A stretch of DNA of 64,000 nucleotides. Source: Dehalococcoidia bacterium. GTDB taxonomy: Bacteria > Chloroflexota > Dehalococcoidia > CAUJGQ01. The stretch lies in contig DATGEL010000094.1 in assembly GCA_035310145.1 (NCBI GenBank), forward strand, positions 1-64,000, in the 5' to 3' direction. A model generated the notes under the pieces. It was not told where the DNA came from, searched no databases, and was given only the letters and a program-made list of their open reading frames with translations. Numbering within the stretch: the first letter of the stretch is position 1; the number at the start of each line of letters is the position of its first letter. The translations under genes and the position numbers were made by a program. This document shows positions 1 to 64,000 of this stretch, in pieces.

Positions 1-2
1 TG

Positions 3-35
3 CTCAACGCCGCGAGCGGTGTCCTGCGCGCCTGA
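3..35 (+). CDS. possible 3' end of a gene cut by the window edge
   Basis: A reading frame is open from the first bases and ends with TGA after ten codons (LNAASGVLRA). Codon choice is high-GC like the neighbours and nothing else occupies this stretch. With only ten codons the product cannot be named. The 120 bases that follow show no gene. Confidence 0.25.
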   Translation, partial: LNAASGVLRA

Positions 36-156
36 GCCTGATCCGGACCTGCACTCCCGGCTCCCGCTCGCCTGGACCACGCGGCGAGCACGGTCGATGT
101 GCCAAAGTCCAGGGCCGGGCACGCTGTGCCCGGCCGGCGCGGCGCCCTTACAGTTA

Positions 157-222
157 GTTTCAAAACCGGCGTTCAGGTGCGATCGCACACCTGCAAGCGG
201 GAACCCGAGCCGATTTTGAAAC
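157..222. repeat. nested inverted repeat downstream of the GYD gene
   Basis: The outer arms GTTTCAAAACCGGC (157-170) and GCCGATTTTGAAAC (209-222) are inverted copies with one mismatch. Inside lies a perfect 12-bp palindrome, GTGCGATCGCAC (177-188), flanked by CAGGTG/CACCTG. The structure begins a few bases past the stop codon of the minus-strand GYD gene, so it may form the 3' end of that mRNA. No T-tract makes it a textbook terminator. Confidence 0.55.
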
Positions 223-228
223 CATGTC

Positions 229-540
229 TCAGCGTGTGTCGGGCGGGCCGCCGATGTCCGCGACCATCTCGAAGAAGCGCTCGATCGGGATGATCGGCAT
301 CGTTTCGTACTGCGAGGTGCCGCGCGAGGCCGTCAGCGCTGAGAGGCGCATCGCCGTCTCGTTGTCGGGCGCGTCGATGATGAACAGGAAGTCGTACGCT
401 CCGAGGCAGGCGTAGCCGGCCACGATCTTCGCGCCTACGGCATCCATCGCGCGCTGGTTTTCGCCGTAGCGCTCCGCCGTGCCGCGCAGGTCGGCCGCAC
501 CAACCGGGGTGGTTTTGCCCAGGGCACAGAACAGCGGCAT
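229..540 (-). CDS. GYD domain protein
   Basis: A 103-aa cytoplasmic protein of the GYD family, a small dimeric alpha/beta barrel of unknown biochemical role. The family core is visible as GAYDFLFIIDAPDNETA near residues 47-64, preceded by an RAMDAVGAKIVAGY segment that matches the usual helix and strand. Length is normal for the family (about 95-105 aa). The ATG at 540 follows a good GAGGTGA site. It is transcribed alone, with a structured inverted repeat just beyond its stop. The call is by sequence pattern; the function is unknown in the family as a whole. Confidence 0.75.
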   Translation of the reverse strand: MPLFCALGKTTPVGAADLRGTAERYGENQRAMDAVGAKIVAGYACLGAYDFLFIIDAPDNETAMRLSALTASRGTSQYETMPIIPIERFFEMVADIGGPPDTR

Positions 541-897
541 CGCTCACCTCACGGGCATGCGTCTGGATCGTTTCACATCCGGCGATCGGGTGCGGCTCGG
601 CACCCGGGTTCCGGAACGCGAGCCGGTTGTGCAGCCGGGTCTCAAGCGGGCTGAGCGAGTATAGCACCGGCGGCAGCCAGGCGCAGAGCGTCTGCGAACG
701 CCGCTTGAAGACGCCGGACGGCGGCGCGGCGAAGACTGCCACGCCGCCGCTCCGACCCCGCGCAAGCTTGCGAAATTTCGCGGGCTTTTGGCCATAACAC
801 CGCCGGCTTCGCAGACGCGCCATGCGATACTTGCCGCGCGTCCCGGCCCGCAGCGCGGCAGATTCTCCCGGGCGCGAATGAAGAAGGAGCGATCGAT
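541..897. other. 357-bp intergenic region between divergent genes
   Basis: No credible gene is seen. It holds inverted arms GCGTCTGCGAA (688-698) and TTCGCAGACGC (808-818). Between them is a hairpin CCCGCG...CGCGGG (757-784) containing the perfect palindrome GCGAAATTTCGC (770-781) and followed by CTTTT, so it looks like a plus-strand terminator with no identifiable gene in front of it. The ribosome-binding site AAGGAG for the next gene lies at its right edge. Confidence 0.4.
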
Positions 898-1341
898 ATG
901 AGCCTCGCCGTTCCCACCGTCCCTGGGGGCAGCCCTGCAGGCCTCGCCCGGCGTGCGGGCGTGCTGTTCGCGATCGTCGCCCTGCTGGCGTTCGGGGGCA
1001 TGCGCAGCAGCGCGGCCCGCGTGCACGCGCAGACCGGCCCCACTGTCACGGTCGACCCGGCCAGCGGCAACCAGAACGACGTCTTCACCTTCACCGGCGC
1101 CGGCTTCGCGCCGGGCGCGGTGCTGGCTGAGCTCTATCAGGATCCCACCGGCCAGCAGTACACCTTCTATGTAGCCGGCACCACCACGCCAACCGTGATC
1201 GTGGCCGACGACGGCGGCAATTGGAGTGTGACCGTCACCCCCGCCACCGACTTCGCCGGCGCCTATGCGGGCACCTGGACCGTCGTTTTCTGCGACGACT
1301 CCGGCAACTGTTTCAGCGGCACGATCGATATCTCTGTCTAG
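898..1341 (+). CDS. small secreted beta-sandwich-like protein
   Basis: A 147-aa protein with a signal peptide: a short charged N-terminus, a hydrophobic stretch around residues 20-35 (GVLFAIVALLAFGGM) and a likely cleavage site near AARVHAQT. The mature part is rich in T, G, D and aromatic residues and reads like an Ig-like or IPT/TIG-like fold (SGNQNDVFTFTGAGFAPG, then GTWTVVFCDDSGNC with two cysteines that could pair). ATG 898 follows AAGGAG. A paralogue with the same layout lies at 48978-49433. Exported location is well supported; the function is not known. Confidence 0.7.
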   Translation: MSLAVPTVPGGSPAGLARRAGVLFAIVALLAFGGMRSSAARVHAQTGPTVTVDPASGNQNDVFTFTGAGFAPGAVLAELYQDPTGQQYTFYVAGTTTPTVIVADDGGNWSVTVTPATDFAGAYAGTWTVVFCDDSGNCFSGTIDISV

Positions 1342-1393
1342 GTGACAGGTGACCGGTGACAGATGAGGGATAGCGAGGGTTGTCACCTGTCGC
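1341..1393. repeat. TGTCACC/TGTAACC-type repeat, copy 1
   Basis: Begins at the last base of the preceding stop codon. The left arm GGTGACAGGTGACCGGTGACAG is inverted with respect to the right arm TGTCACCTGTCGCC. It fills the gap between two convergent genes and could fold into a hairpin serving both. Related copies occur near 21797, 27967, 34404, 35485 and 38335. Confidence 0.6.
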
Positions 1394-2740
1394 CTAACTC
1401 TCGGCGAACTCGCGCTCGTAGGCGAGGCCGCGCACGAAGGTGAGATAGGCATCTTTGCTGAAGCGCGGCTGAAAGGCGCCGCTCACACGCTTCGCCTGCG
1501 CGCCGCCGTCCGCCAGCAGGTCGATCGTCGTCATCGCCATCGCCTTGGCCGCGTTGATCACAGCGTTGTCGAAATCGACGATGTGGTAGTCCGCACCGTG
1601 GCCCGTGCCCACCGCGCCGAGGGCGTGCGGATGCACCACCGGCATGATCAGGCTCATGTCGCCCACGTCGGTCGAGCCGGTGCGGTGGCCGGTGCGGCCC
1701 ACCTGCTCCTTGCCCACGAGCTGGGCTGCGTTGGCGCTGATCAGCTCCACCAGGTGCTCATCGTGCGTGAGCGGCATATAGCCGGGGATCGTCGTGATCT
1801 GCACTTTCGCGCCCAGCGCCAGGGCGCCGGCGCGCAGGGCGCGGTCCACTTTCGTGTTCGCGTCTGCGATCGCCTCCAGCGTCTTTGCCCGCACGAAGGT
1901 CTCGATGCGCACATCGGCCGGTACGATGCTGGCCGAGCGCCCGCCGGCGGTGATGATCGGGTGCACGCGCACCGTGTCCTCATCACGAAACGTGGGACGC
2001 TGCGCGTCGATACCGGCCAGGGCCAGCGTGGCCGCGGCCAGGGCGTTGATGCCCCGCTGCGGCGCCCCGCCCGCGTGCGCCGCGCGGCCCGTGTAGCGCA
2101 CGTGCTTGATGATCGCGCCGTTGTTGCTGCGCGAGACGGCGAAGCGGCCGTCCTCGGCGACGCTGGACGTATGCACGATCATCGCCAGGTCCACGTCGTC
2201 GAACTCGCCCAGCCGGATCAGCTCCGGCTTGCCGAGGATGAACTCGATCTGGCCGGCGCGCTTCAGCTCCAACCGGCCCTCGATGTCGATGCACTCCTCG
2301 GCCGGCACGGCCATCGGCACAACACGGCCGCTGAGCGATTCGCGCACACCCTCCGCCTGCAGGCCGATCACCGCGCCGATCATCGAGCCGATCTGGCCGT
2401 TGTGGCCGCAGGCGTGCGCCGTTTGCCGCTGCGGATGCGCGTCGAAGTGGTCGGGCACGATCAGCGCGTCCAGCTCGCCCATGATCGCCACGGCCGGGCC
2501 GGCGCCGGCGCCGCCGCGCAGCTCGCCCTTCACGCCCGTGAGCGCGAGCCCCTTGCGATAGGGCACGCCGAGCCGGTCGAAGGTCTGCTGCACCAGCGCC
2601 GCCGTCTGCTGCTCGTGGAAGCCGATCTCCGGCTCGCGGTAGATCTGCTGTACCAGCTCCACGATCGCCTCGCGCTGGGCGTCGATGCGGGCGCAGGCGC
2701 GGCCCTTCAGCTCTTGCATGGTTGCCTGAGTGGTGGTCAC
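1394..2740 (-). CDS. M20-family amidohydrolase (aminobenzoyl-glutamate hydrolase-like)
   Basis: A 448-aa zinc-dependent amidohydrolase/peptidase of the M20D group, which cleaves N-acyl amino acids or related amides in the cytoplasm. The opening REPEIGFHEQQTAALV is typical. GELDALIVPD and AHACGHNGQIGSM carry the expected metal and catalytic residues, VPAEE marks the general-base region, and a dimerisation domain around residues 200-310 includes GRAAHAGGAPQRGINAL. GTG 2740 is chosen because GAGGAGGAA sits just upstream; an internal ATG at 2719 is the alternative. The downstream minus-strand neighbour is only the repeat. The substrate cannot be read from sequence. Confidence 0.85.
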   Translation of the reverse strand: MTTTQATMQELKGRACARIDAQREAIVELVQQIYREPEIGFHEQQTAALVQQTFDRLGVPYRKGLALTGVKGELRGGAGAGPAVAIMGELDALIVPDHFDAHPQRQTAHACGHNGQIGSMIGAVIGLQAEGVRESLSGRVVPMAVPAEECIDIEGRLELKRAGQIEFILGKPELIRLGEFDDVDLAMIVHTSSVAEDGRFAVSRSNNGAIIKHVRYTGRAAHAGGAPQRGINALAAATLALAGIDAQRPTFRDEDTVRVHPIITAGGRSASIVPADVRIETFVRAKTLEAIADANTKVDRALRAGALALGAKVQITTIPGYMPLTHDEHLVELISANAAQLVGKEQVGRTGHRTGSTDVGDMSLIMPVVHPHALGAVGTGHGADYHIVDFDNAVINAAKAMAMTTIDLLADGGAQAKRVSGAFQPRFSKDAYLTFVRGLAYEREFAES

Positions 2741-2813
2741 GGCGCAGTTCCTCCTCGCCTACCGCTGCTTGCCCGTCGAGATCGCCTCGACAGCGCCGCC
2801 CGCGGCGCTCCGG

Positions 2814-3158
2814 TCAGTTGAGGTGCCGCAGCGTCGCGCGGGCGTTCACGGCGGCGTAGATCTGGATCGAGAGGTCGCGCACCTTGCCCGACCACTCCGC
2901 CCAGTCCTGCCGCGCCCGCTGCGCTTCGGAGCTGCCCAGCGCCTTCTGCACCACGCTCTCGTCCGCGAACAGGTAGATCGAAACGACGTTCGGCGCGCCC
3001 GCCGGCGCGCCGGGCCCGTAGGCCAGGCCACGGTAACCGACCACGCCGGGAATGGCCAGCACGTGCGGCAGGTGCACGCGGTGATACCAGCCGCGAAACT
3101 CCGGCAGGGCCGCCGGATCGATCCGCGCCCGCACCAGAAGCACCGGCCGCTGCGCCAT
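2814..3158 (-). CDS. dimeric alpha/beta-barrel (EthD-like) protein
   Basis: A 114-aa protein with the pattern of the ferredoxin-like dimeric barrel group: VLLVRARIDPAALPEFRGWY, then HLPHVLAIPGVVGYRGLAY, then VVSIYLFADESVVQKALGSS. The HLPHVLAIPGV segment matches EthD-like proteins. It starts at ATG 3158 after AGGAGGAAG and precedes the M20 gene on the same strand by about 70 bp, so the two may be co-transcribed. There is no signal peptide. The exact role is unknown; members range from heme or quinone chemistry to orphan proteins. Confidence 0.6.
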   Translation of the reverse strand: MAQRPVLLVRARIDPAALPEFRGWYHRVHLPHVLAIPGVVGYRGLAYGPGAPAGAPNVVSIYLFADESVVQKALGSSEAQRARQDWAEWSGKVRDLSIQIYAAVNARATLRHLN

Positions 3159-3197
3159 GCCGACTTCCTCCTGACGCCCGTGCTCGGGCGTGGGACG

Positions 3198-4160
3198 TCA
3201 GGGGGCCGGCGTGGCGGGGGCGAGCGGCCCCGGCGGCTGCGTCGAACCGGCGGCGGGCGTGGCCGGCGCCAGCGGACCGACGGGTTGCGTGGCCGCCGGC
3301 GTGGCGCCCGGCGCCGGCGTCGCCGTACCGAGCACGGCCTGCACCGTCGCCTGACCGGGCTGCGGCGTCACCGGCGCGTTATTGATCGGACCGCCCTTGG
3401 CGCCGTTGCCGCAGGTGTTCTCCGGGTCGTACTGGCAGTAGTTGCGCTCGATGAACGTCTTCAGCTTGTCGATGTCCGCCGAACCCTTGAGGCTGAAGTC
3501 GTGGCCCACGGCGCCGGGCTGGTTGCAGGTGCTGCCCCAGGCCGTGATCCGCTGCCACGACGTAACCGTCACCTCGCAGGGCATCTCGGGCCGCGGCGCC
3601 AGCAGCAGGTGCGGTCCCACGCCGACGTTCGTCTTGTCCACTTCCTGCCGGTAGATCTCCTTCAGCTTCGCCACCACGTCGGCCGGCGCGTCCTTGTTGT
3701 AGAGAACTTCGACGCCGGCGTGCTCCATGAAGTGCGGCAGGAACTCCGTGGCCAGCGGATCCTTGTAGATCTGCGGCTGCGGCACGGTGGGGAAGTGCGG
3801 GCCGGAGGTCGGTGGGTCGGTGCTGTAGGCGACGTGGAAGTCGCCTGGATTCACGTGCGCGTTGCCCTGCGACGCCACCCTGGTGCCCGGCAGCGGCGCC
3901 CGCAGACCCAGCGGGTCCAGCAGGAAGAACAGCGCAACGATCGCGAGGACGATCACGCCGGCAATGGCCCACGGCAGCCACGAGGGCAGCCGGCGGCGCT
4001 GCGCGTCCGGCGGCAGCGCCGCGGCCCCACGGGCGCTTGCCGCCGCGGGTCGCTTGCTCAGCGACGGCGGCGCGGAGCGTCCGCCCTGCTTGCGGGCGCG
4101 CTGGCGCTGCTCCAGCCGCTTCTGATCGCGTTCGTTCTGGCGCTGCTGCTGTCGGTTCAT
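3198..4160 (-). CDS. DUF3105 membrane-anchored protein with proline-rich tail
   Basis: A 320-aa protein. Residues 1-60 are basic and glutamine-rich (RQQQRQNERDQKRLEQRQ), residues 70-95 form one membrane helix (AIAGVIVLAIVALFFLL), and the outer part is a DUF3105 domain with STDPPTSGPHFPTVPQP and HFMEHAGVEVLYN. The C-terminal 60 residues are low-complexity P/A/T, containing two copies of GPLAPATPA. ATG 4160 is chosen because the 18 codons upstream have no site and do not fit the family. DUF3105 proteins are single-pass, extracytoplasmic and without assigned function. A C(N)9C pair (DPENTCGNG and nearby) suggests a disulfide. It lies immediately downstream of the prenyltransferase on the same strand. 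Confidence 0.8.
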   Translation of the reverse strand: MNRQQQRQNERDQKRLEQRQRARKQGGRSAPPSLSKRPAAASARGAAALPPDAQRRRLPSWLPWAIAGVIVLAIVALFFLLDPLGLRAPLPGTRVASQGNAHVNPGDFHVAYSTDPPTSGPHFPTVPQPQIYKDPLATEFLPHFMEHAGVEVLYNKDAPADVVAKLKEIYRQEVDKTNVGVGPHLLLAPRPEMPCEVTVTSWQRITAWGSTCNQPGAVGHDFSLKGSADIDKLKTFIERNYCQYDPENTCGNGAKGGPINNAPVTPQPGQATVQAVLGTATPAPGATPAATQPVGPLAPATPAAGSTQPPGPLAPATPAP

Positions 4161-4254
4161 CGCGTCCTCAGGCCGCGCGCGTCGCCGCTGCTCACGCGCC
4201 CCCCATCGCCCCATTGTAGAAGATCAATTCTCTTACACAGAAACGCGAATGCTG

Positions 4255-5133
4255 TTACGGCGCCGCCGCCAGCCAGCCGATGCCGAAGGCCAGGCTGCCC
4301 GCGATCAGCAGGCCCCAGGCCCGCCCGAGGCCCGCCTCGCCACCCCGCCGCGACACGCCGATCGCCGCGGCCAGCGCCAGCAGCGCCGCCCCTGCGCCGG
4401 CGGCCACCACCCCCGTGCGGTAGCCGGCGAGCGGCGCCAGCACCAGCCCGGCGGCCACAGCCAGCGCCAGCGCCAGCCGTGAGCCGAGCACCGCGCCGCG
4501 CTCGCCCAGCCGGTGCGCCAGGCCACGCACGCCGGCCCGTGCGTCGCTCTCGATGTCGGGCGCGGTGTTGCCGAGATAGAGCGAGACGCCGAGCAGGGCG
4601 CCCAGCGGATACGCCCACAGCAGCGCCGCCGAGAAGCGGCCGAGCGCGGTCCAGACCCAGAGCGGCAGCAGCGGCAGCGCCACGATGTAGGTGACGATGC
4701 TCCACGGCGTGCGCTTGAGCCCGAGATCGTAGGCCAGGCCGCAGGCGAGGCCGGCCATCGCCAGCGCCCAGCCGCCCACGCCCAGCGTCAGCGCCAGGGC
4801 GCCGCCGGCTGCCGCCGCACCCGCGGCCACGAGCCAGGCCGCGCGCCGGCTGAGCGCGCCGGCCACGATCGGCTTCCACGGCTTGGCGAGGCGGTCGAGT
4901 TCGACATCGGCGGCGTCGTTGGCGGCGCCGATCGCGCTCTGCAGGCAGAACATCACGACCAGCATCCGCAAGAGCCGCCCGCCGTCCGGCGCCCCGCGCG
5001 CCGCGACGAGCGCGAACAGCGCCACGGCGACGACGTTGGCGAACACGGGAAAGGGATGGATCACGCGCGCGGCGCTGAGCAGGCGGCGCCGGCCCCGCGG
5101 CCGTGCCGTGACCAGGCGCTGCTCCACCGTCAC
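4255..5133 (-). CDS. UbiA-family prenyltransferase
   Basis: A 292-aa integral membrane prenyltransferase with about eight hydrophobic helices. The first Asp-rich motif NDAADVELD (NDxxDxxxD type) lies near residues 70-80, followed by RLAKPWKPIVAGALS as in the family. The second Asp motif is TAPDIESDARAG. These proteins attach an isoprenoid chain to an aromatic ring (quinone, chlorophyll or heme O pathways); the acceptor cannot be told here, and no menaquinone genes are adjacent. GTG 5133 is preferred because GGGAGGGG lies just upstream; an in-frame start at 5229 would add 32 polar residues. Confidence 0.8.
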   Translation of the reverse strand: MTVEQRLVTARPRGRRRLLSAARVIHPFPVFANVVAVALFALVAARGAPDGGRLLRMLVVMFCLQSAIGAANDAADVELDRLAKPWKPIVAGALSRRAAWLVAAGAAAAGGALALTLGVGGWALAMAGLACGLAYDLGLKRTPWSIVTYIVALPLLPLWVWTALGRFSAALLWAYPLGALLGVSLYLGNTAPDIESDARAGVRGLAHRLGERGAVLGSRLALALAVAAGLVLAPLAGYRTGVVAAGAGAALLALAAAIGVSRRGGEAGLGRAWGLLIAGSLAFGIGWLAAAP

Positions 5134-5268
5134 CTGCCCCTCCCCGCGCCTAACCCCGCGTTGATTCAACCTCGCCGCTCCGCCGCGATCGGAAGAACGC
5201 CCGTCTCCCTTCCCCTCATGTCTCATCATGGCTCAGGCGGAAGGGTTGGATGAGGACAAACGGTCGCT

Positions 5269-5307
5269 CTCGGACAACCCCTTCCTCGCAGGAAAGGGTT
5301 GTCCGAG
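5269..5307. repeat. long hairpin, 18-bp arms with 3-base loop
   Basis: Arms 5269-5286 (CTCGGACAACCCCTTCCT) and 5290-5307 are inverted copies with a single mismatch, separated by CGC. It lies upstream of the hsp70 promoter and upstream of the divergent prenyltransferase. It resembles an extragenic palindrome, but no second copy of this sequence was seen in the window. Confidence 0.6.
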
Positions 5308-5330
5308 CCCAAGCGAGGCAGGGATAGGCC

Positions 5331-5360
5331 TTGACGCGCCCGGCGCCGCTCCTCTAGCAT
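5331..5360 (+). promoter_or_regulatory. candidate promoter of the hsp70-like gene
   Basis: TTGACG (5331-5336), an 18-base spacer, then TAGCAT (5355-5360) would place the transcript start near 5367, giving a leader of about 185 nt before ATG 5554. No CIRCE element or heat-shock operator was recognised. Confidence 0.45.
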
Positions 5361-5486
5361 ACGGATTGTTGGCCGGGCCGGATGCACGCATTCGGCGGCC
5401 CGAAGCAGGTTTGCGCCGTGTGGCTAGGCCCGCCGAGATCGCTGCCACGCCTCTCCCGTGAGGAGGGGCGGGAACTATGTAGAGCG

Positions 5487-5517
5487 CCCGTCTCGCGTTG
5501 AGCGAGGCGGGTTTTTT
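5487..5517 (+). terminator. intrinsic terminator inside the hsp70 leader
   Basis: CCCGTCTCGC (5487-5496), loop GTTGA, GCGAGGCGGG (5502-5511) and six T residues (5512-5517). The stem is 10 bp with one G-T pair. It lies 36 bases in front of ATG 5554 and on the same strand. It is therefore either an attenuator or the end of a short independent RNA. The upstream segment GAGGGGCGGG (about 5463-5472) could pair with the left arm and form an alternative structure. Confidence 0.75.
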
Positions 5518-5553
5518 GTTGCCCGCGACGCGGGCGGGCAGAGAGGGAATGCG

Positions 5554-6915
5554 ATGACGCTCAGCGTCGGCCTCGACTTCGGCACCTCAAACTCCTCCGT
5601 CGCCGTCTACGACGGGCAGCGCGTGACCCTGGCGCCGCTCGACGCCGCCGGACGCGATCCGTCCGTGATGCGCTCGCTGCTCTACCTCACGAAGCAGGGT
5701 GAGCGCTTCGTCGGCCAGGAAGCGTTCGACCGGCACCAGCGCGACAACGTCGGCCGCGCGGTGAAGCTGGAGCGACACTACGTCGGCGATGTGACGATGA
5801 CCTTCTCCGGAGTAGGCACGATTACGATCGAGGCGAACGCGCTGATCGACGTGAACGAGCCGGGGCGCCTCTTCCAGTCGATTAAGTCGCTGCTGCCCGA
5901 CCGCGTCTTCGCCAGGACCTCGGTCTACGGCGTCGATCTCACCGCAGAAGACCTGGTCGTGCTGCTGGCCGGCGAGATCGTGCAGCGGGCCGAGCGCTTC
6001 CTCGGGCGCCCGATCGAGCGGCTGACCGTCGGCCGGCCCGTGCACTTCTCCGCGAAGGCCGCCGACGACGCGCTCGCCCGCGAGCGGCTGCGTGCGGCCG
6101 TGGCGCGGCTCGGCGTACCGCACCTGGATTTCCTGGAAGAGCCGGTCGCCGCCGGCATCGGCTTCGCGCAGCAGGGCGCGGCGCCGGCCGACGGGCGTCC
6201 CTTCCTCGTCTTCGACTTCGGCGGCGGCACGCTGGACGTGACGGTGCTGCGTGGGGCCGGCGAACGGGCGGAGGTGCTGGCCACCGGCGGCACGCCGATC
6301 GGCGGCGATCTGCTGGACCGCCGCATCGTCGAAGCGCGGCTGCTGCGCCAGTTCGGCGAGAGCGCGACATACGGCCCGCGCCGGCTGCCAGTGCCGCGCC
6401 ACATCCTCGCCCGCCTGCTCGACTGGCAGACGCTCTACCTGCTCAACCGCCCCCAGCCGCTGGCGCAGATCGAGGAGATCCAGCGCTCCTCCTCGCAGCC
6501 GCGCGAGCTGGCGAACCTGCATACGCTGGTGACGCGCGGCTACGGCGCGGCGCTCTACCGCGCGGTCGAAGAGGCGAAGCAGCGGCTCTCCGAGGCCGGC
6601 CACGCGCCGATCGCCCTGGAGCGCGAAGGCATCGACGTGCGCGACGTGCTGACGCGCGAGGGGTTCGAAGGCATCATCCGCGCCCAGTACGACGCCGCGC
6701 TGGCGCTGGTCGACGCCGTCGTACGCGAAGCAGGCGTCGCGCCGGAGGCCGTGGGCGCGCTGGTGACGACGGGCGGCTCCTCGCGCATTCCCCTGTTTCA
6801 GCGCGGCCTGCGCGGGCGCTTTCCCAACGCGCGGCTGGCGGAGCAGCACGCCTTCACCAGTGTCGCCGCCGGCCTGGCGATCGCGGGCTGGCAGGGCCGC
6901 CGCGCCGCCGCCTGA
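5554..6915 (+). CDS. short Hsp70-family (YegD-like) ATPase
   Basis: A 453-aa actin-fold ATPase of the Hsp70 superfamily without the substrate-binding domain of DnaK. Phosphate-1 loop GLDFGTSNS is at residues 6-14, phosphate-2 FDFGGGTLDVTVL near 220-232, and the adenosine motif TTGGSSRIP near 405. An insert around residues 285-350 is typical of YegD-like proteins, and total length matches E. coli YegD (about 450 aa). It probably acts in the cytoplasm on an unknown client; no DnaJ or GrpE is adjacent. ATG 5554 with GAGAGGGA upstream is preferred over an in-frame GTG at 5458, which would place the terminator inside the coding region. Confidence 0.85.
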   Translation: MTLSVGLDFGTSNSSVAVYDGQRVTLAPLDAAGRDPSVMRSLLYLTKQGERFVGQEAFDRHQRDNVGRAVKLERHYVGDVTMTFSGVGTITIEANALIDVNEPGRLFQSIKSLLPDRVFARTSVYGVDLTAEDLVVLLAGEIVQRAERFLGRPIERLTVGRPVHFSAKAADDALARERLRAAVARLGVPHLDFLEEPVAAGIGFAQQGAAPADGRPFLVFDFGGGTLDVTVLRGAGERAEVLATGGTPIGGDLLDRRIVEARLLRQFGESATYGPRRLPVPRHILARLLDWQTLYLLNRPQPLAQIEEIQRSSSQPRELANLHTLVTRGYGAALYRAVEEAKQRLSEAGHAPIALEREGIDVRDVLTREGFEGIIRAQYDAALALVDAVVREAGVAPEAVGALVTTGGSSRIPLFQRGLRGRFPNARLAEQHAFTSVAAGLAIAGWQGRRAAA

Positions 6916-6924
6916 TGCGCCGGC

Positions 6925-7977
6925 TCAGCCCGTGTGCGACCAGTCGGCCGCGCTGCCCGCCGCCATCTGCTGGCGGCCGCTGCCGTCGGCCTGCATGCGC
7001 CAGAGCGTGCCGCCGCTGTCGCCCGTGTCGCTGTAGAGCAACTGGGAGCCGTCGGGAGACCACGCTTCCACGACGCCGCTGCCGAGGTCGCTGTCTTTGC
7101 CCGTCGCCGGGTCGTAGACGTGGATCGACCAGCCGTCGCTTCCGCCCACGCGGTAGGCGAGCAGGCCGCCGGCCGACCACAGCGGGTTTTGCCCGTCGGC
7201 GGCGACGAGCTGAGCGGCGCTGCCGTCGGCACCGGCGATGTACAGGACGACGCTGATCGAGCCGCTCTGCAACGCCTGGCTGGAGAAGGCGACGTGCGAG
7301 CCATCGGCGGAGAAGGCAAGCTGCGAGCCGGCCACGAAGGGCTGCGCCGCGCCGCCGCCCGTGGCCGCGGCGTATGTCGCATTGCTCGCCCCCGCGCTGC
7401 CGGCGCAGCGGCTGAACAGCGCCGTGCCCGCCGGCGACCAGCCCTCGTTGAACAGGCAGAGGTTGCCCGCCGAGCCAAGTTGACGCGGCGCGGTGCTGCC
7501 ATCGGCGGCCGCCGCCCAGATCGCGGCGGCGCTGAGGTTCGTGACCAGACGGTAGGAGACCTGGGAGCCGTCCGGCGACCAGCGCGGCGTGTCGGCCACC
7601 ACGCCCGGCGCGGTGCAGCCGTCCTCGCCGCAACCGCTGGGCGCTACGGCCTGTGTCGTGATCGCGTGGGCGTTCGTGCCGTCGGCGTTCATCACCCAGG
7701 CGTTGCCGTCCGGGCCGATGAAGGTGATCTGCTTGCCGTCGGGCGACCAGCGCGGCTCGGCGGCGCTGCGCCCGGCCGGCGCCGTCCAGATGCGGCTCGG
7801 CGTGCCGCCGCCGCCTGGCAGGGTGTAGATGCCGTCGCCGCGGGTGAAGACGATCGTGCCGGCGTTCGTGGCGGCTTGCACGTGGGGCGCCAGGGCGAAG
7901 ACGGCGAGCGCGAGGCAGAGCAGCGCCGCCGGCAGCGCCGGCCGCGTGATTCGCCGTTGTCGCTCGCTGCCCCGCAT
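6925..7977 (-). CDS. secreted TolB-like beta-propeller (PD40 repeats)
   Basis: A 350-aa exported protein. The signal peptide is at residues 1-36 (a basic start, then PAALLCLALAVFALAP, cleavage near VQAAT). The mature chain carries WD40-like PD40 blades: RWSPDGKQITF, RWSPDGSQVSYR, AFSADGSHVAFS and AWSPDGSQLLYS. It most likely folds as one six- or seven-bladed propeller acting as a binding scaffold outside the membrane. ATG 7977 follows GAGGAA. It converges with the hsp70-like gene 9 bp away. No Tol-Pal genes are near, so a true TolB role is not supported. Confidence 0.75.
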   Translation of the reverse strand: MRGSERQRRITRPALPAALLCLALAVFALAPHVQAATNAGTIVFTRGDGIYTLPGGGGTPSRIWTAPAGRSAAEPRWSPDGKQITFIGPDGNAWVMNADGTNAHAITTQAVAPSGCGEDGCTAPGVVADTPRWSPDGSQVSYRLVTNLSAAAIWAAAADGSTAPRQLGSAGNLCLFNEGWSPAGTALFSRCAGSAGASNATYAAATGGGAAQPFVAGSQLAFSADGSHVAFSSQALQSGSISVVLYIAGADGSAAQLVAADGQNPLWSAGGLLAYRVGGSDGWSIHVYDPATGKDSDLGSGVVEAWSPDGSQLLYSDTGDSGGTLWRMQADGSGRQQMAAGSAADWSHTG

Positions 7978-8305
7978 GGTGTTCGCTTCCTCTGCCGCAG
8001 GGGCCGTTGTCTCAGCCCACGACCATAACTCTGATGATAGTAACGAGCCGGCTCCGCATACTGGTCCACACTCTGGTTGTGAGTATGTTGACAGTGGATC
8101 CGTATCGATCGTCACATACGTTCGATGCGCTGCCCCGCTCACCCTCCGTGCGGTCTTGCGGCGCCGAAGGTGGTAGGGTTGCGCCGCGGCGTACTGACCC
8201 GACGGGTTAGTATGAAATACGGGTCAGAACAGCACCCAGCCGATCTACTAGTCGAGCGCGACGCCATATGCTGAAGCCCCGGCGCTGCCGGGCGAAGTGA
8301 GAGCG
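7978..8305. other. 328-bp divergent intergenic region
   Basis: Between the propeller gene (minus) and the DinB-family gene (plus). No gene is seen. It contains an imperfect palindrome CATACT...AGTATG (about 8057-8087), a TTGACA hexamer (8093-8098) without a convincing -10 at normal spacing, and the inverted repeat described at 8194-8227. It is somewhat less GC-rich than its surroundings, as expected of a promoter region. Confidence 0.4.
8194..8227. promoter_or_regulatory. operator-like inverted repeat
   Basis: CTGACCCG (8194-8201) and CGGGTCAG (8220-8227) are perfect inverted arms 18 bases apart, with a smaller ACCCGACGGGT palindrome overlapping the left arm. It lies about 80 bp in front of the DinB-family gene and could be a repressor site or an RNA hairpin. 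No cognate regulator is adjacent. Confidence 0.35.
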
Positions 8306-8827
8306 ATGGACACGATCGAGTTCATCCGCGGCCAGATGCGCGGCCTGCACACGCTGCTCGACCGCGTGACCGAAGACCTGAGCGACGAGCAACTGCACTA
8401 CGTCGCGCGGCCCGGCGTGCAGCCGATCGCCTTCTGTCTCTGGCACTACGTGCGCACGGAAGACAACATCATCCGCTTCGTGATCCAGCACCGCCCAACC
8501 GTGTGGATGGAGAGTGGCTGGGACGTGCGCCTCGGCCTCGACTCGCGGGCGCAGGGCACCGGCATGTCGGACGAGGACGCCTCCGCCTTCCGCCTGCGCT
8601 CGCTGCCCGACTTCCGCGCCTATATGACGCAGGTCTGGGCGGCGACGGATGACTATCTCGCCGGCCTGGACCCGGCCGCGGCCGACCAGCGCGTCACGAT
8701 CAAGCCGGTGGGGGAGATGTCGCTGATGCAGGCGCTCGGCGGTATGTGCCTCACCCACGGCTACCGGCACCTGGGCGAAATAGAGTACGCCCGTGGACTC
8801 GTCGGCCTCAAAGGCGCGACGATCTGA
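8306..8827 (+). CDS. DinB-family four-helix protein
   Basis: A 173-aa protein of the DinB/YfiT-like metalloprotein superfamily (DUF664-like). The start IEFIRGQMRGLHTLLDRVTEDLSDEQL is the typical first helix. Metal-ligand histidines are plausible at FCLWHYVRTEDN and MCLTHGYRHLGEIEY. Members include thiol-dependent transferases and stress proteins; the substrate is unknown here. ATG 8306 is favoured; an in-frame GTG three codons earlier is possible. The following flavin reductase is about 46 bp downstream on the same strand, so the two may be co-expressed. Confidence 0.75.
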   Translation: MDTIEFIRGQMRGLHTLLDRVTEDLSDEQLHYVARPGVQPIAFCLWHYVRTEDNIIRFVIQHRPTVWMESGWDVRLGLDSRAQGTGMSDEDASAFRLRSLPDFRAYMTQVWAATDDYLAGLDPAAADQRVTIKPVGEMSLMQALGGMCLTHGYRHLGEIEYARGLVGLKGATI

Positions 8828-8873
8828 CCGGCGTACAACATCCAATGGGCGGGTATTGCCCACGGAGGCTGGC

Positions 8874-9419
8874 ATGGGACCGCTGCTGGTGATCGCGGGC
8901 AGCATCCGCGTGGAGCGCCGCTCCTTCCAGGTGGCCGAATACGTGCGCGAGCGTCTCGCCGAGATCACCTCCGGCGTCGAGCTGATCGACCCGCGCGACT
9001 ACCTGCTGCCGCCCTATGACGGCGTCACCACGACGGCAGCCTCCGATGAGCTGGCGCAGCGTTGCCTCGATGCAAGCGGCTTCGTCTTCGTCTGCCCGGA
9101 GTGGCACGCCGGCGTGCCGGGCACGCTGAAGAACATGCTCGACTACCTGGGCGCGGCGCAGTTCAGCGGCAAGCCGGTGGGGCTTGTCTCCGTTTCGTCG
9201 GCGCTGGGCGGGTCGATCGTGCTCAGCCATTTGCGCGACATCCTCGGCGTGCTCGGCGCGGCGCTGGTCGGCCCCTTCGTGCCGGTGCGCAACGTGAAGA
9301 CGGCCTTCGACGACGCCACCGGCCGCCTGGCCGACGAGAAGTTCGAGGCCTACCTGGTCGGTGCCCTGCGCCGCGTGGCCGGCCTGCGCGAGGCGCTGAC
9401 GCTGGCGCCGCAGCGGTAG
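8874..9419 (+). CDS. NADPH-dependent FMN reductase-family flavoprotein
   Basis: A 181-aa flavodoxin-fold reductase. The FMN phosphate loop is AGSIRVERRSFQVAEYV at residues 8-24, and CPEWHAGVPGTLKNMLDYL (near 75-93) is the family hallmark binding the isoalloxazine ring. GKPVGLVSVSSALGGS follows as expected. It would reduce FMN or a quinone/azo-type substrate with NAD(P)H in the cytoplasm. ATG 8874 follows GGAGG; the 27 in-frame codons upstream overlap the previous gene and do not fit. Normal family length. Confidence 0.85.
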   Translation: MGPLLVIAGSIRVERRSFQVAEYVRERLAEITSGVELIDPRDYLLPPYDGVTTTAASDELAQRCLDASGFVFVCPEWHAGVPGTLKNMLDYLGAAQFSGKPVGLVSVSSALGGSIVLSHLRDILGVLGAALVGPFVPVRNVKTAFDDATGRLADEKFEAYLVGALRRVAGLREALTLAPQR

Positions 9420-9434
9420 AGCGGGCGGCGGGTT

Positions 9435-9684
9435 GGCCCTCTCCCTCACCCCCTACCCACTCTCCCTCTCCCAATGCTGGAGAGAGGGAGAGGGGCGATC
9501 CTGGGGAGGAAGTTTCAGCGTGGGGTCGGGTTAGCCGGTTGCTGGGGGCGCACGGCGTGCGCTGTTCGCGCCGGCGGACGCGACACGCGGCGCGGCGGGT
9601 AACCCGACGCCCGTCTGGATCGCTCTACACCGGATCGCCCCTTTCCCCCAATCCTGGGGGAAAGGGGACGGGGGATAGAGGGCC
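9435..9684. mobile_element. MITE-like inverted-repeat element, copy A
   Basis: About 250 bp bounded by GGCCCTCT...(left) and ...AGAGGGCC (right). Each end has a hairpin around AAT(G/C)CT, at about 9460-9492 and 9638-9667. Between them lie short palindromes, including a GGGGCGCACGGCGTGCGC core. It fills the gap between two convergent genes and covers the last codons and stop of the helicase gene. It is non-coding itself. Confidence 0.65.
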
Positions 9685-12006
9685 GAGCGCCGTCAGCAGG
9701 GCCAGCGCCGCCGCCTTCTCCGGCGGGTCGGCGGGGCGCCAGCAGGCGGCCGAGAGCACGCAGGCCGGGCAGCCCTCGCGGCAGCGGCAGCCCGCGACGA
9801 TCTCGCGGCAAAGCGCGAGCAGAGCGCCCGGATCGGCGGACAGGCGCTCGGCGATCCCGCAGCCGCCGGCGATCGCGTCGTAGAGGAAGAGCGCCGCGCC
9901 GCCCAGCAGCTCGTGCCGCTCCTCGTAACTCGCCACCACGTCGCGCGGGTCGCAGAGCACGCGCAGCGCCGCCGCCGCCGGCAGGAGATGTTCCAGCGCG
10001 TGCAAGGCGGGCGCGAACCGCCGCCGGCCGCCTTCGTCGAGCCGGCGCCGCAGCTCGTCGGGAAACACGAACCAGAGGCCGGCCGTCTCCATCTCGCGGC
10101 GCTCCGGCGGGTCGAGCGTCACCGTACGCCGCACACGCGCCAGGCGCTTGCCCTCGCGGTAGCCGATCGTCGTCCACGTCACCAGCAGGCGGCCCGCGTC
10201 AGAGCTGAACCGGGCGGCTGTGGCGACGCCGGCCACCGCCTCGCTCGGGCGATCTCCGGCAGGCACGCCATTGCCTGAACGCCGGGCCCCAGACCGCGCG
10301 AGCGGCGCCGCCACCGTGACGACCAGCGGCTCGCTGACGGCATCCTCGGGCTCGGCGGCGACGCTGATCCGGTGCGAGACGTGATCGACGGCTTGAACCC
10401 GGTAGGGGCGCCCGCCGTGCAGGTAGACGGCGCCCAGGTGCGCCTCGAGCGTGCGCTGGCTGTCGTCCAGCGTGCCGATCTCGCCCTCCGGCGCCTGCAC
10501 CGTCCAGGTCTCGGCGCCGGAGCCGCGCAGGCTGACCGCGGCGTGCGAGGCACCGGGTCCGGCCCGCCACTGCCCGCCGTCGCGCGTGAGCAGGCCGCTG
10601 GCCGCCGCCGCACGCGGTACGGCGTCGCCGGCCGGCGCCAGAGCGGACAACGTCTCGGGATCCAGCGGCGCTTCCGCGGCGGCACAGCCGAGGTGCTGCG
10701 CGATGATCGCCTCGTTCTCCCGGTCGACGGCCACGTCTTCCAGCACGGATGAAAGCAGCGCCCGATCGTGCGCCGCGTAGTAGGCATCGAGGGCGCGCGG
10801 AAACGGCACGAAGACGACAAGCGACGGCCGCCGCCCGCGCCCGGCACGGCCGGCCTGCTGCCAGAACGAGGCGCGCGATCCGGGAAAGCCCGCGATCACT
10901 GCCGCGTCCAGCCCGCCGATGTCGATGCCCAGTTCGAGCGCGTTGGTGGCGATCACGCCGCGCAGCCTTCCCTGCTTCAAGTCCCGCTCGATCCGTTCCC
11001 GCTCGCGCGGCGCCAGGCCGCCGCGGTACGGCGCCACGCGCCCACCAAGCTCCGCACCCAGCCGTTCCCGCGCCTGCAGCCACATCGTCTCCACGCCGCG
11101 CCGCGTCTGCGCGAACAGGATCGTGCCGATCTCACGCTCGATCAGGCCGCAGAACAGCTCGACCGCCGTCGCCTGGCCACGATCGCCGGTGACAGCCAGC
11201 GACGGCTGCAGCGCCAGCAGCGTGCGCGGCCCGCGCCCGGCGCCGTCCGCACGAATCACCGGCAAGCGGCGGCCCGTCAGCCGTTCGCCGAGCTGCTCCG
11301 GGTTACCGACCGTGGCGGAGCAACCGGCGATCTGCGGCCGCGCGCCGTGCAGCGCCGCGACACGCAGCACCCGCCGCATCAGCATCGCCAGGTGCGCGCC
11401 GAAGACGCCGCGATACAGGTGCATCTCGTCCAGCACGACGAACTGCACGCCCGGCCAGAAGCGCCGCCAGAGCACGTGCTGCCCGCAGAGGCTCAGGTGC
11501 AGCATCTCGGGATTGGTGATCAGCAGCCGCGGCGGATCGGCGCGCAGGGCGCGGCGCGCCTCTTCCGATGTGGCGCCGGTGAGCACCGCAACCGCCGGCG
11601 CCCGCGGCAACGCCCGCGCCCAGGCCGTGAGCGTACGCGCCTGGTCGTTGACGAGCGCATTGGTGGGCGCAATCAGCAGCGCTCTGGCCCGCGGCTCGGC
11701 CAGCAGGCGGGCGAAGATCGGCAGGGCGAAGGCGAGCGTCTTGCCACTGGCGGTCGGCGTGGCGATGGCGACGTCGCCGCCGGCGTGCAGCGCATCGAAG
11801 GCCTGCGCCTGCTGCGGGTAGAGGCCGCGGATACCGCATTCGCGCAGCAGCTCCTGCAGCGCCGGCGGCAGCGGCTGTGCCGGCTCAGCGAAGGTGGGTG
11901 GCGTCTCGGGCAGACTGGCAGTCCAGGCGATGCGATCGGCAAAAGCGCGGCGCAGATCCTTGAAGACTGCATCCACGGGGTCGGCACGGCGCCGGCGCAG
12001 GAACAC
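9625..12006 (-). CDS. MrfA/YprA-like DEAD-box helicase with DUF1998
   Basis: A 793-aa superfamily 2 helicase with a C-terminal DUF1998 zinc-binding domain, the layout of Bacillus MrfA (YprA), a mitomycin C DNA-repair helicase, and of yeast Hrq1. Motif I TPTASGKT is near residue 82, motif II LDEMH near 195, motif III SAT in GCSATVG, and motif VI QQAGRAGRGRRPS near 390. The C-terminal cysteines lie in CRCREGCPACVL. GTG 12006 follows GGAGGAG. The last 20 or so residues (from GPLSPVPF onward) are read from a dispersed repeat. It is probably in an operon with the membrane protein 41 bp upstream. Confidence 0.85.
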   Translation of the reverse strand: MFLRRRRADPVDAVFKDLRRAFADRIAWTASLPETPPTFAEPAQPLPPALQELLRECGIRGLYPQQAQAFDALHAGGDVAIATPTASGKTLAFALPIFARLLAEPRARALLIAPTNALVNDQARTLTAWARALPRAPAVAVLTGATSEEARRALRADPPRLLITNPEMLHLSLCGQHVLWRRFWPGVQFVVLDEMHLYRGVFGAHLAMLMRRVLRVAALHGARPQIAGCSATVGNPEQLGERLTGRRLPVIRADGAGRGPRTLLALQPSLAVTGDRGQATAVELFCGLIEREIGTILFAQTRRGVETMWLQARERLGAELGGRVAPYRGGLAPRERERIERDLKQGRLRGVIATNALELGIDIGGLDAAVIAGFPGSRASFWQQAGRAGRGRRPSLVVFVPFPRALDAYYAAHDRALLSSVLEDVAVDRENEAIIAQHLGCAAAEAPLDPETLSALAPAGDAVPRAAAASGLLTRDGGQWRAGPGASHAAVSLRGSGAETWTVQAPEGEIGTLDDSQRTLEAHLGAVYLHGGRPYRVQAVDHVSHRISVAAEPEDAVSEPLVVTVAAPLARSGARRSGNGVPAGDRPSEAVAGVATAARFSSDAGRLLVTWTTIGYREGKRLARVRRTVTLDPPERREMETAGLWFVFPDELRRRLDEGGRRRFAPALHALEHLLPAAAALRVLCDPRDVVASYEERHELLGGAALFLYDAIAGGCGIAERLSADPGALLALCREIVAGCRCREGCPACVLSAACWRPADPPEKAAALALLTALGPLSPVPFPPGLGERGDPV

Positions 12007-12047
12007 GGCTCCTCCGGACCGCGGCGGATGGGCATGGCTGCGCCGGC

Positions 12048-12665
12048 TCAGCCGGCGGCGTGGCCGGCCTGGCCGGCGTGCTGGTGGTGCGCGGCCAGCA
12101 GGTAAATACGCTCCCCGCAGTATGTGCCGAGCGCCAGCAAGGCGGCGGCGCCCAGCGCGACGCAGAGAAACACGCCGCCGACCGCCACGCCGAAAGCGGC
12201 GCGGTCCGGTGTGGCGGTGATCAGTCCGGCGGCGTCGCCGAGGCCCAGCGCCGAGATCAGCGCGAGGAAGACCATCAGCCCGCCCATACCCAGTGCGAAC
12301 CCGGCCAGCGCCAGACCCCAGTGCCGCGCCAGCGGCGAACAGAGGCCGCAGACCAGCACCGCGACCGTAAAGGACAGATTGGCGATCCAGAGCAGCAGGT
12401 CGAGCCCGCGGCCCGTCTCCGCGCTGCCGGAGCTGATCGCGCCCAGCAGACCGCCCGCAAAGACGAGCAGCAGCGCCGCCGGCAGCCCCACCCAGACGAA
12501 GGCGGCCATGCGCGGCCGCACGAGTGTGAACGGCGCCAGCGCGCGGCTGGTGCCGCCGAGATAGTCGAGCACGGCGGCGGTGCAGGCGAGCAGCAGCACG
12601 CCGACGACCGAGAGCACGAGGATGGCCGAGGCCTGGTTGCCGAGAATGACGTTAAGCGGCGTCAC
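12048..12665 (-). CDS. multi-pass membrane protein of unknown function
   Basis: A 205-aa hydrophobic protein with about five membrane helices (ASAILVLSVVGVLLLACTAAV, FVWVGLPAALLLVFAGGLL, LLWIANLSFTVAVLVCGL, LALAGFALGMGGLMVFLALI, and VGGVFLCVALGAAALLAL). The C-terminus ends with a His/Gln-rich tail (AAHHQHAGQAGHAAG). No family was recognised. GTG 12665 lies about 10 bases past an extended -10 box, so the mRNA may be almost leaderless. It is followed on the same strand by the MrfA-like helicase. Confidence 0.6.
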   Translation of the reverse strand: MTPLNVILGNQASAILVLSVVGVLLLACTAAVLDYLGGTSRALAPFTLVRPRMAAFVWVGLPAALLLVFAGGLLGAISSGSAETGRGLDLLLWIANLSFTVAVLVCGLCSPLARHWGLALAGFALGMGGLMVFLALISALGLGDAAGLITATPDRAAFGVAVGGVFLCVALGAAALLALGTYCGERIYLLAAHHQHAGQAGHAAG

Positions 12666-12674
12666 AGCAGCCGC

Positions 12675-12683
12675 AGTATAACA
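12675..12683 (-). promoter_or_regulatory. extended -10 box directly before a GTG start
   Basis: On the minus strand the sequence reads TGTTATACT (TGn plus TATACT). The 3' end of the hexamer is 12675 and the GTG start begins at 12665. A start site about 7 bases downstream would leave a leader of 0-3 nt. No -35 match is seen, which is usual for extended -10 promoters. Confidence 0.4.
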
Positions 12684-12706
12684 GGGGCAGCGGGCGGGCC
12701 GGCAGT

Positions 12707-12735
12707 TTGACCGTGCCCAGCCAACACGCTAAGCT
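12707..12735 (+). promoter_or_regulatory. candidate promoter of the nfu-like gene
   Basis: TTGACC (12707-12712), 17 bases, then TAAGCT (12730-12735) in front of ATG 12781. The -35 is good and the -10 weak. Confidence 0.35.
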
Positions 12736-12780
12736 ATGTAAGCAATTGTTTGGCCGCACGGCGGCCGAGGGCCGGCCCCG

Positions 12781-13056
12781 ATGATCCTGAATCCGCTGCT
12801 CGTCGACCGGGTCGAAGCCGCGCTCGACGTGATCCGCCCCGCCCTCGAGATGGACGGCGGCACGGTCGAGCTGATCGAAATCACCGCGGACATGACCGTG
12901 CGGCTCAACTTCGTCGGCTCCTGCGGCGGTTGCCCGCTCAGCGCCCTCACGCTCAAGCTGGGAATCGAGCGCACGCTGCGCGAACATGTGCCCGAGATCG
13001 CCGGCGTGGAAGCCGAAGGAATGGGCGAGCCGATCTGGGAGCGGGCGCTGCCGTAG
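12781..13056 (+). CDS. NifU C-terminal-domain (Nfu) iron-sulfur carrier
   Basis: A 91-aa stand-alone Nfu domain that carries and donates a [4Fe-4S] cluster to target proteins in the cytoplasm. The invariant CxxC is in FVGSCGGCPLSALTLKLGIE near residues 44-60, preceded by RPALEMDGGTVELIEI, the canonical family start. Length is normal for single-domain Nfu. ATG 12781 is the only reasonable start. Fe-S clients within the window include IspG. It ends 6 bp from the convergent DehI-like gene. Confidence 0.9.
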   Translation: MILNPLLVDRVEAALDVIRPALEMDGGTVELIEITADMTVRLNFVGSCGGCPLSALTLKLGIERTLREHVPEIAGVEAEGMGEPIWERALP

Positions 13057-13062
13057 CACGCC

Positions 13063-13938
13063 TCAGCCCATGTTGCCGCCCGTCCAGCCCAGGCGCAGCG
13101 CGGCCGTCTGCAACGCCAGCTCGCACAGCCGTTTCTGCGCCTCGGTCACGCCCGCCAGCAGGTCGTTCACGTCCGCGGCCGCGTAGCCCAGGCTGCGGGC
13201 CAGCTCGCCGCTGGCGCGGAAGGGATACGGCAGCGCCCGCACCGCAGCCGTCGCGTACACGTCGAGCTGCGCCGCGGCCTGGGCGTAGGCCTGGGCGCGC
13301 AGCAGCGGCCGCAACTCGCGTCGCACCGTCTCGAAGTAGTCTCCCCAGGCGGCCAGCAGCAGGTACTCGCGGCTGGCGAAGCCGCCGTCGGGCGGGCCGG
13401 AGACGTCGGCCGCCAGCCCTTCCGCCCAGCGCAGCCGCACGCTGATCGGCGCCGGCTCCGGCCGCAGCGCCGCATCCGGTCCCGTGCGCGGCGGTGAGGC
13501 GCCCACCTCGCGGCCCAACAGCGCATCGCGCGCCGCGGTCGCGATCAGCAGCGAGACGGCGTTGATCCGTTCCAGCAGATCCAGCGTTGTGGCCAGCGCC
13601 AGCTTCTCGCCGCCGGCCAGCGGACGGCTGCCGCTTTCGCTTTCGACGCCGCCGACCAGCCGTCGGTGGTCGGAGAAGGGGAAGCCCGCCTCGTACACGG
13701 CGCGCCCGGCGCGGCTCTGCAGCTCGTGCGCCGTGCGTTCGAAGTAGGCCGAGGCGACCGACGGCTTGAGCTGCAGCCAGGCTGCCTGCAGGTAAAGATC
13801 GTAGACCGCGAGCAGCTCAAACAGCTCGCCCACCCAGCAGACGCCCAGCGTGCGGCGCACGTCTTTAAAGACACGCTTGATGCGGTCCAGCCGGTCCTCG
13901 GAGAGGCCGGCGGGCATGCCCGAATGGCGCTGCGTCAC
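13063..13938 (-). CDS. DehI-like (haloacid dehalogenase group I-type) helical protein
   Basis: A protein of about 291 aa with two related halves, the layout of group I 2-haloacid dehalogenase DehI and its many uncharacterised relatives. The first half contains IKRVFKDVRRTLGVCWVGEL, YLQAAWLQLKPSVASAYFER and LQSRAGRAVYEA; the second has WGDYFETVRRELRPLLR and ALPYPFRASGELARSLG. Helical and without a signal peptide. The start is uncertain: GTG 13938 gives a family-like length and ATG 13917 is the alternative. Whether it removes halogen or has another role cannot be told, because active-site residues are not conserved in an obvious short motif. Confidence 0.6.
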   Translation of the reverse strand: MTQRHSGMPAGLSEDRLDRIKRVFKDVRRTLGVCWVGELFELLAVYDLYLQAAWLQLKPSVASAYFERTAHELQSRAGRAVYEAGFPFSDHRRLVGGVESESGSRPLAGGEKLALATTLDLLERINAVSLLIATAARDALLGREVGASPPRTGPDAALRPEPAPISVRLRWAEGLAADVSGPPDGGFASREYLLLAAWGDYFETVRRELRPLLRAQAYAQAAAQLDVYATAAVRALPYPFRASGELARSLGYAAADVNDLLAGVTEAQKRLCELALQTAALRLGWTGGNMG

Positions 13939-14082
13939 GACGTTCCGCCGCGGGAGACTCTCCGGCGCGGGCGTGGCGCCGGGCACCGGCCAGTATACGC
14001 ACCCGCCCGGTTGGCCGAAACGCCCGCGCGGGCGGTACCATGCAGCGCGACGGGCCGCCGCGCCGGCCGGGAGGAACAGACT

Positions 14083-15267
14083 ATGCCGCTGCCGCTGGAA
14101 GGTCTGCGCATGGTCGATGTGACGGAGAACCTCGCGGGGCCGTACTGCTCGATGCTGCTCTCCGACATGGGCGTCGAGACGATCAAGATCGAGCGGCCCG
14201 GCTCCGGCGACACGACGCGCGGCTGGGGCGAGCCGCGCGAGACGGTCAGCCGCGCCTTCAGCATGGTCAACCGCAACAAGCGCAGCCTGGTGGTGAACCT
14301 CAAGGACGAGCGCGGCCGCGAGATCGTGCGGCGGCTGGCCGCGGGCGCCGATATCCTGCTGGAGAACCACCGCCCCGGCTACATGGACTCGATCGGGCTG
14401 GGCTACGAGGCGCTGAGCGCCCTGAACCCGCGGCTGATCTACGCGCAGATCTCCGGCTTCGGCCAGACCGGGCCGTACCACGAGCGCGGCGGCCTCGATC
14501 TCGTAGCGCAGGCGATGAGCGGCCTGATGAGCGTGACCGGCGAGGAAACCGGCGCCCCGAACAAGGCCGGTTTTCCCGTCACCGACCTGGGCACGGGCAT
14601 GTTCGGCGCCTACGGCGTGCTCTGCGCCCTGCAGGCGCGGCATCTCACCGGCCGCGGCCAGCGCATGGACTGCTCGCTGTTTGAGACGGGCGTGGCCTGG
14701 TCGGTTTGGCAGACGGCGAAGTACCTGGACACGGGCGAGGCGCCGGGGCGCATGGGTTCCGCGCATCCGCTCAGCGCGCCTTACCAGGCCTTCCCCACTG
14801 CCGACGGCTACATCGTGATCGGCGCCGGCAGCCAGACATTGTTCCGGCGGCTCTGCACGGTGCTGGGCGTGGAAGCGCTGGCTTCCGACCCGCGCTTCGA
14901 CACGCAGCCGAAGCGCATGCGCGCTTATCAAGCGCTAGCCGCGCTGCTGAGCGAGCGCACCCGCCTGAAGCCCTCTGAACAGTTGCTCTGCGCCCTGGAG
15001 CAAGCCGGCATCCCCGCCGGGCCGATCAACGACGTGGCGCAGATGCTGGACGACCCGCAGGCGCGGGCGCGGCGGATGGTGATCGAGACCGACCACCCCG
15101 CCTTCGGGCCGCTGCGCACGATCGGCAATCCGGTCAAGCTCTCGGAGACACCGTGGGCGTTGCGCCGGCTGGCGCCGAAGCTGGGCGAGCACGCCGGCGA
15201 GATCCTGCGCGAGGCCGGCTACACCGACGCCGAGATCGCGGCGCTGCACGAGGCCGGCGTCGTGTAG
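14083..15267 (+). CDS. CaiB/BaiF family III CoA-transferase
   Basis: A 394-aa family III CoA-transferase that moves CoA from an acyl-CoA to a free carboxylic acid through an aspartyl-CoA intermediate. The start GLRMVDVTENLAGPYCSMLL, then ADMG-type VETIKIERPGSGD and NRNKRSLVVNL, are typical. The catalytic Asp is in PVTDLGTGMFGA near residue 168. The active site is intact, unlike the first half of the tandem protein at 16610-19036. ATG 14083 follows GGGAGGA. The last 49 bp overlap the 3' end of the convergent secreted-protein gene. The substrate pair is unknown. Confidence 0.9.
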   Translation: MPLPLEGLRMVDVTENLAGPYCSMLLSDMGVETIKIERPGSGDTTRGWGEPRETVSRAFSMVNRNKRSLVVNLKDERGREIVRRLAAGADILLENHRPGYMDSIGLGYEALSALNPRLIYAQISGFGQTGPYHERGGLDLVAQAMSGLMSVTGEETGAPNKAGFPVTDLGTGMFGAYGVLCALQARHLTGRGQRMDCSLFETGVAWSVWQTAKYLDTGEAPGRMGSAHPLSAPYQAFPTADGYIVIGAGSQTLFRRLCTVLGVEALASDPRFDTQPKRMRAYQALAALLSERTRLKPSEQLLCALEQAGIPAGPINDVAQMLDDPQARARRMVIETDHPAFGPLRTIGNPVKLSETPWALRRLAPKLGEHAGEILREAGYTDAEIAALHEAGVV

Positions 15268-16517
15268 GCCGCTGCGCCGCCGCTCATCGGCGCACCGCCG
15301 CCGTCGGGCTGGCCGGCGTCCAGATAGGCCGCGTCGAGCGCGGCGGCCACGGCGGCGAGATAGGCCGGCTGTGGGCTGCCCGCGGGCACGTTCACCGTGA
15401 TGCTGAGCGCGACGGCGCCGTGCCGCCACTGGATCGTGTAGCTTTCGCGCAGCTCGGCCCGCGGCCAGCGCACGGTGGCGCGGTAGGCGATCGTCTCTTC
15501 GCCCAGCTGCACCGGCGGATTGAGCGGCAGCACGGCCTGGCGGGTGGCCGCGGTGAGCGACACGTCTTCGACGGCCCGCTGCGCGCCGAAGGGATCGACA
15601 AAAACGGCAAGCGCCGTGGTCAGCAGCGTGCGGCTGGCGTCGCTGCTGGTGAAATACTGCGCGGACGCCGCCACCCTTCCCCACTCGGCGACGATCAGGT
15701 GGGCGATCGCCTCGGGCTGGCGCGCGTCGAGCACGAGTTGCTCATTGCTCCAGAGGTAGCTTCCGCCGCGATCGAAACCGGCCGGAGCCGCGGCGTCCGG
15801 CAGTTGCGCCTGCTCCAGGTCCTCGCCGGCGTGCAGCGCCGGTCCGTCGTTGCGCGGCGCGATCGGGAGCGAACCGGCGATGCCGCCGTCCTCCGCGGCG
15901 TGTTGCTGCACCGTGAGCGCGAAGCTCGTGACCAGGTCCACGCCGGCGTCGGGGCCCTGGACGGTGACGGCCATCTGCAGCGGCCCCACACCCCAGACGG
16001 CCACGAACAGCTCCGGTGTCGAGGGTGAGGCCGCCTGGTGCAGCAGGCGCGCCCCATCGCCCAGCGCAGAGGCGTCGAGCGCCTCGGCAGGGCTGTCGCC
16101 CGGCGGCTCCGTCTGGCCGACCGCGGCGGCGGCGGCGTTTTCATCCGAATACAGCGAAAGCAAGAACCTGGCGACCGTGCCATTACCGCGCGCCGTCGGC
16201 ACGAAGGTCTGCTGCAGGCCGGTGATCCGGCCGGCGCCCTGCAGTGCGGCAAGCGTCGCCTCGCGGACAGCGGGCGGAGCGCCGAAGGCGAGGGCGGCGT
16301 TCGGCGTCGCGGTCTCCTCGTAGACCTCGAAGCCGGCAGGCAACTCGTCGCTCGCCAGGCGGTAGGGCAGCAGCACCAGCAGATCCTGCTCGGACAGGCC
16401 GGGGGCAAGGCCCTGCGCCGTTGCCGGCCGCGGCGCCGCGCCGTGCAGCAGCAGGCACAGCACCGCCGACGCGACGAGTCCGCGCGCGAAGGCGGTCAGA
16501 ACCGTTGCTCGTGGCAA
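15219..16517 (-). CDS. secreted protein of unknown function
   Basis: A 432-aa exported protein. The signal peptide is at residues 1-35 (LTAFARGLVASAVLCLLLHGA, cleavage near ATAQG). The mature chain has duplicated-looking segments with LLSLYSDENAAAAAVGQTE and ALAVFVDPFGAQRAVEDVS, that is, two halves with similar architecture. No catalytic motif or lipobox was recognised. Its 3' end overlaps the convergent CoA-transferase gene by 49 bp, so the true stop is supported only by the open frame. It belongs among the exported, lineage-specific proteins of this genome. Confidence 0.6.
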   Translation of the reverse strand: MPRATVLTAFARGLVASAVLCLLLHGAAPRPATAQGLAPGLSEQDLLVLLPYRLASDELPAGFEVYEETATPNAALAFGAPPAVREATLAALQGAGRITGLQQTFVPTARGNGTVARFLLSLYSDENAAAAAVGQTEPPGDSPAEALDASALGDGARLLHQAASPSTPELFVAVWGVGPLQMAVTVQGPDAGVDLVTSFALTVQQHAAEDGGIAGSLPIAPRNDGPALHAGEDLEQAQLPDAAAPAGFDRGGSYLWSNEQLVLDARQPEAIAHLIVAEWGRVAASAQYFTSSDASRTLLTTALAVFVDPFGAQRAVEDVSLTAATRQAVLPLNPPVQLGEETIAYRATVRWPRAELRESYTIQWRHGAVALSITVNVPAGSPQPAYLAAVAAALDAAYLDAGQPDGGGAPMSGGAAAYTTPASCSAAISASV

Positions 16518-16609
16518 GCGCTGCTATCCCCGACGCCGGGATCCGCCGTCCGCGGTCCCCTGCAGCGTCTTCCGGGCCGTGCTCCGCGCGAGCCGGCGAT
16601 TGCCGAGGC

Positions 16610-19036
16610 TCAAAGCTTGCCGAGCATCGGCGTGACGGGCGTGTCGTCGATCACGCCCTGCTCGCGCAACTCCACGACCGAGGCGGCGGGCAGCCCCAGC
16701 AGCTCGCGGTAGACGTACTCGTTGTGCTCGGCGAAGCGCGGCGCGGGCAACCGCACCGTCACCGGCGTTTCACTCAGCTTGCACGGTGCGCCGGGGAAGG
16801 GGAAGACCCCCGCCTCCGGATGCACGATCGGCACGTAGAAGCCGCGCGCGAACAGGTGCGGATTGGAGAGCGCCTCCCAGTTGGCGAGCACCGGCGCCGC
16901 CGGCACGCCCGCCGCCTGCAGCAGCCGCGCCGCCTCGTTGTGATCGACCGTCTTCGCCCAGGCGGAGAGGATCTCGTCGAGTGCGTCGTGCTGTGCCTGC
17001 CGCGCCGCCTGCGTGGCGAAGCGCGCCTCGCCGGCCAGCTCCTCGCGGCCGATCGCACGGCAGAGCTTCTCAAACTCGCCGTCGTCGCGCACGGCGAGCG
17101 CCACCCAGGCGTCGGCGCCGGTGCAGGCGTAGGCGCCTTGCGGCGCGCAGCGGGGCGAGCGATTGCCCCGCGGCTCGCGCACCGTGCCGTTGAGCGCGTA
17201 GTCCATCAGCGCCTCGCCGAAGAAGGCGGCGGCGACCTCGTTCAGGGCCATGTCCACGAACTGGCCCTCGCCGCGTTGCCGGCGCGCGTGCAGCGCCGCC
17301 AGCGCCGCGATCGCGCCGTGGGCGCCGGTGATCGGGTCGGCGTAGTAGCTGCCGGTGCGGAACGGCTCGTCCGGCCCGTAGCCGGTGAGCGCGGCGAGGC
17401 CGGAGGTGGCTTCGATGGTCGAGCCGTAGGCGACGTAGTCCCGCTCGGGGCCGCTGCCGCCGTAGCCGGACATCGAAACCAGCGTGACGCGCGGGTTGAC
17501 GGCGCGCAGGTGCTTGTAGTCGAGGCCGAGGTTGTGCATCACGCGGGCGCTGTTGTTCTCGATCACCAGGTCGGCGCGGCGCAGCAGTTGCCAGAAGACC
17601 TCCTTGCCCGCCGGCTTGGCCAGGTTCAGGGAGATGCCGTACTTGTTGCGGTTGAGCAGGTTGAAGTAGGCGGCGCGATTGTAGTGGTACTTCATCGGGT
17701 CGTTGCCGGGGTAAAACAGCGCCCGGGTGGCCGGCTTCGAGGCCAGCTCGATCTTGATCACCTCGGCGCCCAGGTCGGCGAGCAGCCGCCCGGCCAGCGG
17801 CCCGGCCCAGTTGGCCGTCAGCTCAAGCACGCGCACGCCGTCCAGCGCCAGCCGGCGCGCCGAGCCACCCGCGGCCGGATCCGCTGCCGGCCGGCGCGGT
17901 TCAGACGCATCCCCGCCTGCCCACTGCGCCTTGCCCGCTGCCGCCTCGTGCTCGCCGAGCAGCGGCGCCGGCCGCGCGATCGCCGGCGGTGTGGCGCTGA
18001 GCTTGTAGGGGAAGCCGGGCTGGCGCACCCGTCCCGCGCGCGGCTGCTCGACCTCGACAAACCAGTCGCGCGCCGCGAGTTGCGGCGAGACGAACAGATC
18101 GGCCACCGTGTTGACCGGCGCTACGGGGATGCGCAGCTCCTGGGCAGCGTGGTAGATCTCGGCCTTCGTGCGGTCGGTGCACCACGCCTCCCACAGCTCT
18201 TTGATGACCGCGCCGTTGGCAATCCAGGAGGCGTGGTCGGCGAAGCGCGGATCTTCGAGCAGATCGGGCCGCTCGAGCAACAGCAGGATGTTGGTGCTGA
18301 ACGGACCCTGGAAATAGAAGACCCACCCGTCCTTGCAGCGGGTCAGGTCGGAGGCGGTGCGGCGCAGCACCGTGCCCGCGTGCGACCAGGCCGTGGTCAG
18401 CCAGGAGTGTGCGGAGAGAAACGCCTCCATGCCCGAGGCATCGATCTGCTGGCCGGCGCCCGTCTCGCGCTGGTGAAAGAGCGCCGCCAGCAGATGCACC
18501 GCCGCCTGTGTGCCGAGCTGGAAGCCGCCCTGGAAGCCGGGCACCAGCAGCGGCGGTTTCCGCGCGTCGCCGGCGAAGTACATGTAGCCGCCGAGGGCGA
18601 ATTCGACGATCTCGTCGCTCAGCCAGTCCTTCCACGGCCCGCTCTGGCCGAAGGGCGTGAGCGAGGCGACGATCAGCCGGGGATTCGCCCGCGCCAGCGC
18701 CTCGTAGCCGAGGCCGAGCGCCGGCAGGCGGCCTGGCGCCAACGTCTCGACCAGCATGTCGGCATCGCGGCTCAGCTCGCGCACGCGCTCACGGCCGGCG
18801 TCTTTCTCCAGGTCGGCGACGATCGAGCGCTTATTGGCGTTGAGGTAGAGGTGCAGGCCACCCGTCTCCGCGTCCGCCTTGCCGCCGCGGAAAGGACCAA
18901 GCTGCCGCACCGGATCGCCGCCCGGCGGCTCGACCTTGATCACGTCCGCGCCGAGGTCGGCCAGCAGCTTCGTACAGTAGTCGCCGGCGATCGACGTGGA
19001 AAGGTCGAGCACGCGAACATCGTCCAGTGCACGCAT
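16610..19036 (-). CDS. tandem two-domain CaiB/BaiF CoA-transferase
   Basis: An 808-aa fusion of two family III CoA-transferase domains (about 1-390 and 410-808) joined by a linker rich in A, E and P. Domain 1 opens with VRVLDLSTSIAGDYCTKLLADLGADV and domain 2 with VRVLELTANWAGPLAGRLLADLGAEV. Domain 2 keeps the catalytic Asp in YYADPITGAHG. In domain 1 the equivalent place reads GGFQLGTQAA, with Gln instead of Asp, so it is probably inactive. ATG 19036 after GGTGAGG is chosen. It may be co-transcribed with the amidohydrolase upstream, although a hairpin repeat (19045-19083) lies between them. Confidence 0.85.
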   Translation of the reverse strand: MRALDDVRVLDLSTSIAGDYCTKLLADLGADVIKVEPPGGDPVRQLGPFRGGKADAETGGLHLYLNANKRSIVADLEKDAGRERVRELSRDADMLVETLAPGRLPALGLGYEALARANPRLIVASLTPFGQSGPWKDWLSDEIVEFALGGYMYFAGDARKPPLLVPGFQGGFQLGTQAAVHLLAALFHQRETGAGQQIDASGMEAFLSAHSWLTTAWSHAGTVLRRTASDLTRCKDGWVFYFQGPFSTNILLLLERPDLLEDPRFADHASWIANGAVIKELWEAWCTDRTKAEIYHAAQELRIPVAPVNTVADLFVSPQLAARDWFVEVEQPRAGRVRQPGFPYKLSATPPAIARPAPLLGEHEAAAGKAQWAGGDASEPRRPAADPAAGGSARRLALDGVRVLELTANWAGPLAGRLLADLGAEVIKIELASKPATRALFYPGNDPMKYHYNRAAYFNLLNRNKYGISLNLAKPAGKEVFWQLLRRADLVIENNSARVMHNLGLDYKHLRAVNPRVTLVSMSGYGGSGPERDYVAYGSTIEATSGLAALTGYGPDEPFRTGSYYADPITGAHGAIAALAALHARRQRGEGQFVDMALNEVAAAFFGEALMDYALNGTVREPRGNRSPRCAPQGAYACTGADAWVALAVRDDGEFEKLCRAIGREELAGEARFATQAARQAQHDALDEILSAWAKTVDHNEAARLLQAAGVPAAPVLANWEALSNPHLFARGFYVPIVHPEAGVFPFPGAPCKLSETPVTVRLPAPRFAEHNEYVYRELLGLPAASVVELREQGVIDDTPVTPMLGKL

Positions 19037-19044
19037 GATCGGTC

Positions 19045-19083
19045 GCCTCACCCCCGACCCCTCTCCCAATCCTGGGAGAGGGG
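19045..19083. repeat. solo end of the dispersed inverted-repeat family, copy F
   Basis: GCCTCACCCCCGACCCCTCT followed by CCCAATCCTGGGAGAGGGG forms one hairpin with arms CCCCTCTCCC / GGGAGAGGGG. It lies between two genes of the same strand and overlaps the ribosome-binding site (GGTGAGG) of the tandem CoA-transferase. Confidence 0.6.
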
Positions 19084-19105
19084 AGAACGTTCTCCGCCCT
19101 CCGCC

Positions 19106-20569
19106 CTACGCCCTCTCTTCCCTGTTCCCTGTGCCCTCGCCGTACGTTTGCGGCGAGAGCGCGTCGGCGCCGCGGCCCGCCCAGTCGAACTCGGCCATGC
19201 GCGGCCACATGCGCTCGCCGCCCGCCTGCAAGGCGGCAAGGATGCGCTGCTCGTCCGCGCCCTCGACGCGGCCGTCGCGCACCACCTGCCGCCCGTTGAC
19301 GAAGACCTCAGCCACGTCCTCCGTGCCGGCGTTGAAGACGATGTTCTTCACCGGGTCTCGCAGCGGCGTCATGTTCCAGCTTTGCGCCCGCCAGAGCACC
19401 AGGTCTGCCTTCGCGCCCGGCGCGATGCGCCCCAGGTCGTCGCGACCCAGCGCCCGCGCTCCGCCCAGCGTGGCCGCGTCGAACACGTCGGCGGCCCTGG
19501 CGACGAGTGTGCGCCGGTCCACGATCTTGGAGATCACCGCGGCCCAGCGCATCGCCTCGATCATGTTCTGCGGGTTGGTATCCGTGCCCAGCGACATGTT
19601 GATGCCGGCCTCGTTGTAGCGGGCGAAGGACTCCATGGCGATGCCGCGCCGGGCGAAGACCCAGGGCGCGTGCGCCACCGAGCAGCCGCTCTCGGCCATC
19701 GTCTGCAGGTCGCCGGGCGGGTAGTTCGCCCAGGAGCTGCCGCCGATGATGATCGCGTGGCCGAGGATCGTGCGCGGGCCGAGCGCGCCGATCGCGTTGA
19801 GCCAGGCGATCGGCGTCCGGCCGTGGCGGCGCAGCATCTCCTGGAACTCGTTCACCGACTGCGAGGTGTGCACCTGCATGGGGAGGCGGCGCTGCTCGGC
19901 GATGCGGTACGACTCGCACAGCAGCTCCGCCGTGCAGGTATCGACCTGCGACGGCGAGAGAAAACCGCGCACCAGGCCACCGTGGGCGCCGTCGTTCCGG
20001 TCGATGAAGTCGAGGGCACGCTGCAGACCCTGCCGCCCGCCCTCTTCGTCCCACTCCCAGCTCACCTGCCTGCCGTCACGCGTCAGCCAGCGGCCCGAAC
20101 GGTAGCCCTGCGCGATATACACGCGCATACCGTAGCGCCCGGCCATCTCCGCCACGATCTCGCCCGCGCCGCCCATCTCCGCCACCGTGGTGCAGCCGCC
20201 GCGCAGCATTTCCACGATCGAGAACTCGACGCAGGCGCGCGTGCCCTCGGCGTCCTGCGCGGCGCCGCGCACCGGCAGCATCTCGAAGAGGCCGGAGTTA
20301 TAGAACTGCGGATTGCCCACGTCTTCGATGAAGGAGCGATCGAGCGGCGAGCCGGCGATGTGCGCGTGCGTGCTGATCAGGCCGGGCGTGAGCACCCGGT
20401 CACGGGCGTCGATCTCGCGATCGGCGCTGCCTTCGAAGCTCGTGCCGACGTGCGCGATCGTGTCGCCCTCGATCACAACGACGCCGTCGCGCAGCAACCG
20501 GTGGCCGCGGCCGTCGTGCGCGATGATCCAGCCCGCGCGGATCACGGTACGAGCAGCAGGAGCGGTCAC
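19106..20569 (-). CDS. amidohydrolase-superfamily deaminase/hydrolase (AtzA/TrzA-like)
   Basis: A 487-aa metal-dependent hydrolase of the group that includes 5'-methylthioadenosine/SAH deaminase, guanine deaminase and triazine hydrolases. The metal ligands are visible: ISTHAHIAG near residue 70, MQVHTSQSVNE near 230, ILGHAIIIGG near 270 and MSLGTDTNPQN near 330. An N-terminal composite beta-sandwich precedes the barrel. The natural substrate cannot be assigned. The last dozen residues (YGEGTGNREERA) are encoded by a GGGAACAGGGA-like low-complexity tail and look added. It lies upstream of the tandem CoA-transferase on the same strand. Confidence 0.8.
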   Translation of the reverse strand: MTAPAARTVIRAGWIIAHDGRGHRLLRDGVVVIEGDTIAHVGTSFEGSADREIDARDRVLTPGLISTHAHIAGSPLDRSFIEDVGNPQFYNSGLFEMLPVRGAAQDAEGTRACVEFSIVEMLRGGCTTVAEMGGAGEIVAEMAGRYGMRVYIAQGYRSGRWLTRDGRQVSWEWDEEGGRQGLQRALDFIDRNDGAHGGLVRGFLSPSQVDTCTAELLCESYRIAEQRRLPMQVHTSQSVNEFQEMLRRHGRTPIAWLNAIGALGPRTILGHAIIIGGSSWANYPPGDLQTMAESGCSVAHAPWVFARRGIAMESFARYNEAGINMSLGTDTNPQNMIEAMRWAAVISKIVDRRTLVARAADVFDAATLGGARALGRDDLGRIAPGAKADLVLWRAQSWNMTPLRDPVKNIVFNAGTEDVAEVFVNGRQVVRDGRVEGADEQRILAALQAGGERMWPRMAEFDWAGRGADALSPQTYGEGTGNREERA

Positions 20570-20764
20570 GATCGGACCTCCGGCGGGGCATCACAGCGCC
20601 CACGGTACAGGACGCGGCCGGCATCGAGGTAGGGGCAGCGCGGGTGACTGACGCCGGCACGTCCGCGGCGCTATCATCGCTGGCACGGCGGCCCGCTGCA
20701 CCCGCGAGCGAACGCCGCGGCCGCGGGCGCCGAGCGCGCGACGGCGACGAGACAGGTGATTGCG

Positions 20765-21802
20765 ATGAAGGCGCTGTTCCGCTTCGTGCAGCAGACGGGA
20801 AAAGGCTACGGCGAGGCGCGGGGCGCCAGTTTCGCGGCGGCGATCGCCTACTCCACGCTGTTCTCGATCTTTCCCATGGCGGTCTTCCTCGTCGCCTTCG
20901 CCGGCTACTTCATGAGTGATTCGCAGCGCAACTCGCTGGTGGACAAGCTCACCAGCGCCCTCGGCGGCGGCTCGACCGCCAACGTGCGCGAGCAGGTGAT
21001 GGCGGCCACGAGCGGCCGCGCGAGCCTGGGCATCATCGCGCTGGTCGGCGCGCTGTGGTCGGGCAGCGCCGTGTTCACCGCCATCCGTACGGGACTCAAC
21101 GTGATCTGGCAGCGGCAGCAGAAGTCGCCGTGGGTGGTGCAGAAGATCAAGGATCTGAGCGCGGTCTTCGGCCTGGCGATCATGCTGAGCCTCTCGATCG
21201 CCGCCACCGCGTTGCTGACGGTGGTGACGAAGATCACCGAGCAGGTGCTCGGCAAAGACGCCGGCGGCATCGTGGCCTACCCGCTCGGCCTGCTGCTGAT
21301 CGTGGCGCCGCTGGGCATCGTCTTCCTGGCGTTCGGCGTGCTCTACGCCTGGGCCTCGCCGCCGCACATGCACTGGCGTGACGTCTGGCCGGGGGCCCTG
21401 TTCGCCGCGGCCGGCTTCGTCGTGCTCAGCTTCGGCTTCAGCCTCTACGCCCGCTACTTCGGCCACTTCGACAAGGTCTACGGCACGCTCGGCGCCGTGA
21501 TCGCCTTCTTGTTCTATGCCTACCTGATCGGCACGCTGATCCTGATGGGCGCCGAGGTCGTCGAACAGTACGTGCTGCTCAAACACGGCGACCCGCTGCT
21601 CGCCGCGCCTGCCGGCCGGCTGCTTCAGTCAGGCGCGGGCGCCGTGGACGGCCGAGGCCAGAGGCAAATTCCCTTACTGGTGCTGGTCACCGACGACCAG
21701 GCGGCGAAGCGCGGCCGGCTGGACACGATCACGGCGGCGCAGGCCTTTCCGAGGGCTGCCGAGAGCTTTGAGACGGCCGAACCGGCCGGGCCGGCGAGGT
21801 GA
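20765..21802 (+). CDS. YihY/BrkB-family membrane protein
   Basis: A 345-aa inner-membrane protein of the YihY (formerly RNase BN/BrkB) family. The conserved start RGASFAAAIAYSTLFSIFPMAVFLVAF forms helix 1. Five further helices follow, with the family segment LGALWSGSAVFTAIRTGLNVIW around residue 95 and GTLGAVIAFLFYAYLIGTLILMGAE near 245. ATG 20765 has AGGTGAT upstream. The C-terminus runs into a TGTAACC-type repeat. Function in the family is unclear (a proposed transporter or envelope role). It is divergent from the amidohydrolase gene. Confidence 0.8.
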   Translation: MKALFRFVQQTGKGYGEARGASFAAAIAYSTLFSIFPMAVFLVAFAGYFMSDSQRNSLVDKLTSALGGGSTANVREQVMAATSGRASLGIIALVGALWSGSAVFTAIRTGLNVIWQRQQKSPWVVQKIKDLSAVFGLAIMLSLSIAATALLTVVTKITEQVLGKDAGGIVAYPLGLLLIVAPLGIVFLAFGVLYAWASPPHMHWRDVWPGALFAAAGFVVLSFGFSLYARYFGHFDKVYGTLGAVIAFLFYAYLIGTLILMGAEVVEQYVLLKHGDPLLAAPAGRLLQSGAGAVDGRGQRQIPLLVLVTDDQAAKRGRLDTITAAQAFPRAAESFETAEPAGPAR

Positions 21803-21860
21803 CGGATGACCGGCGGGTTTGCCCCGGGCCGCCTTGTTGCCTGTAACCAGTAACCTGTCA
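21797..21860. repeat. TGTCACC/TGTAACC-type repeat, copy 2
   Basis: Left part GAGGTGACGGATGACCGG overlaps the stop of the YihY gene; right part TGCCTGTAACCAGTAACCTG ends about 30 bp before the next gene. The two parts are inverted relatives separated by a GC-rich spacer. Confidence 0.5.
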
Positions 21861-21886
21861 GCGGACGTGGGAGGCGATGCGGCTCG

Positions 21887-23002
21887 ATGGTGTGGCTCGA
21901 TGCGCTCGCGGTGGCCGGCGGCGTGGCGCTCGTGGCGATCGTGCTCTGGGACGTGTTCGAGACGATCGTGCTGCCGCGCCGCGTCTCGCGCCGCTTCCGG
22001 CTGACGCGGCTGTTCTACCTGAGCATCTGGGCGGTGTGGACCCTGATCGCCCGGCGCCTGCGCGGCGGCCGGCGCGAGAGCTTTCTCAGCTATTTCGGCC
22101 CGCTCTCGTTGCTGCTGCTGCTGGTGAGCTGGGCGATCGCGCTGATCGTCGGCTACGCGCTGCTGCAGCGCGGCGTCGAAACCCAGCTGGTGGCGCCGAA
22201 GGGAACGAGCGGCCTGATCGCTTATCTCTATTTCAGCGGCACGACGTTCTTCACGCTCGGCCTCGGCGACGTGGCGCCGCTGGGCGAGGCCGGACGCATT
22301 GTGACCGTGATCGAGGCCGGCACCGGCTTCGGCCTGCTCGGTCTCGTCGTCGGCTATCTTCCCGCCTTCTACCAGTCGCTCTCGCGCCGCGAGACGGCGA
22401 TCACCCTGTTGGACGCACGCGCCGGCTCGCCGCCCGGCGGCCTTGAGCTGATCGTGCGCTACGCCCGCGAAAACGACATCGACGGCCTGGCAAGGCTGCT
22501 GGCCGACTGGGAGCGCTGGGCGGCGGAGCTGCTTGAGAGCCATCTCTCCTATCCGCTGCTCACCTTCTTCCGCTCCCAGCACGACAACCAGTCGTGGCTG
22601 GCCGCGATCACGGCCGTGCTCGACGCCTGCGCGCTGGTGCTCTCCGGCATCGAAGGCGTTCCCGCGCGGCCGGCCCGCCTGACGTTCGCCATCGCCCGCC
22701 ACGCGGCGGTGGATCTCTGCCAGGTGATGGTGCTGGAGCCGCGGCTGGATCACCCGGAGCGCCTGCCCTCCGAACAGCTCGCCAACGTCTGCTCGGCGCT
22801 GACCGCCGCCGGCGTGCCGCTCACGCCGGACAGCGACGGCGCCAAAAAGCTCACCCGCCTGCGCCGCTCCTATGAGCCGTACGTGTTCGCGCTGTCCGAT
22901 CGGCTGCTGATGCCGCTGCCGCCCTGGATCCCCCCGCCCGCGGCCAAAGACGACTGGCTCGCCTCGGCCTGGAAAGACCCGGAAGGCATGGAGCACTTTT
23001 GA
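21887..23002 (+). CDS. two-helix-pore potassium channel-family protein
   Basis: A 371-aa membrane protein with an ion-channel (Ion_trans_2-type) core. Helices lie at residues 3-25 and 70-95, the pore helix and selectivity filter read TTFFTLGLGDVAPLG near 120-134 (TLGLGD in place of TVGYGD), and an inner helix follows (GFGLLGLVVGYLPAFY). The C-terminal 200 residues are soluble and helical, without a recognisable RCK/TrkA-N Rossmann motif, so gating input is unknown. ATG 21887 has GGAGG somewhat far upstream; GTG 21890 is also possible. The filter variant makes K+ selectivity probable but unproven. Confidence 0.75.
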   Translation: MVWLDALAVAGGVALVAIVLWDVFETIVLPRRVSRRFRLTRLFYLSIWAVWTLIARRLRGGRRESFLSYFGPLSLLLLLVSWAIALIVGYALLQRGVETQLVAPKGTSGLIAYLYFSGTTFFTLGLGDVAPLGEAGRIVTVIEAGTGFGLLGLVVGYLPAFYQSLSRRETAITLLDARAGSPPGGLELIVRYARENDIDGLARLLADWERWAAELLESHLSYPLLTFFRSQHDNQSWLAAITAVLDACALVLSGIEGVPARPARLTFAIARHAAVDLCQVMVLEPRLDHPERLPSEQLANVCSALTAAGVPLTPDSDGAKKLTRLRRSYEPYVFALSDRLLMPLPPWIPPPAAKDDWLASAWKDPEGMEHF

Positions 23003-23013
23003 AGCCGGCGCGT

Positions 23014-23045
23014 CCGTACAGCCGTACAGCCGTACAGCCGTACAA
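23014..23045 (+). repeat. 8-bp tandem repeat, four units, next to folC start
   Basis: Four head-to-tail copies of CCGTACAG (the last is CCGTACAA) occupy 23014-23045 and end on the A of an in-frame ATG at 23045. The array lies between the channel gene and folC. Confidence 0.8.
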
Positions 23046-23074
23046 TGAACGGCGAGACGGGCATGGGGCGCACC

Positions 23075-24406
23075 ATGGAGTTTGTCGAGGCGGCGGACTG
23101 GCTGCTCTCCTTCGCCAACTACGAGATGACGCCGCTTGACCGAGCCACGGCCGCGCGGCGCGAGCTGCGGCCGCTGCGGGAGCTGCTGACGCGCCTTGGC
23201 GAGCCGCAGCGCGGGCGCGGCACGGTGCACATCACCGGCAGCAAGGGCAAGGGCAGCGTGGCGGCGATGATCGCGGTGCTGCTGCGCGCCTGCGGCCTGC
23301 GCACGGGCCTCTTCACCAGCCCGCACCTGCACACGATCCGCGAGCGCATGCAGGTGGACGGCGAGCCGATCGCCGAGCCCGATTTCGCACGGCTCTGCGA
23401 CCTGATGCGGCCGCACGTCGAAGAGCTGACCGGCGCCGGCGCGAAGCTGACGACGTTCGAGCTGCTCACCGCGCTCGGCTTCCTGCACTTTCGCGAACAG
23501 GACGCCGCCTGGCAGGTGGTCGAGGTCGGGCTGGGCGGCACGCTGGATGCGACCAACGTGCTGGACGAGAAGCAACTCTGCGTCTTCACGCCGATCGGCC
23601 TGGAGCACACCGAGATTCTTGGCGACACGGTGCAGCAGATCGCCGCGGACAAGGCCGGCATCCTGCGGCCCGGCGTGCGCGCGGTGATGGGCCTGCAACG
23701 CGAGAGCGCCGCCGAGGTGCTGCGCGCGGCCTGCGCCGAACGCGGCGCCACGCTGTTCGAAGTCGCATCCGCCTGCCAGCTTTCGCGCGGGCGCTCAAGC
23801 CTCGATGGGCAGGAGCTGCGCCTGCGCACGCCGCGCGACGAATACCGGCTCAAATTGCCGCTGGTCGGCCGCTTCCAGGCGGAGAACGCGGCCACGGCGA
23901 TCCTCGGCATGGAGCAGCTGATCGACGCCGGTGTGCCGTTCGCGCCGCAGAGCGCGGCGGCGGGTCTGGCGGAGGTGCGCTGGCCGGCGCGGGTCGAGGT
24001 GCTGAAGCGCAGCCCGCTCGTCGTGGTCGACGGCGCCCACAGCCCGGATTCGGCCCGCCGCCTGGCGCAAACGGTCCGCGAGGACCTGCCGCACCGCGGC
24101 TTCTACCTGGTCGTCGGCGCCTCGAGCGACAAGGATCTCGCCACGATCGCCGCCGCCTTCACGCCGCTCGACCCGACGGTGATCGCCACGGCGGCGCAGC
24201 ACCCGCGCGCGGCGGCGGCCGCGAACGTCGGCCAGGCGTTTCAGGATGCCGGCATGATGGTGCGCCTCGCCCCGGACGTGCCGGCGGCGATGGACGCCGC
24301 GCTGAGCGAAGCCGGCGGCGGCGACCTGGTGCTGGCCACGGGCAGCCTGTTCGTCGCCGCCGAGGCGCGGGCCGCGGTGCTTGGCCTGCTGCCCATGCCG
24401 GCGTGA
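23075..24406 (+). CDS. folC: folylpolyglutamate synthase / dihydrofolate synthase
   Basis: FolC adds glutamate to dihydropteroate or folates, using ATP, in the cytoplasm. From 23075 the protein has 443 aa. The P-loop HITGSKGKGSVAAMIA, the omega-loop region LFTSPHLHTIRERMQVDGEPI and VEVGLGGTLDATNVL (Mg/substrate binding) are all present, and VVDGAHSPDSARRLAQ marks the C-terminal Mur-ligase domain. ATG 23075 (MEFVEAADWLLSF) fits the family start; in-frame ATGs at 23045 and 23063 exist, but the first abuts a tandem repeat and lacks a ribosome-binding site. No other folate gene is adjacent. Confidence 0.9.
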   Translation: MEFVEAADWLLSFANYEMTPLDRATAARRELRPLRELLTRLGEPQRGRGTVHITGSKGKGSVAAMIAVLLRACGLRTGLFTSPHLHTIRERMQVDGEPIAEPDFARLCDLMRPHVEELTGAGAKLTTFELLTALGFLHFREQDAAWQVVEVGLGGTLDATNVLDEKQLCVFTPIGLEHTEILGDTVQQIAADKAGILRPGVRAVMGLQRESAAEVLRAACAERGATLFEVASACQLSRGRSSLDGQELRLRTPRDEYRLKLPLVGRFQAENAATAILGMEQLIDAGVPFAPQSAAAGLAEVRWPARVEVLKRSPLVVVDGAHSPDSARRLAQTVREDLPHRGFYLVVGASSDKDLATIAAAFTPLDPTVIATAAQHPRAAAAANVGQAFQDAGMMVRLAPDVPAAMDAALSEAGGGDLVLATGSLFVAAEARAAVLGLLPMPA

Positions 24407-24412
24407 GGGGGC

Positions 24413-24693
24413 GGCCCTCACACCCCCGTCCCCGCTCCCCACGCGCACGGCTGCAGGAGATCCGCGGCTGTACAAGCGCGCATGGGAGAGCAGGGGCGAT
24501 GGCGCGCAGATCAAGCCGGAGCGTTGTCAGGTTGACCGTCGCGTCGCTGCCGCGACGGGCGCACGCCGTGCGCCCCTACAGCAGATCGCTACCACGACGC
24601 CGCAGCGGAACTTCCTCCCCAGGATCGCCCCTCTCCCTCTCCCAGGATTGGGAGAGGGAGAGGGGCCACACAGATGAGGTGAGGGTGAGGGCC
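24413..24693. mobile_element. MITE-like inverted-repeat element, copy B
   Basis: About 280 bp starting GGCCCTCACA (left) and ending TGAGGGCC (right), filling the gap between convergent folC and sucD. The right end has the full hairpin CCTCTCCCAGGATTGGGAGAGG; the left end has lost it. The centre contains the palindrome GGGCGCACGCCGTGCGCCC and a CGCGTCGCTGCCGCGACG stem, features shared with copies A, D and E. Confidence 0.65.
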
Positions 24694-24698
24694 GATGG

Positions 24699-25589
24699 CT
24701 ACGCCAGCCCGTGCTCCTTCAGCACGCGCCGCGTGGTGGCGCCGATCTCGGCGGGGCTGTCCACGATCACGGCGCCGGCCTCGCGCAGCGCTTGCTTCTT
24801 CGCCTCGGCGGTGCCGGAGTTGCCGGAGATGATCGCGCCGGCGTGGCCCATGCGCCGGCCGGGCGGCGCCGTGGCGCCAGCGATGAAGGCGACGACCGGC
24901 TTCTTCACGTTCGCCTTGATGTACTCGGCCGCCTCCTGCTCGGCGCTGCCGCCGATCTCGCCGATCAGCACCAGCGCCGCCGTCTCCGAGTCGTCGTTGA
25001 ACAGCTCCAGCACCTCGCGTTGCCGCGTGCCGATCACCGGGTCGCCGCCCACGCCCACGCAGCTCGACTGGCCGATGCCCAGGTTGGTGAGCTGCGCTAC
25101 CGCCTCGTAGACGAGCGTGCCGGAGCGCGAGATCACGCCCACGCTGCCCGGCGCAAAGACCTGGCCCGGCATGATGCCGACGCGGCACTGGGCGCCGGGC
25201 GTGATCACGCCGGGGCAGTTGGGGCCGATCAGCGTCGTCTTGCCGCCCTGCAGTGCCCGGCGCACCATCACCATGTCCATCACCGGGATGCCCTCGGTGA
25301 TGCAGACGACGAGCGGCATGCCGGCCTCGGCGGACTCGAGGATTGCGTCGGCGGCGAAGGGCGCCGGCACGTAAATGATGCTGACGTTGGCGCCGGTCTC
25401 CGCCACGGCCTCGCGCACGGTGTTGAAGACGGGCACCGTCTCGTCGAACTTCTGCCCGCCGCGCCCCGGCGTCACGCCCGCGACGACCTTCGTGCCGTAG
25501 GCGATGCTGCGCCGGGCGTGCTGGCTGCCCTCGCCGCCGGTGATGCCCTGCACCAGCAGCCGCGTGTTCTCGTCGACCAGAACGCTCAC
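24699..25589 (-). CDS. sucD: succinyl-CoA ligase, alpha subunit
   Basis: A 296-aa alpha subunit of succinyl-CoA synthetase, which interconverts succinyl-CoA and succinate with NTP formation in the TCA cycle. The N-terminal CoA-binding domain includes [18 protein letters not shown] and [15 protein letters not shown]. The phosphohistidine loop region is [15 protein letters not shown] (active-site His in GHAGAI) near residue 245. GTG 25589 follows GGGAGAG. It is 72 bp downstream of sucC, forming a sucC-sucD operon on the minus strand. Length and motifs are normal. Confidence 0.95.
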
Positions 25590-25661
25590 GCCGATCTCTC
25601 CCTCTACCCGCGACGGACGCGGCCGCGCGGACTACGCCTTCGCGTGCGCTACGCCGCGACC

Positions 25662-26828
25662 TCAGGCTTTGCCCGCCGCCTGCACGGCCAGTTTCGCCGC
25701 CTCACCCAGGTCCTTGCCGCGGATCACGGGCAGGCCGGATTCGTTCAGCAGCCGCTCGCCTTCTTCGAGGTTCGTGCCCTCCAGGCGCGCGACGACGGGG
25801 ATCTTCAGATCGAGCCGGTGGAAGCCCTCGATCACGCCCTGCGCGATCACGTCCACGCGCGCCATGCCGCCGAAGATGTTGACCAGGATCGCCTTCACCG
25901 AGGGGTCTTCGATGATCACCTGCAGGGCGCTGGCCACGCGCTCCGGGTTGTTCACCGTGCCGATGTCCAAAAAGTTGGCCGGCTCGCCGCCCGCCAGCTT
26001 GATCGTGTCCATCGTCGCCATCGCCAGGCCGGCGCCGTTGACGATACAACCGATGTTGCCGTCGAGCTTGATGTAGTTGTCGATGCCGTGCGCCTTGGCC
26101 TGCACTTCCAGCGGGTCTTCCTCGTCCACGTCGCGCAGCTCGGCGATCTCCTTGTGGCGGAAGAGCGCGTTGTCGTCGATGTTGAACTTGGCGTCCAGCG
26201 CCAGCACGCGGCCATCCGCCGTGACGACGAGCGGGTTGATCTCGGCCAGCGAGGCGTCTTTGGCGGCGAAGGCGTTGTAGAGGCCCGTCATGAGCTGGGT
26301 GGCCGGGCGCAGGGCATCGCCGGTGAGGCCGATGTTGAAGGCCAGCTCGCGCGCCATGTAGGGCTGAAAGCCGGTGGCCGGGTCGATGGCGACGCGGAAG
26401 ATCTTTTCCGGTGTCGCCGCGGCGACTTCTTCGATCTCCATGCCGCCGGCGGCGCTGGCCATCATCACCGGCTCGCCGATCGCGCCGTCCACCAACACGG
26501 CGACGTACAGCTCGCGCTGCACCTGCATCTGCTCCTCGACCAGCACGCTCTTGACCATCTGGCCCTCCGGCCCGGTCTGGTGCGTGACGAGCTGCATGCC
26601 GAGGATCTGGCCGGCGACGCGCTCGGCCTCGTCGGCGCTGTTGGCGAGCTTGACGCCGCCGCCCTTGCCGCGCCCGCCGGCGTGGATCTGCGCCTTGACC
26701 ACGACCTTGCCGCCCAGCTCCTCGGCGACGGCGCGGGCCTCGGCCGCCGTGGTGGCGACGCGCCCCTTCGGGATCGGCACGCCGAACTCGTCGAGAATCG
26801 ACTTCGCCTGGTACTCGTGGATCTTCAT
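25662..26828 (-). CDS. sucC: succinyl-CoA ligase, beta subunit
   Basis: A 388-aa ATP-grasp beta subunit pairing with SucD. The start [21 protein letters not shown] is the family hallmark. [19 protein letters not shown] binds the nucleotide, [26 protein letters not shown] carries Mg ligands, and [15 protein letters not shown] with [15 protein letters not shown] forms the C-terminal flavodoxin-like domain. ATG 26828 follows GGAGA. The nearest upstream gene on this strand is more than 1 kb away, so the sucCD promoter should lie in 26829-27050, but no clear -35/-10 pair was found. Confidence 0.95.
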
Positions 26829-27242
26829 GAGAGATCTCCGATGGTCGTATGGGGCAAGCTTTGGTATTGGATGGGCGCTTACTCGCCCATGGCGCTCACC
26901 CCCAGCATGGTGACTGCCGTGTAGATTTCACGGCGAGAGGGATCGAACGCTGAGGCTTGAAGACTCCGAACGGTCCGCGCGCTTGAGTGGTTGACGGCGG
27001 TCCCGTTGCGCACTCTAGCACAGGGGATCGCAGCGATCGATGCGCGGCGGTCGGCCCTCATCCTCTCGTCTCTCCTTCTCCCAATCCTGGGGGAAGGAGA
27101 CGATCCAGCCCGGAGCGTTCCATGATCAACACGGTTAACCCGACGCCGGTCGAGTCGTGCTGCGCACGATCGCCCCTCGCCCAGGATTGGGAGAGGGGGA
27201 CGGGGGTGAGGGCCGAGGGCCGACGCTCGGCCCTTCAGCCCT
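26829..27242. other. 414-bp intergenic region: sucC leader plus repeat
   Basis: The left part (26829-27052) is the upstream region of sucC on the minus strand and contains a short tRNA-like string that does not fold as a tRNA. The right part is occupied by repeat copy C. No credible protein gene is seen. Confidence 0.4.
27053..27214. mobile_element. MITE-like inverted-repeat element, copy C
   Basis: A short 162-bp copy starting GGCCCTCATC and ending GTGAGGGCC. Both terminal hairpins are present: TCTCCTTCTCCCAATCCTGG with its partner, and CGCCCAGGATTGGGAGAGGG. The long internal segment of the other copies is missing. It lies 28 bp beyond the stop of the pyrophosphatase gene. Confidence 0.65.
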
Positions 27243-27914
27243 TCAGCCTTTGAGCAATGAATAGATGCCGGCGAAGCGCGCCTGGTAGTCCTGCTGGCTG
27301 CGGACGATGACCTCGTGCGCCTCGGCCGCGCCGTAGACGCCGTCGATCTCGACTTTGCGCTGCGGCGACTCCGGGTCCTGCTTGTAGGTCAAAAAGTAGT
27401 GCTTCAGCCGCTCCAGCACGCTCTCCGGGCACTCGGAGATGTCCTGTGCGCGGCCGTAAACGGCATCGCCCTTGAGCACCGCCACGACCTTGTCGTCGGC
27501 CTCGTCGCCGTCGATCAGGCGCAGGCCGCCGATCGGGATCGCCTCGACCAGCACATCGCCGTGGCTGAGCGTCTTCTCCGTGAGCACGCAGATGTCGAGC
27601 GGGTCGCCGTCGCCGACGATCCCTTCACGGCCGGTCTTCGCCATGCACAGCTCGGCCACGCGCTCGGCGCAGAGCGTCTGCGGAATCAGGCCGTAGAGCG
27701 AGGGGCAGATGTTGGAGAACTGCTGCGGCCGGTCGATGCGCAGGTAGCCGTTGACCTTGTCGATCTCGAACTTCACCGTGTCGGCCGGCACGATCTCGAT
27801 GTAGGCCGTGACGCGGCGCGGCGCCTCCGAGCCGATCGCCACGCCGTGCCACGGGTGCGCCTTGAACAGCAGCCCCATCAGGTTCCAGATCGGGTGCGCC
27901 GCTCCCTCGCTCAT
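27243..27914 (-). CDS. ppa: soluble inorganic pyrophosphatase (family I)
   Basis: A 223-aa cytoplasmic Mg-dependent enzyme that hydrolyses pyrophosphate released by biosynthesis. The signature GDGDPLDICVLTE lies near residue 100, and YIEIVPADTVKFEIDK and KVEIDGVYGAAEAHEVI are consistent with a family I fold. It is somewhat longer than the 170-180 aa of typical bacterial enzymes, resembling the group of about 220 aa. ATG 27914 follows GGGGAG; an in-frame extension to 27974 lacks support. It lies downstream of the thiolase gene on the same strand with a repeat between. Confidence 0.9.
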   Translation of the reverse strand: MSEGAAHPIWNLMGLLFKAHPWHGVAIGSEAPRRVTAYIEIVPADTVKFEIDKVNGYLRIDRPQQFSNICPSLYGLIPQTLCAERVAELCMAKTGREGIVGDGDPLDICVLTEKTLSHGDVLVEAIPIGGLRLIDGDEADDKVVAVLKGDAVYGRAQDISECPESVLERLKHYFLTYKQDPESPQRKVEIDGVYGAAEAHEVIVRSQQDYQARFAGIYSLLKG

Positions 27915-27966
27915 ACCTGTGCTCCCCATGCAGGAATGTGAAGAGGCGGCCCGCGAGCCGCCCCTC

Positions 27967-27998
27967 ACTGTCACCTGTAACCCGTCACCTGTTCCCTA
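27967..27998. repeat. TGTCACC/TGTAACC-type repeat, copy 3
   Basis: CTGTCACCTGTAACCCGTCACCTG and a CTGTTCCC variant abut the 3' end of the thiolase gene (stop at 27996). Only one orientation is present. Confidence 0.5.
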
Positions 27999-29210
27999 CG
28001 CGACGCGCTCGATGACGGCGGCGATCCCCTGGCCGCCGCCGATGCACATCGTCTCCAGCGCGAACTGCGCGTTGCGCCGCTCCATCTCGTTCAGCAGCGT
28101 CGCCATGACGCGCACGCCGGTGCAGCCCACGGGATGGCCGATCGAGATGCCGGAGCCGTTGACGTTGGTGCGGTCGAAGTCACGCTCGCCGAAGTTCCAT
28201 TCGCGCGTGACCGCGAGTACCTGCGCGGCGAACGCCTCGTTCAGCTCGATCAGCTCCATATCGGCCAGCGAGAGGCCGGCCCGTTCCAGCGCCTTCTTCG
28301 TCGCCGGCACGGGGCCGATGCCCATGTAGGCCGGATGCACGCCGGCCACGCCCCAGGAGCGCAGCTTGCCCAGCGGCTGGAGGCCCAGCTCGGCGGCCTT
28401 CTCAGGCGAGGTGACGATGCAGCAGGCCGCGGCGTCGTTCTCGCCGCTGGCGTTGCCGGCGGTCACGGTCGCGTCGGGATCCTGGCGCAGCCGCACGGGG
28501 CGCAGCGCGGCGAGCTTCTCCAGCGTGGTGTCGGCGCGGGGATGCTCGTCGCGGCCGAAGAGCGTGCCCTCGCCCTTCTTCGCCGGCACCGGCACGGCCA
28601 CGATCTCGTTGTCGAACTTGCCGTTCTCGATCGCGGCGACGGCGCGCTGGTGGCTGCGCAGCGCGTACTCGTCCTGTTCCTGCCGCGGGATGTTGTACTG
28701 CTTGCGCAGGTTCTCGGCCGTCTCCAGCATGCCGCCATCCACCGGATAGCGGTAGGTGCCGGCGGTGACGCGGCCACGGTCGAGCCGGTCCATCAGCTTG
28801 ATCTCACCGCGGTTCGGCCCCCAGCGCGTCTGCGTGCTGTAGAACTCGGCGTTGCTCATGCTCTCCACACCGCCGGCCAGCACCACGTCGGCCACGCCGG
28901 TCTGCACCTCCATCGCCGCGAGGCAGATCGCCTGCAGGCCGGAGCCGCAGCGGCGGTCGAGCTGGAATCCGGGGACTTCGACCGGCAGGCCGGCGTGCAG
29001 CGGCGCCAGGCGGCCCATCGCCGGCGTCTCGCCGTTGGGGTAGCAGTGGCCGAAGATCACGTCGTCCACCTGCTCGCCCTTGAGGCCGGAGCGCTCCAGC
29101 ACCTTCTCGACCACCAGCGCCGCCAGGTCCTCTGCTTGCACGTCGCGCAGGGCGCCGCCGAAGCGGCCTACCGGAGTTCGCAGCGGGGTGCAGATCACGG
29201 CCTCACGCAT
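27996..29210 (-). CDS. acetyl-CoA acetyltransferase / 3-ketoacyl-CoA thiolase
   Basis: A 404-aa thiolase catalysing condensation of two acetyl-CoA, or thiolytic cleavage of 3-ketoacyl-CoA. The nucleophile Cys is in QLDRRCGSGLQAI near residue 88, NEAFAAQV near 315, GHPVGCTGVR with the catalytic His near 350, and the second Cys in METMCIGGGQG near 385. All four thiolase motifs are intact. ATG 29210 follows GGAGAG. As an acetoacetyl-CoA former it could feed the ethylmalonyl-CoA route encoded 2 kb away, but a beta-oxidation role is equally possible. Confidence 0.92.
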   Translation of the reverse strand: MREAVICTPLRTPVGRFGGALRDVQAEDLAALVVEKVLERSGLKGEQVDDVIFGHCYPNGETPAMGRLAPLHAGLPVEVPGFQLDRRCGSGLQAICLAAMEVQTGVADVVLAGGVESMSNAEFYSTQTRWGPNRGEIKLMDRLDRGRVTAGTYRYPVDGGMLETAENLRKQYNIPRQEQDEYALRSHQRAVAAIENGKFDNEIVAVPVPAKKGEGTLFGRDEHPRADTTLEKLAALRPVRLRQDPDATVTAGNASGENDAAACCIVTSPEKAAELGLQPLGKLRSWGVAGVHPAYMGIGPVPATKKALERAGLSLADMELIELNEAFAAQVLAVTREWNFGERDFDRTNVNGSGISIGHPVGCTGVRVMATLLNEMERRNAQFALETMCIGGGQGIAAVIERVA

Positions 29211-29365
29211 GGCGTTCTCTCCTTCGTGCAGCGCCGGTCCGCGCCCACACCCAGGTCGGGAGGGCCATCGCGCCAGCGCAAAGCGCCGCCCGGCGCTCGC
29301 TCCGCTTCATCGTAGGAGCGCGCCGGCAGCCCGTCAAAGCACGCGAGCTAAGGATTGCCCGCAGC

Positions 29366-29767
29366 TTAGTGGCGGTGGTTCAGGGGCGGCAGTTCGCCGT
29401 GCTCAGCCTCGTAACGTTCGAGCAGGGTGGACTCCAACATCACGGCGGCCATCGCCGTATCTGTCCTGACGTAGCCAATTTCGTAGTCCGGCGATGCGGC
29501 GATCAGCGCCCGTATCCGCTGGTTTGTGTATTGCGTCGGCCCAGGGTGGAAGTACTGCCTGATCCGGCCCTTGAGCCCCCGCAGATTGGACGCGGAGCCG
29601 ATGTAGGCGAGATCTGAGGAACCGATGAAGCGACAGATCGGTGTCCTGCGCCGGATGGCGTACACGCCTGGCTGAGATGGCAGCATCGACACCAACGCGT
29701 CCTCATGATTCGGAGCAAAACCGTGCCAATTGCCGAAGCCGCGCTCAGCAAGCTGGATGCTATCCAT
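29366..29767 (-). CDS. GIY-YIG domain protein
   Basis: A 133-aa protein whose middle is a GIY-YIG-like module: PGVYAIRRR (GIY equivalent), then LAYIGSASNLRGLKGRIRQY (YIG equivalent with the following Arg), and a Glu in VMLESTLLERYE. Such modules cut DNA in homing, repair and restriction enzymes; short stand-alone forms are often uncharacterised. No second domain is present. Codon usage is less GC-rich than in neighbours, suggesting recent acquisition. ATG 29767 is chosen; 17 in-frame codons upstream are possible. It is divergent from the esterase gene. Confidence 0.65.
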   Translation of the reverse strand: MDSIQLAERGFGNWHGFAPNHEDALVSMLPSQPGVYAIRRRTPICRFIGSSDLAYIGSASNLRGLKGRIRQYFHPGPTQYTNQRIRALIAASPDYEIGYVRTDTAMAAVMLESTLLERYEAEHGELPPLNHRH

Positions 29768-29883
29768 CGCCTGTCCTTGCAAATCACAAATCAGACGGCT
29801 GTTAACCAACCCAGCCAACCACCGAAGCGGGCCACGGCAAAATGGTACGCTGGCGCCGCCGCGATTGGCCGGGAGTGTGCGTG

Positions 29884-30597
29884 ATGGCGCAGGCGAGCGA
29901 ACGGCTGCCCGAAGGCTACGGGGCGGGGCGCTTTACCGCGAGGCCGCGCCGCTCCGCCGCGAACGCGCAGCCGTATCCGCCCGGCGAGCACGTTGCGCCA
30001 CCGAGTGCCGGCTGGGACGGTGTGCTGCTCGTGCCGGCCTCGTACGTCCATGCGCGGCCGGCCCCCTTCATGCTGGCGCTGCATGGAGCCACGGGTACCG
30101 GCGAGCGGATGCTTGGCCGCTGGCGCGAGACGGCCGAGGCGTTCGGCATGGTCGTGCTCTGTCCCAGCTCGGAGACGCGCACCTGGGACGTGCTGATCGG
30201 CGGCTACGGCAGCGATGTGGCCCGCATCGACACGGCGCTGCGCGAGCTGTTCGCCCGTGTGAACGTCGACCCGGCGCACTGCCTTATCGAGGGCTTCTCC
30301 GATGGCGCCTCGTATGCGCTGGGTCTCGGGCTCGCCAACGGCGACCTGTTTACGCACATCCTGGCGAACTCGCCCGGCTTCTGCTGGCCACCGAGCCTGG
30401 TGGGCCTGCCGCGGATCCTGATTACGCACGGCACGCAGGACCAGGTGCTGCCGATCAACGCCACCAGCCGCATGCTGGCGCCGCAGTTGCAGTTCAACGG
30501 CTACGACCTGACCTACCACGAGTTCGAGGGCGGCCACCAGCTCACGCCGGAGATCATGGCGCTCTCACTGCGCTGGGCTGGCATCGAACAGCGCTGA
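29884..30597 (+). CDS. alpha/beta-hydrolase esterase (PHB depolymerase/LpqC-like)
   Basis: A 237-aa alpha/beta-hydrolase. FMLALHGATGTGERML carries the oxyanion HG motif, the nucleophile is in IEGFSDGASYALGLG (G-F-S-D-G) near residue 130, the acid is likely the Asp in THGTQDQVLPI, and the base is the His in EFEGGHQLTPEI. This layout matches the polyhydroxybutyrate depolymerase/feruloyl esterase (LpqC) group. No clear signal peptide is seen, so it may act intracellularly. ATG 29884 is preceded by GGGAG. It ends 3 bp before the HEPN gene. Confidence 0.75.
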   Translation: MAQASERLPEGYGAGRFTARPRRSAANAQPYPPGEHVAPPSAGWDGVLLVPASYVHARPAPFMLALHGATGTGERMLGRWRETAEAFGMVVLCPSSETRTWDVLIGGYGSDVARIDTALRELFARVNVDPAHCLIEGFSDGASYALGLGLANGDLFTHILANSPGFCWPPSLVGLPRILITHGTQDQVLPINATSRMLAPQLQFNGYDLTYHEFEGGHQLTPEIMALSLRWAGIEQR

Positions 30598-30599
30598 GT

Positions 30600-31025
30600 G
30601 TGGAAGTCGTCGCAGAATGGGGCGAGTGGAGGTGCACGATCAGCGACGCCGAAGACTACCTCGCCAAGGCACTCGAAAACCTGGCGGCGGCGCAAAGCGA
30701 TCAGACGGCGGGGCGCTACAATACCTGTGCGAGCCGCGCCTACTATGCCTGCTTTCTCGCCGCGATCGTGGCGCTGATTCGCGCAGACTTGCGGGCAACG
30801 AGCGGTTGGAGGCACGACTTCGTCGCAAGCCGATTTGTCGGAGTGCTGATCGGCCAGCGGCATTTGTACGACCGCGAGTTGCGCGGCGTACTGAGCGACC
30901 TCATCCACAACCGCCACATCGCCGATTATGCCAGCCGAAGCGTGAGCAAGAGTCGTGCCGAGTCGGCGGTGCGGGCCGCAATCCGCTTCGTCGAGGCGGT
31001 ACAGCGACGGGGATCGAGACAATGA
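30600..31025 (+). CDS. HEPN-domain protein (UPF0332-like), candidate toxin
   Basis: About 141 aa, all helical. Features match the UPF0332/HEPN group: YLAKALENLAAAQSD as helix 1, then RYNTCASRAYYACFLAAIVAL, and NRHIADYASRSVSKSRAE containing the R...ADY motif. HEPN proteins are often RNases in toxin-antitoxin and defence systems, using a conserved Rx4-6H site; here the only candidate is DLIHNRH, so RNase activity is uncertain. The start is GTG 30600 because no ATG is in frame and the preceding stop is 3 bp upstream. Its TGA overlaps the ATG of the next gene (ATGA), indicating translational coupling. Confidence 0.6.
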   Translation: MEVVAEWGEWRCTISDAEDYLAKALENLAAAQSDQTAGRYNTCASRAYYACFLAAIVALIRADLRATSGWRHDFVASRFVGVLIGQRHLYDRELRGVLSDLIHNRHIADYASRSVSKSRAESAVRAAIRFVEAVQRRGSRQ

Positions 31026-31381
31026 CCGCTGTAACAACGCGCAAGCAGCGCATCCAGCACGCCGTGCAGGAACTTGAAGATACGATCCGACACGCCTATC
31101 CCGACGCGGAGTTTGCCGTGACGCATGGCTGGGATGACCCGAGCGAAACATGGCTGTGGGTCGCGGTTGATCTCGATGATCCGAGTGACGTGCACGATTT
31201 GGTCCTTGATCGACTCGTTGACATGCACATCGACGAACTGCCGGTGCACGTGCTCCCGACGAACCGGCTGCCCGAGCATTTGCAGAAGCCTGGTCGGCAG
31301 CCTACCGATGCGCGGGCTGAGTCCCTCGCTCCGCGGCCCCGCCGAGCGAAGCACCCTCGCGAAGCTGAGCGCAGCGTCTAG
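31022..31381 (+). CDS. small acidic partner of the HEPN protein, candidate antitoxin
   Basis: A 119-aa protein starting inside the stop codon of the HEPN gene. It is acidic in the centre (YPDAEF, then WDDPSETWLWVAVDLDDPSD, then VLDRLVDMHIDELPVHVLPTN) and basic at the C-terminus (RPRRAKHPREAER). The alternating pattern suggests a small alpha/beta fold. It lacks the GSxxxG and DxD signature of MNT nucleotidyltransferases that usually pair with HEPN toxins. No family was recognised with certainty. Its overlap with the HEPN gene is the main argument for joint function. Confidence 0.5.
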   Translation: MTAVTTRKQRIQHAVQELEDTIRHAYPDAEFAVTHGWDDPSETWLWVAVDLDDPSDVHDLVLDRLVDMHIDELPVHVLPTNRLPEHLQKPGRQPTDARAESLAPRPRRAKHPREAERSV

Positions 31382-31450
31382 CCTGCCGGCAACGTAATCG
31401 ACCGCGGGCCGCTCCAGGATCCCGGCGGTGAGCCTATCCTGTCTATAGAT

Positions 31451-31494
31451 TGTGCAAATGTGCACTATCGCTCGTCCGCGGCGGGACGTATACT
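31451..31494 (+). promoter_or_regulatory. candidate promoter and operator of the mesaconyl-CoA hydratase operon
   Basis: An imperfect palindrome GTGCAAATGTGCAC (12 of 14 positions symmetric) lies near 31452-31465. A -10 hexamer TATACT is at 31489-31494, 71 bases before ATG 31565. There is no good -35 at 17 bases, so activator dependence via the palindrome is conceivable. Confidence 0.3.
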
Positions 31495-31564
31495 CAGCGC
31501 ACCGCGCTCGATCGCATTACGTCGAGCGCGGCGCCACTCTCCGCCGCACCGGAGCGCAGCGCCC

Positions 31565-32671
31565 ATGGCAAGCCAGACGGCTCGTTCCAGCAAGACCAAC
31601 GTCGGCCGCTTCTTCGAGGATTTTGCGCAGGGCGAGTCGCTGCGCCACGCCGCGCCGCGCACGCTGCGCGAGGGTGACGCCGCGCTGTACATCGCCCTCT
31701 TCGGCGACCGCTGCCCGCTCTACTGCGACGCCGAGTTCGCCCGCGCCCTCGGCTTCCGTCGCGAGCCGATCAACGACCTGCTCGTCTTTCACACCGTCTT
31801 CGGCAAGTCCGTGCCGGACGTCTCGCTCAATGCCGTCGCCAACCTGGGCTACGCCGACGTGCGCTTCCTGCTGCCGGTCTACGCCGGCGACACGCTGCGT
31901 GCCGAGTCGACCGTGCTCGGCCTCAAAGAAACGTCGAGCGGCGCGACGGGCATCGTCTACGTGCAGACGCGCGGCTTCAATCAGAAGCAGCAGAAGGTTA
32001 TCGAGTTCTACCGCTGGGTGATGGTCAATAAGCGCGACCCGAAGACACCGACCGGCGCCGACTCCGTGCCCGAGCTGCCGGCCAGCGTGCCCGCCGCCTC
32101 GCTGCGCGCGATGCCGGCGCTGCGGGCGCAGGGCTTCGACGCCGGCGCCACGGGCGGCCGCTTCTTCTTCGAGGACTACCAGGCCGGCGAGCGCATTCAC
32201 CACAACGACGGCATGACGATCGAAGAGGCCGAGGCGCAGCTCGCCACGCGGCTCTACCAGAACACGGCGCGCATCCACTTCGACGCGCATTTGACCAAAG
32301 ATACGCGCTTCGGCCGGCGGCTGATCTACGGCGGGCACATCATCTCGATCGCCCGCTCGCTCTCCTTCAATGGGCTGGAGAACGCGCTGGGCATGCTCGC
32401 CTGGAACGGCGGCACGCACGCCAATCCGAGCTTCGCCGGCGACACGATCTACGCCTGGTCGGACGTGCTGGAGAAGGCCGATCTGCCCGGCGCCGCCCAC
32501 GCCGGCGCCCTGCGGCTGCGCCTCGTCGCCGTGAAGAACGCCAACCCGGCGCACGAGGACGTGCCGCTGCGCCTCAGCGACGAGAAAACGGGCCGCGAGA
32601 CCTACAACCCGGCCGTCGTGCTCGACCTCGACTACTGGCTGACGATGCCGCGCCGCACGCCGGTGTCCTGA
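31565..32671 (+). CDS. mesaconyl-CoA (2-methylfumaryl-CoA) hydratase, MaoC-type
   Basis: A 368-aa double-hotdog hydratase of the MaoC family, matching mesaconyl-CoA hydratase, which converts mesaconyl-CoA to beta-methylmalyl-CoA. Half 1 has GRFFEDFAQGESLRHAA and FHTVFGKSVPDVS; half 2 has GRFFFEDYQAGERIHHNDG, NTARIHFDAH and YGGHIISIARSLSF. Length agrees with the known enzymes (about 340-370 aa). The identity is strengthened by the next two genes, which encode the preceding and following enzymes of the same pathway. ATG 31565 is chosen; the upstream in-frame region lacks coding character. Confidence 0.8.
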   Translation: MASQTARSSKTNVGRFFEDFAQGESLRHAAPRTLREGDAALYIALFGDRCPLYCDAEFARALGFRREPINDLLVFHTVFGKSVPDVSLNAVANLGYADVRFLLPVYAGDTLRAESTVLGLKETSSGATGIVYVQTRGFNQKQQKVIEFYRWVMVNKRDPKTPTGADSVPELPASVPAASLRAMPALRAQGFDAGATGGRFFFEDYQAGERIHHNDGMTIEEAEAQLATRLYQNTARIHFDAHLTKDTRFGRRLIYGGHIISIARSLSFNGLENALGMLAWNGGTHANPSFAGDTIYAWSDVLEKADLPGAAHAGALRLRLVAVKNANPAHEDVPLRLSDEKTGRETYNPAVVLDLDYWLTMPRRTPVS

Positions 32672-32698
32672 TCCCGCCTCATACTGGAGCGCAAACCG

Positions 32699-34369
32699 AT
32701 GAGCACGAATACGACAGTGCAGCAGGGGATCTCGCTCGGCGGCGCGCGGCGCCTCACGGCCGCGGCGCAGGGTGTGCTGGACCGCGCCCTGGCGCACGCC
32801 AGAGCCGTGACCAACGCGGGCAAGGCGATCGACGAGCACCAGGTGCAGGCCGAGCGCATCGCCTACGCCGCCACCGAGCTGCGCGCCGCAAGCGAGCTGC
32901 TGCGCTACGCCGAGGCCGCGGCGGCCGCGGGCGAAGCCGGCCCCGAGCTGGAGTCGATGGCGATCGCCTTCGCCGCGGAGACGGCGCAGCGGCTGCGCAC
33001 GCAGATCGAGACCGCGCCCGACGACTTCGGCGTGGACGACGCGACGCTGCGCGCGGAGCTTGGCACGCCGGAGCTGCTGGCGATCATTCGTGCCGGCATG
33101 GCTGAAGCGCGGCACCGCGCCATCGGCCGGCAGGTGCTGGCGACGCGCGGCGGCAACCGCATCTGGCTGGACGACGAGACGGCCGAGATGACGCGCGATC
33201 ACGTGCGCGCCTTCGCCAAAAGCGAGGTCGCGCCGCTGGCCGAGCAGATCCACCGTGAAGACCTGCTCGTGCCGGAAGACCTGATCAAGAAGATCGCGGA
33301 GATGGGCCTCTTCGCCGCCTCGATTCCCGAGCAGTACGGCGGCACCGAGATGGGCTACCCGGTGATGGTGATCACCACCGAGGAGCTGTCGGCTGCCTCG
33401 CTGGGCGCCGCGGGCAGCCTCAACACGCGCCCGGAGATCCTGATCAAGGCGCTGCTCGCCGGCGGCACGGAGGAGCAGCGGCAGACCTGGCTGCCGCGGA
33501 TCGCCTGCGGCGAGAAGCTCGTCGCCATCGCCGTCACCGAGCCGGACATCGGCTCCGACGTGGCCGGCGTCGCATGCAAAGCCGAGCGGGCGACGCTGGA
33601 CGGCAAGGCCGGCTGGCTGATCAACGGCAACAAGGCCTGGAGCACCTTTTCCGGCCGCGCCGACGTGCTGGCGCTGCTGGCGCGCACGAACCCCGACCCG
33701 GCCTCCGGCGCCCGCGGCCTCTCGCTGTTCATCGTCGAGAAGCAGCCCGAGTCCGGTCACGCCTTCGAGCAGCGCCAGCCCGGAGGAGGCGCCATCTCCG
33801 GCAAGGCGATCGCCACACCGGGCTACCGCGGCATGCACTCGTTCATGCTCAACTTCGACGGCTACTTCGTGCCGGCAGAAAACCTCGTGGGCATGGATGC
33901 CGGGCTGAACCGCGGCTTCTATTTGCAGATGGCCGGCTTCGAGATGGGCCGCCTGCAGACCGGCGGCCGCGCCTGCGGTGTCGCCCAGGCGGCGCTGGAG
34001 CAGACCGCGACCTACTGCAGCGACCGCAGGCAGTTCGGCAAGCCGATCGGCGAGTACCAGCTCACCCAGTACAAGCTCGGCCGCATGGCCACGCAGCTCG
34101 CGGCCGCCCGGCAACTGACCTACGCCGCCGCGCGGGCGATGCAGGGGAACGAACGCGGCGCCCTCGACGCGGCGATGGCCAAGCTTTTCGCCTGCGACGT
34201 GGCCGTGTGGCTCACGCAGGAAGGGCAGCTGCTGCACGGCGGCTGGGGCTACGCCGAGGAGACGCCGATCTCGCGCTACGTGGCCGACGCGCAGGTGCTG
34301 CCGATCTTCGAAGGCGCGAAGCCGATTTTGGAGCTGAAGGTGATCGCGCGGAACCTGCTGGCTGGATAA
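32699..34369 (+). CDS. mcd: (2S)-methylsuccinyl-CoA dehydrogenase
   Basis: A 556-aa acyl-CoA dehydrogenase with a helical N-terminal extension of about 155 residues, the length and layout that separate methylsuccinyl-CoA dehydrogenase (about 550 aa) from ordinary members (about 380 aa). FAD/substrate signatures are AVTEPDIGSDVAGV near residue 280, YCSDRRQFGKPIGEYQL near 440, and HGGWGYAEETPISRYVADAQ with IFEGAKPI near the end. It oxidises methylsuccinyl-CoA to mesaconyl-CoA, handing electrons to ETF (not in the window). ATG 32699 follows TGGAGCG, 27 bp after the hydratase gene. Confidence 0.85.
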   Translation: MSTNTTVQQGISLGGARRLTAAAQGVLDRALAHARAVTNAGKAIDEHQVQAERIAYAATELRAASELLRYAEAAAAAGEAGPELESMAIAFAAETAQRLRTQIETAPDDFGVDDATLRAELGTPELLAIIRAGMAEARHRAIGRQVLATRGGNRIWLDDETAEMTRDHVRAFAKSEVAPLAEQIHREDLLVPEDLIKKIAEMGLFAASIPEQYGGTEMGYPVMVITTEELSAASLGAAGSLNTRPEILIKALLAGGTEEQRQTWLPRIACGEKLVAIAVTEPDIGSDVAGVACKAERATLDGKAGWLINGNKAWSTFSGRADVLALLARTNPDPASGARGLSLFIVEKQPESGHAFEQRQPGGGAISGKAIATPGYRGMHSFMLNFDGYFVPAENLVGMDAGLNRGFYLQMAGFEMGRLQTGGRACGVAQAALEQTATYCSDRRQFGKPIGEYQLTQYKLGRMATQLAAARQLTYAAARAMQGNERGALDAAMAKLFACDVAVWLTQEGQLLHGGWGYAEETPISRYVADAQVLPIFEGAKPILELKVIARNLLAG

Positions 34370-34403
34370 GCTCCAGGCGCACGGGACGTTTTTGCCCACC
34401 GAT

Positions 34404-34432
34404 CACCTGTCACCAGTACGCTGAAACCTGCG
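34404..34432. repeat. TGTCACC/TGTAACC-type repeat, copy 4 (short)
   Basis: ATCACCTGTCACCAGTACGC and a degenerate GAAACCTG lie between mcd and the lyase gene. It is the weakest copy of the family. Confidence 0.4.
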
Positions 34433-34442
34433 GAGGCGAACC

Positions 34443-35432
34443 ATGGCTGGCGGAGTCACCATCCGGCGCTCAGAGCTGACGTTACCCGGCCACCAGAGGC
34501 GCATGCTGGAGAAGGCCGCCGCGTCCGACGCCGACGAGATCATGGCGGACTGCGAGGACGCCTGCCCGCTCTCGGCGAAGGGCGAGGAGGTGCGGCGCGT
34601 CATCTCCGAGGCGTTCAACACGCTCGACTGGGGCACGAAGTTCGTCACCTTCCGCCCCAACAACACGCAGTCGCCCTTCTTCGAGGGCGATATCGAATAC
34701 GTCGTGACGCACGCGGTGGACAAGTTCCACGGCGTGATCATCCCCAAGAGCTTCGAGCCCTCGCAGATCGAGCGCGTGGACGAGCTGCTGACGAAGTACG
34801 AGCAGCAGGCCGGCTGGACGCGCACGATCCAGATCGAGGCGCTGATCGAGACGGCGATGGGCGTGGAGAACGCGTATCGCATCGCCACGGCCTCGCCGCG
34901 CATGGCCGGCATCATCTTCGGCATCGCCGACTACGCCGCCGAGATGGGCATCGCCGACGCCTACGAGAACCAGAACATCCGCTTCTTGTACGCCAAGCAG
35001 CGCGTCGTCAACGCCGCCCGCGCCGCCGGCATCGACGCGATCGACAACGTGCATCTCAAGGTGCGCGAGCTGGACGCGCTGCGCGAGATGTCGATCGAGT
35101 CCGCCGGCTACGGTTTCGACGGCCGCTGGGCGATCCACCCCTCGCACATCCCGATCATCAACGAGGTCTACACGCCCAGCGACGCGCAGATCGAACACGC
35201 GCAGAAGGTCGTCGTGCTCTACGAGGAGGCCGACGCGAAGGGGCTTGGCGCGATCGCCGACCCGGACAACGGCGAGATGATCGACGAGGCCACGATCAAG
35301 ATGGCGTTCAAGCAACTGCTGCGCGGCTACAAGGCGGGCAAGGTCGAAGAGGCGTTCATGCAGAAGGCGGCGCGCAGCTCGGCGCACACCGGCTATAACT
35401 TCCTCGGGACGCTGCAGCTCGCCACGGCGTAA
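34443..35432 (+). CDS. HpcH/HpaI-family malyl-CoA / beta-methylmalyl-CoA lyase
   Basis: A 329-aa CitE-like lyase. RRSELTLPGHQRRMLEKAAA is the classical start of malyl-CoA lyases, ADEIMADCEDACPLSAK gives the Asp/Glu ligands, TIQIEALIETAMGVENAYRIA carries the Mg-binding Glu, and GIADYAAEMG the Asp. The expected reaction is cleavage of beta-methylmalyl-CoA to glyoxylate and propionyl-CoA and/or malyl-CoA to glyoxylate and acetyl-CoA. It is third in the hydratase-dehydrogenase-lyase cluster. It could instead act as a citramalyl-CoA lyase; the context makes the pathway role the best reading. Confidence 0.8.
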   Translation: MAGGVTIRRSELTLPGHQRRMLEKAAASDADEIMADCEDACPLSAKGEEVRRVISEAFNTLDWGTKFVTFRPNNTQSPFFEGDIEYVVTHAVDKFHGVIIPKSFEPSQIERVDELLTKYEQQAGWTRTIQIEALIETAMGVENAYRIATASPRMAGIIFGIADYAAEMGIADAYENQNIRFLYAKQRVVNAARAAGIDAIDNVHLKVRELDALREMSIESAGYGFDGRWAIHPSHIPIINEVYTPSDAQIEHAQKVVVLYEEADAKGLGAIADPDNGEMIDEATIKMAFKQLLRGYKAGKVEEAFMQKAARSSAHTGYNFLGTLQLATA

Positions 35433-35484
35433 CCCACAGTCGGGCAGGACAGTCGGTGTCAGGTCCGGATCGGGTGATGACGCC

Positions 35485-35516
35485 CCTGTCACCTGTCACC
35501 AGTAACCTGTCACCTT
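35485..35516. repeat. TGTCACC/TGTAACC-type repeat, copy 5
   Basis: CCTGTCACCTGTCACCAGTA and ACCTGTCACC follow one another in tandem; a degenerate inverted arm (GTGTCAGGTCCGGATCGGGT) lies just upstream at about 35456. The copy ends 5 bp before the AGGAGG site of the VOC gene. Confidence 0.55.
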
Positions 35517-35530
35517 CCAGGAGGCGTACG

Positions 35531-35884
35531 ATGGCGGACGATTGGGCACGGCCCGTTGTCCACTGGGAGATCCAGGCGCGCGACGCGGAGAAACAGCGCG
35601 CCTTCTACAGCCGGCTCTTCAACTGGGAGATCGGCGAGGGGCCGGTGATGCGCATCCCGGCTGGCGTCGGCGGGCCGGAGCCGGGGCCGGCCGGCCACAT
35701 CCGCCAGGGCGACCACCCCGGCGTCTCGCTCTACGTCCAGGTGCGCGACCTGCGCGGGTCCTTGAAGAAGGCGGAGGAGCTGGGCGGCTCGGTGCTTTCG
35801 CAACCCTTCGACCTGCCGCAGGGGCCGACGATCGCCGGCATCGCCGACCCGGAGGGCAATCGCCTGACGCTGGTGCAGCAGTAG
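35531..35884 (+). CDS. VOC-family (glyoxalase/bleomycin-resistance fold) protein
   Basis: A 117-aa single VOC module. It starts PVVHWEIQARDAEKQRAFYSRLFNWEI, the usual first beta-alpha-beta unit, and ends TIAGIADPEGNRLTLVQQ, the typical C-terminal metal-ligand strand. In this subgroup (small proteins with a D-P-E-G-N end) the ligand and reaction are unknown. ATG 35531 follows AGGAGG. It lies about 100 bp after the lyase gene and could be read from the same promoter, but a repeat separates them. No epimerase signature that would make it an ethylmalonyl/methylmalonyl-CoA epimerase was identified. Confidence 0.75.
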   Translation: MADDWARPVVHWEIQARDAEKQRAFYSRLFNWEIGEGPVMRIPAGVGGPEPGPAGHIRQGDHPGVSLYVQVRDLRGSLKKAEELGGSVLSQPFDLPQGPTIAGIADPEGNRLTLVQQ

Positions 35885-35899
35885 CTCAGCCGCCGCGGC

Positions 35900-36478
35900 T
35901 CAGGCCGGGGCGCGGCCGTTGATCGCGGCGCCGACGCGCGCCAGCAGCTCGTCGATGTCGAACGGCTTCGGCAGCATACCCGCGTAGCCGGCGGCGCGCG
36001 CGGCGAGTTCGGGCACGTCGCGGTGGCCGGTGAACAGCAGCACCGGCGCCGGCCGGGCAAGGTCGCGCAGCGCGGCCAGCCGCGTGAGCGCCGCGGCCGC
36101 GGTCGCCGCGAAGCTGTCGGCGATCACCAGATCGACGCTTGTGGCGCGCAGCACGCCCTCGGCAAGGCCCAGCGTGCGGGCGATCAGCACGCCGTAGCCC
36201 TCGCCTTCCAGCAGCGCGGCGAGCACGTGTGCCACCGCGGCGCTGTTCTCGGCGATCAGCACCAGGCGCGAGCCGCGGCGCTCACCCCGCGCGGCCAGCG
36301 CGGGCACGCCGCCGTCGCAGGAGGCGACGATGCCGCAGCTGCGGAGCACTTCGCACGCGGCGGCGACTTCGCTCAACGGCCGCTCCAGGCGCGCGCACAG
36401 ATCGCTGAGCGGCAGGCGTCGCTCGGGAAGCGAGCCCAGCTCGGCGGCAACTTCGGCTGCTATTACGTGTGTATCCAT
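35900..36478 (-). CDS. receiver-domain protein with N-terminal winged-helix-like region
   Basis: A 192-aa protein. Residues 1-60 resemble a small winged-helix module (LPLSDLCARLERPLSEVAAACEVLRSCGIV), and residues 70-190 form a CheY-like receiver. The phosphoacceptor is D121 in VDLVIADS, the acidic pocket is reduced to E77-N78 (instead of two acids), and the conserved Lys is K171 in GMLPKPFDIDELL. The order, DNA-binding-like module before receiver, is the reverse of OmpR-type regulators. No kinase is adjacent. Its start faces the ispG promoter region. Phosphorylation competence is uncertain because of the changed pocket. Confidence 0.6.
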   Translation of the reverse strand: MDTHVIAAEVAAELGSLPERRLPLSDLCARLERPLSEVAAACEVLRSCGIVASCDGGVPALAARGERRGSRLVLIAENSAAVAHVLAALLEGEGYGVLIARTLGLAEGVLRATSVDLVIADSFAATAAAALTRLAALRDLARPAPVLLFTGHRDVPELAARAAGYAGMLPKPFDIDELLARVGAAINGRAPA

Positions 36479-36724
36479 TATCCGTCAAGATGCTTGTAGC
36501 ATGGCGCCTGCTTTCGAGCATCATCCCGCGGCGATCGACCGTTGCTACTCCGCAAGGCCGGCCGGATTCCGCCGCCATTCCTTCACCTATAGATACGCGC
36601 CATCGTGCCGATCCATTCTTTGCCGCCCGCGAAGCCCGTGCTACGATCGGCCTGCCGGAGCGGGATCCGATCCCCGCCCCTAACCCCTGCTCCCTACGAT
36701 GTGAATCCGTGTTCGGAGTGTGTC

Positions 36725-37933
36725 GTGGACGTCGTCTCCGCCCGCAGGCCCACGCGCGAGGTGCGCGTCGGCGAAGCCGCGATCGGCGGCTCGGCGCCGA
36801 TCCTCGTGCAGTCGATGATCACCGAAGACACGCGCAACGTGCCCGCCTGCGTGGAGTCGATCGTTCGCCTCTACCGGGCCGGCTGCGAGCTGGTGCGCGT
36901 CACCACGCCGACGATGGCCGACGCGAAGTGCCTGGGCGAGATCCGCGCCGAGCTGGATCGGCGTGGCTACCGCATTCCGCTGGTGGCCGACGTGCACCAC
37001 CAGGGCACCGACATCGCCGTGGAAGTGGCGAAGTACGTGGACAAGGTGCGCGTCAACCCCGGCCTCTTCGTCTACCGCAAGCCGCGCCAGCGCGCCGAGG
37101 AGTATTCTGCCGGCGAGATCCGTGAAGAGCTGGAGGCGATCGAGCGCAGCCTGCTGCCCGTGATCGAGATCTGCAAGGCGCGCGGCGTGGCGATGCGCAT
37201 TGGCGTCAACCACGGCTCGCTGGCCGAGCGGCTGCTCGTCACCTACGGCGACACGCCCGAAGGCATGGTCGAATCGGCGCTCGAGTACGTACGCATCTGC
37301 GAGTCGCACGACTTCCGCAACATCGTGATCTCGCTGAAGGCCTCGCGCGTACCGATCATGATCCAGGCGAACCGGCTCGCGGCGCAGCGCATGGCCGAGC
37401 AGGGCATGGACTACCCGCTGCACCTCGGCGTAACCGAGGCTGGCGACGGCGAGTACGCTCGCGTTAAATCGACCGCCGGCATCGGCACGCTGCTGGCCGA
37501 GGGCATCGGCGACACGATCCGCGTCTCGCTGGCCGAAGACCCGATCAACGAGTTACCCGTCTGCTATGACATCCTGCAGGCGCTCGGCCTGCGCCGCACG
37601 AAGGTCGAGTTCATCGCCTGCCCGAGTTGTGGCCGCACCAAGTTCGACCTGCCCACCGTCTTCAACCAGGTGAAAGGGGCGACCAGCCATCTCGTCGGCC
37701 TGAACATCGCCGTGATGGGCTGCATCGTCAACGGCCCCGGCGAGATGGCCGACGCCGACTACGGCTACGTCGGCCGCGCCGGCGGACAGATCGCCCTCTA
37801 CCGCGGCCGCGAGCTGGTGAAGACGAGCATTCCGCAGGAAGAGGGCGTTGCCGAGCTGGTGGCGCTGATCAAGGCCGACGGCCGCTGGGTCGATCCGCCC
37901 GGCACGCCCGCCGAACCGGCCACGACTCGCTGA
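36725..37933 (+). CDS. ispG: 4-hydroxy-3-methylbut-2-enyl diphosphate synthase (GcpE)
   Basis: A 402-aa [4Fe-4S] enzyme of the MEP isoprenoid pathway, converting MEcPP to HMBPP. The N-terminal TIM-barrel part contains [13 protein letters not shown] and [10 protein letters not shown]. The cluster ligands are two Cys in [11 protein letters not shown] and one in [10 protein letters not shown], with Glu from the latter motif. Length is that of the short bacterial form. GTG 36725 is selected for the GGAG upstream and for homology ([16 protein letters not shown]). The product feeds isoprenoids such as those used by the UbiA-type enzyme at 4255-5133. It is 1 bp from the next gene. Confidence 0.93.
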
Positions 37934-37934
37934 G

Positions 37935-38354
37935 ATGGCCGCGACGGAACCGGCGCCGATCCGGCTGGAGGTCGTGGGCGGCGGCCTGGGCGAGTGGTAC
38001 GAGAAGCGCGGCCGCGAGCACGAGGCGACGCCCTACGTGTTCGTGGATGTCGAGGATCACCCGGAGCTGCTGGAGCTGCCGGCACAGGCCGCGCGGCCGG
38101 GCTGGCAGGCGCACGCCGAGTGGCTGCCCGGCGAAGCGACGCTCATGATTCACCTCTGCGTTCCCGCCGCCGTAGATCTCGTGATCGGGCTGGAGAATCC
38201 GCAGCTCAAGGCGCTCATCGCCCTGATCGAGCGCGACCACCTGCTCGCCGTCTGCCCGACAACGCCGAAGCTCGGCATCAACGCCCGGCTGGCCCGCGAT
38301 CGCAGCGTTTTCTTCGAACTGCCGAGCAGGGAGCAGGTTACAGGTGACAAGTGA
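37935..38354 (+). CDS. hypothetical protein downstream of ispG
   Basis: A 139-aa cytoplasmic protein that begins immediately after the ispG stop (TGAGATG), so it is translationally linked to ispG. It contains PIRLEVVGGGLGEWYEKRGREHEATPYVF-type mixed alpha/beta sequence and LMIHLCVPAAVDLVIGLENPQLKALIALI. No family was recognised. The final residues (EQVTGDK and stop) come from a TGTAACC-type repeat, so the original C-terminus may have been altered. There is no evidence for an isoprenoid role other than position. Confidence 0.55.
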   Translation: MAATEPAPIRLEVVGGGLGEWYEKRGREHEATPYVFVDVEDHPELLELPAQAARPGWQAHAEWLPGEATLMIHLCVPAAVDLVIGLENPQLKALIALIERDHLLAVCPTTPKLGINARLARDRSVFFELPSREQVTGDK

Positions 38355-38410
38355 CAGTCCCCGCCACCCCTCCCCTGTAACCTGTAACCAGTAACTTGTC
38401 ACCTGTCGCC
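38335..38410. repeat. TGTCACC/TGTAACC-type repeat, copy 6 (complete inverted form)
   Basis: Left arm CAGGTTACAGGTGACAAG (from 38335) and right arm CTGTAACCTGTAACCAGTAA plus CTTGTCACCTGTCGCC are inverted relatives around a C-rich centre. This is the clearest copy and can fold into a long hairpin. It supplies the stop codon of the gene on its left and ends about 10 bp before the next gene. Confidence 0.65.
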
Positions 38411-38420
38411 TGGCTTGCCG

Positions 38421-39104
38421 ATGTCTGAGTTGCTGCGCATCGCCATCGACCGGGAAAACCCGCCCTTCACCTCGCTCAATGACCTGACGGGCGAGCCGGC
38501 CGGCTTCAGCGTCGATCTCTGCCGCGCCTGCCTGGCCGAGGGCGGCGACGAAATGGAGTTCGTCGCCGCCGACGGGCCGTTGATGCAAAGCATCTGGCTG
38601 GCCGCGGGCCACGTCGACGCGGTGCTGGATATGACCGCCAGCCTGCGCCGCGCCCAGTGGTTCGAGTTCAGCGCCGCCTACTACGTCGACGAGCTGGCCG
38701 CCTTCGCCCTGCGCGACGGCCCCCTCTGGCCTGGCCTGGAGCGCGTGACCGCGCCGCTTGCCGTCAAGTCCAACAGCTACGCCGAGGAATGGCTGCGCCG
38801 CCGTTTTCCACGCCAGATCCTGCTGCCGGTGGACGACGCCGAGCGCCTGCTGGCCGTGGTCGAAGCGGGGCGCGCGGCCGCCTTCATCACCTCGGCCGCC
38901 ACCGGTCTCGAGCTGGTGCGGGAACACGGCCCAGAGCGGTTTCGCGCCGTCGGTCCGACCTTCGCGCCGGCCGGCCTGACGCTGGCCGTCGGCCGCGGTG
39001 AGCAGGACACGCTGCTTCGGCAGTTCAACCGCGGCCTGGCAGAACTCCGCGCCGACGGCCGCTACGACGCGCTGCTGCGCGCCTCGGCCCTGGCCCACGT
39101 CTGA
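38421..39104 (+). CDS. type 2 periplasmic-binding-fold (SBP_bac_3-like) protein without signal peptide
   Basis: A 227-aa protein with the amino-acid-binding SBP_bac_3 fold: LRIAIDRENPPFTSLND at the start, GEPAGFSVDLCRACLAEGG, an AVLDMTASLRRAQWFEFSAAY hinge region, and a C-terminal ALIRASALAHV-like end. Normal transport binding proteins carry a signal peptide or lipobox; none is present, and no ABC permease or ATPase is adjacent. It may be a cytoplasmic sensor or have a mis-set start. ATG 38421 is used; TTG 38415 is also in frame. It follows the ispG group on the same strand. Confidence 0.65.
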   Translation: MSELLRIAIDRENPPFTSLNDLTGEPAGFSVDLCRACLAEGGDEMEFVAADGPLMQSIWLAAGHVDAVLDMTASLRRAQWFEFSAAYYVDELAAFALRDGPLWPGLERVTAPLAVKSNSYAEEWLRRRFPRQILLPVDDAERLLAVVEAGRAAAFITSAATGLELVREHGPERFRAVGPTFAPAGLTLAVGRGEQDTLLRQFNRGLAELRADGRYDALLRASALAHV

Positions 39105-39200
39105 CGTTCCACTCCCTCCTCCGCAACGAAGCCTCCCAGGCGGCCACGCCGCTTATGCCTGCTGCTCCTATTTTCTTATGTACCGACGAACGCTACCTTG

Positions 39201-39206
39201 TATACT
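39201..39206 (+). promoter_or_regulatory. candidate -10 box of the aminotransferase gene
   Basis: TATACT at 39201-39206, 54 bases before ATG 39260, within a locally AT-richer patch. The best -35 (TTATGT, 39176-39181) has 19-base spacing and a poor match. Confidence 0.3.
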
Positions 39207-39259
39207 GCGGTGCGGCGGTTCATAAGCCTGGTCACAGCCCCGCACCTGCAAGGAGCGCC

Positions 39260-40645
39260 ATGCAAACCCGTGCCAGCTCACGAGCGGGTTCCCCGCTCGC
39301 CGGCCGCGTCCGCACCGCGATTCCCGGCCCCGCCTCGCGCGCCCTGGTGCAGCGGGAAAGCGGTCGCCTCGCCCCCGGCCTGCAGTCGATCGGGCTGTTC
39401 AGCGGCCTCGCCTTCGCCGGCGGCCGCGGCGCCCAGCTCACCGATCTGGACGGCAACAGCTTCATCGATTTCACCGCCGGCGTGGGCGTCGCCTCGCTCG
39501 GCCACGCGCATCCCGGCTACGTGCGTGCGCTTTCGGAGCAGCTTGAGCGCCTCTCCGTGGGCAGCTACAGCTCGCCGGCACGCGCGGAATTCCTGGAAGA
39601 GCTGATGCCGCACCTGCCGGCGGGGCTGGACCGCATGCAGTTCTACTCCGGCGGCGCCGAGGCGGTCGAGGCGGCGCTGCGCATGGCGCGCTCGTACACC
39701 GGCCGTTTCGAGGCGATCTCGTTCTGGGGCGGCTTCCACGGCAAGACCGGCAGCACACTGGCCCTCTGCGGCCCGGACGTGAAGCAGGGGCTCGGCCCGC
39801 TGTACCCGGGGGTGCACAACGTGCCCTATCCCGACTGGGCGCGGCCGCCGTTCGAGGCCGCCGACCCCGAAGATCTGGGGCGGAAGTGCGCGGAGTTCCT
39901 GCGCGCGTACATAAGAAATTCCACCGCCGGCAGCCTCGCCGCGATCATCGTCGAGCCGATCCAGGGCACCGCCGGCAACGTCGTTCCGCCGGCCGGCTTT
40001 CTGAGCGCCGTGGCGCAGATCGCACGCGAGCACGGCGCCCTGTTCATCGCCGACGAGATGATCACCGGCTTCGGACGCACCGGACGCATGTTCGGCTGCG
40101 AGCACTTCGGCGTGCTACCCGACGCGATGACTATCGGCAAAGGCATGGGCAACGGCTACCCGATCGCCGGGCTGATCGCGCGTGAGGAGCTGATGCGCGC
40201 CGCGCCCTTCGGCCTGCCCTCCGGCAGCTCGTCGTCGTACGGCGGCAACCCGCTGGCCGCCGCCGCCGCCCGCGCCACCCTGCGCGCGATCGTGGATGAA
40301 GGGCTGGTGCAAAACGCGCAGCGCGTGGGCGCGGCGATGCTCGATCGTCTCGCGCGGCTGGCCGAACGGTATCCCTTCATCGGCGCCGTGCGCGGCAAGG
40401 GGCTGATGATCGGCATCGACGTCGTCACCGACGCCGCCGGGCACACGCCGATGCCCTCGGCGCTGACGCGCAAGCTGTTCGACGCGGCGCTGCGCCGCGG
40501 CCTGCTCTGCATGTGCTACGGGCCGCGCATCCGTATCAACCCGCCGCTGGTGATCGACCTGGAGACGGCGCTTGAGGGCGTTGAGCTGCTGGAGGACGCC
40601 TTCGCCGAGCTGGCCGGCGAACTCGCGGACGCCTGCTCGTGCTGA
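39260..40645 (+). CDS. class III PLP-dependent aminotransferase
   Basis: A 461-aa aminotransferase of the 4-aminobutyrate/ornithine class. YSGGAEAVEAALRMAR binds the cofactor phosphate, FWGGFHGKTGSTLAL is the family block, IVEPIQGTAGNVVPP precedes the PLP-aspartate region FIADEMITGFGRTGRMFG, and the PLP lysine is in TIGKGMGNGYPIAG near residue 295. Substrate choice (GABA, beta-alanine, or an omega-amine) cannot be read. ATG 39260 follows AAGGAG. Its stop overlaps the oxidoreductase start by 7 bp, so the two are co-translated and probably act on one catabolic route. Confidence 0.88.
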   Translation: MQTRASSRAGSPLAGRVRTAIPGPASRALVQRESGRLAPGLQSIGLFSGLAFAGGRGAQLTDLDGNSFIDFTAGVGVASLGHAHPGYVRALSEQLERLSVGSYSSPARAEFLEELMPHLPAGLDRMQFYSGGAEAVEAALRMARSYTGRFEAISFWGGFHGKTGSTLALCGPDVKQGLGPLYPGVHNVPYPDWARPPFEAADPEDLGRKCAEFLRAYIRNSTAGSLAAIIVEPIQGTAGNVVPPAGFLSAVAQIAREHGALFIADEMITGFGRTGRMFGCEHFGVLPDAMTIGKGMGNGYPIAGLIAREELMRAAPFGLPSGSSSSYGGNPLAAAAARATLRAIVDEGLVQNAQRVGAAMLDRLARLAERYPFIGAVRGKGLMIGIDVVTDAAGHTPMPSALTRKLFDAALRRGLLCMCYGPRIRINPPLVIDLETALEGVELLEDAFAELAGELADACSC

Positions 40646-41700
40646 GGGGCGCGCTGATCGGCGCCGGCAACATCGCCAGAGGCGGCCACCTACCCGCCTA
40701 CCTGTGCCCGGAGCTGCGCGATCGGCTGGGCATCGTCGCGGCCACGGACGTCTGCCCGGAAAATCTCGCCGCGCTGGCCGCGCTGCTGCCCGGCCTGCGC
40801 ACCTATGCCAGCACGGCCACGCTCTTGCAGGAAGAACGCCCCGATTTCGTGGACATCTGCACGCCGCCCTATGCGCACCGCGACCTGATCGCCCAGGCCG
40901 TGGCGGCGGGCTGCCACACGCTCTGCGAAAAGCCGCTGGCGACCGACCTGGAGGAGGCGCTGGCGATTCGCACGATCGTCGCCGGACGCGGCGTCGTGCT
41001 GATGCCCTGCCACCAGTACCATTACGCCCCGCAGTGGCTGACGCTGCGGGCGCTGATCGCGGCGGGCGAGATCGGCGCCGTGCACGAGGCGGAGCTGGTA
41101 GTGGAGCGCACCGGCGCCAACGCCGGTGCGGCAGGCTGGCGGCCGCTCTGGCGTACGCGGCAGGAGCTGGCCGGCGGCGGCATCCTGGTCGATCACGGCG
41201 CCCATCTCTTCTATCAGTTGCACGCGCTGTTCGGCCCGCCGCTGCGCCTCACCTGCCGCACGGCGTGCCGCCTGCCCGCATACTGCGTGGACGACACCGC
41301 CGAGCTCGATCTGCACTATGCAGGGGGCGTGGCGCGCCTGCGCCTGACCTGGGCGGCGGCCGCCCGCCGCTCGACACATCGCTACCGCGGCGAGCGCGGC
41401 GAGATCGTCTGCGACGACGACACGATCCTCCTGCGCGGTGCGCGCGGCGAGCGGCGCATCGCCTTCGCCAGCGGCCTCTCGCAGGGCTCGGCGCACAGCG
41501 ACTGGTTCGCGCCGCTGCTGGCCGACTTCGCCGATCACATCGCCGCGCTGGACTGCGGCCTCGAAGCGCTGGACGAGGCGGTCGCCGTCGCCGCCTACAT
41601 CAGCCGCGCCTACCAGTCCGCCGCCCGCGACGGCGAGCCGCTGGCCTGGCAGGCGCCGCTGCCGGCGCCGGCAGCGGGCAGCCCGGCCGCGGCCGACTGA
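40639..41700 (+). CDS. Gfo/Idh/MocA-family oxidoreductase
   Basis: A 353-aa NAD(P)-dependent dehydrogenase. It has an N-terminal Rossmann fold with GALIGAGNIARGGHLPAY and FVDICTPPYAHRDLIAQAV, then the family lysine in HTLCEKPLATDLEEAL. A C-terminal alpha/beta domain holds the likely catalytic HGAHLFYQLHALF. Members oxidise sugars, inositols or related polyols. GTG 40639 overlaps the aminotransferase stop. An aminotransferase plus Idh/MocA pair is common in amino-sugar or cyclitol metabolism, an inference from context only. Confidence 0.85.
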   Translation: MLRGALIGAGNIARGGHLPAYLCPELRDRLGIVAATDVCPENLAALAALLPGLRTYASTATLLQEERPDFVDICTPPYAHRDLIAQAVAAGCHTLCEKPLATDLEEALAIRTIVAGRGVVLMPCHQYHYAPQWLTLRALIAAGEIGAVHEAELVVERTGANAGAAGWRPLWRTRQELAGGGILVDHGAHLFYQLHALFGPPLRLTCRTACRLPAYCVDDTAELDLHYAGGVARLRLTWAAAARRSTHRYRGERGEIVCDDDTILLRGARGERRIAFASGLSQGSAHSDWFAPLLADFADHIAALDCGLEALDEAVAVAAYISRAYQSAARDGEPLAWQAPLPAPAAGSPAAAD

Positions 41701-41715
41701 CGCTGCCGGCGCCGG

Positions 41716-41832
41716 ATGCGCGAACTCCCCAACGAGATTGCCGAAGACCTCGCCCGGCAGACGCGGGCCGTGCTGGCGCTTCAGGTCGCCGGCTTCGACG
41801 CCGAGGAGTATGCGGCCACGGTGGCGGGATAA
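41716..41832 (+). CDS. possible 38-aa small protein or truncated gene
   Basis: An ATG 15 bp after the oxidoreductase stop opens a 38-codon frame (helical, acidic: RELPNEIAEDLARQTRAVLA and FDAEEYAATVAG) ending in TAA. Directly behind the stop the same frame continues with LRARLQRAEAGRSY, a helical sequence that would extend the protein naturally. Either this is a genuine small protein or an in-frame stop has cut a slightly longer one. There is no recognisable family. Confidence 0.3.
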   Translation: MRELPNEIAEDLARQTRAVLALQVAGFDAEEYAATVAG

Positions 41833-42057
41833 TTGCGGGCGCGGCTGCAACGTGCCGAGGCGGGGCGCAGCTACCGCTTCCCGCACACTGCCCGACGGAC
41901 GTTACGGCAGATGCGGCACCTGCGACATCCATTTAGCAAATCTTGCGTCAGATCGCCCGAAAGAGTAAGGAAAATTGTTAGACTGGATCTGTATCGTCAG
42001 CGGTGAAGCCCCTCTCTCCGGGGAGCGGCCTTCGCGGGCCGGGAGGAGGACAACGAC

Positions 42058-42795
42058 GTGACCAAGAAAGCGCTGATTCTTGCAGTCGACGACGAGCCGG
42101 ACATTCTGCGCGTGCTCGAGCTGGCGCTGGGCGACGAGGGCTTCGACGTGCTGCGCGTGCAGCGCAGCCCCGAGGCCGTGCCGCTGGTGCGCGAACGGCG
42201 CCCCTCGCTGGTGCTGCTCGACCTGATGATGCCGGAGATGGACGGCATGGAGGTGCTGCGGCGTGTCCGCCAGTTCTCCGCCGTGCCGGTGATCATCCTC
42301 ACCGCCAAGGGCAGCGACCGCGACATCATCTCCGGCCTCGACGCCGGCGCGGACGACTACCTGCAAAAGCCGTTCAACCTGAACGAGCTGGCCGCGCGCG
42401 TGCGCGCCGTGCTGCGCCGCAGCAAGCCCGACACCGGCGACGGACTCGGCCGCCTCGTCTTCGACAACCTGGTGATCGACTTTGTGCGCCGGCGCGTGGA
42501 CGTAAACGACCAGCCCGTTTCGCTCACGCGCAACGAGTGGCGCCTGCTCGAGCAGCTCGCCCGCAATCCGGGCCGCGTGCTCACGCACGAGGAGCTGCTC
42601 ACCCGCGCCTGGGGGCCGGAGTTCGCGCACGACAGCGATTACCTGCGCGTCTGGATGAGCCGCGTGCGCAAGAAGCTGATGGCGGCCGGCGTGGACCAGA
42701 ACCTGATCAAGACGGCCTCCGGCATCGGCTACGCCTTCGCGCTTACGCACAAAGAGCCGGCGCCGGAGATCAGCGGCGCCCCGGCCGGCGACTGA
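42058..42795 (+). CDS. OmpR/PhoB-family response regulator (orphan)
   Basis: A 245-aa regulator with a receiver (residues 5-120: DDEPD at 11-15, phosphoacceptor D55 in LVLLDLMMPEMDG, K104 in YLQKPF) and a winged-helix DNA-binding domain (VSLTRNEWRLLEQLARNPGRVL, HDSDYLRVWMSRVRKKL, GIGYAFAL). GTG 42058 follows GGGAGGAGG. No histidine kinase is adjacent, unlike the system at 56-58 kb. The promoter probably lies in the AT-richer stretch at about 41945-41990, but no single -35/-10 pair stands out. Targets are unknown. Confidence 0.9.
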   Translation: MTKKALILAVDDEPDILRVLELALGDEGFDVLRVQRSPEAVPLVRERRPSLVLLDLMMPEMDGMEVLRRVRQFSAVPVIILTAKGSDRDIISGLDAGADDYLQKPFNLNELAARVRAVLRRSKPDTGDGLGRLVFDNLVIDFVRRRVDVNDQPVSLTRNEWRLLEQLARNPGRVLTHEELLTRAWGPEFAHDSDYLRVWMSRVRKKLMAAGVDQNLIKTASGIGYAFALTHKEPAPEISGAPAGD

Positions 42796-42989
42796 TCCCG
42801 GCCCCGGTCCTCCAGTTCGCCAGCGGATTCCCCGCTCGCCGGCGTCATGGAAGCCGCACGCAACGGGCGTAACGGCCCGCGGCGCGCGGCTTGCTCGACG
42901 TGCACGGCGCGAGGATTCGCCCGCACCGTGCCCGGAGCCTATGCTGAAACCGGTCCGATGCCCGAACCGCGCAGGAGCGAGCCAACGCC

Positions 42990-43991
42990 ATGACCGCCGT
43001 TTCCACCCGCAAGCGCGTCCTCTCCGGCATTCAGCCCTCGGGCAACCTGCACCTGGGCAACTACCTGGGCGCCATCCTGCCCTGGGTTGAAGAGCAGGAC
43101 CAGCGCGACAACTTCTACTGCATCGTCGATCTGCACTCGATGACGCTGCCCTGGGACCCGGCCGTTCTGCGCCGCCAGACGCGCGAGCTGGCCGCGGTCT
43201 ATCTCGCGGCGGGCCTGGACCCGGAGCGCTGCACGATCTTCGTACAGTCGCACGTCCCCGCGCACGCCGAACTGGCCTGGATCTTGAACTGCATCACGCC
43301 GCTCGGCTGGCTCTACCGCATGACGCAGTTCAAGACCAAGGGCGGCGAGCGCGAGAGCGTCAGCACCGGCCTGCTCGACTACCCCGTGCTGATGGCCGCC
43401 GACGTGCTGCTCTACCAGGCGGACGGCGTGCCCGTGGGCGACGACCAGCGCCAGCACGTCGAGCTGATGCGCGACATCGCTCAGCGCTTCAACCAGCTCT
43501 TCGGCGAGACGTTCAAGGTGCCGGAGCCGTGGATCCGCGACTTCAGCCGCGGCGCCCGCCTGATGGGCCTGGACGACCCCACGGTGAAGATGAGCAAGAG
43601 TATCAGTGCGCCGAACCACGCGATCTATCTGCTCGACACGCCGGACACGATCGTCAAGAAGTTCCGGCGGGCGACGACCGACTCCGGTCGCGAGATCCGC
43701 TTCGACCCGGAGCGGCCGGGCGTCTTCAACCTGCTGACGATCTACCGCGCGATCACCGGCAAGCCCGAGGAGGAGATCGAACAGCACTTCGCCGGCCAGG
43801 GCTACGGCACGCTCAAGCAGGAGGTCGCCGAGGTCGTGGTCGAGGCGCTCTCGCCCCTGCAGAAGCGTTTCCGCGAGCTGACCGACGAGCCGGGCCTGCT
43901 CGACCGCGTGCTCAAGACGGGGGCCGAGCACGCCGCCAGCGTCGCCAACCCGACGCTGGCGGCAGCGAAACGGGCGGTCGGGCTGCTGTAG
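42990..43991 (+). CDS. trpS: tryptophanyl-tRNA synthetase
   Basis: A 333-aa class I synthetase charging tRNA-Trp. The HIGH-type motif is PSGNLHLGNYLGA near residues 15-27, and the KMSKS loop is intact in TVKMSKSISAPNHAIY near 205. Also present are the tryptophan-pocket region MAADVLLYQADGVPVGDDQRQHVEL and the C-terminal helical domain. Length matches bacterial TrpS (about 330 aa). ATG 42990 is the only sensible start. No T-box or trp leader was recognised in the 194 bp upstream. Confidence 0.95.
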   Translation: MTAVSTRKRVLSGIQPSGNLHLGNYLGAILPWVEEQDQRDNFYCIVDLHSMTLPWDPAVLRRQTRELAAVYLAAGLDPERCTIFVQSHVPAHAELAWILNCITPLGWLYRMTQFKTKGGERESVSTGLLDYPVLMAADVLLYQADGVPVGDDQRQHVELMRDIAQRFNQLFGETFKVPEPWIRDFSRGARLMGLDDPTVKMSKSISAPNHAIYLLDTPDTIVKKFRRATTDSGREIRFDPERPGVFNLLTIYRAITGKPEEEIEQHFAGQGYGTLKQEVAEVVVEALSPLQKRFRELTDEPGLLDRVLKTGAEHAASVANPTLAAAKRAVGLL

Positions 43992-44000
43992 CGGCCGCTC

Positions 44001-44228
44001 GGCCCTCATCCTCACCCCCTACCCCTCTCCTTCTCCCAATCCTGGAGAGAAGGAGAGAGGCGATCCCTGGGAGGAAGTTCCAAAAGGCGTCCGGCTTCCA
44101 GGCTCCGGTAGGGGTGGTTCGTGAACCGCCCGTCGCGGCCAAAGCCGCGAGCCACGGCGACCCGGCTACCCCGACGCCAACAGGATCGCTCCAACCCGGG
44201 ATCGCCCCTCGCCTAGGCCTGGGACCAG
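44001..44228. mobile_element. MITE-like inverted-repeat element, copy D
   Basis: Starts GGCCCTCATCCTCACCCCCT 10 bp after the trpS stop, with the hairpin TCTCCTTCTCCCAATCCTGG and partner. The centre carries GGTGGTTCGTGAACCGCC and a CGCGGCCAAAGCCGCG hairpin. The right end (CGCCCCTCGCCTAGGCCTGG) is degraded and lacks the terminal GAGGGCC. It lies between convergent trpS and the MFS remnant. Confidence 0.6.
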
Positions 44229-44287
44229 AGCACAGCGCAACCGTCGGAGACCTTCGATGACCGGGGGGAGAGCCGAAGGGCCGTCGT

Positions 44288-44910
44288 TCACGAGGCCGCC
44301 GCGAGCGTGTCCGTGTTGCTCGCGGCGTCCGGCGAGACGGCTCGCACGCCGCGGATGCCGGCCGCCGGCGCCCCGGACAGCAGCGCCAGCACGACCAGGT
44401 CGGCACTCACCGCGGGCGTAGGCGTGGCCGGAAGAGGCGGCATGGCCCGGCCGGGCCACGCCGAGGACGTCGCTGCCCAGGCCCGCGACGCCCGTGACGT
44501 AGCCGAGCTGGATCGTGGTGTTCACTGGGCCGCTGGCGTCCGGCGCCTGGCGCGGGCCGAGGCGGGCAACCGTCAGCGCGATCACCGGGCTGAAGCCCGC
44601 GCGAAGCTGGCGCCGATGATGCACAGCAGCAGCGCCGAGAGCGCGATGTGCCACCGGCCGGCGTGGTTAAGGGCGCCGAGGACGCCGTAGCCGCTGGCGA
44701 GGTAGGCCAGGCCCGCCGGCGCGAGCCAGCTTTGCAGCCGGGCCGGCGGGCGCGAGTGTCCCAGGCTGGCGACGGCGAAGGGGATCGCCAGCGGCGCATA
44801 GGTTAGCCCGGAGAGGGGCGGACTCTGCCCCAGGCCCGACTGCAGGTAGAAGCTGAAGGCAAAAAGAAAGCCGCCATAGGCCGCGAAGCTGGCGAAGCGC
44901 GGCGATTACG
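44288..44910 (-). pseudogene. remnant of an MFS (DHA2-type) transporter
   Basis: The minus strand encodes pieces of the C-terminal half of a drug-exporter-type MFS protein in shifted frames. Frame 1 (about 44910-44590) reads FASFAAYGGFLFAFSFYLQS, GLGQSPPLSGLTYAPLAIPF and AGLAYLASGYGVLG. A second frame continues SPVIALTVARLGPRQA and GPVNTTIQLGYVTGVAGLG. A third gives ADLVVLALLSG and a stop near 44288. At least two frameshifts separate them and the N-terminal half is missing. It is clearly non-functional unless the sequence is in error. Confidence 0.7.
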
Positions 44911-45035
44911 CGGCAGGTAATGGCCCGCGGCCGGGAAGGCGTGACGCGGCGCGCCGCGGCGTGCGGCTCTGCAACGCCGATCACAGTTTTGGCCGCGCGA
45001 TCTGCAAGTTTTCGGCAACGTGACGGCCAAAGGGC

Positions 45036-45064
45036 TTGGAAGTGTTATAAGCAACGGCTATACT
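45036..45064 (+). promoter_or_regulatory. strong sigma-70-like promoter of the lpdA-pdhAB operon
   Basis: TTGGAA (45036-45041), a 17-base spacer and TATACT (45059-45064). The start site would be near 45071, giving a leader of about 33 nt before ATG 45104. This is the best promoter match in the window and it lies in an AT-richer patch. Confidence 0.75.
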
Positions 45065-45103
45065 AGGAATTGAAGCGGTCTATGGTGTCCGCCGGATTGT
45101 GGT

Positions 45104-46498
45104 ATGGACGAGTTCGACGTAGCGATCCTCGGCGGCGGCCCCGGCGGCTACGTGGCCGCGATTCGCGCCGCCCAACTCAAGCTCAAGACCGCGCTGATCG
45201 AGCGCGACGAGGTCGGCGGCATCTGCCTGAACTGGGGCTGCATCCCCTCAAAGGCGCTGCTGCGCAACGCCGAGATTCTCTCGCTCGTCCATCATGCCAC
45301 GGAGTACGGCATTCGCGCCGACGGCGTGCAGGCCGATTTCGGCGCCGCCATCGACCGCAGCCGCGGCGTCGTGGATCGCATGGTCAAGGGCGTGCAGTTC
45401 CTGCTGCGCAAGCACGGCGTGCAGACCTTCAAGAGCACCGGCACGCTGCGCTCGCCCGGCGAGGTCGAGCTCGGCGACGGGCAGACCCTCAAGGCGAAGC
45501 AGATCATCCTCGCCACGGGCGCCCGTGCCCGTGAGCTGCCCGGCATCGCCATCGACAGCGAGCGCGTGATCACCAGCCGCGAGGCGCTGGCGCGCAAGCA
45601 ACTCCCCGCCTCCGCCGTGATCATCGGCGCCGGGCCGGTGGGCATGGAGTTCGCCTACGTCTGGCGCAGCTACGGCACGGAGATCACGATCGTCGAGGCG
45701 CTGCCGCACCTGCTGCCCCAGGAAGACGAGGAGATCTCCGCCATCGCCGAAAAAGAGTTCGCGAAGCAGGGCATGACCATCCTCACCGGCGCGAAGGTCG
45801 TCTCCGCGCGGGCGCACGCCAACGAGGGCGGCGCCGAGGTCGAAGTCGAGACGGCGCAGGGTCCGCAGAAGCTGCAGGCCGAGCTGGCGCTGGTCGGCAT
45901 CGGCGTGCAGGGCAACAGCGACGGCCTCGGGCTTGAGGCGCTGGGCGTGCGCGTCGAGCGCTCCTTCGTGCCCGTCGATGCGACGATGGCGACCAACGTG
46001 CCGGGCATCTACGCGATCGGCGACCTCACCGGGCCGCCGCTTTTGGCGCACGTCGCCTCGGCGCAGGGCGTCAACTGCGTGGAGATCATCGCCGGTCTGC
46101 AGCCGCCGGCGCTGGACTACGAGCAGATGCCCCGTGCGACCTACTGCCAGCCCGAAGTTGCCAGCATCGGCCTTACCGAGGCGCAGGCGCGCGAGCGCGG
46201 GCTGAAGTTCTCTATCGGGCGCTTCCCCTTCCGCGCCAACGGCCGCGCCCTGGCGCTGGCCGAGCCGGAGGGCCTGGTCAAGCTGTTGGCCGAGCAGGGC
46301 AGCGGCGACCTGCTGGGCGTGCACCTGATCGGCCCCGGCGTCACCGAGCTGTTGGGCGAGCTGTCGCTGGCACGCTCGCTGGAGGCGACGCCGGCCACGC
46401 TGGGCTACGCGGTGCACGCGCACCCCACGCTGTCCGAAGCTGTGAAGGAGGCCGCCCTCTCCGCGCGGGGCGAAGTGATTCATGCCTGGCAGGGCTAG
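45104..46498 (+). CDS. lpdA: dihydrolipoamide dehydrogenase (E3)
   Basis: A 464-aa flavoprotein that reoxidises dihydrolipoamide of 2-oxoacid dehydrogenase complexes with NAD. The FAD motif is GGGPGGYVAAIRAAQL at residues 10-25, the redox-active disulfide is C41/C46 in GGICLNWGCIPSK, the NAD-binding GAGPVGMEFAYVW is near 175, and the His-Glu dyad lies in VHAHPTLSEAVKE near the C-terminus. All functional residues are in place. The ribosome-binding site before ATG 45104 is weak. First gene of the operon with pdhA and pdhB. Confidence 0.95.
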   Translation: MDEFDVAILGGGPGGYVAAIRAAQLKLKTALIERDEVGGICLNWGCIPSKALLRNAEILSLVHHATEYGIRADGVQADFGAAIDRSRGVVDRMVKGVQFLLRKHGVQTFKSTGTLRSPGEVELGDGQTLKAKQIILATGARARELPGIAIDSERVITSREALARKQLPASAVIIGAGPVGMEFAYVWRSYGTEITIVEALPHLLPQEDEEISAIAEKEFAKQGMTILTGAKVVSARAHANEGGAEVEVETAQGPQKLQAELALVGIGVQGNSDGLGLEALGVRVERSFVPVDATMATNVPGIYAIGDLTGPPLLAHVASAQGVNCVEIIAGLQPPALDYEQMPRATYCQPEVASIGLTEAQARERGLKFSIGRFPFRANGRALALAEPEGLVKLLAEQGSGDLLGVHLIGPGVTELLGELSLARSLEATPATLGYAVHAHPTLSEAVKEAALSARGEVIHAWQG

Positions 46499-46578
46499 AC
46501 GCGGCCGAACGAGGGATTCACGGCGCGGCAACGCGCTCCCGCTGAACGGTGGATCGGGGCGGCAGAAGGACGGTGGCA

Positions 46579-47742
46579 ATGACGGCGATCGCACACATTG
46601 AACAGAACGGCAACGGCGCAGCGAGGGGAAGCACTCCCCCGGCGTCCACGACTTCCACAAACATGGTGAACACCATGACGGCGCTTCCGCAGAGCACGGT
46701 GGCCGAGGCGCGGCCGTCCGACAGCCAGCTCGTCGACTTCTTCCACCAGATGCAGCTCATCCGCCGCTTCGAAGAACGCGCGGCCGAGCAGTATACGCGG
46801 CGGCGCATCGGCGGCTTCCTGCACCTGTACGTCGGTGAAGAGGCCGTCGCGGCGGGCACGATCATCCGCCTGCGCCCCGACGACTACATCGTCACGCACT
46901 ACCGCGACCACGGCCACGCCCTGGCCCGCGGCCTCGACCCGAACGCGGTGATGGCCGAGCTGTTCGGCCGCTCCACCGGCGTGAGCCGCGGCAAGGGCGG
47001 CTCGATGCACCTCTACGACGCCGACCGCCATTTCCTCGGCGGCTACGCGATCGTCGCCGGGCACCTGCCGATCGCCTGCGGCCTGGGCATGGCCTGCCAG
47101 GCGGAGCGGAACGGCCGCATCTGCCTCTGCATCTTCGGCGACGGCGCCGTGAACGAGGGCGAGTTCCACGAGGCGCTGAACCTCGCCTCGCTCTGGAAGC
47201 TGCCGGTGATCTTCCTCTGCGAAAACAACCTCTACGGCATGGGCACGGCGCTGGCCGCGGCCTCGGCCACGAGCGAGCTGTACAAGTTCGCCGAGGCCTA
47301 TCACATCCCCGGCGCCCGCTGCGACGGCATGGACGTGAAGGACTGCTACCGCGCCATGGGCGACGCGCTCGATCACGTTCGCTCCGGCGCCGGGCCGTAC
47401 TTCCTGGAGGCGATGACGTATCGCTTCCGCGGCCACTCGATGGCCGACCCGGAGCTGTACCGCTCCAAGGAAGAGGTCGCGCAGTGGCGCCAGAAGGACC
47501 CGATCGTGACCCTGCGTGACGATCTGGTCGCCCGCGGCGTGCTCAGTGAACAGCAAGCGCAGCAGATCGAGCAGCGCGTCGAGGATGAAGTCGAGGCCGC
47601 GGTCGAGTTCGCCGAGCACAGCCCCAACCCGGACCCGCGCGAGCTGTTCACCGACATCTACGCCGAGAGCAGCCGCAGCCACGTCGCCCGCCATCTGCGC
47701 AGCGCCGTGGGCGAGACCACGCACGCCGAAGCGACCGCCTAG
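46579..47742 (+). CDS. pdhA: pyruvate dehydrogenase E1 component, alpha subunit
   Basis: A 387-aa thiamine-diphosphate enzyme subunit. A variable T/S-rich N-terminus of about 45 residues precedes the core QLVDFFHQMQLIRRFEERAAEQY. The ThDP motif is FGDGAVNEGEFHEALNLASL through FLCENN near residues 190-220, and YRFRGHSMADPELYRSKEEV carries the phosphate-binding His. Substrate may be pyruvate or another 2-oxoacid; overall pattern is closest to pyruvate/acetoin E1-alpha. ATG 46579 follows AAGGA. It is 30 bp upstream of pdhB. Confidence 0.9.
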   Translation: MTAIAHIEQNGNGAARGSTPPASTTSTNMVNTMTALPQSTVAEARPSDSQLVDFFHQMQLIRRFEERAAEQYTRRRIGGFLHLYVGEEAVAAGTIIRLRPDDYIVTHYRDHGHALARGLDPNAVMAELFGRSTGVSRGKGGSMHLYDADRHFLGGYAIVAGHLPIACGLGMACQAERNGRICLCIFGDGAVNEGEFHEALNLASLWKLPVIFLCENNLYGMGTALAAASATSELYKFAEAYHIPGARCDGMDVKDCYRAMGDALDHVRSGAGPYFLEAMTYRFRGHSMADPELYRSKEEVAQWRQKDPIVTLRDDLVARGVLSEQQAQQIEQRVEDEVEAAVEFAEHSPNPDPRELFTDIYAESSRSHVARHLRSAVGETTHAEATA

Positions 47743-47772
47743 CGCCACGAACACCGACAGGAATCAAGCACG

Positions 47773-48828
47773 ATGACCATGAACCTGCTGACCCGCGAAG
47801 CCGCGGAGCCCGCCGGCGCCGAAGCCGCGGCCGACGAGCCGTTCGCGCCCGAAGACGCGGTTGAGATGACCGTGCGCGACGCGATCGCGCTCGCCCTGCG
47901 CGAGGAACTGATCGCCGACGAGCACGTCTTCCTGATGGGCGAGGATATCGGCGCCTACGGCGGCTCCTACGTCGTCACCAAGGGCTTCTTCGACGAGTTC
48001 GGCGACCAGCGCGTGCGCGACACGCCGATCGCCGAGTCCGTGATCGTCGGCTCCGCCATCGGCGCGGCGATGGGCGGCCTCAAGCCGATCGTCGAACTGA
48101 TGACGATCAACTTCAGCCTGCTGGCGCTCGACCAGATCGTGAACCACGCCGCCAAGATCCTCTACATGTCCGGCGGCCAGGTGAACGTGCCGATCGTTCT
48201 GCGCATGGTCACGGGCGGCGGCAGCCAGCTCGGCGCCCAGCACTCGCAGAACCTCGAAGCCTGGTACGCGCGCGTGCCCGGCCTCAAAGTTGTCTGCCCG
48301 GCCACGCCCTACGACGCGCTGGGCATGATGCGCAACGCGATTCAAGAGGCGAACCCCTACATCTTCGTCGAGCACAGCCTGCTCTACCGCAACAAGGGGC
48401 TGGTGCCGAAGGCGTACTACACCGTGCCGGCGGGCAAATCGATCGTGCGGCGGCGCGGCAAGGACGTGACGCTGGTCGGCTACCTGCGTTCGGCGCACCT
48501 CAACCTGGAGGCGGCCGAGATCCTGGCGAAGGACGGCATCGAGGCCGAGGTGATCGACCTGCGCAGCCTGCGCCCGGTCGACCTGGAGCCAGTGATCGCC
48601 TCGGTGCAGCGCACCAACCGCGTCGTCGTTTCCGAGGACGCCTGGCTGACCGGCGGCTTCTCCAGCGAGATCTCCTGCCAGGTGCAGGAGCGGGCCTTCG
48701 ACTTCTTGGACGCGCCGGTGCAGCGCGTCAACGGCGCCGACGTGCCCGCGCCCTACAGCCGCGAGCTGGAAGAGCTGGCCTATCCCAGCACCGAGGACAT
48801 CGTGCGGGCCGTGCGCTCGGTCCTGTAG
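47773..48828 (+). CDS. pdhB: pyruvate dehydrogenase E1 component, beta subunit
   Basis: A 351-aa transketolase-like E1-beta subunit. The core begins VEMTVRDAIALALREELIAD after an acidic/alanine-rich leader. FLMGEDIGAYGGSYVVTKG, DTPIAESVIVGSAIGAAMGG and RMVTGGGSQLGAQHSQNLEAW are hallmarks. It forms a heterotetramer with PdhA. A dihydrolipoyl acyltransferase (E2) gene would be expected next, but the operon stops here: the following gene is on the opposite strand past a hairpin. E2 must be encoded elsewhere. Confidence 0.93.
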   Translation: MTMNLLTREAAEPAGAEAAADEPFAPEDAVEMTVRDAIALALREELIADEHVFLMGEDIGAYGGSYVVTKGFFDEFGDQRVRDTPIAESVIVGSAIGAAMGGLKPIVELMTINFSLLALDQIVNHAAKILYMSGGQVNVPIVLRMVTGGGSQLGAQHSQNLEAWYARVPGLKVVCPATPYDALGMMRNAIQEANPYIFVEHSLLYRNKGLVPKAYYTVPAGKSIVRRRGKDVTLVGYLRSAHLNLEAAEILAKDGIEAEVIDLRSLRPVDLEPVIASVQRTNRVVVSEDAWLTGGFSSEISCQVQERAFDFLDAPVQRVNGADVPAPYSRELEELAYPSTEDIVRAVRSVL

Positions 48829-48921
48829 CCCTGGCGGTTGTGTCGCCAGCTTCGCCGCCGAGGACTATTCATCGAGCCACGGTTGCGCCCCGCGTGGCCG
48901 CGGTCGCCGCGCGGAAAACAC

Positions 48922-48957
48922 AAGCACCGGCCTCAGGCAGTGCGGAGGCCGGTGCTT
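48922..48957. terminator. perfect 13-bp hairpin between convergent genes
   Basis: AAGCACCGGCCTC (48922-48934), a 10-base loop, GAGGCCGGTGCTT (48945-48957). On the minus strand it is followed by TGTGTTTTCC, so it acts best as terminator of the secreted-protein gene at 48978-49433. For pdhB it is a hairpin without a clear T-tract. Confidence 0.75.
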
Positions 48958-48977
48958 CCTGTGCAGGGGGGGTGGCC

Positions 48978-49433
48978 TTAACCGCCCGACGCGGCCACCG
49001 CGAAGGGGATCGTCACCGTGTTGCCCGTCTCCTCTTCGTAGAAGACGGCGCGCCACTGGCCGGGCTTCGAGCCGGGCAGGTCGCGGCCCGGCACCATTAC
49101 GATCGCCGCCGCGCCGGTGTCGTCCACGATGATCGCCTGGTCGACGCCGTCCTTCTGATAGGTGTAGCGCTGCTCGGCGTCATCGAAGAGCACGATGTCC
49201 ACGCCGTGGCCGGGGGTGAGGCCGGTGACGCTGAAGACGTACTGCGTCGTCATGTTGCCGCCGTCCGGCGCCACCGTGGCGTTGCCGCCGGCGTGCGCCA
49301 CCCGCGCCAGCGAGAACCAGCAGCAGACGACGAGCACGCCGAACAGCAGCGCCATGCGCCGCAGATTGCTGCCGCTCGGCCGCGCCGCGGCCACGAGCAC
49401 CCGAGAGCGTTCACCTGGAAACCGTACTGCCAT
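48978..49433 (-). CDS. small secreted protein, paralogue of the one at 898-1341
   Basis: About 151 aa. A basic N-terminus (RSRVLVAAARPSGSNLRR) leads into a hydrophobic core, MALLFGVLVVCCWFSLA, with likely cleavage at AHAGG. The mature part (NATVAPDGGNMTTQYVFSV, then GLTPGHGVDIVLFDD, then GQWRAVFYEEETGNTVTI) has the same order of strands as the protein at 898-1341 (VDPASGNQNDVFTF, GFAPG, GTWTVVFCDDSGNC), so the two are paralogues. Start uncertain: 49433 or 49463, neither with a strong ribosome-binding site. Exported, of unknown function. Confidence 0.65.
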   Translation of the reverse strand: MAVRFPGERSRVLVAAARPSGSNLRRMALLFGVLVVCCWFSLARVAHAGGNATVAPDGGNMTTQYVFSVTGLTPGHGVDIVLFDDAEQRYTYQKDGVDQAIIVDDTGAAAIVMVPGRDLPGSKPGQWRAVFYEEETGNTVTIPFAVAASGG

Positions 49434-49516
49434 GCTGCACCGCGTCGTGAACTGGGGCATCATGCCCGCTGCCCAACGTGGTGTTCCGCTTGCGGCCGCG
49501 CCGATGAAGGCCCGTC

Positions 49517-49951
49517 CTACCGCGCTGCCTCCCCATCGAAATAGCTGCGCAGCGCTTCGCCGTGGCCGGGGCAGAAGGCCAGGCTCGCCGCCTCGGCCTC
49601 CGTCACCCAGCGCATCTCCTGGCCCTCCAGGCAGAACACCGGCTGCCGGCCGTCGTACGCGGCCCAGAAGTAGTGCCGCGGCACGGGAACACCGTTCTTA
49701 GCATCGGTGCGGGCCACGATCAGTTTCAGGGCTTCGGGTACGATTCGGTAGCCGGTTTCCTCTTCGATCTCGCGCACGGCGGCGGACAGGGGCTCCTCGC
49801 CCGGCTCGATCGCACCGCCGGGGATCGCCCACAGGCCGGGATAGTCGATGCCGGGTGTCTCGTCACGGTGCTGCAGGAGCACGGCGCCGTCGTCGCGCAC
49901 GAGCAGCAGCAGGGCGCCGCCGGGCAAGCGGCCGGCGCTACTCGTCGTCAT
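49517..49951 (-). CDS. NUDIX hydrolase
   Basis: A 144-aa NUDIX enzyme, a Mg-dependent hydrolase of nucleoside diphosphates linked to another moiety. The Nudix box is complete near residues 45-67 (GGAIEPGEEPLS then AAVREIEEETGY), with a family-type strand LWAIPGG just before. Substrate not predictable. The first 14 bp of the gene overlap the end of the PAC2 gene, suggesting translational coupling; both are on the minus strand. Confidence 0.9.
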   Translation of the reverse strand: MTTSSAGRLPGGALLLLVRDDGAVLLQHRDETPGIDYPGLWAIPGGAIEPGEEPLSAAVREIEEETGYRIVPEALKLIVARTDAKNGVPVPRHYFWAAYDGRQPVFCLEGQEMRWVTEAEAASLAFCPGHGEALRSYFDGEAAR

Positions 49952-50936
49952 CGTCCTCGTCGTCGTCGTCGTCCTGCTGGTGACGCTGGCGCAGAAACTC
50001 CTCCAGCTCCTCGACGATCGCGGCGCCGCTGGGCAGGTCGCCGGACGGGCGCTCGACCGGCTCGTCGTCGGCCTGTTCGCCCTGCTCTTCCAACATGCGC
50101 ACGTAGCGGCGCACGTCGGGATTCTGGTCCACCGCCTCCGCCACCTGGCGCTCGAAGCGGGCGCTGGCGTTGTCCAGCTCCACCAGGTCGAGATCGAGGT
50201 CGAAGAGTTGATCCACGTAACGGACGAGCGCGACGAGCGTCTTGGGGTTGGGCGAGACGTTGATGTAGTGCGGCACGTTCGCCCAGATGCTGGCCGTGGG
50301 CATGCCGGCGCCGCGGCAGGCGTCCGAGAGCACGCCGACGATGCCCGTCGGCCCTTCGTAGCGCGAGCGGCGCACGCCGAGGTCGGGCCACTGCGCGAAG
50401 ATCTCGGGGTTGGTCGTGGTGCCCGTCACGCGCACCGGCCGCGAGTGCGGCACGTCGGCCAAAAGCCCGCCCAGCAGCACGAGCGCGCGGGCATTGACCT
50501 TGCCGGCCAGCTCCAGGATCGCGGCGGTGAAGCTGTGCCAGTTGAGCGCCGGCTCGCGCCCGGCCATCAGCACCAGGTCGCGCGAAGAGCGGCTGTTGCG
50601 GAAGTAGTGGAAGTCGTTCGCCGGCCAGGAGAGCTCGCGCTGCGTGCCCTCGACCAGCTTGATCGTCGGGCGGGTCTCGGTGAAGACGTAGAACTCCTCC
50701 GGGTCGATGCCGGCGAAACGCGGCGCGTGAAAGCGCTCGATCAGGTGCTTAACCGCGCCGGTGGCCGACTCGGCCGCGTCGTTCCAGCCGGCGAAGGCGC
50801 AGACGATCACCGGCTCACGCAGCGCCGGCACGCGCTCGATCTGCAGCGCGGCGGCGCTCGGTGCGACGGCACGACGGCGGCGCGTGCGTGGGCGCTGCTC
50901 CTCGTTGGCGTCGGGCGTGGGTTTTGGCTCTGGCAT
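49938..50936 (-). CDS. PAC2-family protein with polyacidic tail
   Basis: A 332-aa protein of the PAC2 (proteasome assembly chaperone 2-like, DUF75) family found in actinobacteria, archaea and Chloroflexota. A short basic N-tail precedes the core ALREPVIVCAFAGWNDAAESA, then VYVF-type EEFYVFTETRPTIKLV, LVLLGGLLADVPHSRPVRV and GPTGIVGVLSDACRGAGM. The C-terminus is a run of Asp and Glu (QQDDDDDEDDDDE). No proteasome genes are present in the window, so a chaperone role is only suggested by family. Upstream of and overlapping NUDIX. Confidence 0.85.
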   Translation of the reverse strand: MPEPKPTPDANEEQRPRTRRRRAVAPSAAALQIERVPALREPVIVCAFAGWNDAAESATGAVKHLIERFHAPRFAGIDPEEFYVFTETRPTIKLVEGTQRELSWPANDFHYFRNSRSSRDLVLMAGREPALNWHSFTAAILELAGKVNARALVLLGGLLADVPHSRPVRVTGTTTNPEIFAQWPDLGVRRSRYEGPTGIVGVLSDACRGAGMPTASIWANVPHYINVSPNPKTLVALVRYVDQLFDLDLDLVELDNASARFERQVAEAVDQNPDVRRYVRMLEEQGEQADDEPVERPSGDLPSGAAIVEELEEFLRQRHQQDDDDDEDDDDE

Positions 50937-51189
50937 CTCGCCGCCTTCGTTCGTCGTCTCGCGCGGGCGACCGCCGCGGCCTCGTCCGCCGCCTCTCTCA
51001 AGTATAGGTGATGCGCTGCAGCAAGGCTCCGTGCCCGGCAGCCGGCGGCAGATGGCGGCGGCCGGGCAGCCCTCGGCGGATCAACTTCAATCCCTGCCAT
51101 TCACTTCGCCTATGGAAAATATCCCCATCTATCGGCGTGGCCCGGTACAATGCGAGGCATCGCGGGAAGATCCGAGCGGAGGACGATCG

Positions 51190-52527
51190 ATGGCCACACA
51201 AACGACTCCAGAACGGGCGCTGCGCCGCGTCGTGATTCTGGGCGCGAACGGGGCGATGGGCGCCGGTTCGGCCGCGCTGTTTGCGGCCGGCGGCTGCGAG
51301 GTCACGCTCGTGGCCCGCGACATCGGCAAGGTCGAGGGAGCACTGGCGGCGATTCAGGGCATCGCGCGATCGGAGCGCATCGCCGACGCGATCGAGGCGA
51401 TGACCTACGCCGACGGCATGGCCACGGTGCTCGCCGACTGCGACCTGGTGTTCGAATGTCTGGCGGAGGACATGGCGCTCAAGCGCGAGATCCTTGCCGC
51501 CGTGGACGCTGCGCGGCCGGCAGATGCGCTGGTGGCCACCGTCTCCTCCGGCCTTTCGATCCGCGCCCTGGCCGAAGGCCGCAGCGCCGGCTTCCGCTCG
51601 CACTTCGCCGGTGTGCATCTCTACAACCCGCCGCATATGATGACCGGCGTCGAGCTGATTCCCCACCCGGCGATGCCCGCCGCGCGGCGGCACACGCTCG
51701 CCGAGCAACTCAGCACGCGCTTCGGCCGGCAGGTGGTCTTCTGCAGCGACACACCGGCCTTCGCCGGCAACCGCATCGGCTTCAGGCTGCTGAACGAAGT
51801 CGCCCAGCTTGCGCTGGAGCACGGCGTCCAGTTCATGGATACGCTGATCGGCCCCTACACCGGCCGCGCGCTGGCGCCGCTGGCCACCATCGACCTCGTC
51901 GGTTGGGATGTGCACCAGGCGGTCGTCGACAACCTGCGCGACAACGTGCAGGACGAGGCCGCCGCCGCCTTCGTCCTGCCGCGCTACATGGAGCGCCTGC
52001 TGCAACGTGGCCATCTGGGCGACAAGACGCCGCTGCTGGGCGGTTTCCGCCGGCGCAGCGTCAACGACGACGGCCGCGTCGTGCGTGAGGTGCTGGAGCC
52101 GGCCACGGGGCGCTATCAGCCCGAGGCCCCGCCGCCGAGGATCCCCTTCGCGCAGGAAGTCGCCGATCTGCACCGGCGCGGCCGCTACGCCGAAGGCATG
52201 CAGCGCTTCATGGACGCCGCGGGGCCCGAGGCCGAGCTGGCGCGGCGGGTAATCCTGGGCTACGTGAGCTACGCGCTGAACCGCGTGGGGCCGGGTGAGG
52301 TCGTGGCCGGCTACCAGGACGTGGACCGCATCATGGCCACGGGCTTCAACTGGGCGCCGCCGAGCGCGCTGGTGGACCTGATCGGCCTCGACCGCACGAT
52401 CGCGGCGCTGGAGCGCTGCCAGCTTGCGGTGCCGGAAGTGCTGCGCGCGGCCCGGCGCGGCGAGCTGCCCACGCCGCTCTTCCGCCAGCCGCACATGTCG
52501 GCCGGGCGCTACTTCGGCGGGCAGTAG
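51190..52527 (+). CDS. 3-hydroxyacyl-CoA dehydrogenase
   Basis: A 445-aa NAD-dependent dehydrogenase of the FadB/Hbd type without the hydratase part. The Rossmann motif is VVILGANGAMGAGSAALFAAGG at residues 14-35 (GAxGAMG form). DLVFECLAEDMALKREILA is typical, the catalytic His is in SHFAGVHLYNPPHMM, and FCSDTPAFAGNRIGFRLLNE is the hallmark. A second helical half follows. ATG 51190 has GGAGGA upstream; a much longer in-frame extension is not coding. It fits beta-oxidation or 3-hydroxybutyryl-CoA metabolism, beside the thiolase 1.3 kb downstream. Confidence 0.88.
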   Translation: MATQTTPERALRRVVILGANGAMGAGSAALFAAGGCEVTLVARDIGKVEGALAAIQGIARSERIADAIEAMTYADGMATVLADCDLVFECLAEDMALKREILAAVDAARPADALVATVSSGLSIRALAEGRSAGFRSHFAGVHLYNPPHMMTGVELIPHPAMPAARRHTLAEQLSTRFGRQVVFCSDTPAFAGNRIGFRLLNEVAQLALEHGVQFMDTLIGPYTGRALAPLATIDLVGWDVHQAVVDNLRDNVQDEAAAAFVLPRYMERLLQRGHLGDKTPLLGGFRRRSVNDDGRVVREVLEPATGRYQPEAPPPRIPFAQEVADLHRRGRYAEGMQRFMDAAGPEAELARRVILGYVSYALNRVGPGEVVAGYQDVDRIMATGFNWAPPSALVDLIGLDRTIAALERCQLAVPEVLRAARRGELPTPLFRQPHMSAGRYFGGQ

Positions 52528-52608
52528 CGGGCGGCCCTCATCCCCTTCCCTTCCCCCAATACTAGGGGAAGGGCGATCGGGCGGAGGAAGTGCCGGGAGT
52601 GGGTCGGG

Positions 52609-53498
52609 TTAGGGAGTGTCTGGTAAATCATGCGGGAGCCAGAGGAGCAGGCTCGCGAGCACGACGAAGGCGCGGTCATTGAGGGCGCGCTTGTCGTCGC
52701 GGGTAGCCAGCGCCCGGAACTGCTTGAGCCGATTGAAGCAGCGCTCCACCACGTTGTGCCGCCGGTACGCCGCGGGATCGAAGGCCGGGTTGCGTCCCGG
52801 GTGGTGGGCTCGCCACTCGCGCTGATCCCGCCGCTCGGGGATGCACGCCGGGATGCCGCGCTTGCGCAGGAGCCGACGGGTGCTGGGGTGACTGTAGCCC
52901 TTGTCCGCCAGGAGCCGTGCCGGTCGGCGGCGGGTGCGCCCCTTCCCGTCGGGCTTCGGCACCGCGATGCCGTCCAGCACAGGCCCGAGCTGCGGGTTGT
53001 CACCCCACTGGCCGGGTGGCACCACGATCGCCAACGGCCGCCCCTTCCCGTCGCAGGCGAGATGGACCTTCGTCGTCAGCCCGCCCCGGCTGCGCCCGAG
53101 CCCCTCTTGCGGTCTCGGCGCGGGCGCCCCGTTTTTTCGTCCGCTGCCGCTCGCCGCGTGCGGGCGCCCGCGGCATGCTGGTGGGCGCGGAGGCTGGTGC
53201 TGTCCACGCTCACCTCCCAGACGATCTCCCCCACCGCATCGGACTTGGTCTGTGCCTGCTGCAGCAAACGCTCCCACGTCCCGTCCCGCCGCCAGCGCAC
53301 GAAGCGGTCGTACGCCGTCTGCCACGGTCCGTACCGCTCGGGCCGATCCCGCCACGGCGCCCCCGTGCGCAGCTTCCACAGCATCCCGTTGATCACCCGG
53401 CGGTGGGCCTGCCAGGGCCGTCCCCGCCGGCCCTTCCCCGGCAACTGCGGCCCACGCTGCGCCCACGCTGCCTCCGTGAGTTCCCCACGTCCAACCAT
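52609..53498 (-). CDS. IS5-family (IS427-group) transposase, programmed -1 frameshift
   Basis: Two frames make one DDE transposase. OrfA (53498-53076) has ELTEAAWAQRGPQLPG, RVINGMLWKLRTGAPWRD and the first Asp in EVSVDSTSLRAHQH. OrfB continues in the -1 frame with GGLTTKVHLACDGKG, the second Asp in RLLADKGYSHPS and the Glu in the YxxRxxxExxxxxxK motif (YRRHNVVERCFNRLK). The switch is at a run of six A (minus strand; 53132-53137 on the plus strand). No other damage is seen, so it is probably active. The stop codon TAA lies just outside the IS end, using the target TA. Confidence 0.85.
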
Positions 53499-53565
53499 GC
53501 CTGCACACCAGAAAGGCGTCTCTCCTGACAGGCTACCAGTACGTGACCGTTTATCAGACAGACCC
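52612..53565. mobile_element. IS5-family insertion sequence, complete, 954 bp
   Basis: The ends are imperfect inverted repeats: GGGAGTGTCTGGTAAA (left, from 52612) and, read inward from the right, GGGTCTGTCTGATAAA (from 53565), 13 of 16 matching. The flanking dinucleotide TA (52610-52611 and 53566-53567) is the likely target duplication. It carries one transposase gene and sits inside repeat copy E. Confidence 0.85.
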
Positions 53566-53878
53566 TAGTCGGGCCGGGTGGCTCGCGACTGGCGCCGCGA
53601 CGGGCGCAGGTGATTGAAGATGGCCGTTCCACGGCCACGAGAATGCGCCCCTACCGCGTGCCGTTGGCGTCGCGGTTGCCTCGGCGCAGCGGCGCATGGT
53701 GGTACACCCAACCAGTGGCCGACCCAGCCCCGCCTTCAGCCTCAGTCCCCCGCGGTAGATCTCCCCTTCCCCTAGAATTGGGGAAGGGGCCGGGGATGGG
53801 GCCACGGGCGGGCTACAATAGACGCAGGCGCCTCGCCGTACGACGAGCGGGGGCGCCGCAGCGCAGGAGAGCAGAGCA

Positions 53879-55111
53879 ATGACCGAGCCGGTGTACATCC
53901 TCGGCGGCTATCAGACGGACTTCGCCCGCAACTGGGCCAAAGAAGGCAAGCACATTGCCGCCATGTTTGTGGAGGCGGTGAACGGCGGGCTTGAGGCCGC
54001 CCGCATCGAGGCCAAAGAGGTGCAGGTGGGCCACGTCGGCAACTTCGCGGCCGAGCTGTACGCCATGCAGGGCCATCTGGGCGCCTTCCTGCTGGAGGCC
54101 GATCCCGGCTTCCGCGGTCTGCCCACGTCGCGGCACGAGGCCGCCTGCGCCTCCGGCTCGATCGCCGTGCTCGCCGCCTCCGCCGAGATCGAGGCCGGCC
54201 GCTACGACCTGGCGATGGTGCTCGGCGTCGAGCAGATGAAGACGGTCGATTCCGCCCGCGGCGGCGACTTCCTCGGCACCGCCGCCTGGTACGAGCGCGA
54301 GGCCGCCGGCGTCAGCTACCCCTTCCCCAAGCTGTTCGGCCGCCTGGGCGATGTCTACGAAGAGCGCTACGGCCTCAAGGACGAGCACCTGGCCCGCATC
54401 TCGGCGATCAACTACGACAACGCCAAGAAGAACCCGCTGGCGCAGACGCGCGGCTGGTTCATGAACGAGGACCAGGCGAAGACCTCCGACAAGTTCAACA
54501 TGCCGATCGCCGGCCGCATCAAGGTCTCCGACTGCTCGCAGGTCACGGACGGCGCGATCACGATGTTCCTCGCCTCCGAGCGCTACGCGGCGGAGTACGC
54601 GAAGCGGCACGGCCTCGACCTCAACAGCCTGCCGCGCATCCTCGGCTGGGGCCATCACACGGCGCCGATCGGCTTCGACGACAAGATCGCCGAGAGCCAG
54701 GGCAACGAGTATGTGCTGCCGCACACGCGCCAGGCGATCCTCGACGCCTTCCAGCGGGCGCAGCTGCCCGAGGTCTGGGCGCTGGACGCCATCGAGACGC
54801 ACGACTGCTTCACCACGTCCGAGTACATGGCGATCGACCACTTCGGCCTGACGGCGCCGGGCAAGTCATGGCAGGCGATCGAAGAAGGCGTGATCGAGCT
54901 GGACGGCCGGCTGCCGATCAACCCCAGCGGCGGCCTGATCGGCTGCGGCCACCCCGTGGGCGGCACGGGCGTGCGCCAGTTGCTCGACGCCTACCGCCAG
55001 CTCACCGGCACGGCCGGCGGCTACCAGGTGGAGGGCGCGAAGCAGGTCGCCACGCTCAACATCGGCGGCAGCGGCACCACGAGCTGTGCCTTCGTCGTCG
55101 GCGCGGCATAG
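53879..55111 (+). CDS. thiolase-superfamily protein (SCP-x/acetyl-CoA acetyltransferase-like)
   Basis: A 410-aa thiolase-fold enzyme of the lipid-transfer/SCP-x-like branch. The nucleophile Cys is in RHEAACASGSIAVLAA near residue 92, HDCFTTSEYMA holds the HDCF block near 305, and GHPVGGTGVRQL carries the His near 358. The final CxG motif of classical thiolases is replaced by NIGGSGTTS, as usual in this branch. The reaction is probably cleavage of a branched or steroid-like 3-ketoacyl-CoA, or an acyl transfer. ATG 53879 follows GGAGAGCAG. A hairpin terminator lies past its stop. Confidence 0.85.
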   Translation: MTEPVYILGGYQTDFARNWAKEGKHIAAMFVEAVNGGLEAARIEAKEVQVGHVGNFAAELYAMQGHLGAFLLEADPGFRGLPTSRHEAACASGSIAVLAASAEIEAGRYDLAMVLGVEQMKTVDSARGGDFLGTAAWYEREAAGVSYPFPKLFGRLGDVYEERYGLKDEHLARISAINYDNAKKNPLAQTRGWFMNEDQAKTSDKFNMPIAGRIKVSDCSQVTDGAITMFLASERYAAEYAKRHGLDLNSLPRILGWGHHTAPIGFDDKIAESQGNEYVLPHTRQAILDAFQRAQLPEVWALDAIETHDCFTTSEYMAIDHFGLTAPGKSWQAIEEGVIELDGRLPINPSGGLIGCGHPVGGTGVRQLLDAYRQLTGTAGGYQVEGAKQVATLNIGGSGTTSCAFVVGAA

Positions 55112-55120
55112 GGGCGCGTG

Positions 55121-55160
55121 GCCTCACCCCCAACCCCCTCTCCAGTTCCTGGAGAGGGGG
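55121..55160. terminator. repeat-derived hairpin between convergent genes, copy G
   Basis: GCCTCACCCCCAACCCCCTC and the inverted arms CCCCCTCTCCAG / CTGGAGAGGGGG (55134-55160), followed on the plus strand by CCTTTGTTGT. It is a solo end of the dispersed family and is positioned to stop transcription of the thiolase gene. Confidence 0.6.
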
Positions 55161-55183
55161 CCTTTGTTGTGCGGAGTTTGGCG

Positions 55184-56209
55184 TCAGAGCGCAGCGGCGA
55201 TCTCCGACAGGGTGGCGTCGAGGGTGGCCCAGAGCACGAAGCCGTAGGCTTCCATGCCCCGGAGCAGCTCTTCGTCCTTCTCTTCGCTCGCAGCCGCTGT
55301 GCCTCCATCGAGCAACCTTTCGAGCCGCGCCAGCATGTCGCCCAGGTAGCGACGCAGCATACAGAAGGCGAAGCGGTCGAGCTGCAGCGGCCCGGCGCCG
55401 CCGGCCTCGCGGTAGACGGCAAGCGCCTGGGCGAAGCCGTGGGGGAGCAGCGACCAGAGGTCGAACTCGGGCGGCGCAACGCTCGCGAAATCCCAGTCGA
55501 GCACACTGAGGCTGCCGTCTTCGTCGACGAGCATGTTGTCGCCGCCGAGGTCGGAGTGGCAGAGCACGAACGGGCCGCCCGATCGGCGCACGGTTGTCTG
55601 TAATTCGCGAAGCCGCGCGTACTGCGCGCGGATCTCGGCCTCGCGCGGCAGCAGCAGGCGCCGCAGGGCGCGCAGGCCCGGCCGCCGCTCCGAACCGATG
55701 CGCGCCACCACGGCCAGGCGGTGATTGAGGCCAGCTTCGTCCGGGATGGCGAACGTTTCGCGCGGCGGCAGCACGTCCGCTAACGCCGGGGTGGCGCGAT
55801 GAATGACCGCGATCGTGCGGGCGAACTCGTCGCGCAACGCCACGGGCATCCGGCGTGGCGCCGCGGTGCCGGGCAGGAGCGGAAACAGGGCGAACGGCCC
55901 TTCCGAGAGGTCGGCCCACAACGCACCCGTTTGTGCAGGGATGGGAGAGGGCACTCGTCGCAAGAGCCCGCGATCGCACAGCGCGCGTGCCAATGTGAGC
56001 GAACCGTACCGGCGATGTGCTGCCGCCTGCCCGAGGCGCAGTTCCGGCCAGAGCTTGAGGAAGTATCGCTGGCCGCCGGCGCAGTGCAGCACGTAGCAGG
56101 CCGCATCGAAACCAACCGGCACGAAATCCAGCTTCTCGGCCGGAATCTGGTACTCCGCGCGAACCACTGCGATCAGGCGTTCGCGGTTAACGGACGGTTC
56201 ACATCGCAT
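55184..56209 (-). CDS. aminoglycoside-phosphotransferase-family kinase
   Basis: A 341-aa APH/choline-kinase-fold protein. The N-lobe contains VLHCAGGQRYFLKLWPE (Lys for ATP). The catalytic loop is VLCHSDLGGDNMLVDEDG (HxDxxxxN), and the Mg-binding Asp is in LSVLDWDFASVAPPEFDLW. These proteins phosphorylate antibiotics, homoserine, sugars or amino alcohols; the substrate is unknown. ATG 56209 is used; a GTG at 56221 overlaps the histidine-kinase stop (GTGA). Either way it is the third gene of a minus-strand operon: response regulator, histidine kinase, APH. Confidence 0.8.
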   Translation of the reverse strand: MRCEPSVNRERLIAVVRAEYQIPAEKLDFVPVGFDAACYVLHCAGGQRYFLKLWPELRLGQAAAHRRYGSLTLARALCDRGLLRRVPSPIPAQTGALWADLSEGPFALFPLLPGTAAPRRMPVALRDEFARTIAVIHRATPALADVLPPRETFAIPDEAGLNHRLAVVARIGSERRPGLRALRRLLLPREAEIRAQYARLRELQTTVRRSGGPFVLCHSDLGGDNMLVDEDGSLSVLDWDFASVAPPEFDLWSLLPHGFAQALAVYREAGGAGPLQLDRFAFCMLRRYLGDMLARLERLLDGGTAAASEEKDEELLRGMEAYGFVLWATLDATLSEIAAAL

Positions 56210-56217
56210 AGGCTCGC

Positions 56218-57741
56218 TCACGCGCCGGCCGGCGTGGCGACGGGCGGCACGGCGCGCGATCCTGCCTCGGCAAGCGGCAGCGTGCCGGTGAAGACGGCCC
56301 CGCCGGCGGCGCCGTTGGCGGCGGTCAACTCGCCGCCGTGCGCGGTGAGGATGCGCTGCGCGATCGTCAGGCCGAGCCCGGCGCCGCCCGTTTGGCGGTT
56401 GCGCGAGGATTCGCCGCGGAAGAGCGGGTCGAAGAGGCGCGGCAGATCCTGCGGCGGGATGCCCGGCCCCGTGTCCGCCACCGAGAAGACCAGACGGCCC
56501 GCGCCCTCGCGCCAGCGCAGGCGCACCTCGCCGCCCGGCGGCGTGAAGCGGATGGCGTTCTCCAGCAGGTTGCCCAGCGCCCGCCCCAGCAGGTGGGCGT
56601 CGGCGTCGAGTCGCACCGGCCAGCCGGGGCCGTCGAGCAACTGCGCCACGCCCTTCTCCTCGGCACGCGGGCGCAGCGCGTCCACGGCGCGGGCGACGAC
56701 GGCGCCGAACTCCAGCCGCTCGCGCTGCGGCTCCTGTTCCAGATACTCCAGCCGCGTGTAGGTGAACAAGTCCGCGATCAGCCGCTCCAGCGCGTCGGCC
56801 TTCTCCTGGCAGACACGGATGTACTGCGCCGCCTTCTCCGGCGTCGACGCGATCCCCTGCTCCAGTCCTTCGAGGTAGCCGCGCAGGGCGAAGAGCGGCG
56901 TGCGCAGGTCGTGCGCCACGGCGGTGATGAACAGCCGCCGCTCCTGCTCCAGCTCCGCCTGCCGCACGAGCGAGCCGCGCAGGGCCGCGCCCATCGCCGT
57001 AAACGCTATCGCTGCCTCGTTCACCTCGCGCACGTGCGATCGCGGCACGGAGACGTCGAGGTTGCCCGCGGCGATCTCGCGCGACGCCTGGCTGAGCGCG
57101 TGCAGCGGCGTCAGCATCGCCGGCCGGATCGCCTGCGCCACGAGCAGCAACGCCAGGGCGAGCGCCCCGAGAATGATCAGCGGCGAGAGCTCGCTGCGTA
57201 GTGTGCTGGCGAGGGCCGTCTCGCCCTTCAGCGCCGGCAGCGGATACGAATAGAGCCGCACCAGGTTGCGGCCGCCGCCCGGCGCGGCGACGGTGAAGGT
57301 CAGCACCGCCCGCGTGATCGAGCGGCCGTCCGCGCCGCCGGCGGGCGCGAGCGGGTCGCCGCTGCTGCGGTAGACGCTGTTGCCCGCCGCATCCGTCAGC
57401 TCGACGTCGACCCCTACCGTAGCCGCTCGCCGCTGCAGCTCGGCCTGCCAGGCCGGGTCCGTCCAGCGGGCCACGCCGCGCTCCACCAGCGGGCGCACGC
57501 GCTCGAACGCCTGCGAATCGGTCAGCTCGCGCTGGGCCAGCACGTGCACCACCGCCGCGGAGCCGACGGTGGCAAGCACGGGGCTGAGCAGGATCGCAAG
57601 CAGGCCGAGGCCGAGCCAGCCGCGCACCGGCAGCGTGCGCTGCTTCGGCCCCGACCGCAGGAAGCGCACGACCGCCACCAGCAGCGTGGCGAGCGCCAGC
57701 AGCACGCCGATGAAGATGCCGGTGACCAACGCGGCGCTCAT
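56218..57741 (-). CDS. membrane sensor histidine kinase with HAMP domain
   Basis: A 507-aa sensor kinase. Two hydrophobic segments lie at about 2-25 and 40-68, an extracytoplasmic sensing region at about 70-165, a third helix at about 180-205 (LIILGALALALLLVAQAI), then HAMP (VPRSHVREVNEAAIAF). The H-box is ITAVAHDLRTPLFALRGYLE near residue 272, the N-box LLENAIRFTPPGGEVRL, G1 DTGPGIPPQDLP and G2 GGAGLGLTIAQRI. It phosphorylates the regulator encoded immediately upstream; the genes overlap by 4 bp (ATGA). The signal is unknown. Confidence 0.92.
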   Translation of the reverse strand: MSAALVTGIFIGVLLALATLLVAVVRFLRSGPKQRTLPVRGWLGLGLLAILLSPVLATVGSAAVVHVLAQRELTDSQAFERVRPLVERGVARWTDPAWQAELQRRAATVGVDVELTDAAGNSVYRSSGDPLAPAGGADGRSITRAVLTFTVAAPGGGRNLVRLYSYPLPALKGETALASTLRSELSPLIILGALALALLLVAQAIRPAMLTPLHALSQASREIAAGNLDVSVPRSHVREVNEAAIAFTAMGAALRGSLVRQAELEQERRLFITAVAHDLRTPLFALRGYLEGLEQGIASTPEKAAQYIRVCQEKADALERLIADLFTYTRLEYLEQEPQRERLEFGAVVARAVDALRPRAEEKGVAQLLDGPGWPVRLDADAHLLGRALGNLLENAIRFTPPGGEVRLRWREGAGRLVFSVADTGPGIPPQDLPRLFDPLFRGESSRNRQTGGAGLGLTIAQRILTAHGGELTAANGAAGGAVFTGTLPLAEAGSRAVPPVATPAGA

Positions 57742-58457
57742 CGCTCCCGCTCCCCACCGCCTGGCGCCGCCGGCGGCCGCTCAAAACGGTAGCCGACGCC
57801 CCAGACGGTGACGATATAGCGCGGCCGGTTCGGATCGGGCTCGATCTTCTCGCGGATGCGGCCGATGTGGACGGTGACGGTGTGGCGGTCGCCGTACTCC
57901 TCGCCCCAGCAGTGCTCGAAGATCTGGTCGCGGGTGAAGACCTGGCGCGGGTGCTCGGCCAGCAGGCAAAGGACCGCAAACTCGCGCGCCGTGAACGGCA
58001 CGGGCTGCCCGCCGACCCGCACCTCGTGGGCACGCAGGTCGATCTGCAGCGGGCCAAAATCGAGCGTCGCGCCAGCCGCCGGCCGCAGGCCGCGCCGTGC
58101 CCTCCGCAGCACCGTCTTCACCCGTGCCACCACTTCACCGGGCGTCGCCGACTTGACGATGTAGTCGTCGCCCAGACCGAGGCCGCGGATCTTGTCCACG
58201 TCCTGGTCGCGGGCGGAGAGAAAGAGCACCGGCACGTCGGAGCGCTCGCGGATCTGCCGGCAGACGTCGAAGCCGGAGCGGCCGGGCATCATCACGTCGA
58301 GCAGCAGGCAGTCCACCGCGTCGCGGTCCAGCAGGTCGAGCGCGTCTTGCCCGTTCTGCGCCGAGAGCACGCGGAAGCCGTCGGCTTCGAAGAAATCGCG
58401 CAGCAGCTCCGTGATCGCCGGCTCGTCGTCCACCACCATCACCGTCGTCTGTGCCAT
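57738..58457 (-). CDS. OmpR/PhoB-family response regulator
   Basis: A 239-aa regulator and partner of the overlapping histidine kinase. Receiver: D10-D11 in VVDDEPA, phosphoacceptor D54 in LLLDVMMPG, K102 in DDYIVKSATPGEV (Ser follows instead of the usual Pro). Winged helix: VPFTAREFAVLCLLAEHPRQVF, DRHTVTVHIGRIREKIEPD, WGVGYRFERP. ATG 58457 follows AGGAC. It probably regulates its own operon and the divergent ABC exporter, an inference from the shared 196-bp upstream region. Confidence 0.92.
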   Translation of the reverse strand: MAQTTVMVVDDEPAITELLRDFFEADGFRVLSAQNGQDALDLLDRDAVDCLLLDVMMPGRSGFDVCRQIRERSDVPVLFLSARDQDVDKIRGLGLGDDYIVKSATPGEVVARVKTVLRRARRGLRPAAGATLDFGPLQIDLRAHEVRVGGQPVPFTAREFAVLCLLAEHPRQVFTRDQIFEHCWGEEYGDRHTVTVHIGRIREKIEPDPNRPRYIVTVWGVGYRFERPPAAPGGGERER

Positions 58458-58653
58458 ACTGCCGTCCTGCTCCGGCCGATCACCCTGCTCCCGCGCCGGC
58501 CTCGCGTTCATTATCGCGCGGCGATTGTGCGCGAGTGCGAAAACGCAGCGACTGCTGAGCGGCTGTTGACCGCTTGTTGAGCTTTTCCCACAGGCCGCGT
58601 TGAGCGTCACTGCCTAGCCTGAGATTGAGCCCACTGCGCTCAGAGGACTTCCG

Positions 58654-59679
58654 ATGACACGCGAATCGATCGAGCGAGTTGTCGGCGCCGTCGTGGCGCC
58701 GAGCGGGCCGGCGGAAACCCGCCCCACGGCGATCAGCGTACGCGGCCTGACCAAGCGCTACGGCGCGGTCACGGCGCTGAACGGATTGGACCTTGAGGTG
58801 CCGGCCGGCGCCGTGTTCGGCTTCCTCGGCCCCAACGGCGCCGGCAAGACGACGGCGCTCAGCATTTTGGCCGGCCTCTCGCACCCCGACGGCGGCGAGG
58901 CGCGCATCTGCGGGCACGACGTGGTGGCCGACGGCATGGCCGTGCGGCGGCGGATCGGCTTCCTGCGCCAGGACCCGCGCTTCTACACCTGGATGACCGG
59001 GCGTGAGGTGCTGCAGTTCACCGGCCGCTTCTTCGACCTGACCGCGGCCGAGCTCGACCGCCAGGCGGACGAGCTGCTGGCGCTGGTCGATCTCTCCGGC
59101 GCGGCAAGCCGCACGATGGGCACCTACTCCGGCGGCATGCGCCAGCGGCTCGGCATCGCCCAGGCGCTGATGGGCCAGCCGGAGGTGCTGCTGCTCGACG
59201 AGCCCTGCTCCTCGCTCGACCCGGCCGGGCGGCTGGAGGTGATCCAGATCATGGAGCGGCTGCGCGGCACGATCACCGTCTTCTACTCCACGCACATCTT
59301 GCAGGACGTGGAGCGCGTGGCCGACGCGGTGGCGATCACGGCCCGCGGCCGCACGGTGATGCAGGGCACCCTGCGCGAGCTGCTCGCCGGCAGCCGCACG
59401 ACGCTGCTGGTCGAAGTCGAGGGCGATCCGGTCGACCTGATCGCGGTGCTGCGGCGCGAGCGCTCGATCCAGAGCGTGGAGTGGGAGCAGACGGGCGACA
59501 CGGCGTTGCAGCGCCTGCGCCTGGAGGTGCGCGACCTGGCCGCCGCCCGCCGCGCGGTGCCCCCGATCGTTGTGCGCAGCGGCCTGCTCTTCGTCGGCTG
59601 CCGGCCGGAGCAGCGCTCGCTGGAAGAGGTCTTCCTCGACCTGACCGACGGCGACAGCGGCGACATTACGAGGAAATAG
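58654..59679 (+). CDS. ABC exporter ATP-binding protein
   Basis: A 341-aa ATPase of the drug/bacitracin/ABC-2 exporter type. The Walker A is GPNGAGKTTALS near residue 67, Q-loop FLRQDPRFYTWM, signature TYSGGMRQRLGIAQAL, Walker B VLLLDEPCSSLDPAG, H-loop STHILQDVERV. A C-terminal extension of about 90 residues follows, as in ABC-2 ATPases. ATG 58654 follows AGAGGA. It works with the permease encoded next. It is divergent from the two-component operon. Confidence 0.93.
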   Translation: MTRESIERVVGAVVAPSGPAETRPTAISVRGLTKRYGAVTALNGLDLEVPAGAVFGFLGPNGAGKTTALSILAGLSHPDGGEARICGHDVVADGMAVRRRIGFLRQDPRFYTWMTGREVLQFTGRFFDLTAAELDRQADELLALVDLSGAASRTMGTYSGGMRQRLGIAQALMGQPEVLLLDEPCSSLDPAGRLEVIQIMERLRGTITVFYSTHILQDVERVADAVAITARGRTVMQGTLRELLAGSRTTLLVEVEGDPVDLIAVLRRERSIQSVEWEQTGDTALQRLRLEVRDLAAARRAVPPIVVRSGLLFVGCRPEQRSLEEVFLDLTDGDSGDITRK

Positions 59680-59787
59680 GCACGAGGAGCCAGGAAATTG
59701 GGAGGAGCGGCGTTCGCCTCTCGCTTCCGGTTGCTCGTTCCTGTCTCCTTACGAAACGAACACCGTCACAACGAAAGGACGACGGAC

Positions 59788-60636
59788 ATGGTCTCCTCAG
59801 ACACACCGGCAGCAGTCCTGCACCGCTCCCCGGCCGGACGGCCGGAGAAGACCGCGTTCCTGGCGGGCGCACAAAACATCTTCCGCAAGGAAGTGCTGGA
59901 GTGGTTTCGCACACGGCGCTTTCTCGTCGCCAGCCTGCTGACCACGCTGCTGCTGGGCGTCGTGCCGGTGGGCGTCTTCCTGCACGAGGGCGGCCTGAGC
60001 CACGGCCGTTTCGTCCTCGCGCACGGCACCTACGACAACATGATGGAGGCGTGGATCGCGCTCTCCGTTACGCTGGGCAACTACCTGATGATCGCGCTGA
60101 CGATGGGCATGCTGGTGCGGGAAGAGGAGACGGGCACGGCGCAATGGCTGTTCACCAAACCGGTCTCACGCGCCGGCTACGGCCTGGCGAAGTACACCGC
60201 CAACGCGCTGGTCGCGATCCTCGCCGCGGTCGTTGTGCCCGGCCTGGTCTTCATCGGGCTGACGAACCTGCTGTTCAGCAACGGCATCGAGCACTGGGGC
60301 GGCGCCTTCGGGGCGCTGGGCATCGCCTCGTTCCATGCGGCGGTCGTGATCGGCATCATCCTGGCGCTGAGCACGCTGTTCCGCTCGCAGGCGCCGGTGG
60401 CGGGCATCGTGATCGGCCTCGGCTTTCTTCCCCTGGTCGCGGCGGGCGCCCAGTCGGTCCGGCTGATCGCCTGGACGATCTTCGGCGCCCCGGTCTGGAT
60501 GGGGCCGGCCGTGGCGGCGCCGCTGGCGCGGGGAACGGCGGTCCGCAGCTTTGAGGCGCTGGTGGTCTGGCTGCTGCTGACACCGCTGCTCGTCGCCTTC
60601 GCCTGCTGGCGGCTGACGCGCAAGCAGTTGCAGTAG
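59788..60636 (+). CDS. ABC-2-type permease
   Basis: A 282-aa membrane protein with six predicted helices, starting after a soluble segment of about 45 residues (NIFRKEVLEWFRTRRFLVAS, the typical ABC-2 amphipathic entry). The helix FLVASLLTTLLLGVVPVGVF is followed by an extracellular loop with THDNM-like sequence and LVREEETGTAQWLFTKPVSR, a characteristic cytoplasmic coupling region of ABC-2 permeases. It pairs with the ATPase upstream. ATG 59788 follows GAAAGGA. The substrate is unknown. Confidence 0.88.
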   Translation: MVSSDTPAAVLHRSPAGRPEKTAFLAGAQNIFRKEVLEWFRTRRFLVASLLTTLLLGVVPVGVFLHEGGLSHGRFVLAHGTYDNMMEAWIALSVTLGNYLMIALTMGMLVREEETGTAQWLFTKPVSRAGYGLAKYTANALVAILAAVVVPGLVFIGLTNLLFSNGIEHWGGAFGALGIASFHAAVVIGIILALSTLFRSQAPVAGIVIGLGFLPLVAAGAQSVRLIAWTIFGAPVWMGPAVAAPLARGTAVRSFEALVVWLLLTPLLVAFACWRLTRKQLQ

Positions 60637-60646
60637 GCGGGCGTTC

Positions 60647-60690
60647 GGCCCTCACCCCTGCCCCTCTCCCAATCCTGGGCGAGGGGTTTT
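60647..60690 (+). terminator. repeat-derived terminator after the ABC permease, copy H1
   Basis: GGCCCTCACCCCTG begins 11 bp after the permease stop. The hairpin CCCCTCTCCC...GGGCGAGGGG (60661-60686) is followed by TTTT (60687-60690): a repeat-family end that works as an intrinsic terminator. Confidence 0.65.
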
Positions 60691-60776
60691 CTGCGGTGCG
60701 CCGCCGAGATCGTGCGGGCCGTGAATCTGGATGCACTGCTCCCAATCCTGGGAGAGGGGTTTTCTGCGGTGCGCCG
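60668..60776 (+). repeat. 36-bp direct repeat, two copies 73 bp apart
   Basis: CCCAATCCTGGGCGAGGGGT and the following TTTCTGCGGTGCGCCG (60668-60703) recur with a single change at 60741-60776. The second copy also forms a hairpin with TTTT. Local duplication of a dispersed-repeat end upstream of the PPOX gene. Confidence 0.8.
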
Positions 60777-60862
60777 GCTTGCCAGCCCTGGCTGCGGCGA
60801 TCCACGATGCGGCGGGGCGGGAAGCCTCGATGTCAACCGCGTCAGCCACGAAGGAGCCGGCT

Positions 60863-61264
60863 ATGCCAGACGCCGCCGGGCGCGAAGCGTTCCTCGCGCA
60901 ACACCGCTTCTGTGTGCTGGGCACGCTGCGCAAGGACGGCCGCGCCCGGCTCTCGCCGATGGCCTATCTCTACGAAGACGGCAAGATCATTATCTCCACC
61001 ACGCGCACACGCGGCGGCGGCCGCACGGCGAAGGCCGACCCGCGCGTCACCGTCTGCATCATCAATTTGGAAAACCGGGGCGAATACCTCACCGTCTACG
61101 GCCAGGCCGAGGTCTACGAAGACGAGGCGATGACGCTGCGCCTGTTCGAGATGTTCCGCCGCAAGAAGCTGGAGGGCGCCGAGCGGGAGCAGGCGCGCGA
61201 GGAGATTCACCGCGACGGCCGCGTGATCCTGCGCATCACGCCGCAGGAGTTCTATCCGCGCTGA
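60863..61264 (+). CDS. pyridoxamine 5'-phosphate oxidase-fold (PPOX) protein
   Basis: A 133-aa split-barrel flavin- or F420-binding protein. FLAQHRFCVLGTLRKDGRAR, MAYLYEDGKIIISTTRTRGG, ADPRVTVCIINLENRGEYL and the terminal VILRITPQEFYPR are typical of the PPOX class, which includes F420-dependent reductases and biliverdin reductases. The cofactor cannot be decided. ATG 60863 follows AAGGAG, better than ATG 60830 upstream. Confidence 0.8.
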   Translation: MPDAAGREAFLAQHRFCVLGTLRKDGRARLSPMAYLYEDGKIIISTTRTRGGGRTAKADPRVTVCIINLENRGEYLTVYGQAEVYEDEAMTLRLFEMFRRKKLEGAEREQAREEIHRDGRVILRITPQEFYPR

Positions 61265-61472
61265 CGCGCACGCTCAGCGCCAGGCCGCACCGGCCACCTG
61301 CAGCGCCTCGCGGGCGGCGCGCGAAGCGCCGAACAGCGCGGAGGGCGGTACCCTGCCTGCCGCGGCCTCTGCCGGGCGCGCCGCGCCTGCCTCGGTCGCG
61401 TGCGGGCAACCCCAGCCGGGGCCAAGCGGGCAAAGGACTTCGTACCGCAAAGTCAGCGGGCAAAAAAAGAGG

Positions 61473-61850
61473 TCACGCCGGGTTCTGCTGTCCTCGTGCT
61501 GCACGAATCAGCGCCTCCATGTGATCCAGATACCGCTCCAGGGCGCGGCGCCCGGCGGGGGCCAGCCGGAACTCCGTCTTCGGCACGCGGCCGTCGAACG
61601 ACTTCGTGCAGGCGATGTAGTCCGCCTCTTCCAGCCGGCGCGCGTGCACGGAGAGGTTGCCGTCCGTGGCGCGCAGCAGGCGCCGCAGATCGGTGAAGCT
61701 CAGCGTCTCGTTCACGGCGAGGGCGCTGAGGATGCCCAGCCGCATGCGATCGTGCACAAGCCGATCGAGGTCGGCGGCCTGGGCGCCGCCTGCCAGGGCC
61801 GCAAAGCTCGAATCGTCGTCATCACGCCTGAGGGCGCGTTCCTTAGCCAC
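61473..61850 (-). CDS. winged-helix transcriptional regulator
   Basis: A 125-aa DNA-binding protein with a MarR/PadR-like winged helix: DRLVHDRMRLGILSALAVNE (helix 1), LSFTDLRRLLRATDGNLSVHARRLEEADY (helix-turn-helix), TKSFDGRVPKTEFRLAPAGRRAL (wing), then a dimerisation helix. The pattern matches small regulators that repress an adjacent membrane-protein gene. Its 5' end overlaps the upstream membrane-protein gene by 8 bp, so the two are co-translated. Confidence 0.82.
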   Translation of the reverse strand: MAKERALRRDDDDSSFAALAGGAQAADLDRLVHDRMRLGILSALAVNETLSFTDLRRLLRATDGNLSVHARRLEEADYIACTKSFDGRVPKTEFRLAPAGRRALERYLDHMEALIRAARGQQNPA

Positions 61851-62457
61851 CGTGCCTCCTCGCGATCGCCAGGCCGAAGGCGACGTGCAGTCCGCCGAAA
61901 CCGGCCGCCATGAAGGCGTCGCCCCAGGCGGCCGGCGCCGCCAGCGCCACGGCGCCCAGCGCCATGAAGCAGGCGCCCATCAGCGGCAGGATCTTGATCG
62001 AGAAGGCGCCGCCGGTGATGACGCCGGCGCCGTAGAGCAAGAGCCACGTGCCGGGAATCGCGGCGAACAGCCCGTTGTGATCGAGCACCAGTGTCAGCAC
62101 GATGCTGGCAAGAAAGGGCGGCGCGAAGTTGATCAGGCAGCGCCGCGCCGGGCCGCGCACCACGGAAACCTGCGCCAGGTGCGCCCGCCGCCCGATGCAG
62201 ACCGCCGCGATCGCCAGGGCCAGCAGCGCCTCACCGATCCAGACCGCCAGCCAGGCGTGGCGGCTCGCCTGCGCCGCGGCGAGCGGCGCCGCCAGCAGCG
62301 CCGTCAGCCCCATCAGCACGACGCCAACGCCGGAGACGGCGGTGAACGACCCGGCCGACTCCATCGTCTCGCGGATGAAGCGCAGGTTGTCGACTGCGCG
62401 GCCGTGCAGCGAAGCCGGCTCCGGGGGCCAGGGCGAGATCGGCCGTCTGGACGCCAT
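61843..62457 (-). CDS. multi-pass membrane protein, partner of the winged-helix regulator
   Basis: A 204-aa protein with a short cytoplasmic start and about six membrane helices (VVLMGLTALLAAPLAAAQA, WLAVWIGEALLALAIAAVCI, FLASIVLTLVLDHNGLF, IPGTWLLLYGAGVITGG, and others). Membrane protein plus overlapping winged-helix gene is a recurring pair in Acidobacteria and Chloroflexota. The function is unknown. ATG 62457 is used; the overlap with the regulator gene is 8 bp. Confidence 0.7.
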   Translation of the reverse strand: MASRRPISPWPPEPASLHGRAVDNLRFIRETMESAGSFTAVSGVGVVLMGLTALLAAPLAAAQASRHAWLAVWIGEALLALAIAAVCIGRRAHLAQVSVVRGPARRCLINFAPPFLASIVLTLVLDHNGLFAAIPGTWLLLYGAGVITGGAFSIKILPLMGACFMALGAVALAAPAAWGDAFMAAGFGGLHVAFGLAIARRHGG

Positions 62458-62551
62458 AGCGGCACGCTACGCCGGCGCGCCACGCGTGTCAAGTACTTTG
62501 CGATGCCAAGTAGCAGCCCGCCGCTCCGCGCCCGCGCGGCGCCCGGCAAGG

Positions 62552-63031
62552 TCAGGTGAGCGAGACGATCGTGAGCCGCCGGTTGCCGTTGGGCGCGGCC
62601 ACTTCCACCAGATCGCCGGCGCGGCGGCCCAGCAGCGCCTTGCCCACGGGCGAGCCGTCGCTGATCCTGCCGCGGATCACGTCCACCTCTTCGATCGAGC
62701 CGACGATCTGGTAGGTCTGCTCCGGCCCGTCCTCCGGTTTGACGACGACAGTGCTGCCGAGCTGCACGGTGCCGGTGCGCTTCGCCGCGGCCGGATCGAT
62801 GATCTCGGCGCGGGCCACCGTGTCTTCAAGCAATAGAATGCGCTTTTCGACCTGCGCCTGCTCTTCCTTGGCGAACTCGAAGCCCGGCTCGTCTTCGGTG
62901 CTGAGATTGCTCTCGCGCGCCTGCTCCAACGAGGCGGCCATCTGCGGCCGGCGCACGTTGCGCAGGTACTCCAGCTCTTCCTGCAGTTTCGCCAACCCAT
63001 CGCGGGTGAGAGCGACTCGATCTTCGGCCAC
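62552..63031 (-). CDS. greA: transcription elongation factor GreA/GreB
   Basis: A 159-aa Gre factor that stimulates RNA cleavage by backtracked RNA polymerase. The N-terminal antiparallel coiled coil (ALTRDGLAKLQEELEYLRNV and following) ends in the acidic tip ESNLSTEDEPGFEFAKEE, and the C-terminal FKBP-like domain has VQLGSTVVVKPE and ISDGSPVGKALLGRRAGD. GTG 63031, with GGGGGA upstream, gives the standard length. It is divergent from the M16 peptidase gene. Confidence 0.92.
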   Translation of the reverse strand: MAEDRVALTRDGLAKLQEELEYLRNVRRPQMAASLEQARESNLSTEDEPGFEFAKEEQAQVEKRILLLEDTVARAEIIDPAAAKRTGTVQLGSTVVVKPEDGPEQTYQIVGSIEEVDVIRGRISDGSPVGKALLGRRAGDLVEVAAPNGNRRLTIVSLT

Positions 63032-63375
63032 GGCGTTGTTCCCCCGGCCGGCGGCAAGGCCGGCCGTGCTCCCAAAATGCGGCAGCGGCGCGCATGCGCG
63101 CCGCAACCGCAGCCATCGTAGCGGATTCACCGCCCGCGCCCGCCGGCGCCGGCAGGCAAAACCAGATGCTAGTGTAGCCCACCCCCGCGCGCCGCGATAC
63201 CGGCCCAGACGCCGTTTGCCGGCCGCAAGAAGTAGCCCGCGGCCGGCGCCGGAGACAGGAATGCCAGTGTCTGGCCTTGCGCTGCCGCCGCACGGGATAA
63301 TCAGGCCCAGCCGGCACGGCAGCGAGGGGAAATGATGATCCGTACGCACGATCCCGTCTCAGCGGCGGCCCGCCC
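63032..63375. other. 344-bp divergent intergenic region
   Basis: Between greA (minus) and the M16 peptidase (plus). No gene is seen. A minus-strand TACACT at 63171-63176 could be a -10 for greA but has no good -35. Short GC-rich palindromes (GCCGGCGCCGGC) occur. No dispersed repeat is present. Confidence 0.35.

Positions 63376-64000
<625 letters not shown>

Follow-up and report, generated by a model that had tools for sequence, protein, structure and literature searches.

Genomic context and architecture of the leader

The window analysed here, meaning the whole 64-kb stretch from a Dehalococcoidia bacterium (GCA_035310145.1, contig DATGEL010000094.1; genome of 5.3 Mb in 148 contigs), contains a gene for an Hsp70 family protein, a divergent gene for a UbiA-family prenyltransferase and, between the two, a leader with promoter, hairpins and terminator (Table 1). 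The product of the Hsp70-like gene matches Pfam HSP70 with an E-value of 2.3e-24, and its top NCBIfam model is PRK11678 ("molecular chaperone"), with a score below the cut-off of that model. The label YegD-like follows what we take to be the E. coli member of PRK11678. In the proposed unit, this gene is the only one downstream of the leader, and there is no codirectional gene upstream. Since the UbiA-family gene is divergent, the terminator cannot serve to end an upstream transcript.

Table 1. Features of the Hsp70-like locus (positions in the window)
Feature	Position	Strand	Details
UbiA-family prenyltransferase gene, divergent	4255..5229	-	
Sigma-70-like promoter	5331..5360	+	TTGACG-18-TAGCAT; only promoter-like site in 4200-7000
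5' hairpin P1	5377..5396	+	8 bp, 4-nt loop; read from sequence
Small hairpin	5415..5428	+	GCC-GTGT-GGC, then TAGG; counterpart of GGNN-ATGC-NNCTAGG in relatives
Hairpin P2	5448..5470	+	9 bp, loop CGTGA; computed fold
Possible antiterminator	5465..5494	+	5465-5472 (GGGGCGGG) pairing with 5487-5494 (CCCGTCTC)
Intrinsic terminator	5486..5517	+	11-bp stem, 5-nt loop, six T; fold and terminator scan
Probable ribosome-binding site of the Hsp70 gene	5540..5549	+	AGAGAGGGAA; -7.0 kcal/mol with anti-SD
YegD-like Hsp70 family protein gene	5554..6915	+	453 aa; Pfam HSP70, NCBIfam, tree

The initial annotation had placed promoter-like hexamers, a GC-rich leader with several hairpins and a textbook terminator directly in front of the ATG, and our analysis bears out each of these elements. 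The scan that returned the single promoter-like site found a mean of 0.0 sites in shuffled sequence (sd 0.1), and the expected transcription start lies at about 5367. From there, a GC-rich leader of about 150 nt runs to the terminator; the segment 5366-5520 folds with -79.8 kcal/mol (z = -3.08), a value that 1 of 200 shuffles reached. Besides P2 and the terminator, the leader contains P1, whose pairs recur in a sub-threshold Rfam alignment but are absent from the minimum-energy fold. The terminator stem (5486-5512) is followed directly by the run of six T, and its score is -21.9 kcal/mol; the 200 nt preceding the ATG, dinucleotide-shuffled 40 times, never scored as well. An intrinsic terminator thus stands between promoter and start codon, as in an attenuator. 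Only 36 nt separate the T-tract from the ATG and therefore leave no room for a second promoter.

A further structured element was seen in the stretch that separates the promoter regions of the divergent UbiA and Hsp70 genes. It is a near-perfect palindrome (CTCGGACAACCC..GGGTTGTCCGAG) at 5269-5307, and the segment 5262-5330 that holds it folds with -37.5 kcal/mol (z -4.6). A pattern search found its core once in the genome. The palindrome could be an operator or a leader hairpin of the UbiA gene.

The leader in related genomes

At the DNA level, the window resembles its relatives too little for BLAST to be of use. Searched against 60 relatives, the leader sequence hit nothing beyond itself and two short stretches put down to chance; viral contigs yielded no match. 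Relatives were accessible via the gene. Of 294 genomes of the class, 6 (the window's genome counted) encode close homologues of the protein, and one more has a truncated copy. In a tree from which the gene fragments L010 and L019 were left out, the window gene is sister to the five usable genes of families f66 and f50 with support 98/98, on a long branch. The same layout of promoter, hairpin and terminator stands before the same gene at eight loci in seven Chloroflexota genomes, window included. Six of the seven other leaders come from the single family f66 (L005 and L010, two copies in one genome, L006, L007, L008 and L019), and the seventh, L009, belongs to family f50. A lack of conservation in relatives, named by the initial annotation as the finding that would count against its reading, was therefore not observed.

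All seven related leaders have, as read from the sequence, a promoter TTGACA-17-(GATACT, GACACT or TAGACT) in the equivalent place. A terminator of <= -12 kcal/mol is present at 8/8 clade loci, compared with 1.3 expected from dinucleotide shuffles, and lies 48-131 nt before the Hsp70 start in the six of seven relatives for which the spacing was computed. P2 has a structural counterpart in 7/7 other leaders, and several relatives carry a 5' hairpin different from P1. The upstream neighbour, on the other hand, changes. In the window it is the UbiA gene (profile match); named by eye from translations, it is enoyl-CoA-hydratase-like in L019 and thiamine-pyrophosphate-enzyme-like in L009/L098, both divergent, DEAD-box-helicase-like in L006 and L007 and integrase-like in L008, these codirectional. 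L005 has an unnamed codirectional ORF.

Within f66, the leader from ATGAGG to the terminator shows a mean identity of 82% over ten pairs (window and L010 left out, L009 counted apart), compared with 77% for the promoter, 75% for the first 100 nt of the Hsp70 gene, 61% for the 100 nt before the promoter and 58% for the spacer after the terminator. Pairing was counted over seven leaders, leaving out L010, which shares its genome and arms with L005. The terminator pairs are intact in 69/70 cells, with double changes in 9/10 pairs, the P2 pairs in 73/77 and those of the small hairpin GGNN-RTGY-NNCT in 23/28. As the arms were aligned by hand, these counts lean towards structure; when whole arms were reassigned at random, 28 to 33 of 2000 trials paired as well as the real set. 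Covariation in a seven-row alignment is barely above shuffles (24/500 reach the observed value), and this control is weak because the f66 rows are close.

Two side observations concern the related loci. Between terminator and Hsp70 start, L005 (1341-1430) and L010 (1340-1425) hold by eye two to three imperfect 24-nt repeats (GGGTTTTTGTTTGCCCAAAA-type), through which an open frame runs. In genome G113, the Hsp70 gene at L009 2470-2811 (- strand) is interrupted in the deposited MAG sequence.

Outside the clade, we considered 30 distant Chloroflexota loci (29 fetched, from 50 of 400 genomes that matched, plus L018). In the 200 nt that precede the gene, 6 of them (expected 2.2) have a hairpin resembling a terminator at <= -12 kcal/mol, and 9 of 30 (expected 3.5) at <= -10 kcal/mol; since this criterion was changed after the sequences had been read, the excess is only suggestive. 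An earlier, different terminator scan over 330 nt had flagged 5 of 29. By eye, many distant loci have a plain promoter and lack a leader hairpin. Across the phylum, the gene is therefore not generally preceded by a leader terminator. One distant homologue, L051, has two strong hairpins some 30-60 nt ahead of the gene; as both use the same GGCC, they would, judged by eye, be mutually exclusive, a terminator/antiterminator layout cleaner than that of the window.

Model searches and known RNA families

A covariance model built from the seven other leaders, window excluded, ranks the window leader first in the 64 kb with 22.4 bits (E 4.6e-4), the next match scoring 8.0. Across 294 genomes, it gives strong matches (E < 1e-10) at seven places in six genomes, all seven before the Hsp70 gene. 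In this search, which used stricter filters, nothing in the window's own genome reaches E <= 0.1, and places in other genomes that have no relation to the leader score 19-26 bits (up to 25.9). Since such places score equally high, the 22.4 bits convince by position only: the argument rests on the location before the orthologous gene, as the window leader could not be recognized from the model match by itself. A pattern search with GAGGNNATGCNNCTAGG gave matches in 15/294 genomes, of which six places in five genomes, all f66, are the leader; the remaining matches proved to be unrelated sequence on reading.

The initial annotation had failed to match the leader to known classes, and a covariance search of Rfam agrees with this: no family reaches its gathering score in the window or the seven related loci, and permissive thresholds yielded only sub-threshold matches in window and relatives, none of them credible. 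Among these, the anti-hemB match in the window and L094 (13 and 15.9 bits, cut-off 49.5) was read as a generic hairpin plus terminator. An identity with SRP RNA (RF00169) was rejected, as the one match in the genome sits on another contig, and one with 6S RNA (RF00013), which has no match in the whole genome, leader region included. The passages considered from the literature on premature terminators and bacterial RNA motifs contain no description of this leader. The element is new to Rfam and of a known kind, probably an attenuator.

Antiterminator pairing and short leader ORF

It had also been proposed that an upstream segment can pair with the left arm of the terminator. Such a pairing exists (Table 1) and has -18.3 kcal/mol, compared with -19.4 for the terminator arms, but it is neither above chance nor kept in the relatives. 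Shuffled upstream sequences pair equally well with the left arm in 14% of cases for the window and in 24-99% for the seven relatives, so that our test, which covered pairing with the left arm only, does not point to an antiterminator conserved among the eight leaders. An alternative antiterminator structure is the mark of the classical attenuator subtype, and some attenuators do without one.

The relatives carry a short ORF that starts at a conserved ATGAGG..ATGC and ends just before P2. Read from the sequence, its products are MRKCF, MRKCY, MRICH, MRRCR, MMRRCR and MRRCLQN, that is MR(K/R/I)C followed by one to three further codons; the MRRCR frame, in L008, starts with GTG. A Shine-Dalgarno sequence of -5.8 to -11.6 kcal/mol precedes the ORF in 4/7 leaders (L006, L007, L009, L019). 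The ORF of L005, and by eye also that of L010, lies roughly 6 nt away from where the transcript is expected to start. The ORF overlaps the ATGC of GGNN-ATGC-NNCTAGG, and because the same letters form the hairpin GGNN-RTGY-NNCT, a peptide and an RNA reading compete. A frame that overlaps from this ATGC and stays open far downstream in several relatives was rejected as a protein because, by eye, its sequence is not conserved beyond the terminator.

In the window, the aligned frame (TTT GCG CCG TGT GGC TAG) lacks a start codon, and a translated leader ORF with regulatory codons of the trp type is not found there. The strongest other ribosome entry of the window is a Met-stop, ATGTAG at 5477-5482; the SD that precedes it, within the P2 arm, is strong (-12.2 kcal/mol). 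The Met-stop has a partner only in L019 (ATGTAA), and we treat it as a lead only.

Discussion

Our data suggest that the leader is probably the 5' part of the Hsp70-like mRNA and acts in cis as a transcription attenuator. The initial annotation had recognized the layout of a riboswitch or attenuator, and its presence before the same gene at 8/8 clade loci, together with the missing room for a second promoter, supports this description. Transcription would start at about 5367 and the polymerase would make about 150 nt, after which the terminator would form and end most transcripts, while some signal would allow part of the polymerases to pass the terminator and transcribe the Hsp70-like gene. 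We infer that termination is conditional, and the terminated leader RNA may accumulate. In the relatives, the likeliest sensor would be a ribosome on the short leader ORF, which would couple chaperone expression to the translation state. Because this ORF is not preserved in the window, the trigger there might be another uORF, the RNA itself or a protein. A bolder and rather speculative version of this scheme holds that a ribosome-sensing attenuator of a new sort gates the YegD-like Hsp70 in this class. Stalled or damaged translation would be sensed by a leader ORF five to seven codons long, whose invariant MRxC start (RUGAGG..AUGC) also forms a tiny hairpin; the ORF would then open the terminator, and in the window's lineage it would have been replaced, for example by the ATGTAG. 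We consider this version unlikely in its full form.

The initial annotation had also offered an independent small RNA of about 150 nt, whose 3' end would be the terminator and which would leave the Hsp70 gene to be read by leakage. Indeed, the leader by itself makes up a complete transcription unit of that size, and a promoter-hairpin-terminator unit with no convincing codirectional gene directly behind it was seen in an unrelated genome of the class (G291, L105 1480-1600), where a strong promoter, two hairpins and a terminator resemble a free small RNA of about 90 nt. An independent RNA would however be expected at a locus of its own, untied to one downstream gene, whereas all strong model matches precede the Hsp70 gene with varying upstream neighbours, no free copy was found in the 294 genomes, and the window gene has no other visible promoter. 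That the leader travels with the Hsp70 gene and not with whatever lies on its other side is what an element acting in cis predicts; we therefore favour the attenuator and regard the small RNA as an unlikely explanation.

Two other explanations accept the leader as part of the mRNA and differ in what, if anything, it senses. The terminator might be a fixed, partial one that sets a constant basal expression and senses nothing; that no conserved alternative fold was found and that the terminator sequence varies while its pairing is kept would fit such a device. We nevertheless think it quite unlikely, given that bases outside the terminator are conserved in f66 as well, as the identity over the whole leader indicates, and that the start of the short ORF is kept with its SD in several relatives. 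A small-molecule riboswitch of an undescribed class controlling the terminator appears improbable. Several hairpins with an expression platform, the conservation of the unpaired CTAGG and ACGA in the f66 leaders and the lack of a fitting Rfam class would agree with it, but L009 does not have CTAGG, P2 and a 4-bp hairpin together make a small candidate aptamer, and no metabolic gene is attached.

Compared with known systems, the attenuator proposed here shares features with several and is identical to none. Ribosome-mediated transcription attenuators with a short uORF control the trp operon and whiB7/wblC, and Canestrari et al. 2020 reportedly described cysteine-responsive polycysteine uORFs of mycobacteria. 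The short ORF of our relatives, and of these only, resembles the latter as a very short uORF with a Cys codon near the stop, but has a single Cys instead of a tract and a chaperone gene downstream. According to the sections considered of PMC13236596, mycobacterial cysteine genes are regulated by translation attenuation, and in the ilvB1 attenuator of Mycobacterium tuberculosis the U-tract ends at +126 and the gene starts at +168. The promoter, hairpins and intrinsic terminator before one target gene, the similar leader size and the short ORF in the relatives are in line with ilvB1 as presented there (PMC13236596); unlike ilvB1, trp and whiB7/wblC, our leaders have no regulatory codon run and yielded no conserved antiterminator in the left-arm pairing test, and the window does not have the relatives' leader ORF. 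A 5' terminator kept before one gene family also resembles the premature terminators catalogued by synteny in PMC2965389, where, in the parts consulted, synteny serves to remove small-RNA terminators, the same logic as that of a leader staying with its Hsp70 gene; the portions of that text that were searched hold no mention of Chloroflex-, Hsp70, DnaK or chaperones. A conserved structured element before an Hsp70 gene is likewise known from the dnaK motif of Enterobacteriaceae, which, in the passage concerned, overlaps a potential promoter and is proposed to act as ssDNA (PMC11109978). That motif, as described in the same passage, differs from ours in the clade and in the gene, which here is YegD-like and not dnaK.

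Within f66, the leader is more conserved than the start of its gene, which suggests that the timing of expression matters. To our knowledge, neither the trigger nor the clients of YegD-like Hsp70 proteins have been established. As an element at loci where no Rfam family is recognized, the window and seven relatives alike, the leader would add a cis-regulatory RNA to Chloroflexota, and it offers a direct handle on when the YegD-like chaperone is needed.

What the first reader, a model, noticed from the sequence alone, without database searches (positions are those of the whole stretch)
31565..35432. Lower ethylmalonyl-CoA pathway cluster: hydratase, methylsuccinyl-CoA dehydrogenase, lyase
Three consecutive genes match the enzymes that take methylsuccinyl-CoA to mesaconyl-CoA, beta-methylmalyl-CoA and then glyoxylate plus propionyl-CoA. 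The middle gene has the long N-terminal extension specific to methylsuccinyl-CoA dehydrogenase. Chloroflexus uses the hydratase and lyase in the 3-hydroxypropionate bicycle but is not known to need Mcd, so finding all three together in a putative Chloroflexota member suggests the ethylmalonyl-CoA route, or a hybrid, for acetyl-CoA assimilation.
Basis: partly seen in the sequence, partly recalled or inferred. Interest (0 to 1): 0.6.

Follow-up and report, generated by a model that had tools for sequence, protein, structure and literature searches.

The report
Dehalococcoidia ethylmalonyl-CoA pathway lower-arm operon
Three neighbouring genes make the last steps of the ethylmalonyl-CoA pathway, a known way for bacteria to grow on acetate-like carbon, here in an uncultured relative of Dehalococcoides where the pathway appears undescribed and where one earlier step seems to be done by a different kind of B12 enzyme than in the textbook version.

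Summary
In detail: mch (31565-32671), mcd (32699-34369) and an mcl-like lyase (34443-35432) lie in tandem on the + strand. The genome is a 5.3-Mb MAG of class Dehalococcoidia (Chloroflexota). The EMC reading is supported. The genome has Ccr, three B12 mutases, a two-domain epimerase, a B12 subunit, MeaB and malate synthase, and no isocitrate lyase. Among 60 sampled class genomes, all 6 with a window-type (clade 2) Mcd have Ccr, against 5 of 54 without (p = 9e-6). The window Mcd is not in the Paracoccus clade. It belongs to a second Mcd clade with PDB 8ciw (solved with (2S)-methylsuccinyl-CoA bound) and with Mcds from ccr-ecm operons of Accumulibacter and Planctomycetota. That clade keeps the three substrate arginines but changes the C2-methyl pocket (Ala285 to Ile/Val). 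The main new point lies outside the window. The canonical MeaA-type Ecm is absent. Its place next to Ccr is taken by a mutase of a separate, Ccr-associated clade, which in one relative sits in a cluster encoding nearly all the pathway's steps. Activity is inferred, not shown. Verdict: a new variant of a known pathway, in a lineage for which I found no earlier report.

The parts
31565..32671 (+). mch: mesaconyl-CoA (2-methylfumaryl-CoA) hydratase, double hot-dog type
   Evidence: Pfam MC_hydratase over cut-off; PDB 4e3e 421 bits, 8hgn beta-methylmalyl-CoA dehydratase 401 bits; directly upstream of mcd in ten other Chloroflexota loci. A GTG start at 31460 is possible but homology begins at about residue 43 of that frame.
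32699..34369 (+). mcd: (2S)-methylsuccinyl-CoA dehydrogenase, clade 2, with the ~155-residue N-terminal extension
   Evidence: 8ciw 439 bits, 6es9 294 bits; fold TM 0.90/0.85 over full length; R244, R377, R424, S240, T421 and catalytic E538 conserved, I277/V279/S381 changed relative to PdMCD A285/F287/E380; tree.
34443..35432 (+). mcl-like: beta-methylmalyl-CoA / malyl-CoA lyase of the CitE-like HpcH/HpaI family
   Evidence: Best PDB hits are Mcl 5ugr 167 and 4l9y 145 bits, over the CLYBL-type lyase 5vxc 104.5; orthologues at 45-76% in the same position in G001, G017, G051 and in the EMC-like clusters of G034 and G007. The substrate is inferred from context.
27996..29210 (-). acetyl-CoA C-acetyltransferase; could supply acetoacetyl-CoA to the upper arm (inferred; divergent, not in the operon)
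   Evidence: PRK06205 686 bits over cut-off 551; not conserved next to mch-mcd in relatives.

Best explanation
The three genes are the lower arm of an ethylmalonyl-CoA pathway that replaces the glyoxylate shunt in this Dehalococcoidia bacterium. Acetyl-CoA units are condensed and reduced to crotonyl-CoA. Ccr (contig C84) reductively carboxylates this to ethylmalonyl-CoA. An epimerase (C103) and a B12 mutase (most likely the C84 catalytic subunit, sharing the only B12 subunit found, on C103) give (2S)-methylsuccinyl-CoA. The window's Mcd oxidises this to mesaconyl-C1-CoA, Mch hydrates it to beta-methylmalyl-CoA, and the Mcl-like lyase splits it into glyoxylate and propionyl-CoA. Malate synthase (C104) joins glyoxylate to another acetyl-CoA. 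Shown: presence, order and homology of the genes, conserved active-site residues of Mcd, co-occurrence with Ccr, absence of isocitrate lyase. Inferred: all catalytic activities, the assignment of the C84 mutase as Ecm, and flux direction.
For: Gene identities. Mcd fold and residues; 8ciw of the same clade was solved with (2S)-methylsuccinyl-CoA bound. Ccr over cut-off, adjacent to a mutase. Epimerase, B12 subunit, MeaB. Malate synthase. No isocitrate lyase: only a 307-aa PrpB/PEP-mutase-family protein. Clade-2 Mcd and Ccr co-occur 6/6 against 5/54 in class genomes, p = 9e-6. Clade-2 Mcds sit in mcd-mch-ecm-ccr clusters in Accumulibacter and a Planctomycetota MAG (there with a distant Ccr homologue), and in mcd-mch-ecm in a Pseudomonadales MAG. 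The C84-like mutase is Ccr-associated, 9/11 against 4/49, p = 2e-6, and lies in a thiolase-crotonase-ccr-mcl-ACAD-MaoC-mutase-SDR cluster in relative G034. Composition agrees with all contigs being of one genome (tetranucleotide r 0.988-0.994).
Against: The canonical MeaA-type Ecm is missing. C84-like mutases also occur in about four Ccr-negative genomes. The Mcd has Ile where PdMCD has Ala285; in R. sphaeroides Mcd the Ala-to-Ile change was inactive (PMC5798300). Lower arm, Ccr-mutase and epimerase-B12 genes lie on different contigs. Malonyl-CoA reductase, PhaB/PhaJ and propionyl-CoA carboxylase were not searched for. Fisher values treat related genomes as independent. No expression or activity data exist.
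Confidence: 0.82

Rival explanations
1. The trio degrades C5 dicarboxylates taken up from outside (methylsuccinate, mesaconate or itaconate type), activated by a CoA transferase, and is not the end of an EMC pathway.
For: Catabolic (RS)-methylsuccinyl-C4-CoA dehydrogenases exist in itaconate clusters (PMC12290011). Some clade-2 relatives on plasmids sit beside CoA-transferase genes (Variovorax L048, pAKD34 L050).
Against: No CoA-transferase gene was recognised among the neighbouring genes examined. Clade-2 Mcd co-occurs with Ccr in 6/6 class genomes. 8ciw of this clade was solved with (2S)-methylsuccinyl-CoA. The genome has no isocitrate lyase, so another anaplerotic entry for acetyl-CoA is expected.
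Confidence: 0.1
2. The genes take part in a 3-hydroxypropionate bicycle or a hybrid of it.
For: Mch is closest to the double hot-dog type whose solved structures include 4e3e and 8hgn (that 4e3e is from Chloroflexus is from memory). The phylum contains bicycle users.
Against: The bicycle needs no Mcd. No propionyl-CoA-synthase-like long frame among Ccr-model hits (longest open frame 700 aa). Ccr and the EMC partners are present.
Confidence: 0.04
3. Ccr and the C84 mutase make substituted malonyl- or succinyl-CoA extender units or a storage precursor, and the window trio serves a separate minor route.
For: Ccr scores close to AntE (549 bits), which from memory belongs to a secondary-metabolite (antimycin) pathway. 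A paper on alkylsuccinyl warheads of secondary metabolites names ethylmalonyl-CoA mutase (PMC5719088, abstract and search result only).
Against: Ccr and clade-2 Mcd co-occur across several families of the class. G034 has Ccr, C84-like mutase, ACAD, hydratase and Mcl in one cluster with thiolase, crotonase and SDR, which looks like primary metabolism.
Confidence: 0.04

Closest known systems
Ethylmalonyl-CoA pathway of Rhodobacter / Methylorubrum / Paracoccus
   Same: Ccr, epimerase, B12 mutase, Mcd, Mch, Mcl, malate synthase; no isocitrate lyase in the genome.
   Different: Mcd from a second clade (36.5% identity to PdMCD, altered methyl pocket); no MeaA-type Ecm, with a non-MeaA mutase beside Ccr; host in Dehalococcoidia.
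Mcd of Pseudomonas migulae (PDB 8ciw)
   Same: Same Mcd clade, full-length fold with extension (TM 0.90), same Ile / hydrophobic / Ser pattern at PdMCD 285/287/380.
   Different: 45% identity; genomic context of the Pseudomonas gene not seen here.
EMC operon of Candidatus Accumulibacter / Competibacteraceae (Ca. Contendobacter EMC: PMC8956781)
   Same: Clade-2 Mcd with a Mch homologue; the Accumulibacter locus also has Ecm and Ccr (Ccr 66% to own).
   Different: Uses MeaA-type Ecm with fused B12 domain and a distant Mch (34%).
3-hydroxypropionate bicycle of Chloroflexus
   Same: Mch and a lyase for beta-methylmalyl-CoA.
   Different: No Mcd or Ccr needed there; the lyase here is closer to the Mcls 5ugr and 4l9y than to 4l7z/6kin (that the latter are Chloroflexus-type lyases is from memory).

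Membership tests
(2S)-methylsuccinyl-CoA dehydrogenase (Mcd) | ~155-170-residue N-terminal extension on an acyl-CoA dehydrogenase core | tested here: met
   Core begins about residue 158-160; full-length Foldseek match to 8ciw and 6es9
(2S)-methylsuccinyl-CoA dehydrogenase (Mcd) | Three arginines for the substrate carboxylate (PdMCD R252, R376, R421) and catalytic Glu535 | tested here: met
   R244, R377, R424, E538; kept in all 90 clade-2 members
(2S)-methylsuccinyl-CoA dehydrogenase (Mcd) | C2-methyl pocket Ala285/Phe287 as in PdMCD | tested here: not met
   Ile277/Val279; 8ciw, solved with the substrate, has the same kind of replacement (Ile/Ile), so the feature marks one Mcd clade and not all Mcds
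(2S)-methylsuccinyl-CoA dehydrogenase (Mcd) | Activity on (2S)-methylsuccinyl-CoA | not testable with these tools
   Needs an enzyme assay
Ethylmalonyl-CoA pathway | Crotonyl-CoA carboxylase/reductase | tested here: met
   579 bits, cut-off 378.55, C84
Ethylmalonyl-CoA pathway | Ethylmalonyl-CoA mutase of the MeaA/Ecm subclade | tested here: not met
   Only three mutases in the genome, none in the MeaA clade; a Ccr-adjacent non-MeaA mutase is the candidate
Ethylmalonyl-CoA pathway | Ethylmalonyl-/methylmalonyl-CoA epimerase | tested here: met
   C103 two-domain protein, 202 bits over cut-off 114.95
Ethylmalonyl-CoA pathway | Mch, Mcl and malate synthase | tested here: met
   Window genes and C104; malate synthase is below the TIGR01344 equivalog cut-off
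Glyoxylate shunt | Isocitrate lyase | tested here: not met
   No hit to TIGR01346 at 1e-30; sole PF00463 hit is a 307-aa PrpB/PEP-mutase-type protein
3-hydroxypropionate bicycle | Propionyl-CoA synthase and malonyl-CoA reductase | tested here: inconclusive
   No propionyl-CoA-synthase-sized frame hit by the Ccr model; malonyl-CoA reductase not searched

The most novel reading that the evidence does not exclude
Dehalococcoidia run an ethylmalonyl-CoA pathway in which the ethylmalonyl-CoA mutase arose separately from MeaA/Ecm, from the methylmalonyl-CoA-mutase side of the family, and in which the dehydrogenase and hydratase steps exist in two exchangeable forms: long Mcd with double hot-dog Mch (window), or a short FadE3-like ACAD with a single-domain MaoC (G034, G007).
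Probability: 0.5. Interest if true: 0.62.

Novelty: new variant of a known kind. Interest (0 to 1): 0.48.

Why it matters
It extends the EMC route of acetyl-CoA assimilation to Dehalococcoidia, a class known from its organohalide-respiring members; I found no report of this in the papers searched. It gives testable candidates for a second origin of ethylmalonyl-CoA mutase, and means that looking only for the MeaA-type Ecm would miss the pathway in these organisms. The clade-2 Mcds offer natural variants of the methyl pocket, a site that has been engineered in the Rhodobacter enzyme (PMC5798300).

Tried and rejected
NCBIfam equivalogs do not name any of the three window proteins. The VOC protein just downstream (35456-35884) was considered as the epimerase and rejected: Pfam gives generic Glyoxalase and contig C94 is not among the TIGR03081 hits. 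The PF00463 hit on C84 was considered as isocitrate lyase and rejected (307 aa, PrpB/PEP-mutase type). The short ACADs beside Ccr in G033, G034 and G059 were tested for the Mcd arginine triad and lack Arg252, so I do not call them Mcd by sequence. A sharper test of Ccr by its CO2-pocket residues was not completed: the alignments show the conserved His of QGSHFAN, but I had no verified numbering. Nucleotide comparison of class relatives with named contigs gave no species-level match, so the class was fixed through two class members of 1.4-1.5 Mb with 26-27 reductive dehalogenase matches.
Full report
What is there. Three + strand genes follow each other with gaps of 27 and 73 bases: mch 31565-32671, mcd 32699-34369, mcl-like 34443-35432. 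Mch reaches the Pfam cut-off for mesaconyl-CoA hydratase and scores 421/401 bits against the solved proteins 4e3e and 8hgn. The dehydrogenase's best solved relatives are the two known methylsuccinyl-CoA dehydrogenases. The lyase is of the HpcH/HpaI-CitE family, with malyl-CoA/beta-methylmalyl-CoA lyases as its best solved relatives.

Host. The window is contig C94 of a 5.3-Mb assembly, 99.8% complete. Two genomes of the same class are single 1.4-1.5 Mb contigs with 26-27 reductive dehalogenase matches, which identifies the class as Dehalococcoidia (that this profile means Dehalococcoides is established knowledge). Named Chloroflexi and Dehalococcoidia MAGs carry the same mch-mcd pair.

The dehydrogenase. 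An AlphaFold model (mean pLDDT 89) matches 8ciw over the whole length at TM 0.90 and 6es9 at 0.85; other acyl-CoA dehydrogenases match at about 0.6 by query length. 8ciw is described as Mcd of Pseudomonas migulae with bound FAD and (2S)-methylsuccinyl-CoA. Against the residues described for the Paracoccus enzyme (PMC5798300), the window protein keeps all three substrate arginines, Ser248, Thr418 and the catalytic Glu, but has Ile for Ala285, Val for Phe287 and Ser for Glu380. A tree of 97 rows separates two Mcd clades: one of three rows with PdMCD, Azospirillum and G004, and one of 90 with the window protein, 8ciw, Accumulibacter, Competibacteraceae, Actinomycetota and Myxococcota. All 90 keep the arginines and the Glu; positions 285/287/380 are Ile or Val, nearly always Val or Ile, and Ser. 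Within the second clade, Accumulibacter (L072) has mcd-mch-mutase-B12-ccr together, a Planctomycetota MAG (L082) the same order with a distant Ccr homologue (35%), and a Pseudomonadales MAG (L085) mcd-mch-mutase-B12. Transcription of EMC genes, mcd included, has been reported in Ca. Contendobacter (PMC8956781).

The rest of the pathway. Ccr is on C84 at 579 bits against a 378.55 cut-off, followed on the same strand, 34 bases on, by a 605-residue mutase catalytic subunit without a B12 domain. C103 carries a protein with two epimerase domains, the genome's only B12 small subunit over cut-off, and MeaB, in a row. Malate synthase is on C104. Isocitrate lyase is absent. Tetranucleotide composition agrees with these contigs belonging with the window (r 0.988-0.994). 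In 60 genomes of the class, all six with a window-type (clade 2) long Mcd (including the window's own) have Ccr, and 5 of the other 54 do (p = 9e-6). The genomes are related, so this is not a strict probability. None of the six has isocitrate lyase; the three genomes that have it lack Ccr.

The mutase. The MeaA/Ecm clade, identified through Paracoccus, Methylobacterium and Ruegeria genes, of which the Ruegeria and one Paracoccus gene are annotated as meaA, has NVCSYHLQEAG, VQVNSLGLTEAQPENN and QLPAWNEA; none of the window genome's three mutases has these. In a 33-row tree, C84 falls in a separate clade (ultrafast bootstrap 99, SH-aLRT 98) with one member each from nine of the eleven Ccr-bearing genomes, marked by ALSC where the other mutases of the class mostly have HTNS. 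It keeps the Tyr and Arg that bind the carboxylate in methylmalonyl-CoA mutase (residue roles from memory). About four Ccr-negative genomes also have it (three by motif, G027 by identity only), giving p = 2e-6 for association with Ccr; in one of these, G023, a distant Ccr-family gene lies directly beside it. In G034 it lies in a cluster of thiolase, crotonase, ccr, mcl, short ACAD, single-domain MaoC, mutase and SDR, whose Mcl is 65% identical to the Mcls that follow mch-mcd in G017 and G051. This makes the C84-like clade the best candidate for Ecm here. It also suggests that the short ACAD and MaoC can stand in for Mcd and Mch; orthologues of that pair (63% ACAD, 63% MaoC) are on C103 of the window's own genome.

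Mechanism and confidence. The most likely role is acetyl-CoA assimilation through the EMC pathway (0.82). Shown are the genes, their order, the residues and the co-occurrence. Inferred are the activities, the Ecm assignment and the physiological direction. Catabolism of external C5 dicarboxylates (0.1), a bicycle hybrid (0.04) and extender-unit or storage supply (0.04) are less likely.

Novelty. The pathway is known and the window genes are members of known enzyme families, the Mcd from its less studied clade. Searches of the held papers found none whose title or abstract links the EMC pathway to Chloroflexota or Dehalococcoidia, and none at all that names both SAR202 and crotonyl-CoA carboxylase; subscription literature is not covered. 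The new elements are the host class and the non-MeaA mutase.

Noticed in passing
L014 (G000:C84) 806-2623, with L011/L172: Ccr-adjacent mutase of a non-MeaA clade with the ALSC motif, lacking a B12 domain; three mutase catalytic subunits in this genome appear to share one B12 subunit.
   Followed up: yes
L046 (G000:C103) 8285-9178: A 297-residue protein with two methylmalonyl-CoA-epimerase domains in tandem, directly before the B12 subunit and MeaB; the two domains might serve methylmalonyl- and ethylmalonyl-CoA.
   Followed up: partly
L210 (G034:C8:66000-84000) 5053-13900: Near-complete EMC-like cluster (thiolase, crotonase, ccr, mcl, short ACAD, single-domain MaoC, C84-like mutase, SDR) without a long Mcd.
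   Followed up: partly
L211 (G007:C33) 5626-10037: mcl, short ACAD, MaoC and C84-like mutase in a row, with no Ccr found in this genome.
   Followed up: partly
L024 / L045 (G004:C2) and L025 (G044): Paracoccus-type Mcd (Ala/Phe/Glu pocket kept) in two class members in which no Ccr was found.
   Followed up: no
L141 (G001:C128): The Ccr of the nearest relative is only 49% identical to the window genome's Ccr and has an in-frame TAG; decay, misassembly or another role.
   Followed up: no
L051 (Sphingobium plasmid AP027342): A clade-2 Mcd relative near a gene annotated mch and a citE-like lyase in a gene cluster with racemase, amidohydrolase and esterase, perhaps a catabolic use of the same steps.
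   Followed up: no
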